The notes under the pieces: model-generated
Told to the model about the DNA's origin: nothing
Database searches by the model: none
What the model saw: only the letters and a program-made list of their open reading frames with translations
Part shown: one piece after another, positions 1 through 64,000 of the stretch
Layout of the letters: every line of letters begins with the position of its first letter
How positions within the stretch are numbered: position 1 is the first letter of the stretch
Program-made: the position numbers and the translations under genes
Source: Sphaerolaimus hirsutus
Taxonomy: Eukaryota > Nematoda > Chromadorea > Monhysterida > Sphaerolaimidae
DNA: 64,000 nt
NCBI GenBank assembly: GCA_964036195.1
Contig: OZ038452.1
Location: 434,001 to 498,000, forward strand
Direction: 5' to 3'

Positions 1-92
1 AGTATGACAACCTACCATAACCCATCTGAATAATGAGCCAAAACTTTTACATTTTTTCATCATAATACCTATTTCGTTTTTACTAAAGTCGG
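1..92. repeat. AACCTACCATAA-family element end
   Basis: Starts AGTATGACAACCTACCATAA, like the complete copy at 46752. Related ends lie at 1545-1625, 7225-7345 and 12398-12537. Confidence 0.65.
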
Positions 93-981
93 CAGACGTA
101 TCGCCCTACAAACATTTGCGTCAGTCTCTCCAGTGGAGAGTGAATGACGTCATTTTTGCGTCGCAATATTTTGACGATTGGGATGGAGCCAACGAACGAA
201 AAAATAAAATACAAACAAAAAAATAAAATACGCACTTGTCACGGAAACAGATCACCGACATTATGTGAACTTGGCATTTTTCCAATAAAGTCTAATGTTG
301 TATTTGGATATGATTAAATATTGTACGAATGAGAGTAAAAGACACAAGATCACCTTCCGAGTCCGGGATATCCATACGGGCTCTTTGGGAAGTTGCCAAG
401 TTCACATAATGTCGGGATTCGACGGTAATGTTGTTTCCGGTTGTTTTACATAAAATAACAGCTAAAAACAAAATGTTCAGTCATTTTACAGAATGTTTTC
501 TTTTGCCAAATGAAAACAATTGACAGGAATCGTTTAATAATCAATCTTACGATGCAGGCATTGTAATTTTTTACATATTCTATTTGTATATAGTGAATAA
601 ATATTGTTATGATGGTCCAACAAATTGTCTAACAAAAGTAAATGTCCGATAAAATTTGCAGTCAAATTCAGACAGAATCCATATTTCCTACAAGTTTGAC
701 ATTCACCCAGTGAACAGGTTTGTGTTGTTTTTTTTCTTGCATTTTTTGTGCGATGAAGATCGACCGCGCAAAATTTTCTGCAAAATCATCCGCGCCCATG
801 CTGATGCGGAAAAAAGTTGATGTAGTTTATCAAAATGTTAACAAATTTAAAATGTTAAGCATGAAAAGCTGAACTGTCGCATTCACAAGTCAATATTTTC
901 ATTTCTGAAAGTGGCCGCGTGCTTTTGAAGCGTTAACTTCACGTTTCCCCCCATGGACTTCTTCCCCCCGTGGTGTGATGC

Positions 982-1086
982 ATTAGCGTTATGTCCGTGC
1001 GGACATAACGGTAATGGAACACGACAAAACGGTAAAGCAACACGACAAAACGCTAATGCAACACGGACAAAACGCTAATACAACAC
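982..1086. repeat. Short palindrome and 21-base tandem units
   Basis: TTATGTCCGTGCGGACATAA forms a hairpin at 993-1012, followed by about four units of CAACACGACAAAACGCTAAT. Flanked by CCCCCCGTGG / CCACGGGGGA. Confidence 0.7.
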
Positions 1087-1187
1087 ACTCCGGGAGCAAG
1101 TTGTCCACGGGGGAAAAGTACCTGGAATCCTTTTGAAGCGCGGTTATAATTCCGAAAAACATTTTGTTTCATTTCCAACAGCAAGCT

Positions 1188-1282
1188 CAGGGTTCACACG
1201 TGATCCCGATCTGAAAACCTAAAATTTTTTGATGGGTTTTACAATTCCGATCTCTAAAAGTCAATCCCGTTTGAACCCTAAG
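1188..1282. repeat. GGGTTCAAACGGGAT-family short element
   Basis: GGGTTCACACGTGATCCCGA at the left and AATCCCGTTTGAACCCTAA at the right: inverted ends shared with 54286-54502 and 63519-63977. Confidence 0.65.
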
Positions 1283-1742
1283 CAAGCTCCATACTTCCAG
1301 ATTTCCATACTCCAGAGCCATCAGAAATTTTCGCCAATCACAATGGGGATAATAGTGCGCGGCCATATAACCTTGATCAAGAGCTGCCTTTGAGTCAAAA
1401 GTTTGTCGGTAATTTGCAGCAAATAAAAGGCAGTGGTAGAATTGTGTGAGTGCAACGGTTTCGTTTTTTTTTTAATTCGACCCAGGCTAAAATACAGCTA
1501 AACTCGGCGAACATCACACTACGAATCGATTTCTATATTTCAAAATTTATCACAATGTTTTATTCATAAAATTGTGGTAGGATTCTGCACATATTTTGCG
1601 GCCCACTGAGTATGGATATAAGTAGTATATCGCTCCCGCACCTCAATTCACCAGATGTCTATTTATTTCAGAGACAATTTTTTAGATACTATCCCCTGTA
1701 CCCCAGCCTCAATCAGTCAGCTATCTATCTATCTATCTTTTT

Positions 1743-1961
1743 GGCCCATCGCACGCTGTAAAGTGGCATGGGCGGTACAGACGTTTTTTTGCATGGTCGG
1801 AAATCAAAGGCGGAATTCAAAATTGTCCGAACCGACCCAAATTTCAGTAGTTTTTCAGTGTTGTCATATAAAAAATCGTCCGAACCGACTTTACAATTCC
1901 GCCCGGGTGGAAATTAAATACGTTCGAACCGCCCCTGCCACTTTGCAGTGTGCGGTGGGCC
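1743..1961. mobile_element. GGCCCACCGCACACTG-family TIR element, copy 1
   Basis: Ends GGCCCATCGCACGCTGTAAA and CTTTGCAGTGTGCGGTGGGCC. The interior has paired GTCCGAACCGAC and GGCGGAATT motifs. A second copy is at 55362. Confidence 0.8.
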
Positions 1962-2143
1962 TTTATCACTCTTGAGGCGAGACTGATAGTGACATGAGCT
2001 GATGTATATTATAATAACCTATTTCAGATTAACAAAATAATTATGGCGCGATGCAGTGAACAGTTGCAGTTTGAGAAGCGTGTGAGGTTTGTGGATTTTT
2101 TTTATTTACTTTTTTCAATGTTAATACAACATTGTTTTCAAGC

Positions 2144-2700
2144 CATTTCTAGATAGATAGCTGAGCGGTTTCTGGGGGGGGGTAGAGGGTAGATAGTGAA
2201 CAAATGTCTTCAGCGCGAGCCAACAAGCAACGAGGAAATTGAATAATGACGGCAATTGGTCGTTGGCAAACAGCTTGCGCTCAAACTGAAAGCTGTGGCT
2301 GTGCATGGTGGGTCAAGTTTTTTGGGCAGTATGATTTGTCTTTTTTGGGATTGCTATCTATCTATCCATCTGGAGCTTTTTTGGGAAATTTCACCCCAAT
2401 TTTTGCTCAAAATCGCCATTTTTCATACGTTTGTATAAATTTTCACGTCCAAAATCACTAGTTCATGCATCTAACAGCATATTTTGAGCTGTTTTGGTCC
2501 AAATGTCCTTAAATACCCATTTATAGCCATTTTTCACCTACTTTTAGCGATCTTTCTCCTTTTCCGCACCCTTCTATGCCTATCTATTGAACCCCCGCGC
2601 CCCCCCCCCCCCCAGAAAAATTTTCAGCTATCCCTCCGGAGGAACGATTTGCTATCTATTCAACCACTCGGAGGGTCGAAATCTAGAATACACCTGGGCG
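2144..2700. repeat. CTATCTATC-family element, copy 1
   Basis: Contains AGATAGATAGCTG, TTTTTGCTCAAAATCGCCAT, a C-tract and TCCCTCCGGAGGAACGATTT. The same ordered blocks recur at 4405, 5040, 37735, 39190, 44520, 51450 and 62838, in both orientations. Confidence 0.75.
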
Positions 2701-2818
2701 GTAAATGGGTGGTCAGGATTTTGATTTATGATTTTGGTCCTTATCTTAATTTTGATTTTGTTGATAGAATTTCCTGAAATTCTTGGCTTGTGTAGAAATA
2801 AGACAGATTCGTGACTAT

Positions 2819-2955
2819 TCACACACAATAGTTGACATCGCTAATTCGCGTCAACTATCTAACAAAAAAAATTTGTCACGATACAAAAAGAAATATTGCT
2901 CAATCGCATAAGTTAGTTGACACGAGTTTTAATGTCAACTAGTGTGTGTGGACCC
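2819..2955. mobile_element. CTAGTTGACA-family TIR element
   Basis: Left CACACACAATAGTTGACATC, right GATGTCAACTAGTGTGTGTG (written approximately; ends pair). Lies immediately 5' of the acceptor of the upstream gene's exon at 2973. Confidence 0.75.
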
Positions 2956-2972
2956 ATTTGGTATTTTTGCAG

Positions 2973-3129
2973 GGCCCAGCGGTCGACCCCAAAGTGAACA
3001 CACTCTACGTACTGAGCGGTGGGTTGGATGAAAAAGTGCCGCGCCTGCCTCCGCTTGAGGAGTATCGACGATGGCTGGAAGAGCAGCAGCAGCAAGAAAT
3101 GAACAGCCAGCGGCCGGATCCCGTACCAG
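2973..3129 (+). CDS. Unidentified upstream gene, internal exon
   Basis: Acceptor GGTATTTTTGCAG, entry phase 0. Encodes GPAVDPKVNTLYVLSGGLDE, then LEEYRRWLEEQQQQEMNSQ, a likely helix. Ends at CCAG|GTGCTA (phase 1), where a palindromic element begins. The 5' part of the gene is not visible; a repeat with CTAGTGTGTG ends 18 bases before the acceptor. Confidence 0.65.
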
Positions 3130-3288
3130 GTGCTACTCCCAAACCCTGTAAAATGTCAAATGTCATGCAAAGTGTCAAACGCCATGTAAAGTTCCCTACA
3201 AAATGACAAACTAAAGTGAACGTTTTCCATGACTTTTGACACTTCTCACGACACTTGACATTTTACAGGGTTTGGGAGTGCCCCAGTC
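3127..3288 (+). mobile_element. CTGGTGCCAG-family TIR element forming an intron
   Basis: Begins GGTGCTACTCCCAAACCCTG and ends CAGGGTTTGGGAGTGCCCCAG (18+ paired bases). Arms share TGTAAAATGTCAAATGTC. It constitutes the intron between the two exons of the upstream gene. Confidence 0.78.
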
Positions 3289-3450
3289 CCCTGCCGACGT
3301 GGACGAGAAGCCAGAGGAGAGTGAAAGAGTGGGCAAAATTGGCTTCCGACCCGCGTTGGAAGATCCGTATGCACAGGATGTGTCACAAATGTTTTTGCCC
3401 AGTTTGGTGGCACTGGCGGCATTTTTCCCAGCGTTATTCTGCCTATGTAG
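3279..3450 (+). CDS. Unidentified upstream gene, last seen exon
   Basis: Starts at GGGAG|TG, restoring the frame (alternative: donor CCC|GTACCA with acceptor CCCCAG at 3285). Acidic DEKPEESERVGKIGFRP, then a 20-residue hydrophobic stretch MFLPSLVALAAFFPALFCLC near the end. At 3450 the sequence AG|GTAAAT is an excellent donor; if unspliced, a stop follows two bases on (TGT AGG TAA), making a tail-anchored-like protein. No family recognised. Confidence 0.6.
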
Positions 3451-4404
3451 GTAAATGTGAATCGTGTTTTGTTTTTGTTAGTTTGTTTTCCAGTGGAGAC
3501 TTTCGGCGTCTGTCACTGAGTTTTTTTTAAATTTTGGTTCGGGATTCGTTTGATGTTCAGTTGTCTGGATGTGCTTTGAACGTTTTCTATATAGTGTCTC
3601 AACGTGAAAAGAAACGTTAGTCCAATTACGGTTGGCCGATGTTTTTTTTCAACGTTTTTTTAAAATTGTTGTCTGAAAAAAAACATGACGTCCGAAATGT
3701 TTCTGGTTTTTTTCTCTTTTTTCAAAAAACATCAGCCAAAATTTTTAGTACTAAGCACTAGGTATTTTACAAAAATTCTGCGCTTGAGCACGCAATTTCA
3801 CACACAAATTGACATTGGTGGTTGTTTTCATTGGTTTTGTGGCATTGGGTTAATAAGCCGTCATATGTTGCTGTAGTATATAATATTGAGGTAATGTGCT
3901 TCCATGTACCTCCACAGTGTGTAAGTTCACTCCCAAAGTAACAACCTCCTTTCATAACCTTGTTCGATCACTATTCCGTGCCAAACTTCAACTGAAGTCA
4001 CGAACATTCAACTAGGTGATATACGAACATGTTGACAAAAAATGGATATTCACAAATCATCACTAATAATGCTATCCCATGGCTCCACGGCCATTGTATG
4101 GTCATATATAACATCACAGAGTATTGCCGCTGCCTTATATACCTACATATGTTGACACAAAGTCATTTTTGGGAGTTTTTAAAAAAAACACGTTTTTTTT
4201 AAAAAAAACGTTTGTTTTTTATAAAAAAAACATCGAGTTAAAAAAAATGTTTTTTTCCAACCCTTAGTCCAATTGACTAGGTTGACTGGTCTGTAAATAC
4301 GTGTCCCGTCATTGTGTTTTTTTGGCTTTATTATCTGGGCTTCTATTTAGCATAGTTGGTGTCCATTAACAGCCCGCTGTGTAGTGCAATTAGGTGTATA
4401 ATTC
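3451..4404. other. No gene seen
   Basis: AT-rich, with T-tracts and an inverted TTTTTTTAAAAAAAACG region near 4180-4250. No exon-like GC-rich stretch. Confidence 0.6.
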
Positions 4405-5480
4405 TACCAGGGGTTTTGTGGATTTGAACCTCTGCGGGGGTTCATATAGATAGCAAATCGCTCCTACGGAGGGATAAATAGCTGAAATAAAATTTTTTTG
4501 GGGGGTGCGTGGAGGTTCAAAATGTAGGCATAGAAGGGAGGAAAAGGAGAAAAATCGCTAAAAGTAGGTGAAAAATAGCTAAAAATTGGTATATAAGGAC
4601 ATTAAGTAATAAAAATAGCTGAAAATAGGCAATTAGACGCATGAACTAGTGATTTTGGAGGTTAAAATCTATACATAAGGTATGAAAAATAGCGATTTTG
4701 AGCAAAAATTGGGGTATAGTTTCTCAAAAATCACTCCAGATAGGTACATAGCTGGCGGATTTGGGGGGGGGGGGTTAGGGGATAGTAGCCCAAAAATTTG
4801 CCTACAGGATAGATAGATAGCTGGCGGATTTGGGGGGGGGGCAACCCCCCCCCCCTACTCAACCCCTGAATTCTACCGACATTAGTTAAGAGTCTTCATG
4901 TGAAATGCCCTGTGTGGTACTTGTTCAAAAATTTGTACAACGTGACATGGTGCCAGTCCCGCACCCTGTAAAATGTCACTTTTTGTTCCCATGCATATTC
5001 AATTCCTGTATCCAGTTTATATATTTACAATGCTTTATATCATGGCTCAACAGGGGTATCTTGAATTTGACCCTTCAGGGGGGTTGGATGGATAGTAAAT
5101 CGCTTCTCTTATGATATCCATAGATTACAAAAATTTGGGAGAGTGGTTTGCGGGGGTTTGGTACTTTGGTGCATAGTAGGGATGGCTGGTGTGTTTGAAC
5201 CGGGGTTTTTTTAAATGTTAAATTTCATTGTTTTTTTTTAACAGGCATCGAAACCTTTTAAAAAGAGAACATTGGTGATTTCGGATGCGAAAATGGGTAA
5301 ACTTTGTGCAAACATTTTGGTTAAATTTCTCAAAATAGCTCCAGATAGCTAGATATCTGGGTGATTGGAAGGGGGGGGGGTCAGGGGATAGTAGTCATGA
5401 AATTTGTCTCCGCGATAGATAGCTGGGCAGTTTTGGTCGGAGGTACCAACCACCCGCTCCCCATTTGATACCCCTGTGGC
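4405..5480. repeat. Two CTATCTATC-family elements, reverse orientation
   Basis: 4405-4868 and 5040-5480. Contains GATAGATAGCTGGCGGATTT and long G- and C-tracts. A solo end of the CTGGTGCCAG family (GTGCCAGTCCCGCACCCTG) sits between them at 4949. Confidence 0.75.
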
Positions 5481-5586
5481 CCCACAGCAATTGTGTGGCC
5501 ATAGGAAACATAAAATTGTGCCTAGACTTTTTCCATATAGCTGTATTATACTTTGGTTTTGTTTTGGTCATATACTATATTATATA

Positions 5587-5997
5587 ACTGTATCACCTCG
5601 AATTAACCCCCTCTTGAATAACCCCCTCAAATTTGGCTGGCCCTAAAATTGAAATAATCAACCCCTCTCCCCCTCGAAATACCCAAAGTGAATGTACCGA
5701 TAACGTACATGACAAATACCGCAGTTTGTGATCTGTATAATGCAGAACACACGTTAAAACCGATGACTGAGATACATTAGTTAAGGGCTTATATGTATAT
5801 ACAGTTATATAAGCCTATAACACTTATACAACTCTGACATTATTGTATTTTTCTACGTCTCAGTATGGGGAATTTCCAAAACATTCTAGTGAAAAAATAG
5901 ACCCCACCTAGAAAAAGCCCTTGCCTCAAATTAACCCCCTCCCGAATTTTTCTGGCAAATTAATAAAACCCCTGGGGGTACTTCGACTTAATACAGG
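5587..5997. mobile_element. ACCGTATTTCCTCG-family element, diverged
   Basis: CTGTATCACCTCGAATTAAC at the left and GGGGGTACTTCGACTTAATA at the right. Interior shares TATACAGTTATATAAGCC and TCTACGTCTCAGTATGGGG with copies at 22515 and 49503. Confidence 0.7.
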
Positions 5998-7224
5998 ATA
6001 TATTGTTACATTTGAAAACATTGCATAGGCTGTTTAACAACTTTGTATAGTTTGACAACTTTGTATAGGCTGTTCAAAATATTTGTTTATACATATTTGT
6101 TTTGCTCATTTTTCAACATTTTTGTGAAAAATACTTTGATTACATTAAATTAGCATAATAAATTGATGTTGATTTTGAGCCCCATTAATTTTGTGTTCAG
6201 CACGCTGAACTAGAAACACTGAAATCAAAATCTAAAGAACACAACGTTTTTTTAAGAAATCGTCTTGCATGCTAAATGCGTGAAATGTCACAAATATTTA
6301 CGCCTGAAATATTTACGCCTTTTATGCCTAAAATATTTACACTTCACAAACATTGTGTTCTTTAGATTTTGATTTCAGCGATTGTATTTCAGCATGTAAA
6401 AACATTTGAACGCTGTGTTGCGCGGCAAAAAAAAACAGATGGATGGACGGATTTCAAAAAATATATAAAAGGTCTGACAATCAACGATTTTGAGCAGATG
6501 TTTGTGCAAAAATTCACATGGATCTTTCCAGATAGATACATAGTTGGCTATTTGTGAGGGCGGGTCAAGGAATAGTATGGTTTTCTTATTGGGCGTCAAT
6601 TTGCACAGTTTTGGCATGATGCCAAAAAAAAATGAAAAATAAGAATTCGCCAAACAGGTGGTCTCGTCGAATGGCCTAGTGTATTCCACTATGCAAACGG
6701 TGCATTCCGCTCATGCTCAACACAACTTTGTGAAACATTGCTTTTGTATAAACGCACCTAACTTTAAGGAAATGCAAAAAAATCGCTGGCTGGGAACCTG
6801 TAATAAGCTTTCAAAAAAATCAATCGTACTTTTAAAAACTAACCTCGCTCTGTGCATCCCATGTCTCACGCAGGTGGAATAAATAGGCGTGTTGACATTA
6901 ATAGGGTATTTTATTCCGCGAAATGCGAAAAAGCGACATCAAAATATTCAACTGTCGCATTAAACGCGTTTTGGGGACGTTTATAACCCGATTCACTCGA
7001 AAATATTAATGTAGTATATTGCCAGACACTATTTGAAACAGTAGAATTCTGTCGCTTGCAACAAGCGACGTTGAAAATGTCGATTAGTAGGGCGCGAAAC
7101 GCTCGGACGCGGCGAGCGTCCATTTTTCTTTTAATATTATTTTCTTTTTTAATTCTGAGCGTCCCGTTGGGACACAAGTTTTCGCGTTCGCTCTATTCAC
7201 GAGCGAATTCTAACTCTCCGATTT
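5998..7224. other. No gene seen; AT-rich sequence
   Basis: Near 6185-6390 AACACTGAAATCAAAATC pairs with GATTTTGATTTCAG, suggesting another small foldback; the repeated word AAATATTTACGCC lies between. Short chance ORFs only. Confidence 0.5.
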
Positions 7225-7671
7225 TGTAGGGTGAAATGTCTGCCGACTTTATAAAATAATTAATTGCGAAATTTATGACAAAATTTTATTCAGAAAATTA
7301 TGGTAGGTTTTCATACTAGGCGTGCTGTCCGCCGAGTAGGTACACATGGCTTATGTAGTCAATTTATTTTAAAGCTCAAAAACTTTGACATTTCTGGGCC
7401 GATTTTGTCCGTTCAACACTCAAAATGATCGGCACAACCGAGGTTTGTTAGTGATGTCTAAATACTGTTTAAACACCAAAACAAAAAAAGTTCTGAAGAT
7501 GCTAGCATATATTAGCATCTACTTTAATTTGTGTGCCAGAATTTTTTTTAATTTTTGTGGAATAACTGAGTCAAATAGGCATATGCAATTTAGACATCAC
7601 TATTACGACCTCAAAAATGAAATTACAGGTGCCGATCATTTTAGTTGTTGAAAGGTCCTGGTTGCTGGAAA

Positions 7672-7796
7672 AGCGTAGTGAAGCATACATAGGTACCTTT
7701 ATTTTACAAAAGCGTAAGCGTAAGTATAAATATCCGTTTACTATCGTTTAACTATCGGCTATTTCGGGTAAGCGTAAATACGCTTTCGCAACTCTG
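7672..7796. repeat. AGAGTTGCGAAAGCG-family element
   Basis: AAAAGCGTAAGCGTAAGTATAA to ACGCTTTCGCAACTCTG. Repeats of the word AAGCGTA and related copies at 52034, 54893, and (as GTAAACGTAAA) 53105 and 56590. Confidence 0.65.
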
Positions 7797-7966
7797 AAAA
7801 TCTGACAACACATCGCAGAGGAAAAACTCAAAAACCGTTTTTCACACAGCCTACTAGTCGACTAGTCAAAGTTGATTATTTTTTTCCTTAACTTTTATGC
7901 CGCTGTCAGGGGACGAGTCGAGTGGAATTTGGCAGTGGCACGTTTTTGACATTTTTGAAATAAAGT

Positions 7967-8115
7967 AATGCTGCCGACAAAATCTGTAGTACCCATTCAA
8001 AGTTAGGAACACACCGTAAGTTCTAATTAAATGAGATTTTGGCACTTCCCCAAGTTTTCGATGTTATGAATCTTCGAAGCCCACATTTCTTTAAAAGTTT
8101 GTCCACCTAGAGAAA
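7967..8115 (+). repeat. 149-bp sequence S, copy 1
   Basis: Starts AATGCTGCCGACAAAATC and ends GTCCACCTAGAGAAA. Repeated at 8746-8850 plus 12155-12198 with only about two differences. Flanks a LINE-like fragment, so it looks like an unusually long target-site duplication. Confidence 0.85.
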
Positions 8116-8745
8116 ATTTGTCCACCTAGAGAGTAGACAATACAAATAAGACATTGGTGAACCAATGTTTACAATCCTCACAAATAAATACTGTTATCCA
8201 AAATCTGAGAGTATCGGATATTAAAAACTATATACACAGAAAAAGGATGATATATGCTCGTGACAAAGTGAAGAAAGAAACAGCGATTACAAATAGAGGA
8301 GGGTTGTTGGATCAAGTAGAAATAAAGAATATTTACTACAATGAGCTGAATTGGCTAGCTGCCAGATATAATGCACTCAGGACCAGAAGTGGGTCGAAGA
8401 GGAAAGTTTGTAAACACTGCTCAGATGCTAATGTAAAAATTGTGGCAAATCTGCATCATATTCTGTATATGTGCCAAGTAAACATAAAAGAGCGCGAAAA
8501 TATAGAGAAAATAAGATGCTCAATACCTTGTGATTGGAATATAAATCCCCTAGGAGCTAAACTATGTCATGCCCATAGGCAGGGTATAGATGCCATGATA
8601 CGCAAGTGTATGGGTCAAATAACAGATCGATAAATACCAGGGCAAGGCTGAACAGAATCAGCTGCCTTGGGTGTTGTTAGGAGTGAGAGGGGCGAAACCC
8701 AGCAATGGGTATGGCCCTACATCTCATGTTCACAATAATAATAAT
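8116..8745 (+). mobile_element. Truncated non-LTR retrotransposon (LINE-like) 3' end
   Basis: A 5'-truncated fragment with the end of an ORF, a short 3' region (GGGGCGAAACCCAGCAATGG) and an (AAT)n tail at 8731-8748. Simple-repeat tails of this type are typical of I-, R1- and RTE-like LINEs. Flanked by direct copies of the 149-bp sequence S. Confidence 0.7.
8154..8633 (+). pseudogene. C-terminal fragment of LINE-like ORF2 protein
   Basis: 159 codons, very basic in the first half (NYIHRKRMIYARDKVKKE), then CKHCSDANVKIVANLHHIL followed by YMC: a C-x2-C-x12-H-x5-C-type knuckle as found after the reverse transcriptase of jockey/R1/I-type LINEs. No reverse transcriptase domain remains, so it cannot be active. 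The family is inferred from the knuckle and the AAT tail only. Confidence 0.6.
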
Positions 8746-8850
8746 AATGCTGCCGACAAAATCTGTAGTACCCATTCAAAGTTAGGAACACACAGTAAGT
8801 TCTAATTAAATGAGATTTTGGCACTTCCCCAAGTTTTCGATGTTATGAAT
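8746..8850 (+). repeat. Sequence S, copy 2, first part
   Basis: The same 105 bases as 7967-8071, beginning right at the end of the AAT tail. Interrupted at ATGAAT (8845-8850); the remaining 44 bases resume at 12155 after a second ATGAAT. Confidence 0.85.
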
Positions 8851-9735
8851 ATAATACAGTGGACCCCCGGGTACTACGTCTTCATCATTATGGGCCAAAT
8901 AGCAACACCTTGAACAATGTCTATGTTCGTCAGAACTTTCAACAATGCGCTCATGCAGCCCATCCTGCCTAATTACACCAAATCTACAGCACCTAATAGG
9001 GGACTTGGTTACCTTTTGCCCGCGTGGAACGACAAACGATGGCAATACGCCAACCAAATAATTGCACAATTCCGATAATTCAACGAGCGACATGGTGTCC
9101 ACCGGATGATCAACAATTGCCCTACAAGCCCTACACTTGACGCGTGCGCGGGAACCCTGTCTGCCAAACTTCACCAGCTTGGTGCCTTTCGACCTAGCTA
9201 TTCCGAAGGACGTAGGCTTCGGAACTTTTCGGTCTACTTGGTTGCCACAGCTAACAAAGTCCGGTCGCGCAAATTGCAAAAGCTTGCGGCGAATAACGTG
9301 CGGCTGTAATTTCCCCTTCTTACCCACCAAATACCAAAGGTTTCTAGGCTGCACAGATTTCTTCAGCCTTTCAGCGGTTTGCTCAAAAACACCACAAATT
9401 CCGGGCTCAATAAAAGCTGGCTCCATGATCAAGTGATCAAGCAACCACTGCTGAGAAGCATCACAAATCACTTCGCCATTGGGCAAAACAGAATCAACAA
9501 CAAAGTCACCCGCGCCTTGAACCTTTTCCGCGTACGTGGCCCTTCGTTGAATTTGAAACATTTCCGACACGGGTTCAAAACTATCAAAAGCTGGGCCCAT
9601 TTCCAAATCATCAACCTCCCAGAAACCTTCAGAACTTGGCACACTTTCAGAAACAGAAACAAGATTAACCCACGCTTCGAAAACCGACAACTGAACATCA
9701 CTCGAATGCAAGCAAATAAAAGCAACTTCCATCAT
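8806..9735 (-). CDS. Cys-rich ORF of the 3.3-kb element, function unknown
   Basis: 309 codons from ATG at 9735; the last 15 codons and stop lie in the flanking sequence S, so the element itself supplies 295. The N-terminal half is acidic (FWEVDDLEMGPAFDSFEP). The C-terminal half is basic with Cys pairs: VKCRACRAIV, IRCCRFGVI, HRHCSRCCYL, suggesting zinc binding. This is the longest uninterrupted ORF in the window and has mixed composition. No family recognised; it could be an ORF1 or other element-encoded protein. Confidence 0.5.
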   Translation of the reverse strand: MMEVAFICLHSSDVQLSVFEAWVNLVSVSESVPSSEGFWEVDDLEMGPAFDSFEPVSEMFQIQRRATYAEKVQGAGDFVVDSVLPNGEVICDASQQWLLDHLIMEPAFIEPGICGVFEQTAERLKKSVQPRNLWYLVGKKGKLQPHVIRRKLLQFARPDFVSCGNQVDRKVPKPTSFGIARSKGTKLVKFGRQGSRARVKCRACRAIVDHPVDTMSLVELSELCNYLVGVLPSFVVPRGQKVTKSPIRCCRFGVIRQDGLHERIVESSDEHRHCSRCCYLAHNDEDVVPGGPLYYIHNIENLGKCQNLI

Positions 9736-11157
9736 GATTCACAAATTAGAATAGAAATGATTAGATCCACTAGCTGGAATGAGCCAATAGATTAAGTAGA
9801 GAAATTAGTTGCACCGGAGTAAGCTTGAATTACACTAATTTGGGTTTCTCGAATAACGTTGCAAATAAAGTTTCCAGAGTATTTGAATATTTCCACTTTA
9901 CCTTTCCACTTTCCAAATCAAAACATTAATGCAAAAATGACTAAATAACACTCAGGGTCATATAAGCTAAACCAGACAGGTGAGGATAGCAGTACGGTAC
10001 ATTGGTAAGAGACCACACAAGACCAGGTACTTAAATCCTAGCTTGGCACAGCACCACTATCAAAAGTAATTCTACAACGACGTAGCACAACTGTTTGGGC
10101 CCTTACGAAAGCCTAGAGCGAGTCAATAGGTGTACAGCCTACTTCAGCTTATACTACGCCTAAAACAAGCCCACAGAGGTCCAGACGTACAGTAAGCATC
10201 ACAGATGGTGGGTTCTCCCCATACAACACCCTATCTTAGCTATACCGGCAGCTCCGTGTGGCCACTCCTGCCCCTGTGAACCTAAATGTCACCGTGCAGA
10301 GGGAAGAGAAGGCCTATGCCAGAGTTAGCAGAGAATGAATAACCAAGGGTAGGCTCATTTCAGCTGGTAAATCACTGACTTAGTAATTAGAATTGGGTTG
10401 AATAGACTGATGATGATCACAAGATTGGGGCTCTCTTTTATGGGTCTGGAGTGCCCAAAACTGGTTTGCAGCTGGGCGGAGCCAACCAATCACGAGAGTG
10501 CATTCAAAAATGTACCCAAAATAAGTGACCTCAGCTGAACAGAGCCATGTACCACAAGGGTTACTTTTTAATGGAACAAAGGGAATGGTGACTTGACATT
10601 CAGGAACACCTTTCTTCTGGCACTCAGCCAGCTAATAAAACCAGACCTGGAACTGTGCCAAACTAGAAGGTAAAATACCTACAGTAACCTACCGAATGTA
10701 AATGCACAAACTAACAGCTTAAAAGTACCTAAACTGAGTGAGACTCTCAAAACTAAACATGATATAATTAAAAACAAGCCAAGTAAATCCACAGGCTACT
10801 CGAAACTGCAAGCAAGTACAAAAGGACCAAAAACACAAAAATGACGTGCAAAAGTGCAAAACACAGAAATACGTGCGAAACATAGAAATAAGTGCGAAAC
10901 ACAAAACATAATCACAAAACACATGCAGTTATCACAACTAAGGGGGTTAGGTGGGTAATTAAGTGCAAATAAATACAAATACATACTCAATAAATCACAA
11001 ACCGCGGCACCTACCGCGCACCTACTTCCTAAACCTACTCCTACAACCTACAACATCACAAAAACTCCTCCCTGTGGCAGCAGTGGCTGCGGGATATGTG
11101 CCAAGTTACACACAAAAACGGCCTTTTTGGCACTCTTCCAATTTCCTTTGGGATTGG
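9736..11157. other. AT-rich middle of the 3.3-kb element, no gene seen
   Basis: No long ORF. Near 10840-10930 the words CGAAACAC and GCAAAACAC recur. Nothing that looks like an exon. Confidence 0.5.
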
Positions 11158-11303
11158 CCCGTCTCTACTCCGAAGGACGTAGACTTCAGGAGCTATCGGG
11201 CCGCTCCCTATTTTACTATTTTACTTAAGGCACATACCCCTCCAGAAGGGGTGACCCGTCTCTACTCCGAAGGACGTAGGCTTCAGGAGCTATCGGGGCC
11301 ATC
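11158..11303. repeat. Two direct copies of a 47-base GC-rich repeat
   Basis: CCCGTCTCTACTCCGAAGGA begins copies at 11158 and 11254, continuing CGTAGACTTCAGGAGC. The core CCGAAGGACGTAGGCTTC also occurs at 9202-9219 inside the Cys-rich ORF, so the ORF and the presumed leader of the element share sequence. Confidence 0.75.
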
Positions 11304-11723
11304 CCTTCCGGTGGCCACTCCCACCAAAAACTCTCTGAGCGGCCGAAGTCTGTCGCTCCGCGGATGCTTCCGGCGGCCACTGCTGTTGGCGCTCACGGGG
11401 ACTGGGTAGGGGTAAGTTTACAAGTTTTGAGCGATAAACTGTCGCCAAAATACGGCGACAGCGCTTAGCCCCCCTCAAAAATACGCTTGGTGCCATTTTC
11501 GGGAAGTTGGCACTCGGCCAAGAGTGGCCGATTTGACACTCTACCAAAATTCCCAAAATCACCCAAAATCCCCCTCTCCCAGGTTCCGGCGGTCGGCGGT
11601 CGTCAAATGGCGGCGGCGCGGCGCTGTCGCGACCGTGAAGACCGTCCGCCGGCGCTCCTTCGGTCGCCATACCCAGGGGAATCGATTTCTCGACCGGCGC
11701 TGCTTTTCTTTTTAGTGAAAGCG

Positions 11724-12140
11724 CCGTAAGTCTCACAAAATTTAGGTTCCATTCCCGGAGGTGTCGAATGACATCACCCGGGACTTTTCACGGGTAAATA
11801 CGGCTAACCCGGCCGTTTCGCTAACTAAAGCCGGCGGCATAGCGCCATCGATTCACAATTCTATGGTAATTCGCGCTTGATCACCGTCCCAGAGGCGTGG
11901 GTCTGGCACTTTGGTGGTCTGGCGCCAATTACCATAGTTGGCGTTCGCTGCGCCGTAAGTTCCCCATAAGTTAGGTTTCATATAGGGCGACGTCGCGATG
12001 ACGTCGCTTGGTCTAAAGATGGCCCGTATGGCATTTCCGGCGACTAAAGCGCCATAATTAGGGCTTGTATGCGTTAATTGGCGCTGGGTCCCCGTCCCAG
12101 AGACATAGGTCTGGCACTTTGGTGGCCCGCCGTCGATTAT
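11724..12140 (-). repeat. Diverged tandem pair, about 205 bases each
   Basis: Both halves contain CGTAAG...TTAGGTT, ACTAAAGC, and CCAGAG followed by GGTCTGGCACTTTGGTGG (11888 and 12093). At the presumed 5' end of the 3.3-kb element, where tandem units often act as promoters; that role is inference. Confidence 0.65.
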
Positions 12141-12154
12141 CGCATTACATGAAT

Positions 12155-12198
12155 CTTTGAAGCCCACATTTCTTTAAAAGTTTGTCCACCTAGAGAAA
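12155..12198 (+). repeat. Sequence S, copy 2, second part
   Basis: CTTTGAAGCCCACATTTC to AGAGAAA; the continuation of copy 1 at 8072-8115, displaced by the 3.3-kb insertion. Confidence 0.8.
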
Positions 12199-12397
12199 CT
12201 ATACAGTCACATAAAAAATTGACAAATTTGACGTGTTCTGCTTCAACCGGATTTCCCTCTAGCAGTCTCGCAGCGGCGGCACGTGCCGCTGGTATTAATT
12301 ATAATATTTATTAGGTGCGCACAGAAATACACTAAAAGCGACAAGTGCAGGAAAGTGCAGTGAAATGTGCATTGCGCTGCCGCAGTTCTCACATACT

Positions 12398-12537
12398 CTG
12401 CGAACATAACACTTGGTACGGAAACCTACCATAACCCATCTGAATAATAAACCAAAAATTATACAGTTCTTCGTCATAATATTTCGTTTTACTATGGAAT
12501 AATTAATCACGAAATTTATCACAAGATTTTCTTTCAT
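12398..12537. repeat. AACCTACCATAA-family element, partial
   Basis: ACGGAAACCTACCATAACCC and ACTATGGAATAATTAATCAC match the complete copy at 46752-46943. The right inverted repeat is missing. Confidence 0.65.
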
Positions 12538-13409
12538 GTCCTCCTATTATACGGTACAGACTGTGCGAAAAAATAGCTACCTATGTGAGTTAAAGTTCAG
12601 CTTACAGTAAAGAAATTTAGCGTGTGTACCACGGTATCAGTTAGTGAGACACTGAAGTAGTGGCCGCTTAAATCACGAAATTTCTTGTCCGCATAAACGG
12701 CATGGCCGTTATGGCTCGCAAGTATTTAATAAACGAGAGCAAATTCATTTTCACCAACGTTTTCTCCAAGCAACCGGGTAAATAAATACCTACATTCCCC
12801 TCTCAAAATGCACGCCACCCGATTTAAGTCGTGAATAGGAAAGATGGAAAAAAAATCGAAAACTGTTTCTGGATTTTCAATTTCCTTTTATTTTATACCT
12901 AAATTTGCCGAACCGAATATCTACACTGTAAACTAAAAAGTGATAATTTTATTCAAAAAAATTTCCCCTTATTTCAGTTTCCAGAAATACTTAGCATGTC
13001 GAGCTATCCTTACTACCGCAGGCAGAAACTTACAGACTGCAAGAAATATAAATTAAATTTAGCCAGCGGCGCGATCACAGCCCATAGATTTTCACAGACG
13101 TGGGCGGACGCGCGTCCCATTCCATTCGTTTATCACCGCGGCAGAGCTTTCACTTTGAACTGGGGCAGATTAGCACGGACTTATGCAGAGTCTGCGGAAT
13201 TGTGAAGTATGCGCTATCTTTTGTACACAGTTGTGAATTTCTAGATGTTACATTTGTGACGCGTCGGTGCGCTGTGTATTTACTATTATCAGAGATTTTG
13301 TTGGAAGTTGGAAGATTGGAAAATTATCAGAATTTCTGGCGTCCCGTGGTCCACAATTCGCACATGTGGTCAACTTTCCAATTATATTTCCATACACATA
13401 CTCTCGTAG
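12538..13409. other. Intergenic sequence before unc-80
   Basis: AT-rich until about 13050, then GC rises. No repeat family or exon recognised; probably holds upstream regulatory sequence of unc-80. Confidence 0.4.
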
Positions 13410-13450
13410 TATAAATAGCCGTGCAAATGCACTCGTTTCGTTCAGCGGAA
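13410..13450 (+). promoter_or_regulatory. TATA box and initiator, candidate unc-80 core promoter
   Basis: TATAAATAG starts at 13410. An initiator-like TTCAGC lies at 13441-13446, so the candidate start A at 13444 is 34 bases from the first T of the box, close to normal core-promoter spacing. It would give a GC-rich leader of about 500 bases before the ATG at 13942. The sequence turns from AT-rich to GC-rich here. An unseen upstream first exon is not excluded. Confidence 0.5.
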
Positions 13451-13941
13451 GCTGCACTTTTTCGAACAGCCATCTCCCTAACACATTCCCCTACAAGTAA
13501 ACATGGCAGTGCGCAGTGCACCGCTATATTTACTAGTTATAGCTCGTTCCGCCCTCAAACAAGTATTTCTGCGGCCAGCTGCCGCCGCCGCTGCGAAACT
13601 AGCGCATGAGCTGCATACACGCATGCGGCAGGCGCATTGCATGCAAGCGCACCACCAAGCTAAAAGGGAGTTTTCATTTTGCCCAGCGCATGAAACTGGG
13701 CCGCCGGCGCGTGTGCACTCGTCTGATTGCCGCCACTGCGCACAGCCGCCGCAGCCGCGGCACGTATCGATCGCGCCTGTTCATTTCGCTGCGTTTATTT
13801 ATTCGCGCGGCAATCGTTTGCGACTTAGGCGTGACGGAGATTACGCGCTTTCAGGGTTAAAAACTTCTAAAACCGATAAATATTTCGATGGACAATATTC
13901 GAAAGAACTAGGAAACGGCCAGCTGAGAACGGGACGGCGAC

Positions 13942-14138
13942 ATGGTGGGCAGCGACGCGCGACTGCAGCTGCAGCCGGTGGCCTCGTTCCGCTCGGTCAA
14001 GTCGACCAAGTCGAGCAGCAAGTCGCGCCAGTCGTCGTCGGGCGTGGGCGCGGCCGCCGCCGACCGCGGCCAGGACGTGGAAGATGCGCATGCCTGCGTG
14101 CCCCTGCCCATACAGAGTTTCCTGTGGCGACAGTCGAA
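13942..14138 (+). CDS. unc80: unc-80 exon 1 (start codon, residues 1-65)
   Basis: The ATG at 13942 has purine at -3 and G at +4, with an in-frame TGA 18 bases upstream (13924-13926), so it is very probably the true start. A Ser/Lys/Gln-rich N-terminal stretch is followed by PLPIQSFLWRQS, the diagnostic N-terminal UNC80 motif. Reading on past 14138 meets a stop, so the exon must end near there; the donor GTTGGT leaves two bases of a codon (phase 2). Confidence 0.9.
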
Positions 14139-14213
14139 GTTGGTCGATTGAGTACCATGTGCTTGATGATGATGAGAACTAGTTGATGGAAACGTAAACC
14201 CCCCTCATTGCAG

Positions 14214-14262
14214 TCCTTTCCTCGGTCCCAAAGTGGGCAAGCTGCATGAAGCCTCCTGCGTG
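14214..14262 (+). CDS. unc80: unc-80 exon 2 (residues 66-82)
   Basis: A 49-base exon after TTGCAG and before GTATGT. It encodes NPFLGPKVGKLHEASCV, which continues directly from exon 1's WRQS and matches the family's next block (LRPKLGKQYEASCV in vertebrates). It is too short to stand out as an ORF; found by phase and homology. Confidence 0.9.
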
Positions 14263-14491
14263 GTATGTATGGTTTTGTGGGGTGTGCTAAAAAGTTGGAG
14301 ATAAGTGTGATCGATATATTGGAAAAATGAAGCCAAAGAGTCACCAGTCAGTGTCCATAAACCGAATAAAGCTTTATGTGCGCGCTGCTGACGCAGCGTC
14401 GATATCGCGCATTATAAGTCAATTTTGATGAATTTTCAATTAGGATATTTTGACTCTTCCAATATCACCGCAAATCTCAATCGGTCTATAA

Positions 14492-14779
14492 TACCGTATG
14501 TCCTCGAATTACACCCTCCTTGAATAACCCCCCCCCCCCCCCGAAATACCCCAGTCCTGAGCGAGCTGAGTGAAAAATAACCCCCTCGAAATACCGCCTG
14601 TCTACAATAATGTACGCATAATTATTTTACCAGTTTTGGGAGTGTAAAAGCCTAGTCTTTACTTTATGACACCCCCCAAAAAAGTTTGACGACATAATAA
14701 AACCCACTCAAATTAATCCCTTTCATAATTTGCTGGCGAAATAAAAACCCTCCGGGGGTATTTCGAGCAAATACTGTAA
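14492..14779. mobile_element. ACCGTATTTCCTCG-family element in intron 2
   Basis: TACCGTATGTCCTCGAATTA ... GGGGGTATTTCGAGCAAATA. C-tract near the left end. It occupies half of the 581-base intron and ends 64 bases before exon 3. Confidence 0.8.
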
Positions 14780-14843
14780 CTAACCGGCCCACCACAATCA
14801 ACATGACCATCACACAACCCCCCAAGCCCAACCCCCCTGCCAG

Positions 14844-15057
14844 ACGTTCGAGCGGGTCGTGGTGCAGAACATCCTGCACGGGCTGTCGCCGTCGCTGTCG
14901 GACGCGATCGGGTCGATCCCCCGCTGGCGGCTGGTGCGCGCCACCTTCCCGCACGTGGTCCAGTGCGCCGCCGCCCTGCTCGCAGAGCACCACCTGTGCA
15001 GGGCAGAGCACAACTTGCAGATGGACAACCGACAGTACAGCGTCGGCGGCCAGCCCG
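14844..15057 (+). CDS. unc80: unc-80 exon 3 (residues 83-153)
   Basis: Starts after CTGCCAG and reads FERVVVQNILHGLSPSLSD, then a helical stretch ending in AALLAEHHLC. This is the conserved N-terminal UNC80 region. The 3' edge is uncertain: G|GTCGGT at 15057 gives the phase 1 needed by exon 4, but the next bases run into a G-tract and the donor is weak. Confidence 0.85.
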
Positions 15058-15960
15058 GTCGGTGGGGGGGGGGGGGGGTTGGGGGGTTTGTGCTCGTGAT
15101 CGTGTGTCCGTGTGTGTTGGTTGCCGCTTTTTGAAAGTGCTATTCACGTAGTAACCGCAATGAGTTTGTTTATCTTTTTTTAATCGCATTGGCACGCTTC
15201 CAACATGAGACATGAATAAGTGCGAATGCAGAGTGTTAAGTCCGCCGAGTATATATTTATCGCTGTGCGGCATTTGCGATAAGCTTTCTAAAGGAAGATT
15301 GCGCAGGGATGATTCACATCCTTTTTCTTTGTCTGCCACATTTTAAGTTTTCGAATTTCCCAAAAATAGTTTTCGAATTTTCAAATTTAGTTTTCCAATT
15401 TTCGAATCTTTTTGATTACTTTTCGAATTTTCGAATCTTTTTGATTACTTTTCGAATCTCTTCCCATCAAATTATTGAATTTTTGAATTTTTAGTCTATG
15501 AATACATTTTAATGTTTTACTGTCTTGTACTGTTTCCGCAGATCTATTTGCACATTGAAGTCTGGAACGCACAGTGGCTGGAAAAGCATTAGACATGGCT
15601 GGGGAATTACTCAAATGTGTTACATACACAACACTACATTCAAAACTCTGCTTTTTAGGGTGCTATCTTTCCAAAAATCGTGATCCCTGTTTAAGGCGTT
15701 TGAGTAGATATGAGCAAATATACCTACCTAGTGTGAAAATATCGTGCAGGAACTGAGAGAATCAGTAGTAGGGATACCAGTATTATCACATCCGAATTGT
15801 CAAACCAACATGCATTTTTTCGAAATACAATTAAAATTATGTAATTGTGTTTTAAAATTATGTAATAAAAATTGTGCATTCTTTTTTCCAAGCCTTGTAT
15901 TCTTGGTGTTCCAACATGGAAAAATTGACTCATGCTAACAGCAGACATTCACTAAATCCC

Positions 15961-17308
15961 TACCGTATTTCCTCGAAATACCCCCCGGGGGTGATTGGTT
16001 CATAGTGCTCCCGAGAGGGGGGGGGTTAAACGAGGGGGGGTATTTCGAAGGGGGGGGGTGATTATTTCGCCAGAAATTTTTTGAAACCCTAGTACAAAAT
16101 CGTTGTTTGTGATGTGCGCTGGGGTAGAAAAATGCATCAATAACTGACATGTATAGACTCCTGTAGATTAATATTAGTACGTAGATGGTATAAACATTAT
16201 TCTAACGTGATTCCGACATTGTTTTAACGTGTGTTCTGCACTACGCAGAACACAAACTGCAGTATTTGTCATGTACGTTCTCTTTACACTCAATTTGGGG
16301 GGGGGTATTTCGAGGGGGGGGGGGTAGTGATGGAAAAGCGCCAGAAAAAAGGGCGCCAGGCGCCAATGACGCCATGGCGCCATTCAAAAAGTGGGCGCCA
16401 AGCGCCAAGGGCGCCACAGAAAAAGGGCGCCAGGCGCCAAGGGCGCCATGGCGCCATTCGGAAAGCGGGCGCCAGGCGCCAAGGGCGCCACGGAAAGAGG
16501 GCGCCAAGCGCCAAGGGCGCCATGGCGCCATTTGAAAAATAGGGCGCCAGGCGCCAAGGGCGCCAGGACAAATAAGTGCATACAACACCCTGCATGTGGT
16601 AAAAGTGTTTCTACAGCACCCTAGTACTTGCATTCACTACTTAATTTGCATTCTCCAGGGTGTAATGAACAAAGACAACACTAGCAACAAAAAAATCGAG
16701 TAAAATTCACATGACAATTCAAACACAATGGATATTGTCATTTGACAACAATCCATTCACTTCAAATTGACTTCTCCAATCAATGTTTCCTCGAAATGGA
16801 CAAAAAACGGAATTGCAACGATTTGAATCCGTTGATTTATGATTTTGCAAGTTCAACGTTCCATCATTCTCGTCTTCTGATCTGTCAGACACATCTGATG
16901 AACCGTTGCACACAAAATTTATACCCACTCACACCACGTCATCCATTTTTCTGGCGAATTCAGATCATCCATGAATGCGTTTTTCATATTTTTTTCCATT
17001 TATACAGCACTCACCTTGAAACCCTGCTGGCGCCTTTCTGGCGCCCTTTTAAAGCAGGGCGCCAGGCGCCAAGGGCGCCACGGAAAAAGGGCGCCACGCG
17101 CCAAGAGCGCCATGGCGCCTTTCAGAATGTGGGCGCCAGGCGCCAAGGGCGCCACAGAAAAAGGGCGCCAAGCGCCAATGGCGCCATGGCGCGGCGCCCT
17201 TTGGCGCCCTCAAATGGCGCCAGCGCCATGGCGCCATTCCATCACTAGGGGGGGGGTGATTGTTTCATAGTGGTCTCGAGAGGGGGGGTATTTCGAGGAA
17301 ATACGGTA
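15961..17308. mobile_element. ACCGTATTTCCTCG-family element carrying a nested GGCGCC element
   Basis: Left TACCGTATTTCCTCGAAATA, right TATTTCGAGGAAATACGGTA: perfect ends. Split by the element at 16326-17248, whose removal brings G-tract to G-tract. In unc-80 intron 3. Confidence 0.85.
16326..17248. mobile_element. GGCGCC-array foldback element
   Basis: Ends TAGTGATGGAAAAGCGCCAG and GCGCCATTCCATCACTA. Arms of 240 and 215 bases are arrays of GGCGCCAGGCGCCAAGGG and ATGGCGCCATTC units; a 460-base unique AT-rich core (16570-17030) lies between. A fragment is at 42590-42655. In-frame translations such as WRPWRLAP are repeat artefacts. Confidence 0.85.
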
Positions 17309-17517
17309 GATTCACTAAATCACTGTATATATTAATTTTTCCATCTTTCAATCTTTCTTTCCAATGGCCGCCAAACATTTAAATATATCGATGCATTTAG
17401 GTCGTTTTAAACAATTAGAATAAGCCAGAAATTCAAAACATTTTTGCAACACCAATCTCGCAAAATGGCACTGCAAATAGGTATCCACTATGGAAGCACA
17501 AGCGACTTTGCACTTAG

Positions 17518-17675
17518 GTCTGAACAAGCACGGGGGGTCGGCTGCGGCGGCGGGCGCGGCGCCGGAACGCAAGCGGCTGGGCAGCTCGCTCACCAAGATC
17601 CTGTACATTCTGCACTGGATGCTCATCGAGGCGGCGCTCGAGTGCCGCGCAGAGGCGGGCGGACACGACGGACAG
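17518..17675 (+). CDS. unc80: unc-80 exon 4 (residues 154-206)
   Basis: Acceptor CACTTAG, donor CAG|GTGCGC. An Ala/Gly linker leads into ILYILHWMLIEAALEC, equivalent to LLHTLHWMLLEAPQDC of vertebrate UNC80. Ends in phase 0. Confidence 0.88.
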
Positions 17676-18005
17676 GTGCGCGTTGGGCATTTGAAAACAT
17701 CTTTTCGTGTTTGCAAGTTTTGCCTTGAAAAAATATAGGCATGTGAATATTTATACCTATAATCTTTGTAAAATTTCTCAAAAATGAAATAAATAGAATA
17801 AATCTGTAAAAATGCTGAGTGGATATATTTAAATAAATATAAATGACATTTTCATATTTTCCTCTCATAAAAAATATAGGCAATCAAGTCTTTCCGAAGA
17901 AAAAAAACAGGAGAAAATTATTATCAGCATAATTTTTTCCTAATATTTATTTAAAAATGTGTATATTTCTGCCAACATATGTGCAACGCGATCCACTGCG
18001 CGCAG

Positions 18006-18172
18006 TCGGCCATGGCGGAGGTGACGCTGCACAACCTGCTGTCGGCGGCGTCGTGCGAGGAGGCGCTCTTCAGCCAGTACGTGTACCCGCTGAGCTGCGT
18101 GCAGGCGTTCGTCTACCTGCTCGTGCCCCTGGTGCACTGCCTCGACCAGGACGACCTGTCCACCAGCCCCAG
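18006..18172 (+). CDS. unc80: unc-80 exon 5 (residues 207-261)
   Basis: Acceptor GCGCAG, consensus donor AG|GTGAGT. Contains AFVYLLVPLVHCLDQDDL, matching the family block LFVFLFAPLVHRIKESDL. Hydrophobic but probably a buried helix rather than a membrane span, as UNC80 is a soluble scaffold. Ends in phase 2. Confidence 0.92.
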
Positions 18173-18385
18173 GTGAGTGCCAGCTTGGGGTGGCTATGTC
18201 ATTCGAAGGGATACACCACTCACTCTGGTGGGGAGAAATTTGTGTCGCATCGCGTGTCCTATAGCAGTATATTTATTCATGGTTACGCCGCCTTATAGTT
18301 CCGTTTCATCCGAAATGATCTCAAACGAGCTGCCAAACAGAACCACATTAGCCCATAGTTGTCAAGTTAACTCGAAAAATATGTA

Positions 18386-18802
18386 TACCGTATTTCTTCT
18401 ACTAGAACGGCATACCTCTAATAGAACGGCACCTCCAATAGAACGGCAGGTTTTGGCACTTTTTACACCCACGAAAAGAATAGAACGGCAGTTTCCAATA
18501 GTACCGCATGTAGAAATTACGTTTAAGAGTGCCAAAACACAAAAATATTTGAAAAATTGGTGGCGAGACTATCCATGCTGTTCCGAACTATCATCCAGGG
18601 GTTGTTTTCACATTTAGATTGCTGCTCTAATATTAAAAAGTCGCTCATGTATCACTACAAAATGCTATCCTCAAATGAAAATCGTGTGAAAATTTCCGAT
18701 GGAAAAAATAGAACGGCAGCCTCCAATGGAACTCCAATGGTACGGCAGGTAAAAAAGATGACGAAAAAATAGAACAGCGCCGTTTTATTAGAAGAAATAC
18801 GG
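18386..18802. mobile_element. ACCGTATTTCTTCTA-family element
   Basis: TACCGTATTTCTTCTACTAG and TATTAGAAGAAATACGGTA. Interior repeats AATAGAACGGCA. In unc-80 intron 5; copies at 41932 and 47039. Confidence 0.85.
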
Positions 18803-18819
18803 TACTCGAGTACTGTGTA

Positions 18820-19470
18820 AATATGTTTACATTTCCTCTAAAGACAAAGAATTATCTGTACTCACCTTTACGCGTACTTGTTGAAGTTGAGTACAGAAAA
18901 CGTAATTTATGGGACATTTTCAGTTCTACGTATTTTTCATTATGCTGTAACTTTGGCTTTAGTGTACCATAGTTGTTATAACGTATTTACGTTTGGTCGA
19001 TAAATACGGATACTCGAGTGCTGCGTAAATACGTTTACGTTTCCTCCCCAAAAATACCGGTACTCACTTTCTCACGTACTTTTTGATAGTACGCGAGTAC
19101 AGAAAACGTATTTCAAACCGGCTTTTTAAAGGCTTTTTCAAGGCATAAAAAGATGAGAAATGCTAAAAATAGGGACAAAATATTTAAAATAGCATAAAAA
19201 TAAGCCACAACACTTTAACTTTATGGTGAAAAATATTTTATGGTGAAAAGTTCGAAAATTAGTTATTTTGAGTGAAAATTGGGGCTCAACTTCTCAAAAA
19301 TACCCACTTTTACGTTTTCCGGTGACAAAAGTAATTTACTCACGTTTACTCACGAGTAAAAGTAAAAATTTAATACTTTACGTTTTCTGTACTCACCTAT
19401 GAGTAAAAATAAATACTTTACGTTTACGTTTACTTTCATAAAAGTTCAGTACTATTAACAACTCTACAGT
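18820..19470. repeat. Degenerate ACGTTTACGTTT-rich region
   Basis: Many copies of TACGTTTACG, TACTCACGTTTACTC and related words in both orientations, with ACAAAGTTCAGT-type ends at 19443 and 19552. Probably decayed members of the AAGCGTAAGCGTA families. Confidence 0.55.
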
Positions 19471-19649
19471 GTACAAGCAAAAATTTACCTCATGTTTTCT
19501 GAACTCAGTAGTGATAAAATTTAAAATACTTTGTTTACTTTTATTTTAAGAAAAGTTCAGTGCTTATAACACTCTGCACTAGCCGGGCTGTGAAAAATTA
19601 ATCAGGCTGCCTGAAAAAACGCCTCTGGGCGAATCGATCGGCGCCGCAT

Positions 19650-19905
19650 CTAGGGGCAGTCCCGCACCCTGTAAAGTGGGATTCTGGTCGTTGGCTTCGT
19701 GGACTTGGCTTCGCCTCTTGCCCAAGGTCCACATGCCAATCCAGCTGAACACAACTGCACAATTAAAGTGTAAAATGTCAAGTAAAACGGAAAAGGAATT
19801 TTTTTTAAATATCACTGAACTTTTATATTTAGCAAAACATTTTTGGCATTTGAATGATCGTTGACACTTTACTTCACACTTTACCGACAGGGCGCGGGAC
19901 TGTAA
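19650..19905. mobile_element. CTGGTGCCAG-family element in intron 5
   Basis: GGGGCAGTCCCGCACCCTGTAAAG at the left pairs with CAGGGCGCGGGACTG at the right (ends only). 45 bases upstream of exon 6. Confidence 0.75.
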
Positions 19906-19950
19906 AATAATGATAAAACCTAACTATTTATGAAAAAACCGCCCCCTCAG

Positions 19951-20128
19951 ACTGGAGGCGGGCGCGCACATCTGGCGCTCGTTGTGGAACAACGACCAGC
20001 CGGGCCTGTTCGCGTTCACGGCGCCGGTGAAGCCGAGCAAGGCGCAGGTGGGCCGCATGGCCAGGCTGCTGGGCGGCGACGCGCTCGGCACCGCCCCCGC
20101 CGCCGCCGCCGAAGACCCAATGTCTCCT
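19951..20128 (+). CDS. unc80: unc-80 exon 6 (residues 262-321)
   Basis: Acceptor CCCCCTCAG; the first base completes an Arg codon. WRSLWNNDQPGLFAFTAP matches the family's IWQPMWEHRQPGVSGFTA. A poly-Ala-containing tail follows. The donor is taken as CCT|GTGACT (phase 0). Confidence 0.9.
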
Positions 20129-20526
20129 GTGACTGGTTGGTGCATAAATATGTACACTATCACTGGTCCTTGGACCTAGCGTTGCCGAAGTTAGCTTACC
20201 GTACCGTTTACCGCACAATGGAAAGTTTACCGTACCGTAATGTCACCGCGAAGCTGTACCATTTGCCACCCAATTTTGGGCTCATAGTCGACAGGTCCAA
20301 TCACCTCGCATAACATTTCTGCACACGTCGAAATTTATGGACCCCCCTTCCCAATTTTCACACAGTGACGACTGGCTTGGACGGTAGCAAACGCGGTCCT
20401 GGCAACCTGCCAAACCCCGTTTGCACAGTGGAGCACGTCGACGGCACAACCGACGGATCCATGTTCTCGCACAGTGTTCGTTTAAAATTACAACTCACCC
20501 AATTGACACACCCTTTCATTGCGAAT

Positions 20527-20650
20527 ACCGTATTTCCTCGAAATATCTCCCCCCCCCCAAATGGCCACTATGAATTTATACCCCCCTCGTTTAACCCCCT
20601 CAAAATTTCCACTATGAAAAAATAAACCCTAGGATTCTAGGAAATACGGT
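20527..20650. mobile_element. Short ACCGTATTTCCTCG-family element in intron 6
   Basis: ACCGTATTTCCTCGAAATAT and TAGGAAATACGGT, 124 bases. C-tract and CACTATGAATTTATACCCCC inside, as in the copy at 53341. Confidence 0.85.
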
Positions 20651-20759
20651 GCTGTGAATACGCGAAAGTGAATAGTGTCATTTAGATACATATTTCATGT
20701 TTATGTACACATATACCTAGGTCAATACCTAATCATTCAACAGCACAAAAAACACTCAG

Positions 20760-20942
20760 GCGGGGCATTCAGCGAGCCAGCAGGCGGCGAGCAGCACGGC
20801 GACGGTGCCGAGCGGGGCGTTGATCAGCCCGGAGCCGCCGCCGCACCGCCAGCCCGCCGCCACCATCGTCACGGTCGAGGACGAGACTGCGGTGGCGGCT
20901 GGTGCGGCTGCGCAGCGCAGGCGACTAGTGCCCAGACTGGCT
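20760..20942 (+). CDS. unc80: unc-80 exon 7 (linker, residues 322-382)
   Basis: Acceptor ACTCAG, phase 0 on entry. Encodes a Ser/Ala/Pro-rich linker with VTVEDETAVAAGAA. Not conserved enough to recognise alone; called from GC content, open frame and matching phases. The donor could be GCT|GTGCGT (20942) or CTA|GTGCCC a few codons earlier. Confidence 0.68.
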
Positions 20943-21187
20943 GTGCGTTGTAGATATTTGATGATTGGGTTGTGTTGTTACCACTTCCGAAAGCGTTCAG
21001 CTTTGAAAGTGAGCGAGCCCATTGGACATGCATACCCAGCAGAAATTGGAAACAAAATTCATAGGCGATTTTATCAAAATCGTTTTTTTCGGACTTATCG
21101 ACTTTTAGAAGTAAACAACTCGGTTGATAGCCCTTATCACAGTTCCCAACCCAACTGCAGTTGCATTCAATTGCCACTCATATGCAG

Positions 21188-21505
21188 GCCGTGGGTCGAT
21201 CCCAAGCCACAGTGTCCTCGTCGCCATCGGAGAGTCAGAGCACGCACGATTTCAACCAGTCGCAGCAGCAGTCGCAGCAGCCGCACCAGCAGTCGCAGCA
21301 GCGGCCGGGCGCCGCGTCGACGCGACTGCGGCATCATGACTCGACCACGGGCACGGACATGGACGTGGTCGAGTTGGCGGGGCCGGCCGACGTGCCGCAC
21401 AGCGACGAGATCATGATGAGCATGGAGGACGACTTCGACGCGACCGCCGTGGCCGACCAGCCGTGGCTCAGGGCGCAGTCGCAGCCGCCCGCGCCGCCGC
21501 ACGCA
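21188..21505 (+). CDS. unc80: unc-80 exon 8 (Gln/Ser-rich linker, residues 383-488)
   Basis: Acceptor TATGCAG, donor GCA|GTTCGT, phase 0 at both ends. Gln-rich at residues around 405-420 (QQQSQQPHQQSQQ), then an acidic part with EIMMSMEDDFDATAVADQ. Probably a disordered insert between conserved UNC80 blocks. Confidence 0.75.
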
Positions 21506-21730
21506 GTTCGTTTACCAAATCCAGGGCGCCCTTCAAATTGTCGCTCGTTAAGCGATGGCCAATTCCTCGGAAAAATGTTTAAATGTTCAAGTTTTTTAAA
21601 ATTACTTTTCGGATTTGAACTTTTTCCGAAAATAGTTTTTGAATTTATGAATTTTAGTTTTTCAACTTTTTGAAATACCTTTCAGACATTGTCATTCGAA
21701 CACAATTTGGTATATTTTTGTGTGGCGCAG

Positions 21731-21854
21731 ACCCCGGCGGAGGAGTGCGACCCCGGGGTGGGGCGGGCGCCGGTGCGCAGCGTGAGCGAGTACCGCAAGC
21801 GCATGCAGTCGGACGAGCACGCCAAGCTGTGCAAGACCGCCACCGACACCATGA
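21731..21854 (+). CDS. unc80: unc-80 exon 9 (linker, residues 489-529)
   Basis: Acceptor GGCGCAG after a T-rich tract, donor A|GTCAGT (phase 1). Encodes a charged segment with SEYRKRMQSDEHAKLCKTA. Phase 1 fits exon 10 exactly. Confidence 0.75.
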
Positions 21855-22210
21855 GTCAGTGCTGCACAACAAAGTTTTTATACCCCATGTTTTTTTTTAA
21901 ATGTTATCACCACGATTAACTTTATAAAGACATTTTGGAAGGACCGTTTGTTTACCCGTTTAGCTGATGCTAGAATACAGTCTTATTTCCATTGACAACC
22001 CGTATCAATAAGCAAGGGTCAATGAGGCAGAAAATGACTCCCGCCTCGAATAACACCACTGCCTGTGATTAACGAGAAATGCTCACCATTCCCACAAAAA
22101 ACACAACATGCACTATCAACTCACCGAACGCAAATTGAAGTAGAGTGGGAGTAATGTTATGACAAGGATATATTGGCTTATTGGCACTATGCCAGCAAAA
22201 TCCCACGCAG

Positions 22211-22392
22211 GGGCGCCAAAGCTGTCGGTCGCGGTGAACTCGTTCAGTCTGGGCGACACCAGTTCGCTCAAGTTCGCCGAGGACGGCAGTCTGAGCGAGG
22301 AGACGACTGCGTTCGACCAGAACGCGCCCATAGTCGCGCTGGAGGACATCTGCCGCAGCAGCAGCATCCAGAGCCCCAGCAGCGCCATGGAG
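22211..22392 (+). CDS. unc80: unc-80 exon 10 (linker, residues 530-590)
   Basis: Acceptor CCACGCAG, donor GAG|GTTAGC. Reads LSVAVNSFSLGDTSSLKF and a Ser/Glu-rich tail. The vertebrate region between the FTALVKP and YATYFDV blocks is also Ser-rich (GNSFDGSLSSQTSQ), but the match is loose. Confidence 0.75.
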
Positions 22393-22412
22393 GTTAGCGT
22401 CAATGGAGGGGA

Positions 22413-23097
22413 GGTTTACACACACACACACACACACACACTAGTTGACGTCAAAATAAGTGTCAACTAAAGTCAATTGAATTTTGGTTCATTTTTTTTT
22501 TCAACTTTCCTATATACCGTATTACCTCGAATTAACCCCCCCCTTGAATTAACCCCCCCCTCGAAATACCCCCCCTAAATTTCGGCTGAGGAAATAATAA
22601 ACCCCCCCCTCGAAATACCCCCCCTAAAATTGAGTGTAACGTGAACGTACATGACAAATACCGCAGTTTGTGCTCTGTACAATGCAGAACACACGTTAAA
22701 ACTGATGATTAAGTGACGTTAGGGAAGGTTTTTTGTGTATATACAGTTATATATGCCTATAAACACATATACGTCTATGTAATTGTTTGATTTTTCTACG
22801 TCTGCGTATGGGGAATTTCCGAAAATTTCTGGCGAAATAATAGACCCCCCCCTCGAATAAACCCCCCCCTCGAATTATCCCTCCCTCAAATTTTGCTGGC
22901 GAAATAATAAACCCCCTGGGGGTATTTCGAGGTAATACGGTAAATGTGTGATAAAGCATAATCAATTTTATATCGTGACACTTAGTTTTCATTGCTTCTT
23001 GCTTCAAAGTGTGATGCTTTTGTATTTTTTTGTGTTATATACCTAGTTGACATTCAGTTGACACGAAATTTGCGATGTCAACTAGTGTGTGGGCCCA
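22413..23097. mobile_element. CTAGTTGACA-family element with nested ACCGTATT element
   Basis: Starts in a (CA)n run (22419-22441) followed by CTAGTTGACGTC; ends GATGTCAACTAGTGTGTGGG. A complete ACCGTATTACCTCG-family element is inserted at 22515-22942. In unc-80 intron 10, starting about 20 bases after the donor. Confidence 0.8.
22515..22942. mobile_element. Nested ACCGTATTACCTCG-family element
   Basis: TACCGTATTACCTCGAATTA ... TTTCGAGGTAATACGGTA. Its right half (22696-22942) is almost identical to 49503-49746. Confidence 0.85.
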
Positions 23098-23465
23098 ATA
23101 AATTGGCTATTGATAAATTTATTGTCGATTTCAAGTCCATATGCAAAAAAAAGATAATGTGCAGCAGAACAGCACTTTTTTCCAACTTCAACCGAAATCA
23201 AAAGACTAGATATAGTGTCTGTGCTACTCGCATTGCAATATCGAAGGAAAAAGGGAAAATATTTCGGGTGCTTGGAACCAATTTCAATGGAATAATAAAT
23301 TTGCATATTTTGTATAGTTGGTTTTGCGTGTGCAGCTTAGTTCTAAGTTGGCTTGTGTGCAGTAGTGAAGCTGTAGCACCTTGAGTCCGTCTGTTTCATT
23401 GTCAGCTCAACTAGAATTTCTTTTTTCTCCCAGCAATTGTTTGGCGACTTGCCAGTGGTTAAAAA

Positions 23466-24035
23466 TAAACTCGGCGGACATGAAACGAATCAGTGATTCG
23501 GCCCTTCGTTACCAATGACGTGTGTTTTTTAATTCGAACTTGAATGGACGGATTCCATTCGGTTCATGATACATTTGATTCAATCCGACGTCTTATGCGA
23601 GAATGATGTGAATTTGATAGACAACTCGTCATAGAACGTCGGATTGTTAGGTCTTAGGTAAGATCTTACCGTCGCAGTCCCGACAAATTCATTCGAAAAA
23701 TTACGTATGAACTTACCGCTGCGTCCAAGTTACTGAAGCGTTTTATACGAACGAAGTAAAAGACGCATGATTTCCGTTCGCGTCAACGATAATGACCGCG
23801 GAATGCAATTAAGTCAACACAAGTGTCAACTCGTGTGTGGGCTGCCATTAGCAACCAATTGCGGTCGCTTAATCGCATTCCGCAGTCATTTTTGTTGACG
23901 CTGACGGAAATCATGCGTCTTTCATATTTGGTAACATTCTCGCAAACGGTAACTTGGACGTGTGCCAACTACGAATATACGCAGTTGTACGAAAATTCCT
24001 TAGACCATTGACTTCTATAATGTCCGTCGAGTTTA
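23466..24035. mobile_element. AAACTCGGCGGACAT foldback element
   Basis: TAAACTCGGCGGACATGAAA pairs with ATGTCCGTCGAGTTTA. Inner arms pair as GACCGCGGAATGCAATTAAG with CTTAATCGCATTCCGCAGTC. At the centre is a short CAAGTGTCAACTCGTGTGTG motif like the CTAGTTGACA ends. In intron 10. Confidence 0.75.
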
Positions 24036-24471
24036 TGTGTGCCGTTTTTAAATATATGCTATCATAAATAGTGTATTCAATAACCCATTAGCCGTCCAAA
24101 TAACAGATTTTTTGTTTGAAACTAATTTTGAGGTACTGTAAATTTGCTTTAATTTTGAGCTACTGTAAAGTGAGTGAAAAAAATTCTCACACATTCTGAA
24201 TGAAAAATGTACTAGTTAGGCAAAATGTTCTAGTTAAAAAGTAGGCAAAATAAAAACAATGCATTTTTATGCCGAAATGGATCAAATCGTCAATAATTTT
24301 TCACTCCAAACACTACAAATTCACATTGAAATTTGCCGGTAATAATCTCAATCCCACCATTCAAATCGCGCTACTCCATCCTTAAAATCCAGTCCCATTT
24401 ATACAGCGCTTTTCTACGCATTTCCTCGCAAATGTTCAATCGAGCTTGACAAATCCGCTTGACAAGTGCAG

Positions 24472-24678
24472 TGGCGCCCCGTGCAGTTGAGCTGCGCCAG
24501 GTGCGGCGGCGCGGGGAGCCAGCCGCGCGGCACGGCAGCCAACTGTTATCGGTGCAGCGCGACGGCCAGGACGAGCGCGTCCAGCCGGCCCGACACGGAC
24601 GACATGGCCAGCGTGGTCGGCCCCCTGCCCACCGACGCGCCCGGCGGCAGACACGCGCTCGCCAACAACGACAAGAGT
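24472..24678 (+). CDS. unc80: unc-80 exon 11 with CxxC pairs (residues 591-659)
   Basis: Acceptor AAGTGCAG, strong donor AGT|GTATGT. Begins WRPVQLSCARCGG and has a second pair NCYRCS 13 residues later, a C-x2-C-x13-C-x2-C arrangement that could bind zinc. I do not recall such a motif at this place in vertebrate UNC80. The rest is Ala/Ser/Asp-rich. Confidence 0.75.
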
Positions 24679-25247
24679 GTATGTTCGCTGCGCGCTCATG
24701 CTCGTGCTTGAGATTGCGCCGTGTACGTGAGCGATGGAACGCATTGGAGCACCCACCTAAAATACCACCCCCATTTTTTTTTCTACGCTCGCGACTCCGT
24801 GCGATTTCAAAATAAATAATAGCGCCCCATCGTTCAATGGCAGATTCCATCGCTGCCGTACATGGGCGTGGCTTGCGTTTGCAGGGAAATTTAACGCCTA
24901 CGTAAATTATAAAGCTTGTCCGAACGATTCCTGTTGTCCAAGTATGTGGGGTGTTTCCGACGGTGTCCAAATATCATCAAGGGATCTTCATCAGTAAACA
25001 AATGTTTTGGACTAGGGGGTCAAATTTCCGTTTTCCACTTTTCCACAAGAAATTTTTTTAATTTTTCGCTTTCCGTTTTCCGGCAGCTGCAAAATTTTTC
25101 ATTTCCGTTTTCCGGCAGCTGAAATTTTTTTACCTTTCCGTTTTCTGTGAAATATTTTTGACACCGTTGTTTTGACAAGACACCATACATGTAGCCGTTG
25201 GCTTGCTTCTAAGTGTGTTTCTTTTTGCGCCACAGTCGGCTCATAGC

Positions 25248-25943
25248 CCCTATATGAAGGGTGTGCTTCTAAAAGTACCGATCTACAAAAAAACGATTTT
25301 GAGATAATCGCGATTGAAAGTTTGGAGCATGCAATACCCATACATGGGTATTGGGTATGGGAATTTTGGGTAAGGGTACTTCGGCCATATTGTTGGGTAT
25401 CCACATGCATGGGTATAATCATTGATTATACACATAACACTAGCTATATAAAATTTAGGGAATTGTATTTTTGTAGTACAGTACATTTTAAAGGAACAAA
25501 TTGGTAATAGCGTGTAGATCGGTATTTTTTAAAGCACAAAATCAGAAAGCTGTAGATCGGTACTTTTACCCATAATAAAAAAGCACAAAATAAGTTTTTG
25601 CGCAACAGGACGCCGATCTGACATCGGTACTTTTAGAAGCACAAAAAATAATGTGCAGATCAGTACATTTAAAAGAACAATTTTGAAAAAAGTGTGTAGA
25701 TCGGTACTTTTAAAGACACAAAAGCTGAAAAAGCTTGTAGATCGGTACTTTTAAAATTTCAAAAACTGTATTTTGCGATTTTTTTGCTTTTTTCGACCCC
25801 CCATATCTCAAAATTGAATTTCGCACCCCCCACATATTATATATATTTTTGAAGCGCATTTTTATGGGGACCCCAAAAATGGTCCTAACTCAAATTTGAA
25901 AAATTTGTAGATCGGTACTTTTAGAAGCACACCCTTCATATGT
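25248..25943. mobile_element. GTAGATCGGTACTTTTA foldback with internal repeats
   Basis: The left end is ATGAAGGGTGTGCTTCTAAA; the right end TTTAGAAGCACACCCTTCAT is its exact reverse complement. At least six internal direct copies of GTAGATCGGTACTTTTA lie between 25514 and 25930, each near an AGCACAAAA. In unc-80 intron 11. Confidence 0.85.
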
Positions 25944-26114
25944 TTGCATGGGTCAATCCCATGTCAGGTTGGACAAAAAATTCGAATTACCGGTGGCGTG
26001 TTTTGCAATTTTCATACTCATTTATTCTGTGATGACAACTGGATAACAATTTTGTGCATATAAAGTTTTAGTGCGCTTTTTCATGACACTGCAAAATACG
26101 CCGAGCTGTAATTT

Positions 26115-26525
26115 ACCGTATTTCCTCGAAATACCCCCATGGGGTTTATTCTTTCAGAGTGGAAATTTTGAGGGGGGTATTTCGAGGGGGGGTCATTCGA
26201 GGGGGGGTTATTATTTCGCCAGAAATTTTCGTCAATTTAGTAGTAAACATTGCTTTGAAAATGCGCTAAACCGGTAATAAATGGGACGAAATAGGATATA
26301 TTTAGTCATGTTAACGTACATTCTCACTTACACTATGTATAAATATGTGTAGCTGCGGTGCAAACCGGCAGCAATAAATACGTTACATACGTTGCATAGA
26401 TGATGTACATCATTTCAGACGGAGGTATTTCCAGGGGGGGGGTATTTTTTTCTCAGCTCGAAAACACCTGGGGGTATTTCGAGGGGGGAGGGGTTAAATC
26501 AAGGGGTATATCGAGGAAATACGGT
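26115..26525. mobile_element. ACCGTATTTCCTCG-family element in intron 11
   Basis: ACCGTATTTCCTCGAAATAC and TATCGAGGAAATACGGT. Ends about 96 bases before exon 12. Confidence 0.85.
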
Positions 26526-26621
26526 ATCATCAAATCATCAGTCATCACCCAGCCACCAAAACAGGGCACTCAACCCATCCAATAACAGCCCAAATTCACA
26601 GACAGACCCCAATCCCCCCAG

Positions 26622-26787
26622 GCGTCGGTGTGCACGGAAGGCCAGTCGACGGTGTGCAACACCCCAGCCACAGTAGTGGAACGCAGGCACAAGCAGCGGG
26701 TCGGCCCGCAGACCAGCAAGGACACCATGAGCAGCACGACCACGGACACCACCTGGCACACCGGCACCCCGCCCAGCGTTTTGGGCA
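26622..26787 (+). CDS. unc80: unc-80 exon 12 (linker, residues 660-714)
   Basis: Acceptor after a C-rich tract (CCCCCCAG); donor GGCA|GTGCGT gives phase 1, which exon 13 needs. Encodes a Thr/Ser-rich stretch with VVERRHKQRVGPQTSKDT. A G-tract follows the donor. Confidence 0.75.
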
Positions 26788-27011
26788 GTGCGTTCGGAGG
26801 GGGGGGGGGGTTGCGTGTTGGCACAGTGCCAGGATATATAGTGGATGGCGTAATACTATGCGATGAATGATACCGTATTTTTATGAATAAGGTCACGTTG
26901 AAAATTGGGCACCAATTTGACCGGAAGTGGGAGCAATGTGATGTGATGAGAGAATAATGAATGTCTCTGTTTGTTTACGGAATATGGTAGATTTCATTGT
27001 GAATTGTGGTG

Positions 27012-27126
27012 GGGTTGGGGCGATATATCGTATTGAATATCAAATATCGACTATTTTTATCGAAAATCGACGATTCTTTCCCCTTGAATATAAAATATCG
27101 ATGTAAAGTCATATCGTCCCAAACCT
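27012..27126. mobile_element. GATATATCG-family element, copy 1
   Basis: GGTTGGGGCGATATATCGTA and TCATATCGTCCCAAACC. Interior of ATCGAATATCGA-type words. Other copies: 29756-29994 and 59571-60371. Confidence 0.75.
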
Positions 27127-27293
27127 AAGCAGGTGTCGTTACACATACTCTCACCCATTCGAAGAAAAACACTATGTTGTAATGCAGTCATCTTTTTATG
27201 AAAATTTTTTTAAAAGGTAGGTAAAAGTAACGGGAGACATGTCTCAAATTGGCATCATAACTACCCATCCAATAGGTTTAAAAACCCCGGGGC

Positions 27294-28235
27294 CAGATTT
27301 AATTCTCGTGTAATGCGCCCTACGTGAATGTAATGCGCCCGAAATCGGGCAGCCTCCCTACAGATTGTTTACGGTCGCCCTACCCTACACGCCAGGCTCC
27401 CGACACAACAGAACGCAATTCAATTGCATGTCGGGAGGTCGCCCTCGGGTGTAGGGCAACCGTAATCAATTTGTCGGGAGGCTGCCCGATTTCGGGCACA
27501 TTATTCACTCAAATGTTTACAACATAAAAAAAGAAAATGTCCAAAATGTTCAAAATAGAAAAAATATGAGCGACAACGAGCGCGTCCCGCCGCTGGCACC
27601 CACTTTTCGCATGTCATGCTAATTGAGTATAAAATGCGTGTGCAGTGCATTTTGTCGTTAATCTGAATACTGTACCTTGCTAATAGAAGAGCAGTTCTAT
27701 TTATTGGCTGACATTCTATTAAAGGTACGCCCTTCTATTAGAAGAAATGTGGTAAGGAACTGAATGTTTGGTCGATCAGCTGAATAACATCTGAATAAAA
27801 ATGCAATATTGAAATAGAATGACATGTTGGCACTGATAAAAATGATTGCTCCTCTTATTCACTATAGGGTGATAGTGAATGAAATCAACTGTGAACGGAA
27901 CAGAATCCGTCCATTCAATTTTGAATTTGAGACATGAGTAATTTAAAACATAAGTACCTAAATGGAACAAAATTGTACAGTCAAAAGTCCGTCCATCTTT
28001 ACTAAAGTTTACCGCTCCCGACAACATTTTTGTGAAGGGCAGAATTTTTTTCTTTTTTTATTTTGTCGGCCACGCGCCCGACAAAACGCGTGAATTGAAT
28101 TAGAAATTGATGTGTCGGGTGCCTTTCACGCATAACTCGGCTATCAATTGTACACGGATTTGTCGGGCGTGTAGGGAGACGCGTGTAGGGTGTAGTGCAT
28201 AACTTAGGAAAATTTGTAGGGAGAATTAAATCTGG
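27294..28235. mobile_element. Foldback with GCCAGATTTAATTCTC ends, in intron 12
   Basis: Left GGGGCCAGATTTAATTCTCG at 27290-27309; right GAATTAAATCTGGCCCC at 28224-28240. Interior has GTCGGGAGGC / TGTCGGGCGTGTAGGG motifs. A part of the ACCGTATTTCTTC type (TTCTATTAGAAGAAAT) lies inside at 27670-27752. A related unit lies at 56080-56250. Confidence 0.65.
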
Positions 28236-28306
28236 CCCCTGGCATACTGCTAATATTTTGTGTCTGACCACCCCACAATGTATTAAAAACTTACCGTTCT
28301 TTGCAG

Positions 28307-28441
28307 AATCTGATGCCGCCATGCCGCTGATAGCACCGAGCAGCCAAAGCGTTCCCGGCAGCAAAACGGAACTGCTGAGTGCCACCAGCCCCGCGACAGC
28401 CATCACCACCACTGGGTCGATAAAGATGACTGCATTTAAAG
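28307..28441 (+). CDS. unc80: unc-80 exon 13 (linker, residues 715-759)
   Basis: Good acceptor TTCTTTGCAG, donor AAAG|GTTAAT. Encodes SDAAMPLIAPSSQSVPGSK and a Ser/Thr-rich tail. Phase 1 at both ends and fully open. Confidence 0.78.
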
Positions 28442-28611
28442 GTTAATTTGAAATGGCCTGACCCGGAAACGTGTGGTGGAATTTTTTTTCACAAAAATTA
28501 ACCAGCCTGAATATACCTAGGTTGCTTTGACATATTGTGACTGACTGAATCAAAGCTTCCTATTCTCCTTCACTTGAAAAAAATAGCTATACAAATATTT
28601 AGCCTCCTTGG

Positions 28612-29020
28612 GGGCAGTCCCAAACCCTTTAAAGTGTCAAATGTCATGTAAAATGTCAATCAAACCAAAAACAAGAAAATATTTTATAACTGAACTTTCC
28701 ATGACAATTGACATTGGCGCTGCGCATGCTAGTTTACCGCCAGATTTTGGTAAACTCATAAATCGGTTGTGAACGCATTTGAGTTTACCAGAATGATGTA
28801 TCTGTCAACTGCAGTTGATGGGGATACCGAATAACTCATTCCAGTAAACTCAGAAGCATGTAAAGCCGATTTATGAGTTGACAAAAATGTGGCGGTAAAC
28901 TAGCGTGTGCACGCGCATTTTACTTTACATCGTCATGACAAGTGACACTTTGCACGACATATATGCCAGTTGACACTTTACTTAACACTTAACAGTGTCT
29001 GATATTGGCACCTGTACATC
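28612..29020. mobile_element. CTGGTGCCAG-family element split by a CTAGTTTACC element
   Basis: GGGGCAGTCCCAAACCCTTT at the left; degraded right end ATTGGCACCTG near 29015. The nested element occupies 28712-28917. In intron 13. Confidence 0.65.
28712..28917. mobile_element. CTAGTTTACC-family element, copy 1
   Basis: TTGGCGCTGCGCATGCTAGT ... ACTAGCGTGTGCACGCGCA. Interior pairs GAGTTTACCAGAATG with CATTCCAGTAAACTC around a central CAACTGCAGTTG. Confidence 0.8.
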
Positions 29021-29061
29021 TCATTAAAAACACACCAAAAACCAGCCAACCCAACTTTCAG

Positions 29062-29246
29062 ACGACAGCATGTCATCCCCAACCAAGCCACCAGTGGACT
29101 CGACAGCGGACACGGACAAGCCAGGCAGCACGGTGACGGGGCCGAGCACGTTCGCGGGGCACATGGCGTCGCTGGCGGCGGCGGGCGCGGGCGTCGGCCC
29201 CATGGCCATCAAGGACTGGGACGACGCCATGGCCAGGCTGCACATG
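29062..29246 (+). CDS. unc80: unc-80 exon 14 (linker, residues 760-821)
   Basis: Acceptor AACTTTCAG, donor ATG|GTCCGT. A Ser/Thr/Pro-rich stretch, then FAGHMASLAAAGAGVGPMA and KDWDDAMARLHM, leading into the conserved block of exon 15. Confidence 0.8.
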
Positions 29247-29344
29247 GTCCGTGCCCAGCGCTCATGTTTTATTGTTTTTTTTGGGTATCGGTTGAATGTG
29301 GGTGACTGAGTTATTATGATGGCTGGTTTAATCAGGTGCAATTA

Positions 29345-29556
29345 AGCGAGATGAGAAGCAGAAATTTTTTTTGAAATTAGAAGTTTAAAAGTTGGAAGCA
29401 ACGAGAAATGAGAACTGAGAAGTAAACAGTTAAAATCCGGTTAACTTTTTACTTGACATTTCACTTCTCACTTCTCATTTTCTCATTCTACGTTTTACTT
29501 CGCATTTCTCACTTCTAAAATGTTTTTTTTCCTTCTCCACTTGCGGAATTGACCTT
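29345..29556. repeat. CACTTGCGGAA-family element, degenerate
   Basis: Right end TTCTCCACTTGCGGAATTGA; interior of TTCACTTCTCA words paired with GAAATGAGAACTGAGAAG. In intron 14. Confidence 0.55.
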
Positions 29557-29610
29557 AGAAATGGACCCCTCCCCAGTGGCGCGCCTACCAAGTAACCTGT
29601 GTCTTCGCAG

Positions 29611-29695
29611 GTATTCGATGTGAACTCGTCACAGGCGACATACTTCGACGTGGCAGTTTTGCGCTGCTTGTTTATCAGGCAGTGGCCAGAAGACG
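29611..29695 (+). CDS. unc80: unc-80 exon 15 (residues 822-849)
   Basis: Acceptor TCTTCGCAG, donor G|GTATGT. ATYFDVAVLRCLFIRQWPE is nearly the family's YATYFDVAVLRCLLQPHWSEE. One of the strongest identity anchors. Confidence 0.96.
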
Positions 29696-29755
29696 GTATG
29701 TCGCATCTGCTGCCAATTCCGCAATTGACAAGTGACAAAAACATGCTGATTGGCA

Positions 29756-29994
29756 GGGTTGCGATGATATGATTTTTCGATATCGATATATTATATTCTA
29801 TATTTCTTCTGAATCTCGATATTCTATATCGATGTAGACCCTAGATATTTGATATCGATATTCAATAGGAAAATAGTCGATATCCGATATGAAAAATAAT
29901 GGATACTCGACATCTTTCAAAATTCGATCAAAAATTCTTTCAAAAGTTATATTTATAAAAGTTCAGATACGATACCTATATCGTCCCACCCCTA
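29756..29994. mobile_element. GATATATCG-family element, copy 2
   Basis: GGGTTGCGATGATATG at the left; CTATATCGTCCCACCCC at the right. Many CGATAT words. In intron 15. Confidence 0.65.
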
Positions 29995-30237
29995 CCGATA
30001 AGTGAATAAATAAGTTGTGAGTCAAATGACAGTAACTTTGTAAGTGACAATGCTTACCACTTATAAGTTTACTTGTCACTTGACTTAACACTTGCAACTT
30101 TCCTGCACCAACTTACCGTATCCCATTCACTTGTCCACTTGTGAAATTTTTCATCTCATTTTTGTTTGCTATCAGATTACAGCATCACCCCCAATAAGTA
30201 CATTTGCACATTTTGAATTTTGAGTGACAAATTTCAG

Positions 30238-30287
30238 GCGTCGTTTGGGCTCTGCACTACCTGAAAGGCAGACTATTCCAGTTTCAA
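30238..30287 (+). CDS. unc80: unc-80 exon 16 (residues 850-866)
   Basis: A 50-base exon after ATTTCAG. GVVWALHYLKGRLFQFQ continues exon 15 and matches TQWSLMYYLQRLRHMLEE of vertebrates. The end is taken at CAA|GTTGGT (phase 0); a stop follows soon after. Confidence 0.88.
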
Positions 30288-30453
30288 GTTGGTTAAATAT
30301 CCAGTACATGAATGCAAACATGCAATTTCTTTTGTAGCTGGTAAAATAGGTTCCACTTAACACAAAAGGTAGTAAAGCAGCATGGATCCCTCCAATGAAC
30401 ACTGGCCATCGCGTACCTGAGACAAAACACAGCCAGCCCCTGATATGGCGCAG

Positions 30454-30579
30454 GCGTTCGAGCGCGAGATGGAAGTGGAAAGTGCGTGCAGCAAACACGG
30501 CCGCCGCAGCTGCAGCCTGCCGCCGGGCACCAAGCCTCAATACAATCACACGGTCACGCCGCCGCCCACACAAAACCAG
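30454..30579 (+). CDS. unc80: unc-80 exon 17 (residues 867-908)
   Basis: Acceptor TGGCGCAG, donor AACCAG|GTGCCA. Encodes EREMEVESACSKHGRRS and a Pro/Thr-rich tail. The donor GT is the first base pair of a palindromic element that fills the next intron. Confidence 0.8.
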
Positions 30580-30730
30580 GTGCCAATCCCAGACCCTGTA
30601 AAATGCCCTGTAAAATGTCAAGTGTCATGCAAAGTGTCTCAAGTCATGGAAAATGGCAAACGTACGTTGACACTTTGCGTGACATTTGACATTTTGCAGG
30701 GTATTTTACAGGGTCCGGGACTGCGCCCAG
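30580..30730 (+). mobile_element. unc-80 intron 17, made of one TIR element (introner-like)
   Basis: This 151-base intron is one near-palindrome. It begins GTGCCAATCCCAGACCCTG, and its far end, read on the - strand, begins CTGGGCGCAGTCCCGGACC. The arms pair through CCCTGTAAAATG and the AAGTGTC blocks. The first base is the splice donor and the last three (CAG) the acceptor. It is one copy of the family also seen at 3127, 19650, 33108, 46245 and 59150. Confidence 0.8.
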
Positions 30731-30936
30731 GGTTCGTCGAAAACGGACGCGGACGTGGCCAGCCCCAGAGCGAGCTACCGCAGCACGCCTACGTGGGACG
30801 AACTGCAGCTGGCGCCGGGCACGCTGCGAGCGCTGAGTCGCCGCTGCGGCAGCGCCAGACTCCGGCCGCACGGCCAGATGCAGCAGACGCACGTCGCCTT
30901 CGCCGTCGACCAGCCGCACGAGGCGGCCGCCAAGAG
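30731..30936 (+). CDS. unc80: unc-80 exon 18 (residues 909-976)
   Basis: Follows the element-intron; its acceptor CAG is the end of the element. Reads STPTWDELQLAPGTLRAL, then HGQMQQTHVAFAVDQPHEAA. Donor AG|GTGCGC, phase 2. Confidence 0.8.
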
Positions 30937-31108
30937 GTGCGCCGCTCTCGCAATCGCGTGAAACTTGTTTGACAACCAGTGATTCAATTCAAAAGCGCCA
31001 TAACGACATATTTGGTCTTGAATCTGGTGGCAATTTTTTTGAGGTTTTTATCACTAAACGTAGAGGCGAAAAATGGATGAGATCATTGGCCAGTGACATC
31101 AAAGGGCA

Positions 31109-31212
31109 GTCCCGCATCGTGTAGTGTAACAGTCAAGTGTCAAATGTCAAGCAAAATGCCTTACAAATTTGTCAAATGTCATGGCATGTCAAAGGTCCCA
31201 CACCGTGAAAAA
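31109..31212. repeat. CTGGTGCCAG-family short element in intron 18
   Basis: GGGCAGTCCCGCATCGTG at the left; GTCCCACACCGTG near the right, without a perfect end. TCAAGTGTCAAATGTCAAGC inside. Confidence 0.6.
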
Positions 31213-31255
31213 AATTCACCTTAACCATCCATGAGCATAAGCGCGCATCGTCCAG

Positions 31256-31382
31256 GGTGTCGGCGCCGCCGCCGCAGCACCGGAGCAGCGCGAAGACGGG
31301 CGGGCAGCTGGCGCAGCACAAACGCATCGTGCGCAGCGCCACCCAGACCAACTTGACCGGCGTCGGCGGCTACCTGCCCGAG
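31256..31382 (+). CDS. unc80: unc-80 exon 19 (residues 977-1019)
   Basis: Acceptor TCGTCCAG; the first G completes Arg. HKRIVRSATQTNLTGVGG resembles the vertebrate SKVSLTNLRRSAVPDL region. Donor GAG|GTCTGT, phase 0. Confidence 0.82.
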
Positions 31383-31778
31383 GTCTGTGCATGTTCACAG
31401 GGAATTTTGGTTGAATAGGTACATCGCTGACAACTTTGTCTATCTACCTAGGTGTAAAATATCTTGTTCCAGTTGAACCCCTCCCCACGGTCCAGTTAAA
31501 TATATTTTTCTATTAATTTTGCCAGTAAATAAACACTTAAAATCAATAAGAAAAAATCAGTGACATATACTCTGTAAACGTATAGCAACACATCAATACC
31601 CCTAAGATAGTCGAATTGTGCCTAATCAGTATCATAAGTCGCATTTTTAATAACGTTTTTGCCTAGGCACCGGTATGCACATGAGAATATTAGCCGTATT
31701 TGGGCATGTGAACATGCGTTGAGGGGGCAAAAAGCCACCCGAAGTGTTGCCAGGGCACACTCATACACACACAAGCAG
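31383..31778. other. unc-80 intron 19, no exon seen
   Basis: Searched for the roughly 200 residues that vertebrate UNC80 has between the exon 19 and exon 20 blocks; only AT-rich sequence and no open GC-rich stretch. Confidence 0.6.
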
Positions 31779-31982
31779 GCGGTGGGGGCGGCCGACCTGG
31801 TCGACTCTGCGGGGCGTCTGTCGGGGGCGATGGTGCTGCGCGCCGTGTCCATGGCGCTGCAGCGGGCGCCCTCGCTGCGCGTGTGCGAGCCGGCGCTGGC
31901 GCTCGTCGACCTGCTGCTCAACGCGCCCCCCGCCCTGCTGCAGTTCGAGCCGGCGCTCACGCCCGGCGGCGCCAATGCCAAG
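31779..31982 (+). CDS. unc80: unc-80 exon 20 (residues 1020-1087)
   Basis: Acceptor AAGCAG, donor AAG|GTGCGT. VLRAVSMALQRAPSLRVC and ALALVDLLLN match the family's VVLKAVYLVLNHDISSRICDVALNIVECLL. A roughly 200-residue vertebrate segment that normally precedes this block has no counterpart between exons 19 and 20. Confidence 0.94.
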
Positions 31983-32231
31983 GTGCGTCTTCCCCTTTGA
32001 CATTCATTCAATTGGTTGATAGGTTTAAAGCCACGAGACATAGTCAAACATATAAAAATCTAGCGGAAAAGGTCAAAAGTTCAAAAAGTATTCAAAAAAT
32101 TTCGAAACATTTTCGAGCTCGAAAAATTTCGAAACATTTCAAAAATTTCGAAACAAAACAAGCTGCCATCATAAATATATGCCACGCATAGAATAGGGAG
32201 TAGAAAAGCGTGCACACTTTCAACAATGCAG

Positions 32232-32440
32232 TTCTCGGTGGCTGGCGGCCGCTCAGAGCAGCACAAGGCGTCCACCGGCACGGCGGCAACTGCGGCGCGC
32301 AAAAAAAGCGACGCGACGAGCAGAGGCAAAACGCCGCTGGGCGCACGGCCGTCGGCGGCGCCGTCGCTCTTCACCCAGGCCAACGACGACGCCGACGACA
32401 CCCCCGACCCCTACCCGAAATTTATGAATGCAGTTTTCAG
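32232..32440 (+). CDS. unc80: unc-80 exon 21 (residues 1088-1156)
   Basis: Acceptor AACAATGCAG, donor TTTTCAG|GTGGGC. A basic Ser/Ala/Lys-rich linker, then NDDADDTPDPYPKFMNAVFR, which leads into the VYQVLGCAHGC block. Phase 2. Confidence 0.85.
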
Positions 32441-32521
32441 GTGGGCGCGGGGACACGCACACACTGGTGCTTTTTCATACACGTGAATGATTGGCAGGCA
32501 GGTGCGGTGATGTTTATCCTG

Positions 32522-32680
32522 TGACAAGTCACAGTTCCTGTAAAATTTTATGTAAAGTGTAAATGGTAAAGTAAAATGTCATGGAAAATGCCAAGAGCCA
32601 GGTAAAAAAATTGAAGTTGACATTTTACGACTGTTCACATGTTAATTGCATCTTACATGGTCTTGGAGTACCCTCTGAAC
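32522..32680. repeat. CTGGTGCCAG-family element in intron 21, degenerate
   Basis: CACAGTTCCTGTAAAATTTT, then AAGTGTAAATGG; right side ACATGGTCTTGGAGTACC. 32840-32880 nearby has repeated TTCAAAACACAG words. Confidence 0.55.
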
Positions 32681-32907
32681 ATGCATAAAAAACCTGGGAT
32701 AAGAAAACCAACTGCATTGAAACACTGCCTCTGGGTAAAATCATTGTCTCTGCGTAAAAACTTGCATTTTATGAAAAACTCCGGTTTTCAGCAAAACACA
32801 GATATATAAAGCAAAAACCTCAAAACACAAGTATTGATTTCTGAAAAATTCAAAACACAGTGTTTTTTCAAGAAAACTCAGCCACCACTGCACTTTGCTT
32901 ATCGCAG

Positions 32908-33058
32908 GGTGTACCAGGTGCTGGGCTGCGCGCACGGCTGCACGGGCGAGTTCGCGCTCGACGAGGAGGAGGACCAGACCCCCGAGGCGCTCGCCGCCAT
33001 GGCTCTCCGCGCAGAGTACCTCCGCGCACAGGCAAAGGCCACGCTCGCAATGCTGCAG
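32908..33058 (+). CDS. unc80: unc-80 exon 22 (residues 1157-1207)
   Basis: Acceptor TTATCGCAG, donor CTGCAG|GTGCAT. VYQVLGCAHGCTGEF matches IVKSLGCAYGCGEG of vertebrates, followed by an acidic helix and a helix ending AKATLAMLQ (family: AQNCLTKLY). Confidence 0.93.
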
Positions 33059-33107
33059 GTGCATGTCTGGCGCAATCGGGTCGCCGTTCGCACTCGTTAC
33101 ATTCACT

Positions 33108-33320
33108 GGGGGCAGTCCCGGGCACTGTAAAATACCCTAAAACAATGTCAAATGTCATGCAGTGTCTAAAGTCATGTAAAATGCCCTGCAAAATAGCAAC
33201 CGAGTTGGCGGGAATCGAGTTTCCATTTTGCAGGGCATTTTCAATCACTTTAGACACTTTGCGTGACATTTTACATTTTACAGGGCATTTTACAGGGTCT
33301 GGGATTGGAACCTGGCGTAG
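33108..33320. mobile_element. CTGGTGCCAG-family element in intron 22
   Basis: GGGGCAGTCCCGGGCACTG at the left; ACAGGGTCTGGGATTGGAACC at the right. Arms pair through TGTCAAATGTCATGCAGTGT. It fills most of the 288-base intron. Confidence 0.8.
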
Positions 33321-33346
33321 GAATGTCGATTGAACGACGCACGCAG

Positions 33347-33515
33347 ACGCGAGATCGTCTGCGGTTCGCTTACTGCATCGGGGAGTTGGTGCGCAGCTGG
33401 CCGGCGCAGCGCACGGTGGACTTGGCGCACGCGCTGTTCACCTTCTGCCGCACCGACGCGGCCGCCTCCGCCGCCGCCCTAGCGCTCGCCAGCGCGCCGC
33501 ACGCGCCCAACTTAG
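33347..33515 (+). CDS. unc80: unc-80 exon 23 (residues 1208-1263)
   Basis: Acceptor CGCACGCAG at 33346 gives TRDRLRFAYCIGELVRSW and RTVDLAHALFTFCR, which aligns at the right length with KMQFRQTMRDYVN and NNVVDFLHALLGFC. An upstream in-frame CAG inside the adjacent repeat is an alternative acceptor but would add unconserved residues. Donor G|GTGAGA. Confidence 0.9.
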
Positions 33516-33961
33516 GTGAGACACACTGGCAAAGGCACGCAGGGTACTGTTGGGCAGGTTTAAATGTGATAAGTGTTAACGTGACAAGTAGCTAGTGTAT
33601 TTATCAATATGTCATAAATGAAAGTAGAAGTAGAGATGGTAAAAGACCAATTTGATAAATCTTCAGTCTAAAAAATTATTTCAGTATTGAAAATTATTTA
33701 CAAAACAATTATTAAATTTTCAAACACCTTTTTCATAGTTTACTGAAGATATCTTTCATTTAAAATACAGGTTTACTTTTCACAAATCTCATTTATCACA
33801 GTTATATTTCTATTATTGCGTGTTTAATTTTCGAATAGCCAGTTTGATTCTGAAAAATGTCGACATTTCACTACAAATTCCCACTAAAGTGGCGAAATTA
33901 TGTAGTTTAAGAAAATATGTAAAATCAGCACATGACTTGCACTGGCGCCCATGTACCCAAT

Positions 33962-34190
33962 CCAATGGCGCTGCACACACTAGTTTACCAATGGTCAACT
34001 AAGAATTTGGTAAACTCATTTTTCAGCTTCTTCGTGCATCTGAGTTTACCAGAATGTGTAATTTTTAATCTCCGTCAACTATAGTTGACGAATAGCCCAT
34101 TCCGGTAAACTCAAATGCGCTCAGAAGCTGACAAATGAGTTAACCAAATTCTCAGTTTACCGTTAGTAAACTAGTGTGTGCAGCGCCAAT
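33962..34190. mobile_element. CTAGTTTACC-family element, copy 2
   Basis: CCAATGGCGCTGCACACACTAG at 33962 and CTAGTGTGTGCAGCGCCAAT at the right: perfect ends. Inner arms pair GAGTTTACCAGAATG with CATTCCGGTAAACTC. Ends 28 bases before exon 24. Confidence 0.88.
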
Positions 34191-34217
34191 GAAACACCAA
34201 GAGCAACCTGGGCGCAG

Positions 34218-34489
34218 GCTCGCCTACGCAAGACGACCGCAGCGGCGACTCGGTGCAGGGGCGGCGGGGCAGCGCGGCAGCTGCGGCCGCGCGACGCAAG
34301 GGCATGTCCGAGATGCAGAAGGCCATGTCCAAGGACAGGGAGTCCACCCTGCCCGTGATCGGCACATACAAGAACAACTTTCTGAGCGGCAAGCACGGCA
34401 TTGACGAGGCGCTCATCGACGCGCTGCTCAAGCCGCTCGTCACCAAGCTCATGGACAAGATGAACGAGCTCCTGCAGCCGGAGAACATG
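34218..34489 (+). CDS. unc80: unc-80 exon 24 (residues 1264-1354)
   Basis: Acceptor GGGCGCAG is the only one that restores phase 1, because an in-frame stop lies just upstream. Contains TLPVIGTYKNNFLSGKHG, then LIDALLKPLVTKLMDKM and QPENM, matching VSAMFKSLITR...HSPENLGLY. Donor ATG|GTCAGC. Confidence 0.92.
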
Positions 34490-34883
34490 GTCAGCCCACC
34501 CGCCGGCCATTTTAAAGATACAAAGCAAATTTTAAAACTAATATGCAATTTTAAAACAATGCTATTTCCTGAAGGCAACACTCCACCATGACGTCATCTT
34601 TAATAAAAAAGATAGTTCCTAAAATATGTCCTCATCCTCAAGCATTGTAACGCATGTTGATTGAATTCGATTCTGCCCTTTTCTTTTAAAGTATTTTTCG
34701 TTTTGTGAAAGTGCAATCATGAATTATCGTGCTACCGCGTCATCAACCACATCATATTTAAGTAATCTTGGGCGCATACCTTGCGTTACTCCGAGTATAC
34801 CTAATTTTTACTGAATTTTGTCGTAGGGTTTCGTCCACCAATACCCGAGCACACAAAAATACAAGTCACTTTTTGCATTACAG
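34490..34883. other. unc-80 intron 24, no repeat recognised
   Basis: 394 bases of AT-rich sequence without a clear inverted repeat, one of the few such introns. Confidence 0.5.
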
Positions 34884-35029
34884 AGTCTGTACGACGACGT
34901 GCGCTCGCTGATCGGCTACACGCAGCTGCACTACGGCAACCCGTTCAGGCGCGTCGAGCTGAGCGCCTTGATCGACGGCGGCAGACTCATGCAACCCGTC
35001 GCAAACACCGGTTCCATGAACGATGAAAC
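34884..35029 (+). CDS. unc80: unc-80 exon 25 (residues 1355-1402)
   Basis: Acceptor TTGCATTACAG. SLYDDVRSLIGYTQLHYG and NPFRRVELSALIDGG match GLYCDIRQLVQFIKEAHG-NVFRRVALSALLDS closely. The donor AC|GTTAGT gives the phase 2 that exon 26 needs. Confidence 0.95.
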
Positions 35030-35639
35030 GTTAGTTTTCACGTACGAACGTTGCAAACGTCCTTATAGTCTTCGAATCTACGGTAGTGGGAATTCCCAAC
35101 GTAACGTTTGCACAAAATATTAACTGTGTAGATATAGAAACAGACCCGTGGTGGTACGATGGCCGTGAATTCACTCACATCCCTAGCGAAGTTGCCGTTG
35201 TCTCACACAACACGATAAGATTTTGTAAAGTTAGATATTGTAAAAGTAACACTTGACAGCACCAACTTGATCTGTTGCACATAATCTCTTAAGTGAATCA
35301 AAAAATACTTTTTAATCGAGAAAATGTGTGCCGTGAGCCCTTGATGGCCAGACACATGCATTATCAAACATAGTTTTGCATGTATTTACCATTTCTTTTT
35401 ATAGCTCAGTAATGTTGAATGTCCCGAATAACAACACAAGGCCCCCTTTGCTTGCTGATGGCTTCCAAACAGTCATTCTCCTGTGTGCCGTGCCGTTTTG
35501 CACCCTTGTCTGCCTAAAAGCCGAATGGCAATTGCAATTATCCAGCCTTTTTCACTTCCCAGAGTTGATACATAGTCCACCCACGCAACCAATAATTTTT
35601 AACCAGAACTAGCCAAACTATTTATACCTAGATACCTGG

Positions 35640-35846
35640 CGCCAGTTCCGCAAGTGGAGAAGTGAGGAACCGTTTGATAAGTGAAATGGAAGTGAAACTG
35701 GAAGAGAATTAATAGAAGTGAATTGAAAAGTAAAAGTATTAAAAAACAAATGGCAAACAGCTAAAAGGACAAAATATTGAAAATAATATTTTTTTAAAGA
35801 ATGTCAAACGGTTTTTCACTTCTCCACTTGCGGAACTGGCCTGGTT
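35640..35846. mobile_element. CACTTGCGGAA-family element in intron 25
   Basis: GCGCCAGTTCCGCAAGTGGA and TCCACTTGCGGAACTGGCC: perfect ends, then TTTTTCACTTCTC paired with AAGTGAGG. Copies at 39659 and 54055. Confidence 0.85.
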
Positions 35847-35985
35847 ACGTCCCAAAATTAGTGAGACATCCAACTTGCATGTTTTCAGCTTCAATTCAGG
35901 CTAAAGTTAACTTTTAAGCCGCACCGGGTTTGCAAGCAACGCGGTAGCAAGTGATGATCACACTAATTGGGAGGCAGCCAGGCAG

Positions 35986-36279
35986 TGTCCAACCCGGGCG
36001 TGCACCCTTTAGCCAGTCGAGTTCGTCGACGGCCACCGTGGCGGCGGTGGTGGCGGCCGCGCAGGCGTCCCTGTCGCGCGCCAACCCGCCGCCCGCGCCG
36101 CCGCACCAGCCGCCGCCGCTGTGGGGCTGGCCGGGCCGCAAGGACAGCGGGCAACGGGCGGCTGCGACGCACACGCACGACCGGCCGCGCCGCAAGAGCA
36201 CCATCGGGCTGCAGCTGGCCGCCAAGGTGGGCATGGTCATGCCCACAGTGCTCGTGTCCACCGCCGGCGACGCACTCAG
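35986..36279 (+). CDS. unc80: unc-80 exon 26 (residues 1403-1500)
   Basis: Acceptor CAGGCAG, donor CTCAG|GTGACG. Ala/Pro-rich, then basic (RPRRKSTIGLQLAAKVGMV), probably the counterpart of the basic region before the vertebrate RSRRISLRKKLKLP stretch. Phase 2 at both ends. Confidence 0.8.
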
Positions 36280-37730
36280 GTGACGTTGAGCTTTGGCTGC
36301 AAGTGCATGTCGCTGGCCGCGGCCGCCCTCTTTCCCGCTTTGCCCCTTTTTAGTATGCAGTTGGCTTGCTTGCTCAGCACCAAGCTTCTCTTTTCACCTC
36401 ACATGTGACACATGACACTGATTTTATTGGGAAGTCAGGCGCCCCACATTGTCGGGCTTGTCGGGTGCCTTGCTTTTGAATTAAATCGGCCCGATGCATG
36501 ATCAAGTCAATCATCAATAGTATAATATTTATTTGGCAGTTTATAAAAATCGCGATGTTGCGGCTTCGCAGACTAATGCAATTGAACCATCTACTTCTAA
36601 AAGTCTAATAATTCCATAGTTTAGTTGATCCGGGAAATAGCGTCTGGAATCAATTTCCATTTGTTGGACTTATAAACTTCTTGCTGGAATCATTCAACAT
36701 TTATCCAAAGGTTATTTTGTGGACTCCATTGTTCTGTGCTACATATGCTGAAAAGTTGACATTCATAAACAATAAATAGTTGCACATTTACTATTTTCTA
36801 TTATGAAGCCAATTTGACATGCATCACTGGCAGAGAACTCACAATGAAATTTTCGTGAAATCAGTCAATTTTTTTCATCTTATCGACTTTTAGAAGTAGG
36901 CGCCTCATTTTCCTTTACTCAAACCGATTTTTCAGTTGACAGCAAGCCAACTTTTGAGGCCAGTGCAATTTTGAGAAGTTCAATAGAGGCTGTGAAGGAA
37001 GCTTGGCGTAATGAAAGCATGCATTTCTGGGCTTGATGTGCTACTTAATGAATAGACATGGTATTTACTCCTAACTCACACACCTAGAATATAGTATAGA
37101 AAATTCATAGGTTTTCATATTTTTTGTTTTGTTTCTGCCAGTGTGGTGCATCATCTTTGTATAAATTATCATCCATGAATGGACATTTGTTGTAAAACAC
37201 CCGGGAACAAACAAATTATACCACCAATTATACACAGTTTGTTACAGTATATCTACTTTTTGTGAACATGTTCTCATTATTAAAGTGCCTACAATTAGGC
37301 CCCTTGAAAAATTACCGCGCCAGGTTTTTGTTCATAAAAAGTGAAAAAATGCTGGAAAATATGACCCCAGAAGAAGTAAAATACACCCATTGCGGTATCA
37401 AATGTTTTTCAAAAAATTACAAAATTAAAATCTACCAAAAAAAACCGAGAAGGTCTGCAGCCTGCACTACATAATCAAATCCAGTAATGGACCATACCAA
37501 AAATGGGTACGTTAGGTCATTTGTGACCGAAAGCTGAATTCAAATCAGCCACCGGCACCCATCGTGTTCTAGTTTAGACACTGCGCATGGCAGAGCGTAA
37601 ATATATCAACCCGCCCAACCCCTTCGCTTGTGCAATCCCTGAAGCGTTGTGCATCAATTACACAACATACGTTCAGTGACAACGTTTGATCTTAACGTGT
37701 CGCGTGAGTAAACCACGGTCAATGGTTACA
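36280..37730. other. First part of unc-80 intron 26, no exon seen
   Basis: AT-rich. CTACTTCTAAAAGTCTAATA near 36591 and TATCGACTTTTAGAAGTAGG near 36883 form an inverted pair about 300 bases apart, so a further foldback is likely. 37262-37474 is an open but AT-rich stretch without coding character. Confidence 0.45.
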
Positions 37731-37734
37731 CGGG

Positions 37735-38100
37735 GCCACCGGGGGGTCTCCAATGGGTCGCGGGGGGGGGGGGGGTAATGCGGGAAAAAAATGTTCCCTA
37801 CTACCACCTGAACCCCACCCATCACCCCAAATCAGCCATCTAGCTATCGGCAACGATTTTTGAGAAATTTTGCCCAAAATCGGTGATTTTAGACTTTTTG
37901 TCCATTATCACCTTCAAAATCATTAGTTCATGTGATTTTTACCTACTTAAAAGTACACCGTTGGAATTTTGGAGACTTATAAATCTGTTTGGAACACACT
38001 TGAGTATACCAGAATGAATTATTTTTGATCAGTCAACGTAGCTGACAGATTTCTCACTGTGGCGAACTCAAATGTGTTAAAAACATTTGTATGGGTTTCC
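37735..38100. repeat. CTATCTATC-family element followed by a partial CTAGTTTACC element
   Basis: G-tract and CCCTACTACCACCTGAACCC, ATCAGCCATCTAGCTATC, then from 37950 AACACACTTGAGTATACCAG and GTCAACGTAGCTGAC. Confidence 0.6.
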
Positions 38101-38284
38101 CAAATTTCGGTGATGTGCTGGCGCGCGCAGTGCCAATACCGAGCGGTCAGGGGGTTGCACAGCCTCCAGGGGGTAACTTGATTAACAAATTACGCACGGC
38201 CAAGCGCGAAGCCTGTTTTACCCATGTTGTCGGCCTGTCAAAGACAAAAACGAGATTATATAACCTTATTTGCTTTGCAGCAAG

Positions 38285-38400
38285 CAACGGAAGCTATTTT
38301 GAAACTTTCAGAGGCGGCTCAAAGTCGTCCACGGGCGGCGGCGAGCAGAGCCAAACATCCCGCCGGGCATCCACCAGCGTTTTACAAGGAGTCATCCATG
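38285..38400 (+). CDS. unc80: unc-80 exon 27 (residues 1501-1539, frame inferred)
   Basis: Two frames are open here. NGSYFETFRGGSKSSTGGG fits phase 2 on entry (acceptor GCAGCAAG) and phase 1 on exit (CATG|GTGAGC), so it is chosen. The other frame (QATEAILKLSEAAQSR, acceptor TTTGCAG) fits neither neighbour without an extra exon. The end at a consensus donor is firm; the start is less so. Confidence 0.65.
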
Positions 38401-38410
38401 GTGAGCAATG

Positions 38411-38615
38411 GCCCCGCAACACTACACTAGTTGACATTTGAAATTGCCAAAACCGGGAAAAATCCGTTCTAAACACATTTGAGTTTACCACTATGTATCA
38501 TTTATGACCCCCATCAGCAGTAGTTGACTGACCCTCTATTCCGAAAAAATTCACGTGTGTTTTAAAACAGATTTAACGGCTTTTGGACTTTCGGTTTTCA
38601 ACTAGAGTGTGGGGC
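38411..38615. mobile_element. CACTAGTTGACA element just after exon 27
   Basis: CACTACACTAGTTGACATTT and TTTTCAACTAGAGTGTGGGG. Interior CACATTTGAGTTTACCAC pairs with AAAATTCACGTGTGTT. Begins about 10 bases from the exon 27 donor. Confidence 0.7.
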
Positions 38616-39189
38616 GTTTGGCGAGTGCACTATCAGTAGAGCTCATTACTTAGGCGCAATTAGCATTCGAAAAATGACCTATTTTCCCGAAAATATATAT
38701 CAATATATCACTCAGAATTTTTAAAAATATAAATATATATAGATCTCGCCAGCTTTTCAGAAAATATATAATAATTACTGAAAAAAATCACTCTAAGCAG
38801 AAAAAATTTTATCAAGACAAAGACATTTATCAAGTAGTATTCATTTCAATACAATATTTGACAAGTTAAAAACATGAAACAACCATCACAATACAAAAAT
38901 TTGACATAAAACTTTGATGACAATTTCAAACACATTTTGCACTCAACCTATGGTGCTACACACCCTGGATGTCAACCGGTTTTGATATCAACTTAATTTT
39001 AGTTCTATAAATAGAATGCCACAGGACAATTTTGAAATGCATATTTGGCAATGTCAAAAATGTAACCAATATTGCCATGCGCATTTGAACATTGTGTGTA
39101 GAGCCAAAGTTGTTGACCAAAATTTGATTGCATCGCTTCCAAATTTGATTTTGAGACATGAATATATCAATGTCTGCTCAGTGGTCTCT

Positions 39190-39430
39190 AACAGGGGAGG
39201 GGGTGGTGGGCGTAACCCCATGCCCAAATGCTAGCTAACCCCATGTCCAGCTAGGTATTTATCTATCTATCCCTTACGCAAATTTTTTTACTGCTAAACC
39301 CTGAACCCGTCCCCCAAATTGGCACCGCTGTCTAGCTATCAGAGCTATTTTTGAGAAATTTTTGCTTAAAATCTCTAATTTTTATACCTTTTTTCCCATT
39401 TTCAACTACAAAAGTGTTATTTTAGGCTAA
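39190..39430. repeat. CTATCTATC-family element in intron 27
   Basis: TAACCCCATGTCCAGCTAGG, TATCTATCTATCCCTTACGC and AGAGCTATTTTTGAGAAATT. Followed by AT-rich TATAAATATG words to 39600. Confidence 0.65.
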
Positions 39431-39658
39431 ACACATAGTTGTGTACCTATTTTCAGTGCAATATATCTAGTATGAGTGATTTTCTGTGATTTTTTAAAAT
39501 AAAAAAAAAATATAAACATATCAGAGATTTTGAAAAAAATATAAATATGTATAAATCTTATATATATTTATATTTTTTGTGATTTTCGAAAATATAAATC
39601 ACGGGTGATTTTTTGAATGCTAGGCGCAATAGAAATAAAAGGCTTTTCCGCTAACACC

Positions 39659-40066
39659 AGGTCCCAGTTCCGCAAGTGGAGAAGTGAGAAATGAAATGGG
39701 AAGTTGAATGAGAAGTGAAATGGGAAGTGAAAGAAGTAAAATGGGAAGTGAAAAAGTGAAATGGGAAGTGAAACAAGTGAAATGGGAAGTTGAATGAGCA
39801 GTGAAAAAAACTTTGGCAAGTGACAAAAAAATGCTAAAAATATTGTTTAATAGGTTCAATTAAAGAATTAAATAAAAACACTTTTTTATAAGATTTTTAA
39901 AAAAATATGAAATTGAAAAATTATAAAAAAATTAGTTCTTATTTATTCAATTTTATTAAAAAATTACTTTAAGCGATTTTCTTGTCACTTCCCATCAGAT
40001 TTTTTTATTTCACTTCTCAATTCACTACACTTTTCACTTTTCCACTTGCGGAACTGGTCCCAGGTC
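39659..40066. mobile_element. CACTTGCGGAA-family element in intron 27
   Basis: GGTCCCAGTTCCGCAAGTGG and CCACTTGCGGAACTGGTCCC: 20-base perfect ends. The left arm repeats GAAATGGGAAGTGAA six or more times. Confidence 0.88.
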
Positions 40067-40208
40067 ACTAATTGGAGAGGCGACAACGGGTGAAAACGTT
40101 TAAAATTTGGTGAAATTGTGCGCCCTACACAAAGCTACAATAATTCTCCACACATCTAAACAAATAGCCGACCAGACTAAAAAACACCTCAAAATTTCCA
40201 CGCAGCAG

Positions 40209-40375
40209 GATCGTCATCATCCCCCGGGTCGGGCGGCAGCGCGGCCGCTTCGTCCATGCTGCAACTGCCCGGCGGCCAGGCGGCAGCGGCTGCAGCCGCC
40301 GCCGCCGCCAGCTCCAAGATGCCCCAGCCCAGTCTCCGCAGGGGGCTATTCAAGAAGCACATCAACAGGGAGAAG
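40209..40375 (+). CDS. unc80: unc-80 exon 28 (residues 1540-1595)
   Basis: Tandem NAGNAG acceptor (CGCAGCAG): use of the first CAG at 40205 instead would add one residue without changing frame. Ser/Ala-rich with a ten-Ala run near residues 1564-1573, then basic SLRRGLFKKHINREK. Donor AAG|GTTGGT. Confidence 0.82.
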
Positions 40376-40425
40376 GTTGGTTCAACGGCGCTTTTGGTCT
40401 CTTTGGGGCGGTGGTGGCATCAACA

Positions 40426-41872
40426 TACACCCCCGTTCACCATGGTTGGCACCATTGAGATATTTTCAGAAAACAATTCATAACTTTGTTATACAGAATT
40501 GTATTTGGCCAAGTGGGGTATCCCCTTGTAGGGCAATTCAAGCCCTACAAGTGCATTTAGGGCACAACTGATTATCTCTTCTCTAGGGCATTTTATGGGC
40601 CAGATAAATTCTTTTATTCATTTAAAGCTGATCACCATGGTTGGCACCATAGTGTTTTTTGGTCTTAAATCCTGATTTTCAAGGCTGCATTCTGCAACAA
40701 ATGGCAGATTTGAAGAAGTATGGCACCCATCCAGCTCTGAGTGTCAAGGCCCAGTTTGAAATGCATTTTGATGATTGTTTTCCTTCTATTTTCTGGAACA
40801 TGGCAGCAGATGATAAAAATAGCTATTTTAGCCATTTCCATTGCTTTTCAATTGCTGAAAATGCCTTGGCTGATGAATATGTCATCCACATCATGTGTTA
40901 TGACTTTGTCATGGCTGCAAATGTTTTGTCAATGTACTGGAGATGTCCAAGTACTGATGTTGATTCCATTAATGGCTGTTTCTCCAGACATAAGGCCCTC
41001 ATGTTCAAGCAGTTTGTAAAGGCAAAATTGCTGTCTGAAAGAGGAATATTCAAGCTTTAAAATGAGTGCTTACATTCATTAATCTGTTCACACAAATATG
41101 AGATTAGCCATCTCAAAAATCGTGTTATCACAAAAATTGTAAATTCAGTAGTAAATAGGCAAGATAATGGCAGTAACAATTTCGCTGTAGCATATCTCAC
41201 ATTTGTGTGAACAGATTTATGCATCAAAGCACTCATTTCAAAGCTTGAACATTCCTCTTACAGTCAGATATGTTGCCTTTACAAACTGCTTGAACACGAG
41301 GGCCATATGTCTGGAGAAACAGCCATTGATGAAATCAACATTAGTACTTGGGCATCTCCAGTACATTTACAAAACATATGCAGCCATCACAAAGTCATAC
41401 CACAGCATGTGGATGACATATTCATCAGCCAAGGCATTTTTAGCGACTGAAAAGCATTGGAAATGGCTAAAATAGCTATTTTTATCATCTGCCGCCATGT
41501 TCCAGAAAATAGAATGAAAACAGTCATCAAAATGCATTTCAAGCTGGGCCTTGACACTCAGAGCTGGCTTGGTGCCAAACTTCTTCAAATCTGGCATTTG
41601 TTGCAGAATGCAGCCTTGGAAATCAGGATTTATAATCAAAAAACACTAGGGTGCCAACCATGGTGATCAGCTTTAAATGAATAAAACAATTTATCTGGCC
41701 CATGAAATGCCCTAGATAATAGATAATCAGTTGTGCCCTATATGCACTTGTAGGGCTTGAATTGCCCTACAAGGGGATACCCCACTTGGCCAAATACAAT
41801 CCTGTATAGTGAAGTAATGAATTGTTTTCTGAAAATATCTCAATGGTGCCAACCATGGTGAACGGGGGTGTA
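40426..41872. mobile_element. 1.45-kb foldback with coding-like arms, intron 28
   Basis: Left arm 40426-41105 and right arm 41191-41872 are inverted copies of each other, with about 85 unpaired bases between. The ends are TACACCCCCGTTCACCATGG and its reverse complement. Each arm holds the same ORF: 133 codons on + (40659-41060) and about 90 codons on - (41639-41367) before a stop. The encoded motif HFDDCF-x-SIFWNMAADDK is kept in both. If transcribed, the arms would form a hairpin of about 680 bp. Confidence 0.88.
40659..41060 (+). CDS. ORF in left foldback arm, unknown
   Basis: 133 codons ending in TAA: PDFQGCILQQMADLKKYG, then MHFDDCFPSIFWNMAADD, then SFSRH-like Cys/His-poor tail. No family recognised. 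The partner ORF in the right arm (41639-41367, - strand) is interrupted by a TAA where this one has TCA, so at most one arm is intact. It may be an element gene fragment or chance. Confidence 0.35.
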   Translation: MVLNPDFQGCILQQMADLKKYGTHPALSVKAQFEMHFDDCFPSIFWNMAADDKNSYFSHFHCFSIAENALADEYVIHIMCYDFVMAANVLSMYWRCPSTDVDSINGCFSRHKALMFKQFVKAKLLSERGIFKL

Positions 41873-41931
41873 CATCTGACCTTTACGACCACTGTTTGGA
41901 CAACTCAGCAAACTAGTCAAAACCACTTAGT

Positions 41932-42102
41932 TACCGTATTTCTTCTAATAGAATGGCATAGAAAGGGCACATCCAATAGAACAACAGGTTTTGGTACGTT
42001 TTTGCGTTCACAAAAACAATAGAACGGCATCTGCCATAGGAGGGCAGGCACAAAAGTTGACGAAAAAATAGAACGAAACTATTCTTTTTGAGGAAATACG
42101 AT
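41932..42102. mobile_element. ACCGTATTTCTTCTA-family element, copy 2
   Basis: TACCGTATTTCTTCTAATAG and TTTTGAGGAAATACGATA. Interior words AATAGAACGGCAT. Close to the 3' exon of the nested antisense gene. Confidence 0.75.
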
Positions 42103-42214
42103 ATCTAACTACTATTTTTATCACCTACTGCGAGGCGAGCCCATAAATTCTTATTCACGCAAACTTTCACGCAATCAGTATCAGCCATGTGTAAATCAGG
42201 CGTATGCTCATGCG

Positions 42215-42289
42215 TCAGTAGGTGGGCATTTGATCGCCCATTTGGAAGATGGTATACAGCGTGTTGTCGCTGTCCACGTACCTCAGCGG
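42215..42289 (-). CDS. Nested gene exon 4 (stop codon)
   Basis: After acceptor TGCGCGCAG, 24 residues and a stop: PLRYVDSDNTLYTIFQMG, then DQMPTY. The composition looks truly coding. The intron before it contains a CCAG/GTGCCA-family element and a GGCGCC-element fragment. Confidence 0.65.
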   Translation of the reverse strand, partial: PLRYVDSDNTLYTIFQMGDQMPTY

Positions 42290-42439
42290 CTGCGCGCATG
42301 CGTAAACACACCCATGCAAATTCGTAAGTGCACAAGATACACAGTGTGACTGACAGGTTTCTACCGGGTTTTTTTTGGTACACATGAGTAGGTTGTCAAT
42401 ATTGACAAGTCAATGATTATGGAAAGCTACACTCAGAGG

Positions 42440-42655
42440 CCGCTCCCAGACCCTGTAGAATGCCAAATGTAATGTAAACTGTCAAGTCATGTAAAATTAC
42501 CTGTGAAATGACAAATTTTATTTTTTTTTAGTTGGAAATTTTTCACAATTCACATGTTAACTTCCGACACTTGCATTACAATTGACATTTCCTGGCGCGC
42601 ACTTTCCGAATGGCGCCTGGCGCATTTTTTTCTGGCGCTTTTCCAACACTAGCGA
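42440..42655. repeat. CTGGTGCCAG-family element and GGCGCC-element fragment
   Basis: CGCTCCCAGACCCTGTAGAA starts the first; TCCTGGCGCGCACTTTCCGA to TGGCGCTTTTCCAACACTAG (42590-42655) is a truncated copy of one end of the element at 16326. Both lie in the last intron of the nested gene. Confidence 0.65.
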
Positions 42656-42691
42656 CAATAGAAAAAAACATAGAACGTAAATAGAACGCAC

Positions 42692-42799
42692 CAATGTTCT
42701 GCCCACTTTGGTGGTCAGTAAGTATTTGGGCGTCATGCCCGCCGCGCCATCCTTGATACGTGGCGGCTGCAGAACTAGCTGCGACTCCCCTTCAGCGTC
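42692..42799 (-). CDS. Nested gene exon 3
   Basis: Separated from exon 2 by a 53-base intron with acceptor TTCATCTTGCAG. Encodes 36 residues, EGESQLVLQPPRIKDGAAGM then KYLLTTKVGRTL. Donor TTG|GTGCGT, phase 0. Confidence 0.68.
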
Positions 42800-42852
42800 C
42801 TGCAAGATGAACACTGAATCCTTACATACTTGGCGCTGTGCCAAGAACCCAC

Positions 42853-43150
42853 CTGCGGGAGAGAACCCGTATTCCGCATTGCATTGCCAACCACTTTGAA
42901 TTGAATGACGTTGCCGGGCCGCAGCACTTCCTCACTCTTCTTACCCGATCGTGTAATTTCTTCTCCTGAGAGCGGTTGGGGTTCAATTTTGCCACAAGTT
43001 GGCGCTGTGCCAATAATCAAATCCTCACTCAGGGTAGTGTTGCTCGCGGTGTGGGAGTATTTTGAATTAGATGAAATTTCAGCAGACTTGTGCATTTCAC
43101 ACAAAAGCCGGTCATCGGGGGCAGGGCTCGGCATAGCGCTCGATGATGCT
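42853..43150 (-). CDS. Nested gene exon 2
   Basis: A good acceptor (TTACATTTCAG on the - strand). Encodes residues 50-149: an Ala/Ser/Pro start, a Thr/Ser-rich middle, then EEVLRPGNVIQFKVVGNAM. Donor CCGCAG|GTGGGT. Confidence 0.7.
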
Positions 43151-43381
43151 CTGAAATGTAATATTTGGAAATTATTATTTGAAAGTTTTCATTGGCACTA
43201 TTCCAAATTGGTGAGAACAGCTGAGCGTGCCAAAAAAAAAAGAAAAAGTTCGGTAGATGTTGGCAGCATTCCAATCTGTGAATGCACTTGGATTTATCCT
43301 TGAGCAAGCTATTTAGCCCCGAAAGTCACCGCGCTATAGATTCCGATTGAAACATCTGATCCCGTTTCGGTGTCTGCATAC

Positions 43382-43530
43382 TGCGGGTTTTCTTTATTCG
43401 TTTCATACAGCAGAAGCACATTTGGATGCCTATCTTGGATACAAAGATAATGGGAATCATTTTGAAGACTTTTTCGTTCTGATTTTGATATCATACTGAT
43501 GTGCATTGCTAAATATTCATGTATCCCCAT
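43382..43530 (-). CDS. Nested gene exon 1 (start codon)
   Basis: ATG at 43530-43528 with an in-frame TAG 12 bases upstream. Encodes residues 1-49, including SKSERKSLQNDSHYLCIQD and NVLLLYETNKENPQ. The donor CA|GTATGC (phase 2) fits exon 2; without splicing the frame would continue to a TAG at 43311-43309, giving a 73-residue ORF. Confidence 0.6.
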
Positions 43531-43759
43531 TAGCTTTGACTAGTAGCCACCTTCGAAGAATTTCCGGAATTTCAGTGAAAATTTATTGATGGCTGTTGCT
43601 TGTCTCACATTCGCCTTTACAAATCGCGCAAGGAAATGATGAAATTACTAGTTTCCGCAACGTCATTTTTTTGTCGAAAAACGCACGTTTCTGTAGAAAA
43701 ACGTTTCAAGGATCCCATTTGAAACAAAAGGCCGCAAAAGCGACCAATTTGCCTTTCAG

Positions 43760-43870
43760 AGCAGCGTGGGTCTGCTGGCGTCGACGGGCGGCAGCAGCGA
43801 GCACGACGACAGCGACTTGGAGCAGTACGCGCCGCCCGCCGCCGCCGCCAAACTGCACCAGCCCGCCGAC
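43760..43870 (+). CDS. unc80: unc-80 exon 29 (residues 1596-1632)
   Basis: Good acceptor TGCCTTTCAG, donor GAC|GTGCGT. SSVGLLASTGGSSEHDDSD, then Pro/Ala-rich; corresponds to the vertebrate Ser/acidic stretch SDTSSQSEQD. Phase 0 at both ends. Confidence 0.83.
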
Positions 43871-43997
43871 GTGCGTTCCCTTGGTTTTTGGCTCGTGTTG
43901 CCAAAGGACTGGGTGTATTTCTGTTGATTTTATGTCGGCAGCGTTTGGGATGAGTGCGTTTATGTTGCCTTGTCGAAATTCGATAAAATGGTTCTAT

Positions 43998-44100
43998 CCA
44001 GTCCCAGACCCCATAAAATTTTTAAAACCCCCCTGTAAAATGTCATGTCTCATGTGAAAGACCCTGCAAACACCCTGTCAAGTAAAGGACCCCATAAAGA
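43998..44100. repeat. CTGGTGCCAG-family element in intron 29, degenerate
   Basis: CCAGTCCCAGACCCCATAAA, then CCCTGTAAAATGTCATGTC; right part AAAGGACCCCATAAA lacks the standard end. Confidence 0.5.
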
Positions 44101-44261
44101 ATACAAATCTTAATCCGTGCATTGAAACCGTTTAGCTTAATTGTCAGTACTCTTTCAGCTTCATTAACGCAAACGGTTCTGTATAATGCCCGCGCCATTG
44201 GACTTAGTTATAAATATGAGGCATAAAAATCTCGCCGCGCCAAAAAACACCACACCCGCAG

Positions 44262-44489
44262 ACGATCTCTAGCGGGGGGCGCAAGAAGAAGGGCGCCAAG
44301 CTGAAGCTGGGCAAGCGGGCGCTGTCGCTGCTCAAGTCGGTGCGCAGCGAGAACTCTGCGTCGGGCGGCAGCGAGTCCGACTCGCCAGACTCGCCCACGG
44401 CGGGCGGCGGCGAGAACGAGGACGGCCGCTCGGCTGACAGCGCCTACAGCGCCGCCGACCCCGCCGTCGCCTACGCTAACGTGCACAAG
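44262..44489 (+). CDS. unc80: unc-80 exon 30 (residues 1633-1708)
   Basis: Acceptor ACCCGCAG, donor AAG|GTCGGC. A strongly basic KKKGAKLKLGKRALSLLKS followed by an acidic Ser/Asp-rich tail. Equivalent to vertebrate RISLRKKLKLPIGKRNWLKRS, a conserved basic patch. Confidence 0.9.
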
Positions 44490-44519
44490 GTCGGCGCCAC
44501 GTGTATTGCAGTGGATGCA

Positions 44520-44965
44520 ACCAGGGGTCTCCAATGGGGGGGGGGGGTTACCCCACAAACCGCCCAGCTATCTATCAATCCCGGAGGGTGCTCAGCTATC
44601 TATCTATCCCGGAGGCAAGATTTTGGGCTACTACCCCCTAACGGCGCCTATCCCCCCACCCCCAAATCGGCTAGCTATCTACCGGCTAGCGATTTTGAGC
44701 ATCTATACCCCAATTTTTGTTCAGAATCGCTATATTTCATACTTTTTATAGATTTTCACTGTCAAAATCAATAGTTTGAGCTATTTTACGCTTACTTTAG
44801 GCGATTTTTCTCCCTTCTACACCCTGAAAAAGCGTAATTATATATCGAAACCCCACACCCCCCGCAACTATCCAACCCCCCCCCATTTTTTCCAGCTACC
44901 TATCTTTCCACTCAGCTACTCAGCTATCTATCCAACCCCCCGAGAGTCAAAATGTAGGAGACCCC
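44520..44965. repeat. CTATCTATC-family element in intron 30
   Basis: GGGTCTCCAATGGGGGG at one end and GTAGGAGACCCCTG at the other, so the two ends pair as GGGTCTCC / GGAGACCC. Nearly complete copy; compare 62838-63242. Confidence 0.75.
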
Positions 44966-45222
44966 TGGATGCAACCAGGGTTGACAAACGGGGAATGAAG
45001 CCGGAATGTAAGAATTATGTAGGCTGTTAATATTTATACACAATGGCTGGACGTGAATTTGTAGTTTTTTAGACGTGTGCAGGTAAAAAAGTTTTTTTTT
45101 TACATTTTCTGTACTCAGCGTTGAGTAAAAAAAGTGTTTTTAAATATATGTAATTAAAAGTTAAATATATTTTGACAACTCTGCGCCACACAAGGCGAGG
45201 GAATCAACTCCCCCCCACGCAG

Positions 45223-45283
45223 GCGGGCTCGGGCAGCAAGAAAAACTCGCTGCTGATCGCCCAGCAGCGCAGCTTCGACGATG
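45223..45283 (+). CDS. unc80: unc-80 exon 31 (residues 1709-1728)
   Basis: Acceptor CCACGCAG. Ends ...AQQRSFDD, matching the vertebrate CHSFDDH. The frame stays open into exon 32, so the 78 bases between (45284-45361) are either a small intron (donor GATG|GTGACG) or retained coding sequence. The small intron removes unconserved residues and keeps phase 1. Confidence 0.8.
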
Positions 45284-45361
45284 GTGACGGTTCGTATTTT
45301 AATTGTGTTTTTTTGCAGCTTCATTTTTGCCCATCCCGAACATTCAACCAAAAACCCGAAG

Positions 45362-45555
45362 AATCGACCCGCGCGGCGGTGGAGGCGCGCCGCATGTGCG
45401 AGAAGCGCGCCGTTTTCGGCCTTCTCATACCCGAACAGAAAATGGTCAACGTGGCCGCTGTGCGCGACGGCTCCAGGCGTTTCGCGTTTCTCTTGGAAAC
45501 TTGCCAACCCGGAACGGTTCCCGACCCGCCGCTGGTCGCTGCCCTGCTCACATTG
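45362..45555 (+). CDS. unc80: unc-80 exon 32 (residues 1729-1793)
   Basis: AAVRDGSRRFAFLLETC and CQPGTVPDPPLVAALLTL match NLGAIRQGMKRFQFLLNCCEPGTIPDASILAAALDL. The 3' donor TTG|GTTCGT is phase 0. The 5' edge (CCGAAG|AA) is inferred; see exon 31. Confidence 0.9.
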
Positions 45556-46076
45556 GTTCGTTTCAGTGCAGAGCAAGTTTTTGCCCAAAATTTAGGTGGC
45601 TCGATTTTGAGAATAGAGCGGCCTGACGATTGGCATTGACGATTTGCATCTCTCGACGAGTTAATTGAAAAGTCGATTTGGCTTGATTATGTAAGGTGGC
45701 GTTCACACGGATTTGATGTGACAACAATGCTTATGTTGAAAAATGTACAATATACAAATCAAATTTTGAATAAAAACAATTTGCACCACTAGTCACAATT
45801 CTCTGTGTAATATTGACAAATGACAATTACGTTTTTTTAAAGTAAATACACAAGCATCGAAACCGTTTTTTCAAAATTACAGCCCGAGATTTTGCAATTT
45901 TTCTGCGGTCTCAATTTCACATTAAAATTAGATTTATTTAAAAACCGGTCCGCAAAAAACACCGTATTTTCCATCCCATATTGATCAAATAAAATGCGCG
46001 TGAACGCCCCATTAAGCTGTCCAACTATGTAAACTTGAACCCCACGCACGCGAGCCACACGGGCATCTCCATGTAG
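45556..46076. other. unc-80 intron 32
   Basis: AAGGTGGCGTTCACACGGAT near 45697 and TGCGCGTGAACGCCCCAT near 45994 form a rough inverted pair, and AAAACCGTTTTTTCAAAA lies between. Probably a decayed foldback element; no exon. Confidence 0.45.
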
Positions 46077-46189
46077 AAGTCGCCGGTGATCTCGCGCGCG
46101 GCGCTGCTGGTCGAGTGCGCCCACTTCGTGCACAGGTGCAACCGCGGACAGTGGCCAGAGTGGACCAGGAGCTCCCTGCCCAGCACCAG
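46077..46189 (+). CDS. unc80: unc-80 exon 33 (residues 1794-1830)
   Basis: Acceptor TCCATGTAG. KSPVISRAALLVECAHFVH then RCNRGQWPEW is nearly the vertebrate EAPVVARAALFLECARFVHRCNRGNWPEW. The exon has no start codon, so it is easily missed. Donor ACCAG|GTTCAC, phase 2. Confidence 0.96.
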
Positions 46190-46244
46190 GTTCACGCCTG
46201 TTCTTTTCTGTTTGTGCTGCTAATTGGCTGGCCTTCACTGTCCT

Positions 46245-46425
46245 GTGCCCAGTTCCGAGCCCTGTAAAGTCGAAAATCAAGTGTCCAATGTCAGGCAAAT
46301 TTGTCAATTGTACAGCAAAGTTCAGTGATAAAATCTTTTATTTTTTATTATTTTGATTGACAATTTACATGACATGTGACACTTGACGCTTTACAGGGCT
46401 TGGGACTGTTCCCTGTGCTCAATAT
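46245..46425. mobile_element. CTGGTGCCAG-family element in intron 33
   Basis: TGTGCCCAGTTCCGAGCCCTGT at the left pairs with ACAGGGCTTGGGACTGTTCC at the right. Inner arms AAGTGTCCAATGTCAGGC / GACATGTGACACTTGACG. Internal T-rich loop. Confidence 0.82.
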
Positions 46426-46645
46426 TTATATGTAAACTCACTAAGATATTCATATCAACTCGATGTATGGCACGGACTTGGATATTTTTAGGGGTTCAAT
46501 ATTTAGAAAAGTTGATTTTTGAAAAGGTATTTTAAAAAAATAGTGTGCCGAAAAAGATATCTTTGCCAATGCATAGATTGGGAGGTAGCCCCATGGGCGA
46601 CCTAAGGCTCGATGGCTATTTCTAGCAAGTAGGCCGCGTGCGCAG

Positions 46646-46750
46646 ATCGCTGAGCGGCGCGGTGCACACGCTGTCGTCGGGCATCCGGCGGCAGCACCCC
46701 GAGCTCGCCTCCGTCATGGCGCAGCAGCACCTCACCGGCGGCGTCAGAAG
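46646..46750 (+). CDS. unc80: unc-80 exon 34 (residues 1831-1865)
   Basis: Acceptor GTGCGCAG. SLSGAVHTLSSGIRRQHPE, then SVMAQQHLTGGVRR. Sits where vertebrates have the KGLSRGRSPIVGNKR stretch. Its donor GAAG|GTATAC runs straight into the inverted repeat of an element. Confidence 0.83.
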
Positions 46751-46751
46751 G

Positions 46752-46943
46752 TATACTTGGCCGACAGCACACCTAGTATGAAAACCTACCATAATTGAAT
46801 GAATAAAATATTGTGATAAATTTCGTAATTAATTATTCCATAGTAAAAATGAAATATTATGATGAAAAAAATGTATTTTTTGGTTCATTATTCAGATGGG
46901 TTACGGTAGGTTTTCATACTAAGTGTGATGTCCGCCGAGTATA
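46752..46943. mobile_element. AACCTACCATAA-family element, complete, at exon 34 donor
   Basis: Left TATACTTGGCCGACAGCACA, then CCTAGTATGAAAACCTACC; right GGTAGGTTTTCATACTAAG, then GTGTGATGTCCGCCGAGTATA. The first bases of the inverted repeat are bases 2 onwards of the intron (donor G|TATAC), so the element starts at the splice site. Confidence 0.88.
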
Positions 46944-47038
46944 CATTGTCTCATCTTTACCATTTCTTTATTTAACGAGCCCTGAGAACGCGTTGCGACA
47001 CCGACCTACTACAGCCAAGCAATAAGCACAGCGTACAT

Positions 47039-47409
47039 ACTGTATTTCTTCTAATAGAAGAGCTCCGTTCTATTTATTCGTCACATTTTTTACCTGCCGT
47101 TGTATTAGAGGTGCCGTTCTTCACCGAAATTTAATTTATGAAGCTTGAGCAAATATTTTGATATCAAAGCATTGATTTGTAAGTACCCACTTGAATGCTT
47201 TGATTCTTCTCACCATCCATTTTTCATTTATTTTTGTGTTTTGGCACACTCAAACATAATTTCTGCCTGCCGTTCTATTGGAGGTGCCGTTCAATAAAAG
47301 TCTGCCGTTCTATTGTTTTCGTGAGCGCAAAAACGTCCCAAAACCTGCCGTTCTATAGGAGGTGCCGTTCTATTGGAGGTATGCCGTTCTATTAGAAGAA
47401 ACGTGGTAT
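47039..47409. mobile_element. ACCGTATTTCTTCTA-family element at exon 35 acceptor
   Basis: ACTGTATTTCTTCTAATAGA at the left and TCTATTAGAAGAAACGTGGT at the right. The exon 35 acceptor is ten bases beyond its end. Interior repeats TGCCGTTCTATTGGAGG. Confidence 0.85.
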
Positions 47410-47419
47410 CCGTTCGCAG

Positions 47420-47561
47420 GCAGCACATTCTGCAGCGCGCGGCGGGGCGGCAGTTCTACGAGTGGGCGCGGCAGCTGGGCGAGGCGCTCGAACAGCAACT
47501 CGACCTGGAAGGGCTGGACAAGGTGGAGGAGGTGGTCAAGCCGCACCAGGGCGGCGAGCCG
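47420..47561 (+). CDS. unc80: unc-80 exon 35 (residues 1866-1913)
   Basis: Acceptor CCGTTCGCAG ten bases after the end of an element. GRQFYEWARQLGEALEQ matches AAKLFYQWGDAIGVRLNE. An acidic and basic helix follows. Donor CCG|GTCAGC, phase 0. Confidence 0.93.
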
Positions 47562-47829
47562 GTCAGCCTGCTTTTTGGCATTGTCCCAATGTACGAAGCT
47601 GAACGCTGTTTCCTTCAGTCTCCAGTTTCCTGGTCAAACGGATTGACTGAAGTAAAAATAACCATGTGCCACGTGTCCCGGGCAATATTGAGACAGCATA
47701 AAATGTGTGCGGTTTTTATGGCAACGCAAAACAAATCTAATAATAAGCTATACAAGTTCATGGCTTATTCGCGTTTAAATAATCTTCCAGATAAAATTTA
47801 AAAAATTTCGATACCCCTTCTCTTCACAG

Positions 47830-48135
47830 GCGATCCGCGCGGCGCGCATCGAAGACGAACTGGAGGACTTCCTGGACGAGGGCGTGGTCAACAACGGGCC
47901 CGGCACCAGCTCGACCACGGCCAGCGGCAAGTGCGTCGACACTAGCGGCAAGCGCTGCCCCATGGCCCTGAAACTGGCCGCCTGCGCGCTCCTGTGCGAG
48001 ATCACCGCCTTTCTCAGGGAGACCTTCGCCAATTTGCCCCGGCAGAAAACGCCCACTCAGGGAGGGCAGTTCGGCACGCATCTGAAGGGGCTGAGCGCCT
48101 GGCACAGCGTCATACAGCAGGCCAGGAGGAATAGC
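47830..48135 (+). CDS. unc80: unc-80 exon 36 (residues 1914-2015)
   Basis: Acceptor TTCTCTTCACAG, donor AGC|GTGAGT. ARIEDELEDFLDEG, then CPMALKLAACALLCEITAF and LRETFANLPRQ. Vertebrate counterpart: EEEDFLDDS...CPFALKMAACQLLLEITTFLRETFSCLPR. A strong identity anchor. Confidence 0.97.
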
Positions 48136-48157
48136 GTGAGTGCATTGTGCTCTATAG

Positions 48158-48310
48158 ATTAGTTGACGGCTAAAGTTTTGGAAACTGGTGGATTTGTTTT
48201 AAACATCTTATTCTACCACAATGAACGATTTTCAATCTCCATCACCAGTTATTAGCTGACAGCTGTGTTCAAAGCTGATTTATCAGCTTCCGAAATTTTG
48301 GCCATAAAAA
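48158..48310. repeat. CTAGTTTACC-type element in intron 36, degenerate
   Basis: ATTAGTTGACGGCTAAAGTT and ACCACAATGAACGATTTTCA, with CAGCTTCCGAAATTTTGGCC at the right. Diverged ends. Confidence 0.55.
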
Positions 48311-48468
48311 TGAGCGTTTAGTGCGAGCAAAAGTGATGCACTTTATAAGTATTTTAAAAAAATTAAATGCCTGGCCCCGACAGCGTGCCTGTCATCTGTG
48401 GAATATGTGGTGACAGCAAACCTCAGTATTTAGCTCACCTGATTTGCTGTCGTGTGTCGTGTGTGCAG

Positions 48469-48559
48469 GTGCTGTCGTCGACGTTCACGCCGGCGCAGCA
48501 GCAGGGCGGCAGCACGGGCTCCATCGCAGAGACGGTCGTCGCCCCAGTCCACCACCCCC
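48469..48559 (+). CDS. unc80: unc-80 exon 37 (residues 2016-2045, last seen)
   Basis: Acceptor TGTGTGCAG. VLSSTFTPAQQQGGSTGS, then IAETVVAPVHH. Unconserved, called by GC content and phase. The donor CCCC|GTGCGT leaves phase 1. The next family block (MSWLHVMILLCNQQSFICTH) is not found before the window ends. Confidence 0.7.
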
Positions 48560-48599
48560 GTGCGTCAACCAATACAAATGCTTTTTTGTGCCCGTTTAC

Positions 48600-48800
48600 G
48601 GCCCAGTTCCAGCTTTGTACGGCCACGCGCCACTCGCGTACCTTGTAAACTGCCGTGTAAAATGTAAAATGTAATGCACTGTCAAAAGCTGTGTAAAATG
48701 TACCTATATAAGCTCCTTTATTCTATTTTTTTACCGGTCGTTTGACATTTTTCATGACGTTTGACACAGCATGACATCTTAAAATTTACGGTGCAGTTTC
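48600..48800. mobile_element. CTGGTGCCAG-family element after exon 37, degenerate
   Basis: GGCCCAGTTCCAGCTTTG, ACCTTGTAAACTGCCGTG and TGTAAAATGTAATGCACTGT; the right side has TTTGACACAGCATGACATCT and ACGGTGCAG. Confidence 0.55.
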
Positions 48801-49502
48801 CAGTGTTGGTGGCCCCAGAATCAACGATGGGTAAGTTCTCCAAAAAAAACACTTTCTGTGTTTTGAGTTTTTCAAAAATGAATACCTGTGTTTTGAGTTT
48901 TTTTGTCGAAAAAAAACTTGAGTAACTCTGTTTTTATTTCTGTGTTTGTTTAAAAAACTCGAGTTTTTGTCCAAAAAACTTGAGTTTTCCCCAAAAAATT
49001 CTGATTTACAGCATTTTGATGTGAAAACAGCGGTTTTCTTATAAAATATCGGTTTTGCACATGTTTTAACACCACATGACATATGTGTATTCATTCAAGT
49101 GTCGAAAAAGTCCATAAAAATGTCCTCAATGAGGACATCCACCCACCCACATCACAACACCAGTATCAACAAAATGCTCACAAATGAAAATTTATGCAGT
49201 ACTCCGAAATTCTTCAATGGATGTGCACTGTATGGAAGACTACAGAACTGATTTGAACTACAACTATATTTAAACCACCAGGAGATGTGCATGCCATCTT
49301 TTATTAATTTTTTGTTCCATCATAAAATATGAATACATTATGTACATATTTACATGATATACATGCATATCTTATCTTGTTAAGTTTAACTGAATTCATG
49401 TGCATTCTGAAAATGTGGTCAACCACTTCGCTGAAAAAACTCAAAAACTCAAAAAACTTTTCTGTGTTTCCGTGTTTCTGTGTTTCTGTGTTCTCCAAAA
49501 AA
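48801..49502. repeat. Words of CTGTGTTTTGAG and AAAACTCGAG, no exon
   Basis: 48840-49040 and 49430-49500 have many CTGTGTTT and AAAAACT words in a T/A-rich context, related to 32840-32880. No sign of unc-80 exon 38. Confidence 0.5.
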
Positions 49503-49746
49503 AAACTGATGATTAAGTGACGTTAGGGAAGGGTTTATATGTATATACAGTTTTATATGCCTACAAACACATACAGATCTATGTAATTGTTTGATTTTTC
49601 TACGTCTGCGTATGGGGAATTTCCGAAAATTCCTGGCGAAATAATAGACCCCCCCCTCGAATAAACCCCCCCCTCGAATTATCCCCCCCTCAAATTTTGC
49701 TGGCGAAATAATAAACCCCCTGGGGGTATTTCGAGGTAATACGGTA
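49503..49746. repeat. ACCGTATTACCTCG-family element, 5'-less copy
   Basis: Nearly identical to 22696-22942, from AACTGATGATTAAGTGACGT to CGAGGTAATACGGTA. The left half is missing. Confidence 0.85.
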
Positions 49747-51449
49747 TGTGAAAATAATAGTTACCTACTCCAAATATTAACATATATTCATTTTGATGAA
49801 AAAAACAACTGAAAAATTGTCCAAAAATTATTTATTACCAATTTATTAAATAGTGTCTTCTCAATTCCTGACTTTTTGAGAGAGTTTTTCCGCAATTTCA
49901 AAATTTTATTTTCTTCCGCCCTTCGATAATGATTTCCCCTTCAAACTGAAGTGCTTGACTCTTGTATTATTTTTCTTCAGAAAACAACAAAAAAGTACAC
50001 ATGCATAGGAATTGTCAAGATTTGTAGTACAGTCGTCCCCGGGTTAACGGTTCCCCCGGTTATAGGGTTCCCTGGGTTAATGGGTGGAATTGTGAAAACC
50101 GGGGACATGTGTGAATAAAATTCCCCGGATTAAAGGTTTCCCCGCATTCCCGGTTATCGGGTGGAATTGTGAAAAAAAACTGCATCTTTATATACAAAAT
50201 AACCTCAGTTATCGGGTATTTTGAGTATCAAACACCAGTGACATTTCACATTTTGTGGAGGCATGATGTATTCCTCGAATACATTAGCTCAGTGAGCATA
50301 AAAATCATCTGTGTGTAACGATGTTACGAGGCTGATATTTATGAGTGGATGGAAGTAGACGCGCACTTGACCTGTGATTGATATTGGACAGTTGCCAGTT
50401 TTTGTGGGATTTTTTAAATATCGTATTTGCTTGAATAATTCCCTGGGGAAGATAGAAGATTACTTAATGATACTTAAGATACTTAATGTTAGAAGATTCT
50501 TGGTAGTTCAAAAATTTTATTTTCAGGCGCACATAAATCTGTGTTGAATTTTAAAAACTTGCCATTTTTCACGGATTGTGAAGGGACGCGTGAAAAACAA
50601 AAATTCGCATGAAATGAGGTCATTTGCAAGTGATATTCTTTCTCACAATTCCTCTGCAAATTCCGCCTAATGGCCAATAATATTGGGGGAATAAAAATGC
50701 CTGGATTAGCATGAACTGCTGAGAAAATAGCCGATTTTCGCCACAAATATTTTTCACACGGCAAAGATTTTATATCAACACAGATGTTATGCCGTCAAAG
50801 CGTGAAGTACCATTTCCATTTGAATAATACCCCATGCGGAATTGGTGAGTCAAATAAAGTGCAATCCGTTAATATTGAAATCATTTTTTGGTGGCAAAAG
50901 GATTTAAAAAACTGAATGAATGAATTTTGAAGCTAAAATTCTGAAAATTGCCTTAGCGAAGCGGAGGCAGTCCACTGAAATTTGTACACATAGAATTGCG
51001 CAGGTATTTCACACAGGAAGAGCTTAAAAATTCAATTTCTGGTTGAATGTGCTTCCTGTTGAATTGCACTAAAGCCGTTTTTGTTTGTATTTTGGATTGT
51101 GCCACACGGGGCAGACACTCGCGCGTAAATACACGAAAATACAGAAATACAATAGATGAAATGAGGGAAGGTGTTGCGAATGTGAATTTGTACACTGGTA
51201 AAATTATTTACGACAACTTTTTGGGCATAATTTCATGGATGCATTCAGAGTTGTTAGAATTACTGAACTTTTTTAAAAGTATATGTAAACGTAAAGTATT
51301 TTTTTTTACTCACCACAAAGTATAGAAAACGTAAAATACTTTTTTTTACTCGTACGTACGCGTAAATGTGTGTACTTTTTTGTGAGTGTAGAAACGACTA
51401 CTTTTCTTCATAGAATGTGTAAAAGTGGGCACTTTTCCATACGTGTACT
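49747..51449. other. No gene seen; one pogo/Tigger-like end
   Basis: At 50029 TACAGTCGTCCCCGGGTTAA resembles ends of pogo/Tigger DNA transposons, followed by two units of GGTGGAATTGTGAAAA. TTACTTAATGATACTTAAG near 50461 is a small direct repeat. The rest is AT-rich. Confidence 0.45.
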
Positions 51450-51560
51450 GGATAGCTGGATGATTTGGGGGGGGGGTAACCCCCGACCCTCCCCCTATTC
51501 CTACCCCTGCCCCCTGCAACTGTCAGCAACAAATTTTCGGCCACCTGTCTAGTGATGTAA
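51450..51560. repeat. CTATCTATC-family fragment
   Basis: GATAGCTGGATGATTTGGGG, then a G-tract and GTAACCCCCGACCCTCC. Confidence 0.55.
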
Positions 51561-52567
51561 AGAGTGTCAGCACTTCGTCGCCAAGCAGCAAAACTGTCTG
51601 ATACCTGTATATATTGACTCATAGCCGAAGTCATTTTTTTAAACCGCACTGTTTAATAACCGTTTTTTAAACCCGAATTTTTTTGAAAAACCGTTTTTAA
51701 ACCAGGTCATTAAAAAACGTTTTTTTTTCATTCCTATGCAGAACATAAGCAAAGCATGCGGCGTCAATCACACGATAAATGTATTGATTAGTGCAAAAAT
51801 CACACTTAAACACGTTCCCAATTTTCAAAAAAAAAATTCCAAAAAATTTTCTGAACATGCTAGCATATATTAGCATTTACTTTAATTTGTGTGCCAGAAT
51901 TATTCTTTTTGTCTGGAGTAGTTTTTTGTGGGATTACTGGGTCAAATCGGCATATGCAATTTAGACATCACTATTACGACCTCTAAAATAAAATCTACAG
52001 GTTGTGCCGACCATTTTAGGTGTTGAAAGGTCCTGAGTGCTGGAAAAGCGTAATGAAGCATACATACGTTTATTTGACAAAAGCGTAAGCGTAAAGTAAA
52101 AATATCCGTTTACCCGGATATTTCGGGTAGGCGTAAATACGCTTTCGCAACTCTGAAAGGTTAACAACTCATCGCAGAGAAAAACTCAAAAACCGTTTTT
52201 CACACAGCTTACTAGTCAAAGTTGATTTTTTGTTAAATGGTGAAAATCGGGCCAGAAATGGCCGAGTTGTCGCTTATTTTTTAAAAGGCCGCTTTTGTGC
52301 TCAATTGAGAGTTCCTTGTGCGGCTTATGCTCGTTTGGGCACACTATATAGGTTTTTTAAAAAGCGGCGCAGCGGTAGTGCTAAATGGGTCAAAGGTGTC
52401 TATAAGCTGACCATATATTTGTGTATACCTAACTGCATTGAATACTTGAATTTCTGTATATTCACGTTAAATTCTTTCATATTTATTATCATTATTCTTC
52501 CCACCATATCTTGAAAAACCTATATAAATGCCTATCAAAAATGCATTTTTTACGAAAATGAATGAAA

Positions 52568-52810
52568 TGAAAATCTGAGACTGTGCGAAATGAAGAATCT
52601 GAGACTGTGGTAAAAGGTAAAATCTGAGACTGTGCGAAATGAAAATCTGAGACTGTTTGAAATCAATAATCTGAGACTGTGCGAAATGGAGAATCTGAGA
52701 CTGTGGTAAAAGGAAGAATCTGAGACTGTTTGAAATCAATAATCTGAGACTGTGCGAAATGAAAATCTGAGACTGTTTGAAATCAATAATCTGAGACTGT
52801 GCGAAATGGA
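52568..52810. repeat. Ten 21-25-base tandem units AATCTGAGACTGT
   Basis: Ten copies of AATCTGAGACTGT, with three alternating tails: GCGAAATGA, TTTGAAATCAAT and GGTAAAAGGAAG. The higher-order order suggests duplication of unit pairs. It stops at the outer edge of the 684-bp inverted arm at 52815. Confidence 0.9.
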
Positions 52811-52814
52811 CACA

Positions 52815-53498
52815 AAATATTACATTTCTTTCATTATTTTGTTCATAATTTATTGTCAGTTTATGACAAAATACAGTGGCATTTTTATGTACAGCATTTA
52901 CTCCGGTCAGTGGACAATAGTGGCTATGTATTGGAGTGTATTAAATATTTGAGGTGTTGTTTGTACTCATTCTAATCACGGGACTAAAGTGATCGCCACG
53001 TCATTCTGACCATTTTAAGTGGTCAACCATCAAAATCGGTAGAGAATTCATGACAATATGCAGTTTCTTCTGAGGGCGCAGCCACTAAAAACACCTAAAT
53101 ATCAGAATTTTGACGTTTTCCGAAGTACCCGGGTATTTCGGTCAGGAAAATGTAACAAAACGTAATGGTATTTTTGGAAAACGTAAACGTAAATATAAAT
53201 ACCTGAATAACCGGGTATTTCGGGTAAACATAATACGTTTTTCCAACTCTGGTATCAGGTAATAGAATTGTCGGGTATTGGGCAATAAAAGCATCTGGTA
53301 TTGGATTGCACAACAAAAATACGACATGGTGTAGTGTATCTACCGTATTTCCTCGAAATACCCCCCTCAAAATGGGCACTATGAGTTTGTGGTCCGGGAA
53401 ATGCATCACAGACGTTCAAAACACTTACTTTGTTACGTTAGAACATCGGTTATACCATCTACATCCTTATATAAGGCTGTAAAAACTTATAAATGGTG
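52815..53498. repeat. Inverted arm, left (684 bp, identical partner)
   Basis: Starts AAATATTACATTTCTTTC, ends CTTATAAATGGTG. The reverse complement is at 56348-57031 with the same length. The 104-codon ORF reading in both arms (53409-53095 on -, 56437-56751 on +) is identical residue for residue, so the arms are essentially identical. Confidence 0.92.
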
Positions 53499-53585
53499 GT
53501 TATTGTTGCATTTTTCACGTTTTTCTCTCAAAATTTTCACTCTGAAAAAATAAACCCCCAGGGGGTAATTCGAGGAAATACGGTA
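53341..53585. mobile_element. ACCGTATTTCCTCG-family element
   Basis: TACCGTATTTCCTCGAAATA and TTCGAGGAAATACGGTA. The left 158 bases are within the duplicated arm; the rest is not, so the arm boundary cuts through this element. Confidence 0.85.
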
Positions 53586-54054
53586 TCACAAGGTGTGTAA
53601 CAAAGTGCAAATACAGATGGAGATGCATCAGTTTTTCAAGAAAAAATTATCTTGCTCAAGAAAAAAGCATTATCATTGTACTGAAAGTGTATTCAGAAAA
53701 AATTCAGAGTTCAAATTCAGAGTGCTTTCTGAGTTGTCTTCAATTGAATGAATTTTTTTCAAATGTGAATGAAAAAAATGCAGTACATAATAAAATCATA
53801 TTTGACGTAATTGAAACAAACCAATTTGTTTTACTCCACAGGCTGAGTTTACCGTTTTCTGGTTCTCGTTGACTAAATAGCATGTGCAGCAACAGTTGCC
53901 TATGCAGTTAGATAGATAAATAGGTAAATAAGATAAATCCAATAAATTGAAGGTGATTAGTCACATAAATTGACAGTGATTGAAATACAACGAAAGGAAT
54001 TCAAACAGGATATCGATTCCGAATCCTGGAAAAAATTCAGGATTTGGCTGTACT

Positions 54055-54284
54055 GGGGCCAATTCCGCAAATTGGGAAGTGAGAAATAAAATGGCAAATG
54101 CGAAGTGAAATGGCAAAAGCGAAGTGAATTGAGAAGTAAAATGGCAAAAGCGAAGAGAAATGACTTTTTTTTATAGTTTTTTTTCACATCACTTTTGCCA
54201 ATTTACGTGTTATTTCACTTCACTTTTGCCATTTTACTTTGCTTTTGCCATTTTAATTCTCACTTTACAATTAGCGGAACTGGC
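54055..54284. mobile_element. CACTTGCGGAA-family element, copy 4
   Basis: GGGGCCAATTCCGCAAATTG and ACAATTAGCGGAACTGGCAC. Arms of AAATGGCAAAAGCGAAGTGA repeats. Confidence 0.8.
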
Positions 54285-54285
54285 A

Positions 54286-54502
54286 CCTGATCCCAATCCC
54301 AAACCCTTGATCCCAGTCTCGAAATCTCAAAAAAAACGAATCCCGAAAATTTTCAAATCCTAACCACAGAAAACATAATTCCTATCATGAACCCGAAATC
54401 TCAAAAAAACGAATCCCTATCCCAATACACCAATCCCGATCCCGAAAACTCGAAAAACCAAACCGTATTTCGAAAAGTAAATCCCGTTTGAACCCTAACC
54501 GC
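54286..54502. repeat. ATCCCGATCCCGAAA-family element
   Basis: Repeated GATCCC, CGAAATCTCAAAAAAAACGA and GAATCCC words, ending TAAATCCCGTTTGAACCCTA, the same end as at 1282 and 63977. Confidence 0.75.
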
Positions 54503-54568
54503 ACCTGAAAAGCAAAAAAACACCGGGCGCAGCTCTAATAATAAAGGCGGAGGATGTTTCCAATAAAC

Positions 54569-54786
54569 GGCGGCCCACACACTAGTTGACACTGCGTGTC
54601 AACTGGTCTGTGTCAACTTGGATTTCGGCTTCACCTGTCGCCGACCGATTTCCAAATGCACATGGGTGATGATGAAAAATAAATATTGGCGAGTCCATTG
54701 GAAGATCGCTCTGCGACACGTGAAGCCGACATCTGAGTTGACACAGACCAGTTTACACCCATGTGTCAACTAGTGTGTGGACCGCC
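54569..54786. mobile_element. CTAGTTGACA-family element, complete
   Basis: GGCGGCCCACACACTAGTTG and ACTAGTGTGTGGACCGCC. Inner arms AACTTGGATTTCGGCTTCAC / GTGAAGCCGACATCTGAGTT; loop about 80 bases. Confidence 0.9.
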
Positions 54787-54892
54787 AATATTTCATTTTT
54801 TTCGGACATGCTGGCCACGCGCCAACATTGTGTTCTCGCTGCAGGCACTTGTAAAAAAAACACGTGTAATGGAACCGCGAGCGACCGTACAC

Positions 54893-55060
54893 CAGAGTTG
54901 CGAAAGCGTATTTACGCTTACCAGAAATACCCGGGTAAATGGGTATTTATACTTATGCTTACGCTTACGCTTTCATAAAATGCCTGTACGCTTTTTTACG
55001 CTTTCCCAGTGAAAATACCCGGGTACTAAAAGCGTAAAAAAGCTTTTCACACGGTTCAGT
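54893..55060. repeat. AGAGTTGCGAAAGCG-family element
   Basis: CAGAGTTGCGAAAGCGTATT, AAATACCCGGGTAAATGGGT and TTACGCTTACGCTTTCAT. Same order as 7672-7796 reversed. Confidence 0.7.
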
Positions 55061-55361
55061 TTTACACTTTGAAAAAGCATTAAAAAACCACAAAAAAGAG
55101 TGAACGAAATTGCGTACCAAAAAAAATTACTGCGTGCATGCAGTAATGTGCTGGAAATAGTGGCACATTTACAAATTGTGTCGCAGTATGAATGTCTTGC
55201 TAATATTGAAAAAAATTGGTTTCACGTCCAAAGTGGTTTTGAACAAGAAACCACAAATGCGGCGACAAGATGTCAACCGAACAGAAGCCAGTGTCGGGGG
55301 TGAAAACACTTGGCCTATAATGCCAAATGCACTAAGAACTCCAAATTTTTTCAAACATAAT

Positions 55362-55589
55362 GGCCCACCGCACACTGCAAAGTGGCATGGGCAGTTCGGA
55401 CGTTTTTTTGCATGGCGTCGGAATTCAAAGGCGGAATTAAAAAGAGGGGTGGAATTAAAAATCGTCTGAACCATCCATAATTTTCAGATTTATCGTAAAA
55501 AAATCGTCCGAACCGACTATACAATTCCGCCCAGGCGGAAATTAAAAGCGTCCGAACCACCGGTGCCACTTTGCAGTGTGCGGTGGGCC
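55362..55589. mobile_element. GGCCCACCGCACACTG-family TIR element, copy 2
   Basis: GGCCCACCGCACACTGCAAA and its reverse complement TTTGCAGTGTGCGGTGGGCC: 20-base perfect ends, then GTGGCA. Inner CGTCCGAACC motifs as in 1743-1961. Confidence 0.92.
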
Positions 55590-55849
55590 AAAAGGCATAA
55601 AATAAGTTTCCACTTTCCAAAAACAAATTTTGAAAATATCATTTTCGAAAATAACCAAATTGGGTTGGGCGCAGTGCAGTTTGCATAGTGTTTTGCCTGC
55701 GAATTGGGTCGCAGTGTTGTGGTTAGGAATTTCGGAGACTCTGATTATCCACAACTTTTGCATCCAAATAAAATGTTGAAAAACCTACTGTCAATGAGAT
55801 ATTTGACATCAAACAGTAAAAATGACTAGTTTGTGCAAATGTAGTGCAT

Positions 55850-55995
55850 GGCAATAAAGTAAAGTGTCACATGTAAAGTCAAATGCAAAGTAAAGTGTCA
55901 ATTCTCATGCAAATTGTCAAGTGTCAAGTGTAAAGTAAAGTGTCAAATGTGAAGTCAAATGCAAAGTGAATTTGTCATGCAAGTGTAAAGTGTTT
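55850..55995. repeat. TAAAGTGTCAAATGTAAAG tandem-like stretch
   Basis: Repeated AGTAAAGTGTCAA, AAGTCAAATGCAAAG words like the arms of the CTGGTGCCAG family, but without its ends. Confidence 0.6.
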
Positions 55996-56347
55996 ATCCA
56001 AATATTATTTCATGTATCCAAATCTTGTGGAAAAATAAGATTAGGATATCCTAGCGCCAAGCTCCAATGCCCAGGGCCAGGGACGAGATTTAATTCTCGC
56101 GTAGTGCACCCTACTGCACGTAATGCACCTGAAATCGTGCAGCTTCCATACAAGTTAAATACGGTTTCCCTACATGCATGCAACTCGCGAAAACGCAATT
56201 CAATTGCATGTCGGGAGGCGCGTGTCAGGTGTACGGCATAAGTGCTATTTTAAGGCAGAAAAATGATAGAAAACACAAAAAAAAGAAAAAGGTAAATTGA
56301 GAGAAAAAATAAATCAAAAAGAGAAACGATATCAGTAGAAAATTACA

Positions 56348-57031
56348 CACCATTTATAAGTTTTTACAGCCTTATATAAGGATGTAGATGGTATAACCGA
56401 TGTTCTAACGTAACAAAGTAAGTGTTTTGAACGTCTGTGATGCATTTCCCGGACCACAAACTCATAGTGCCCATTTTGAGGGGGGTATTTCGAGGAAATA
56501 CGGTAGATACACTACACCATGTCGTATTTTTGTTGTGCAATCCAATACCAGATGCTTTTATTGCCCAATACCCGACAATTCTATTACCTGATACCAGAGT
56601 TGGAAAAACGTATTATGTTTACCCGAAATACCCGGTTATTCAGGTATTTATATTTACGTTTACGTTTTCCAAAAATACCATTACGTTTTGTTACATTTTC
56701 CTGACCGAAATACCCGGGTACTTCGGAAAACGTCAAAATTCTGATATTTAGGTGTTTTTAGTGGCTGCGCCCTCAGAAGAAACTGCATATTGTCATGAAT
56801 TCTCTACCGATTTTGATGGTTGACCACTTAAAATGGTCAGAATGACGTGGCGATCACTTTAGTCCCGTGATTAGAATGAGTACAAACAACACCTCAAATA
56901 TTTAATACACTCCAATACATAGCCACTATTGTCCACTGACCGGAGTAAATGCTGTACATAAAAATGCCACTGTATTTTGTCATAAACTGACAATAAATTA
57001 TGAACAAAATAATGAAAGAAATGTAATATTT
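56348..57031. repeat. Inverted arm, right (684 bp)
   Basis: Reverse complement of 52815-53498; spacer 53499-56347. See left arm. Confidence 0.92.
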
Positions 57032-57423
57032 ATGATAAAAATTCAACACAATTTTAGGTTCCGTCTTCAGATAGGTATGGCAGATGTCACAGTATATTCG
57101 ATGAGACATTTTTCAAAAATAGGCTAGGCTAAACAAACCGTTTGAAAAGTTGCAATGCACTGAAACAGTGGCTGTAAAGTGTCCATTTGTCCATGCTGGG
57201 CTTTTGAAATTTGGTAAAATGAGGAAACATTTGAGCAAATTATTTATCAGACTGAATCACAAAAATATGTAATTTTTGCTCAATTTTGATGTCTAGATTA
57301 TCATTTGTTATAGTTGTCTGACTCGATGTTGTTCATTATGGTGAGCATGTAGTGCTAAAACATAAATATATTGTATGGAAATCAGTGATTGACCCATATA
57401 AAGGTGAAAATAATGGCGGATGC
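57032..57423. other. No gene seen
   Basis: AT-rich, 392 bases without clear repeat or ORF. Confidence 0.5.
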
Positions 57424-57979
57424 TCGGCCGTAATGTAAACCCGGCCGTAATGTAGGCCCGGCCGTAATGTATGCCCGGCCCGGCCGTAAAGTAGACCCGG
57501 CCGTAAAGTAGGGGCTGCTACATAACGGCCGGGTCTACTTTACGGCCGGGTTTACTTTACGGCTGGGTTTACATTCCGGCCGAGCGGGGATAAGCGGGCG
57601 GGACCGACAGGGGCGCGGTGCGGCAAACACAAAGGGCACTTAAATAACAATACATATAAGGCCTAACAATACAATACAGTTATGCATAAATCAAAAATAT
57701 TGAGCTCGGGAGCGGTTGCGGTCTTGGCGGCCAAACATATAAAGGGCAATGCATTGTTAGGCCTTATTTGTATTGTTGTGTGCCCTTTGCGTTTGCCGCA
57801 CCGCGCTCCCATCGGCCGCTCGGCCGGATTGTGATCCCGGCCGGAATGTAAACTCGGCCGTAATGTAGGCCCAGCCGTAATGTAGCACCCCCTACTTTAC
57901 GGCCGGGTCTACTTTACAGCCGGGCCGGTCATACATTTCGGCCGGGCCTACATTACGGCCGGGTTTACATTACGGCCGC
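57424..57979. mobile_element. GGCCGTAATGTA palindromic element
   Basis: The left arm has repeats CCCGGCCGTAATGTAGGC, CCGGCCGTAAAGTAGACC; the right arm is their inverse, ending GGGTTTACATTACGGCCG. Each arm contains its own smaller palindrome (57425-57590 and 57825-57979), and the 235 bases between also pair (CGGCAAACACAAAGGGCAC with GTGCCCTTTGCGTTTGCCG). Confidence 0.92.
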
Positions 57980-58019
57980 TACACCCTCGAAAATAATGGT
58001 ATTTTCCAAAGCAAAATGG

Positions 58020-58350
58020 CAAATACTGCGCGTATAAAATTTTTACGTTTACGTTTTTTTTTACGTATTCCTCGGTATTTTAAAAATACCTTACGTTTTA
58101 GTATTTATACTTTAGATTTGGAAAAGGTATTTATGTTTACGTTTACGTTTTCCAAAAACACCAGTATTTGTACAACTCTGCCCGATACCTGACATTTTGA
58201 TCTGAAAACCCGACCCGATACTTGACCTCAATACCCAAACCCGAACCTGATACCCGCAAATTTTTTGGAACCGATACCCGATACCCGACCTGAAATTTTC
58301 AGGACTCGATACCCGATAGCCGAACCCGAAACTTTTGAAATTCTCAATCC
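58020..58350. repeat. ACGTTTACG and CCCGATACCCGA word clusters
   Basis: 58020-58180 has TTTACGTTTACGTTTTT words ending TACAACTCTG; 58182-58350 has ACCCGATACCCGAC words. Likely decayed members of the families at 53105 and 54286. Confidence 0.55.
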
Positions 58351-58646
58351 TAATCTCTACGGTAACTGATTTAGCTTTGGTTTCTTCTTTATCGGCCAAT
58401 CCCGTTTTGTGTAAATTGCCTTGTCCAGTGACAATTTTCAATGATTTAGATTTTCTGTGCGTTTGACTGCGCACTTCGAGGTGTGATTGGACTAACTTTA
58501 TCCTTTATTTTTACATATGTCACATGAATTCAATAGTTTATTTCAGCTACACGGCCGAAATTTGAAGAATCGTAAACTCTGCAGTGTGCGTATTAGTTTG
58601 CGTAGGGCCGTTGCGTTAAAAAATCAGTGTTCCCATTGGCCCTGCG

Positions 58647-58843
58647 GCCTGCGCACACTAGTTTTCACACGAAATTTCAAAAATTCATAAATGAGTATTG
58701 AACGTGTCCGAGTTTTCCTCAATGAGTCATTTATAATCGCTGTCAACTGTAATTGACGGCCACCTAATTGTAGAAAACTCAAATGCGTTCTAAGCTGATT
58801 TGTGAGTTTTTGAAATTCCGTGTGAAAACTAGTGTGCGCAGGC
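58647..58843. mobile_element. CTAGTTTTCACAC element
   Basis: CTGCGCACACTAGTTTTCAC and GTGAAAACTAGTGTGCGCAG: 20-base perfect ends. Centre TGTCAACTGTAATTGACGG; inner arms GAACGTGTCCGAGTTTTC / GAAAACTCAAATGCGTTC. Confidence 0.9.
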
Positions 58844-59149
58844 ACATTGACGCACTGTTAGCCCGAAAGAAATTTCCATCACCGTTTTAGGTTGCTCCGA
58901 TTTACTTTTGTGACGCCCCCTCTCTTGCGCTTGTATTTATTTCCCGCCTGCCATTTTCATTTCACCCACCAGAACAGCGCGCCAGATGTTTTTTTCGCAG
59001 CCGCGCGGCTGGCGGCAACGAATCTGGGCCGACCTCTGCGCGCTGTGAATGCCCCCCCCCCCAGCTGGTTAACCTCTCAGTACTCGCGCGTGTGCGAATG
59101 TCGCTTTTTTCGCAGGCCGGCTGGCGTGGTGCGCTCCACCACAACCTGG

Positions 59150-59442
59150 TGCCAGTCCCAAGCCCTGTAAAGTTTTGTCAAATCTCATACAAATTTGGCA
59201 AAGTATCAATTGTCATGCAAAGTTCAGAAATAAAAGCTTTTGTTTTGATTTTACAGGACATTTGACAGTTGGGCCCAGGACTGCTGACCCAGGTGCCAGT
59301 CTCGCACTCTGTAAAGTAAATTTTCATACAAATTAGTTCATTGTCATGTAAAGTGTCAAAAGTTCTTTTCGTTTTGTTTATTTTGATTGGCATTCTACAT
59401 GACACTTGATTTTACAGGGATGGAATGTGGGATTGCTCCCAG
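59150..59442. mobile_element. Two adjacent CTGGTGCCAG-family elements
   Basis: First: CTGGTGCCAGTCCCAAGCCC to GGGCCCAGGACTGCTGACCCAG. Second: GGTGCCAGTCTCGCACTCTG to GTGGGATTGCTCCCAG at 59442. Each is about 125-160 bases. The first starts at ACCTG|GTGCCA. Confidence 0.75.
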
Positions 59443-60688
59443 GGGCCAGTCCCGCAAGTTTACATGTAAAGAGTCAAAAGTCAAGAGTCAAGTAAAATGA
59501 CAAATGATAACTTGAGAATAATGACAAGTGACAAGTTAAAAGTCAAGAGTAAAGTGAAGTCAAATAGGGTTGGGACGATATATCGTATCGAATATCGAAT
59601 ATCGGATATCGACTATTTTTTCATATCGAATATCGAATATCGATATCGAAAATTTTGAAAAAATATCGAATATCGAATATCGACCATTTTCGATATTTTG
59701 CCCCACCCATGCATGAATAAAAATGTGCCAGCAATGGCACTTTTAGAAAACAATGTTGTAGACAATTCTAAAAAAATGTGCGCGCAAGCGTGCACTTTGT
59801 CATGACAGGTATCACATGACATCATATGTCATTACATGACAGGTATTTCCATATCACCAGTTGCAACAGCCTCAAATCTATGCACATGCACTCACAAATG
59901 TCCATGTCAGAGTATATGTATGATTAATACATACAAATAAATACCATCACATTTGGCACCAATGCCAACATCAATGACGCCATGGCATTGTGCCTATGAG
60001 TGGCACCTTTTCCTTACCACATCAGTCAAATTTTAGAGGGGGTTCCATTCATCATATTTTATTTCATTTCTGTATTTTGACTGTTGTGAGCCTTGTCAAA
60101 AGTTTGTGAACATCAGCTACTTTTGAGTAAAGAGATGATCAACTATGTTTGTGACCAGATGGAAATACAATATGCACCTTGATATACGCCATGCTATACC
60201 AAAAGCAAAATATTGAAAATATTGAAATATCGATATCGAATATCGACCATATTTTGATATCGAATATCGATTTCGAATATCGAGGGTCCATATCGTATCG
60301 ATATCGAATATCGAGTTTCAGAAAAAAATATCGAATATCGATATCGAAAAGTCATATTGTCCCAACCCTAAAGTCAAACGACATGTGACAAGTTAAAAGT
60401 CAAGAGTTAAGTCAAATGACAAGTTACAAGTCAAGAGTAAAGTTATGAGACAAATGGAAAATGATAGAAAATTTTATAAAAATAAAGAAAAAGGAACAAA
60501 TTAATTCAGATCTAGAGAGCATCATTTCCAATGGGAATCCCAGGGAACTCCTAACTTGACTCCTTACTTTGAGTTTGTCATTTGTCATTTCACTTTACGT
60601 TTAACTTTGAACTTGTCACTTGTCATTTGACTTGACTCTTGACTTTTCACTCTTAACTTGTCAACTTGCGTGACTGGCACCAGGGCAT
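59443..60688. mobile_element. CTGGTGCCAG-related element with a nested GATATATCG element
   Basis: GGGGCCAGTCCCGCAAGTTT at the left; CAACTTGCGTGACTGGCACC at the right. Arms of AAGTCAAGAGTCAAG words. The GATATATCG-family element at 59571-60371 is inserted in the left half. Confidence 0.8.
59571..60371. mobile_element. GATATATCG-family element, copy 3
   Basis: GGGTTGGGACGATATATCGT and TCATATTGTCCCAACCC. About 100 bases of ATCGAATATCGA words at each end and a 470-base unique core. Confidence 0.88.
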
Positions 60689-61370
60689 AGTTAAATGTAG
60701 AAAGTGGTGCTAAAGCATTTGTTAGATGAAAGCACCATGTCTAGTGCCATGGTTTAATACGAAATCAAGCAGAATGTAGTTTTTCTCAATGCAGGAATGT
60801 AAATGTGACTTTTAGAAAAGAAAGTGAGCCATTTCTGTATCAATTTTACTATCCATTACATTTGCACAGAGTGGTGATTTTACACTTTGATGTCAAATAT
60901 CTCATTGACAGTAGGCAAATCACACTTATCTCTAGAAGGAAAGTTGTAAAGATTCAAAATGTATAAATGATTGTCTATATGAGTCAATTGCTTAAAGTAA
61001 ATGGCCCAACAGTTACGAGGCAAAATATTCATATGCATATATTTAGCATTTGAAGATGTTTTGCCTTGTAACTGTTGAAGCATTTACTTTTTATATTCAA
61101 ACAGTCAGCACAATTTTTGAGGGATTTACATTCTTTACAATTGTCGTCTCCAGGCTACATGGAAACAAATATCTGGCTCATGATATTTCTGATGTAATAC
61201 ATTTAAATTTAAATAGATCTTACATTTAAATAAATATTCTCAAAAATCCAATTAGGTATATTACTGCAACCCCCACTCCGCAGATAAATGCTGTGTAAGT
61301 TGCATTCAGCGTTTCGATTTGCTTATTTATCACAGCAATTTGATCTGGGTGCAAGTGCACAATTCCTCTA
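60689..61370. other. No gene seen
   Basis: AT-rich. CTTTGATGTCAAATATCTCA near 60887 has a rough echo (TCAATGAGATATTTGACATC) at 55793. No exon. Confidence 0.45.
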
Positions 61371-61422
61371 CACACCTTAGTTTTCAACTGAGATTTGGAA
61401 AACTTGCAAAACAGCTTTGAAC

Positions 61423-61955
61423 ATTGGCGCTACGCACACTGAAGCCGAAATATTCGGCATACACATGTTTTTGACAAATGCCGAATTAAATGCTGAAAAG
61501 AAAAAAACTTGCTGAACTTAAATCGTCCGTACTCTTGAAAATTAGGCTGTTTGTCAATTCAGCATGTATTTCAGCATTCAAAAGATGCATACACTTTTAC
61601 ATGCGGAAACCATTCGGCAAAATCAGATGAAATGTTGAATGCTGAACTGCGAAAAATGTACAATTGTCGAAATTGCGAGTACGGTACGGTACGCAAGCCA
61701 ATACGGTAAATACACACATTCAGCTATCGTCCTTATCATAGAAAATGCCGAAGTATGTTGCTTTCGACATACTTCAGCGTCTAAAAATTAAAGCTCAAAT
61801 TCGTCCGAATATCGTGCGCACGTTTTCAAAATTCAATATGGCGGCCCCTTAAATGCCGAACTTAAAACGTCCGAACGGCAATTTTTCAATTCGGATCCGG
61901 CAGATGAAAACGTGCATATGCCGAATATTTCGGCTTCAGTGTGCGTAGCGCCATT
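61423..61955. mobile_element. CGCACACTGAAGCCG foldback (nested)
   Basis: TTGGCGCTACGCACACTGAA, then GCCGAAATATTCGGCAT, and at the right the exact inverse ATGCCGAATATTTCGGC then TTCAGTGTGCGTAGCGCC. Repeats of AATGCTGAA and ATGCCGAA inside. Confidence 0.9.
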
Positions 61956-62017
61956 ATTTCAGTTAACTGAAATGAGTTATTTTTATGCCCATCAACTGTA
62001 GCTGACGACCACCTCAT

Positions 62018-62182
62018 TGGGCCCACACACGCTAGTTGACATCGACGCCAAATTTCAACTGGTGCCGATCCCGATTCAAAGCTTGCAGACGAGTGGACGA
62101 ACGACGATCAAACGCAATCTTTGAATTAGGAACGGAACCAGTTGACATTTGGTGTCGATGTCAACTAGCGTGTGTGAGCCAT
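62018..62182. mobile_element. CTAGTTGACA-family element (nested)
   Basis: GGGCCCACACACGCTAGTTG, then ACATCGACGCCAAATTTC; right GTCGATGTCAACTAGCGTGT. About 165 bases. Confidence 0.88.
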
Positions 62183-62259
62183 TCCGGTAAACTCAAATGC
62201 ATTTAAAGCTGATTTGTGAGTTTTCAAAATATCGGTTGAAAACTAGCGTTTGTAGAGCC

Positions 62260-62654
62260 AATAATACGACCCCCATATTTGCTAAAATAAACGCACGCAC
62301 GCCACGTGTCTAAATATTTTACACGCACCCCATTTACACGCGTTAAAAGAAATCTAAACACCGTAGCCACAGTGTTGGCGCACGGCCAACTAAGTCTAGT
62401 AAGATGTATTTATCGACTGCGTTTTGTTATTGGCACCGTGGAAACTAATCATGTTAGGGATTTTCGAGTGGTTTCTTTTCTTGCGAGTGAATTAACGTTT
62501 GTTTTTTTCTCAGATCACTCAGTTCCTATCACTAATTTTATTCAATCCGGAAAGTAGTCACACATCGCAACGACTTGACGGTTCAGTTTGTTTGTAATTT
62601 TTCTGCAATTTTTGGGGGGTTAGAGATTTTGTTCAGACAATCAGCTGCTTTTTT
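62260..62654. other. No gene supported
   Basis: An 83-codon open frame (62306-62557) has mixed composition but no splice context or recognisable motif; not called. Confidence 0.4.
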
Positions 62655-62740
62655 CCGGGGCCAATCCCGCACCCTGTAAACGTTATGTGAACGTCACATG
62701 TCACAAATTTGTGGAATGTCAGTGAGGTTTGCATTCAGCA
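62655..62740. repeat. CTGGTGCCAG-family solo end
   Basis: GGGGCCAATCCCGCACCCTG, then TAAACGTTATGTGAACGTC. No right end found. Confidence 0.6.
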
Positions 62741-62837
62741 GGAATTTTTTATTGCATTTGTCATATTTGACTATTAGATTTCCGTGCTGTTCTGAGCGGT
62801 TTCGTGCTGACACGGTGATGATTATTTCTCACATCAT

Positions 62838-63242
62838 GGGTCTCCAATGGGGGTAACCCCCCCCCCCCCAAACCGCCAGCTATCTATCTATCCCGGAGGC
62901 AATTTTTTTGGCTACTACCCCCTGACCCCCCCAAATCGGCCAGCTATCTACCAATCTGTGGCGATTTTTGGAGAAATTTTACCCCAATTTTTGCTCAAAA
63001 TCGATCCAAAATCACTAGTTCATTAGTACTATGTCCTTGTACACCCTCTCTTGAGCGATTTTACACGTACTTTTAGCGATTTTCCCCCCTTTTCTTGCTT
63101 CTACGCTTTGAAAAAGCGTTTATACCAAACCCCAGCAAACCGCCAACCCCCCACAAAAATTTTCCCAGCTATATATATCCCTCTAGAGGAGCGAATTGCC
63201 ATCTATCCAACCCCCCGAGGGTTAGAATTTTTGAGACCCCTT
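62838..63242. repeat. CTATCTATC-family element, complete
   Basis: GGGTCTCCAATGGGGGTAAC ... GGGTTAGAATTTTTGAGACCCC. Contains TATCTATCTATCCCGGAGGC and TCCCTCTAGAGGAGCGAATT. Compare 44520-44965. Confidence 0.78.
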
Positions 63243-63518
63243 TGATGCCCTCTCTCACATCTCAAAATGTTGCGCGCAGCTAAAATGGACGTGTCAATCT
63301 ACGGATGCTAATTGGCCCGTGCATCGTGTCGCGATTGCGCTGGCCCGACGGCAGCCCGGCACCGAAATCGATGCAACCCAGCGCTTGTCGGGCGGTCCCT
63401 CATCCCGTTCCTCCGTATGTGTCGCATGTCGCACATTTTTGGTGTATTTACCCCCGTCCAGAGGTTGGTTTGTTGAGCGGTTGGGGGTGGGACCCTGCAA
63501 ACTTTCAAACTATATATA

Positions 63519-63977
63519 GGGTTCAAACGGGATTGACTTTTCGGGATCGGGATTGCCTTTGGAGTTTTCGGGATCGGGATCGCGATTGATGTCTCGGGAT
63601 CGGGATTCGTTTTTGAGATTTCGGGATCGGGATTGGGGTTTCAGGATCGGGATCGGAATATAGAAAAGGTCCTAAAATACGTGTTTTTTCGCTGATTTTT
63701 GCACAAAAATGGCCTAAAGATTTGGATGTCAGAAACGTGGCATAAAGTGGACATTGGATGTGTCCGTTCACATTTATTAGTGCAAAAATCACACTTAAAC
63801 ACGTTCCCAATTTTTTTCCGGGATCGGGATTGGGTTTTGAAAACTTTCGGGATCGGGATCGGGATTTGCTTTTTGGAATTTCGGGATCGCGATAGGGATT
63901 GAGGTTTCGGGATCGGGACCGCTATATCCCGAAATTTCTCGGTATTCGGGATCGGGATCCCGTTTGAACCCTAACTA
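63519..63977. mobile_element. GGGTTCAAACGGGAT foldback of GGGATC repeats
   Basis: AGGGTTCAAACGGGATTGAC and GATCCCGTTTGAACCCTA. Both arms are runs of TTTCGGGATCGGGATT with the same polarity rather than inverse. The core (63660-63815) holds CACACTTAAACACGTTCCCA, also present at 51804-51823. Confidence 0.82.
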
Positions 63978-64000
63978 TATACCTTTCCCAGACGCAGCTC

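Follow-up and report, generated by a model that had tools for sequence, protein, structure and literature searches.

Can a mobile element that lands in an exon of an animal gene be spliced out at its own ends and so become an intron? The question is raised by a near-palindrome in an unc-80 gene of the nematode Sphaerolaimus hirsutus, at positions 30580 to 30730 of a 64,000-nucleotide stretch of contig OZ038452.1 (434,001 to 498,000, forward strand), hereafter the window. From the sequence, we consider it very probable that this element belongs to a large family of non-autonomous DNA transposons acting as introners in an animal.

The element in unc-80

The gene was identified as UNC80 by matches of other window segments to the Pfam UNC80_N and UNC80 central region families and to unc-80 chains in the PDB; the two segments adjoining the element gave no match of their own. 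The element is a near-palindrome of 148 bp that separates two in-frame unc-80 exon segments and has a CAG on each side, in the order ..AAAACCAG–GTGCCAATCCC...GGGACTGCGCC–CAG–GGTTCG (Table 1). A preliminary description had taken a 151-base near-palindrome as the intron, supplying both its GT and its AG. The palindrome does lie between unc-80 exons and the GT is the element's own, but the last three of the 151 bases are the duplicate CAG, and the AG comes from this second CAG of the target-site duplication. The arms comprise 69 nt of inverted sequence with 83% complementarity, and as RNA the element is predicted to form a single long hairpin (-97.9 kcal/mol, z -16.5), a stability equalled by none of 200 shuffled sequences.

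Table 1 Coordinates of the features discussed, as window positions unless another location is given
Feature	Position	Strand	Remarks
unc-80 exon segment, upstream, ending ..CAAAACCAG	30454..30579	+	open frame; best codon score with phase 0 at 30579 (scored from 30464); predicted start after GCAG
Left CAG of target-site duplication, putative exon end	30577..30579	+	3-bp pattern common to the family
Element, GTGCC end (putative donor GT at 30580) to GGGACTGCGCC end, long hairpin	30580..30727	+	
Right CAG copy, putative source of acceptor AG	30728..30730	+	
unc-80 exon segment, downstream	30731..30936	+	frame and synonymous difference; predicted to stop before GTGCG
Family copy in upstream gene, GTGCT end first	3130..3284	+	last base also readable as first of second CAG (3284-3286)
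Family copy, opposite orientation, CTG both sides	33109..33311	-	apparently within an older unc-80 intron, boundaries predicted
Second unc-80 copy	L009 and L010 (G000:C3:560000-579999)		aligned to window 19892-39564

When the element and one CAG are removed the unc-80 reading frame goes on, and the right segment has a codon score of +0.196 in the frame so obtained, against -0.433 and -0.303 in the other two. A second unc-80 copy, either a retained haplotype or a true duplication, lies about 103 kb off on the same contig, with identities of about 95% over the longest match and 85-99% over the larger ones. Both copies carry the element, at lengths of 148 and 160 bases, and their right segments differ at one of 207 bases, a difference that is synonymous in the seamless-removal frame only. 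Retention and translation of the unc-80 element would be conceivable in that an open stretch (30430-30960) spans it, but we give this reading very little credence: it would put the downstream segment in the frame scoring -0.303 instead of +0.196 and turn the single difference between the two gene copies into a replacement. Read-through would also be ended by stops in 16 of 17 translated copies from the family sample, if the stops in the context of L030, L034 and L069 are counted; L032, L052 and others have stops within the element itself.

A large family with unlike ends and 3-bp duplications

A genome search with the element's end had been suggested as a check, and it bore out the existence of a large family. 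The GTGCC-end pattern, with up to three mismatches, matched the 348-Mb assembly 19,584 times (9,819 forward and 9,765 reverse), while the same pattern read backward had no match in the same assembly. End matches exceed copies because one element may match at both ends; on a rough estimate the genome may hold some ten thousand copies. Allowing up to three mismatches, the 64-kb window contains 22 occurrences of a 14-base end where 2.7 would be expected. The CAG count in the genome search was 634 exact matches, and exact searches of viral contigs and of bacterial and archaeal genomes with two related family patterns returned none. At G000:C4:2389241-2389603 the matches show a 50-base periodicity, suggestive of tandem amplification of a segment of the element.

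The two ends of the element are unlike (GTGCCARTCCC and GGGGCAGTCCC). The family consensus, for which 44 sampled copies were combined with two window copies (46 rows), is nearly palindromic, with four differences in 188 aligned bases. Identical 3-base flanks were found in 38 of the 66 copies with both ends recognised, namely CAG/CAG in 21, CTG/CTG in 14, CGG/CGG in two and CCG/CCG in one. Being short, present in high copy number, bounded by inverted repeats and flanked by target-site duplications, the family is one of miniature inverted-repeat elements (MITEs), that is, non-autonomous TIR transposons. Duplications of 8 bp are typical of the hAT superfamily, membership of which is ruled out by the 3-bp length in those 38 copies. 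The PIF/Harbinger superfamily makes 3-bp TWA duplications, so that the length agrees, with CAG/CTG as the motif here instead.

These features suggest how an intron could be made. The element would insert mostly at CAG or CTG, duplicating these three bases, and an insertion with the GTGCC end upstream into a sense-strand CAG would give exon-CAG–GTGCC...CTGCCCC–CAG–exon. The donor GT would then come from the element and the acceptor AG from the duplicated CAG, removal would restore the exon exactly, and an exonic insertion cleanly spliced in this way would be a new intron. Splicing is presumed to occur at exactly these bases and transposition to depend on a transposase supplied from elsewhere, and the introns would represent gains rather than ancient presence. 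The expectation that the element would be spliced precisely wherever it lands in an exon would hold for one orientation only, because the ends differ (GTGCC and GGGGC) and a GT stands at the edge in that orientation alone. The proto-splice-site idea would acquire a concrete mechanism here, in which the CAG targeted by the transposon is well suited to end an exon and its duplicate serves as the acceptor.

Copies at coding-like junctions

We sampled 70 of 100 listed end-match places, of which four had no recognisable second end and seven were dropped as near-duplicates, leaving 59 copies. The sampled copies were chosen by an intact GTGCC end and come from two contigs, and the exonic share of the sample is therefore not transferable to the whole family. 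The flanks of each copy were joined and given a codon score, for which coding-like window segments served as the training set, with sites shifted by 500-1000 bases as controls. At thresholds of 0, -0.1 and -0.2, respectively 7, 10 and 14 of the 59 element sites passed compared to 2, 7 and 12 of 348 shifted sites; the last threshold was picked after the scores had been seen, and the picture is the same at the other two. With respect to the gene, 13 of the 14 coding-like element sites have the GTGCC end upstream, compared to six of the 12 shifted sites, and the sole antisense call among these 14 (L019) reads as sense by eye.

Pfam searches point the same way. At E<=0.01, nine of 43 sense joins (L069, L030, L032, L077, L055, L047, L033, L067 and L076) and none of 50 antisense joins had a match (p 0.0006), a comparison in which treatment was unequal, as several sense joins had been picked or extended by eye. 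All 50 antisense joins were submitted, and 43 of the 51 sense joins (L036, L043, L054, L056, L060, L063, L066 and L072 were left out). L055 was submitted as left flank only, and L047 has its match at a distance of over 40 residues from the join; when both are left out, the counts become seven of 43 and none of 50 (p 0.0034). A conserved domain passes through the join in eight copies, either matched (L033, homeodomain; L077, ALIX; L032, AMP-binding; L069, kinase-like; L030, calpain) or recognised at other places in the retrieved sequence (L007, carboxypeptidase; L003, glycine-receptor domain; L013, zinc finger). As in introners generally, element ends thus fall at exon borders, here predicted ones, in many genes, and the preliminary description of an introner-like TIR element is borne out and reinforced by the excess at coding-like junctions, the single orientation and the domains that run across the joined flanks.

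By eye, 21 of the 59 copies were called sense-coding, a list outside which L047, L067 and L076 gained Pfam support later. At the edges of these 21, GT and AG are both available in 11 CAG/CAG and two CTG/CAG copies, and AG is lacking in six CTG/CTG copies. A right-hand CAG is present in 13 of the 21 and in 14 of 37 others, a difference that is not significant (p 0.10). An ordinary MITE lodged in pre-existing introns or spacers, its ends matching the splice sites at 30580 by coincidence, would account for the copy at 33109-33311, which looks so, and for the 37 of 59 sampled copies not called coding (including the three with later Pfam support). We nevertheless regard it as very improbable for the family, given the excess at coding-like junctions with 13 of 14 in one orientation, and the Pfam matches confined to sense joins with domains crossing them.

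Splicing might also start within the element, from GTAAAATG, 18 bases inside, so that each insertion would add six codons. The frame would be kept in the CAG copies examined, but six residues would then be added to homeodomain helix 1 in Abd-B, a place at which the seamless join aligns to fly Abd-B with no gap, and CAG-GTG fits the donor consensus better than CCT-GTA does; an inner donor consequently appears highly unlikely. We prefer seamless removal for the CAG copies.

Several single joins are worth recording. Among the 120 best matches for Abd-B, those that carry a name come for the most part from arthropods and nematodes, and one is from a fish. Two family copies, both CAG/CAG and sense, lie in what is apparently one carboxypeptidase gene at L007; the second adjoins a carboxypeptidase-like motif, and its join had no Pfam match. 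L045, a sense copy with CCG/CCG duplications, has the top codon score of the sample. Its right edge lacks both AG and TG, and its join matched nothing in Pfam.

Exonic copies with CTG duplications

The six sense-coding copies with CTG/CTG duplications can have no GT-AG pair at their edges, as a consequence of the duplicated sequence: sliding the cut along the CTG yields only GT-TG, GG-CT, TG-CC or CT-CC. Splicing at the edges of CTG targets would therefore have to accept a TG acceptor, and on the simplest reading these copies would be GT-TG introns, perhaps made possible by the hairpin drawing both ends together. In two copies of the CTG type, L069 with a cyclase kinase-like domain and L003 with a glycine-receptor domain, the conserved domain is continuous with no gap at the join. 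In-frame GT-AG introns can be drawn for CTG copies only awkwardly, with a GT 44 bases inside the element in L069, at the cost of three added codons in L030, or with the loss of five codons in L048, in which the in-frame AG lies 15 bases downstream and which is therefore no proof of TG use. That the family forms seamless introns at CAG and CTG targets alike, with TG accepted as acceptor in many genes, is a tentative proposal to which we would give somewhat less than an even chance.

The CTG copies in exons could alternatively be broken alleles or duplicates without function. Their edges offer no straightforward GT-AG pair, and the assembly contains near-identical duplicate loci, both of which would fit. 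However, the divergence of alignable CTG copies from the consensus is similar to that of other copies, and the flanks of the CTG copies retain open conserved domains. In the L048/L049 pair, moreover, the exons differ at one of 120 bases, with no residue changed, and the elements at 14 of 163. Since the alignable CTG copies are about equally diverged, and the L048/L049 exons have been kept while the element drifts, broken alleles do not readily account for the CTG class, and we judge them rather unlikely. The element diverges more than the flanking exon in the near-identical pairs of unc-80, L048/L049 and L071/L073; in the L057/L058 pair it is not more diverged than the flanking exon bases.

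Unequal flanks also occur: eight of the 66 copies have a left CTG and a right CAG, and three have the reverse. The former combination is unaccounted for by the model; in L032, L057/L058, L067/L068, L005 and L006, which have it, GT-AG splicing is possible despite the unequal flanks.

Relation to known introners

In excerpts of the survey by Gozashti et al. (2022; PMC9860276), introners are reported from only two animal groups, and those with one splice site of their own and the other from the duplication form a described class, with 4-bp cases in Symbiodinium and Chrysochromulina. Like the introners described there, the present elements are non-autonomous, have TIRs and short duplications and lie between exons; they differ in combining TIRs with a 3-bp CAG/CTG duplication, in having the donor on one TIR only and in their animal host (PMC9860276). 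The IE-B and IE-D elements of Micromonas, as presented in excerpts of PMC3879977, use GT-TG splice sites such as the CTG copies here would need, but are algal, number 25 and six members and are very variable in length. Amoebophrya introner elements likewise have inverted repeats forming a hairpin and direct repeats of 3-5 nt over the exon borders, according to excerpts of PMC7789003, with very variable, non-canonical ends, whereas in the present family the ends are conserved and orientation matters. No description of the family was found in excerpts of the introner literature, including PMC9860276, PMC3879977, PMC7789003, PMC12621601 and PMC10597677, a result of little weight as the search was made by terms other than the species name.

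Introners are rare in animals, and a family of perhaps ten thousand copies with a sizeable exonic share in the sample would, if the interpretation is true, make intron creation observable at scale. The CTG class would bear on whether TG acceptors are used on a substantial scale by an animal spliceosome.

Other family copies in the window

The intron at 3130 in the upstream gene had been described as a further element of this kind. A family copy is indeed present there, but its seamless removal does not keep the frame: once 3130-3286 is excised, the best stop-free frames on the two sides are out of register with each other. For a GT-AG intron in frame, one would have to use an inner AG at 3278, which is the junction originally proposed, a GT at 3123 beyond the element's edge, or other inner GTs. 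This copy, out of frame if removed seamlessly, and the fact that most sampled copies are not demonstrably exonic both weigh against the introner reading.

The relatives at first listed as sharing the same ends are a mixed group: the one at 19650 has no recognised second end, that at 33108 has the opposite orientation and seems to sit within an older intron, that at 46245 is a diverged relative, and those at 59149 and 59293 are neighbouring diverged copies. A seamless join at 33106 was tried and rejected; the assumption was wrong and the joined sequence matched nothing. Between the two gene copies of unc-80 there are nine large indels resembling other mobile elements; on inspection none of the nine was family-like, two or three having single weak end matches. 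Between 59149 and 59453, two or three diverged family copies follow one another head to tail at a spacing of about 145-150 bases.
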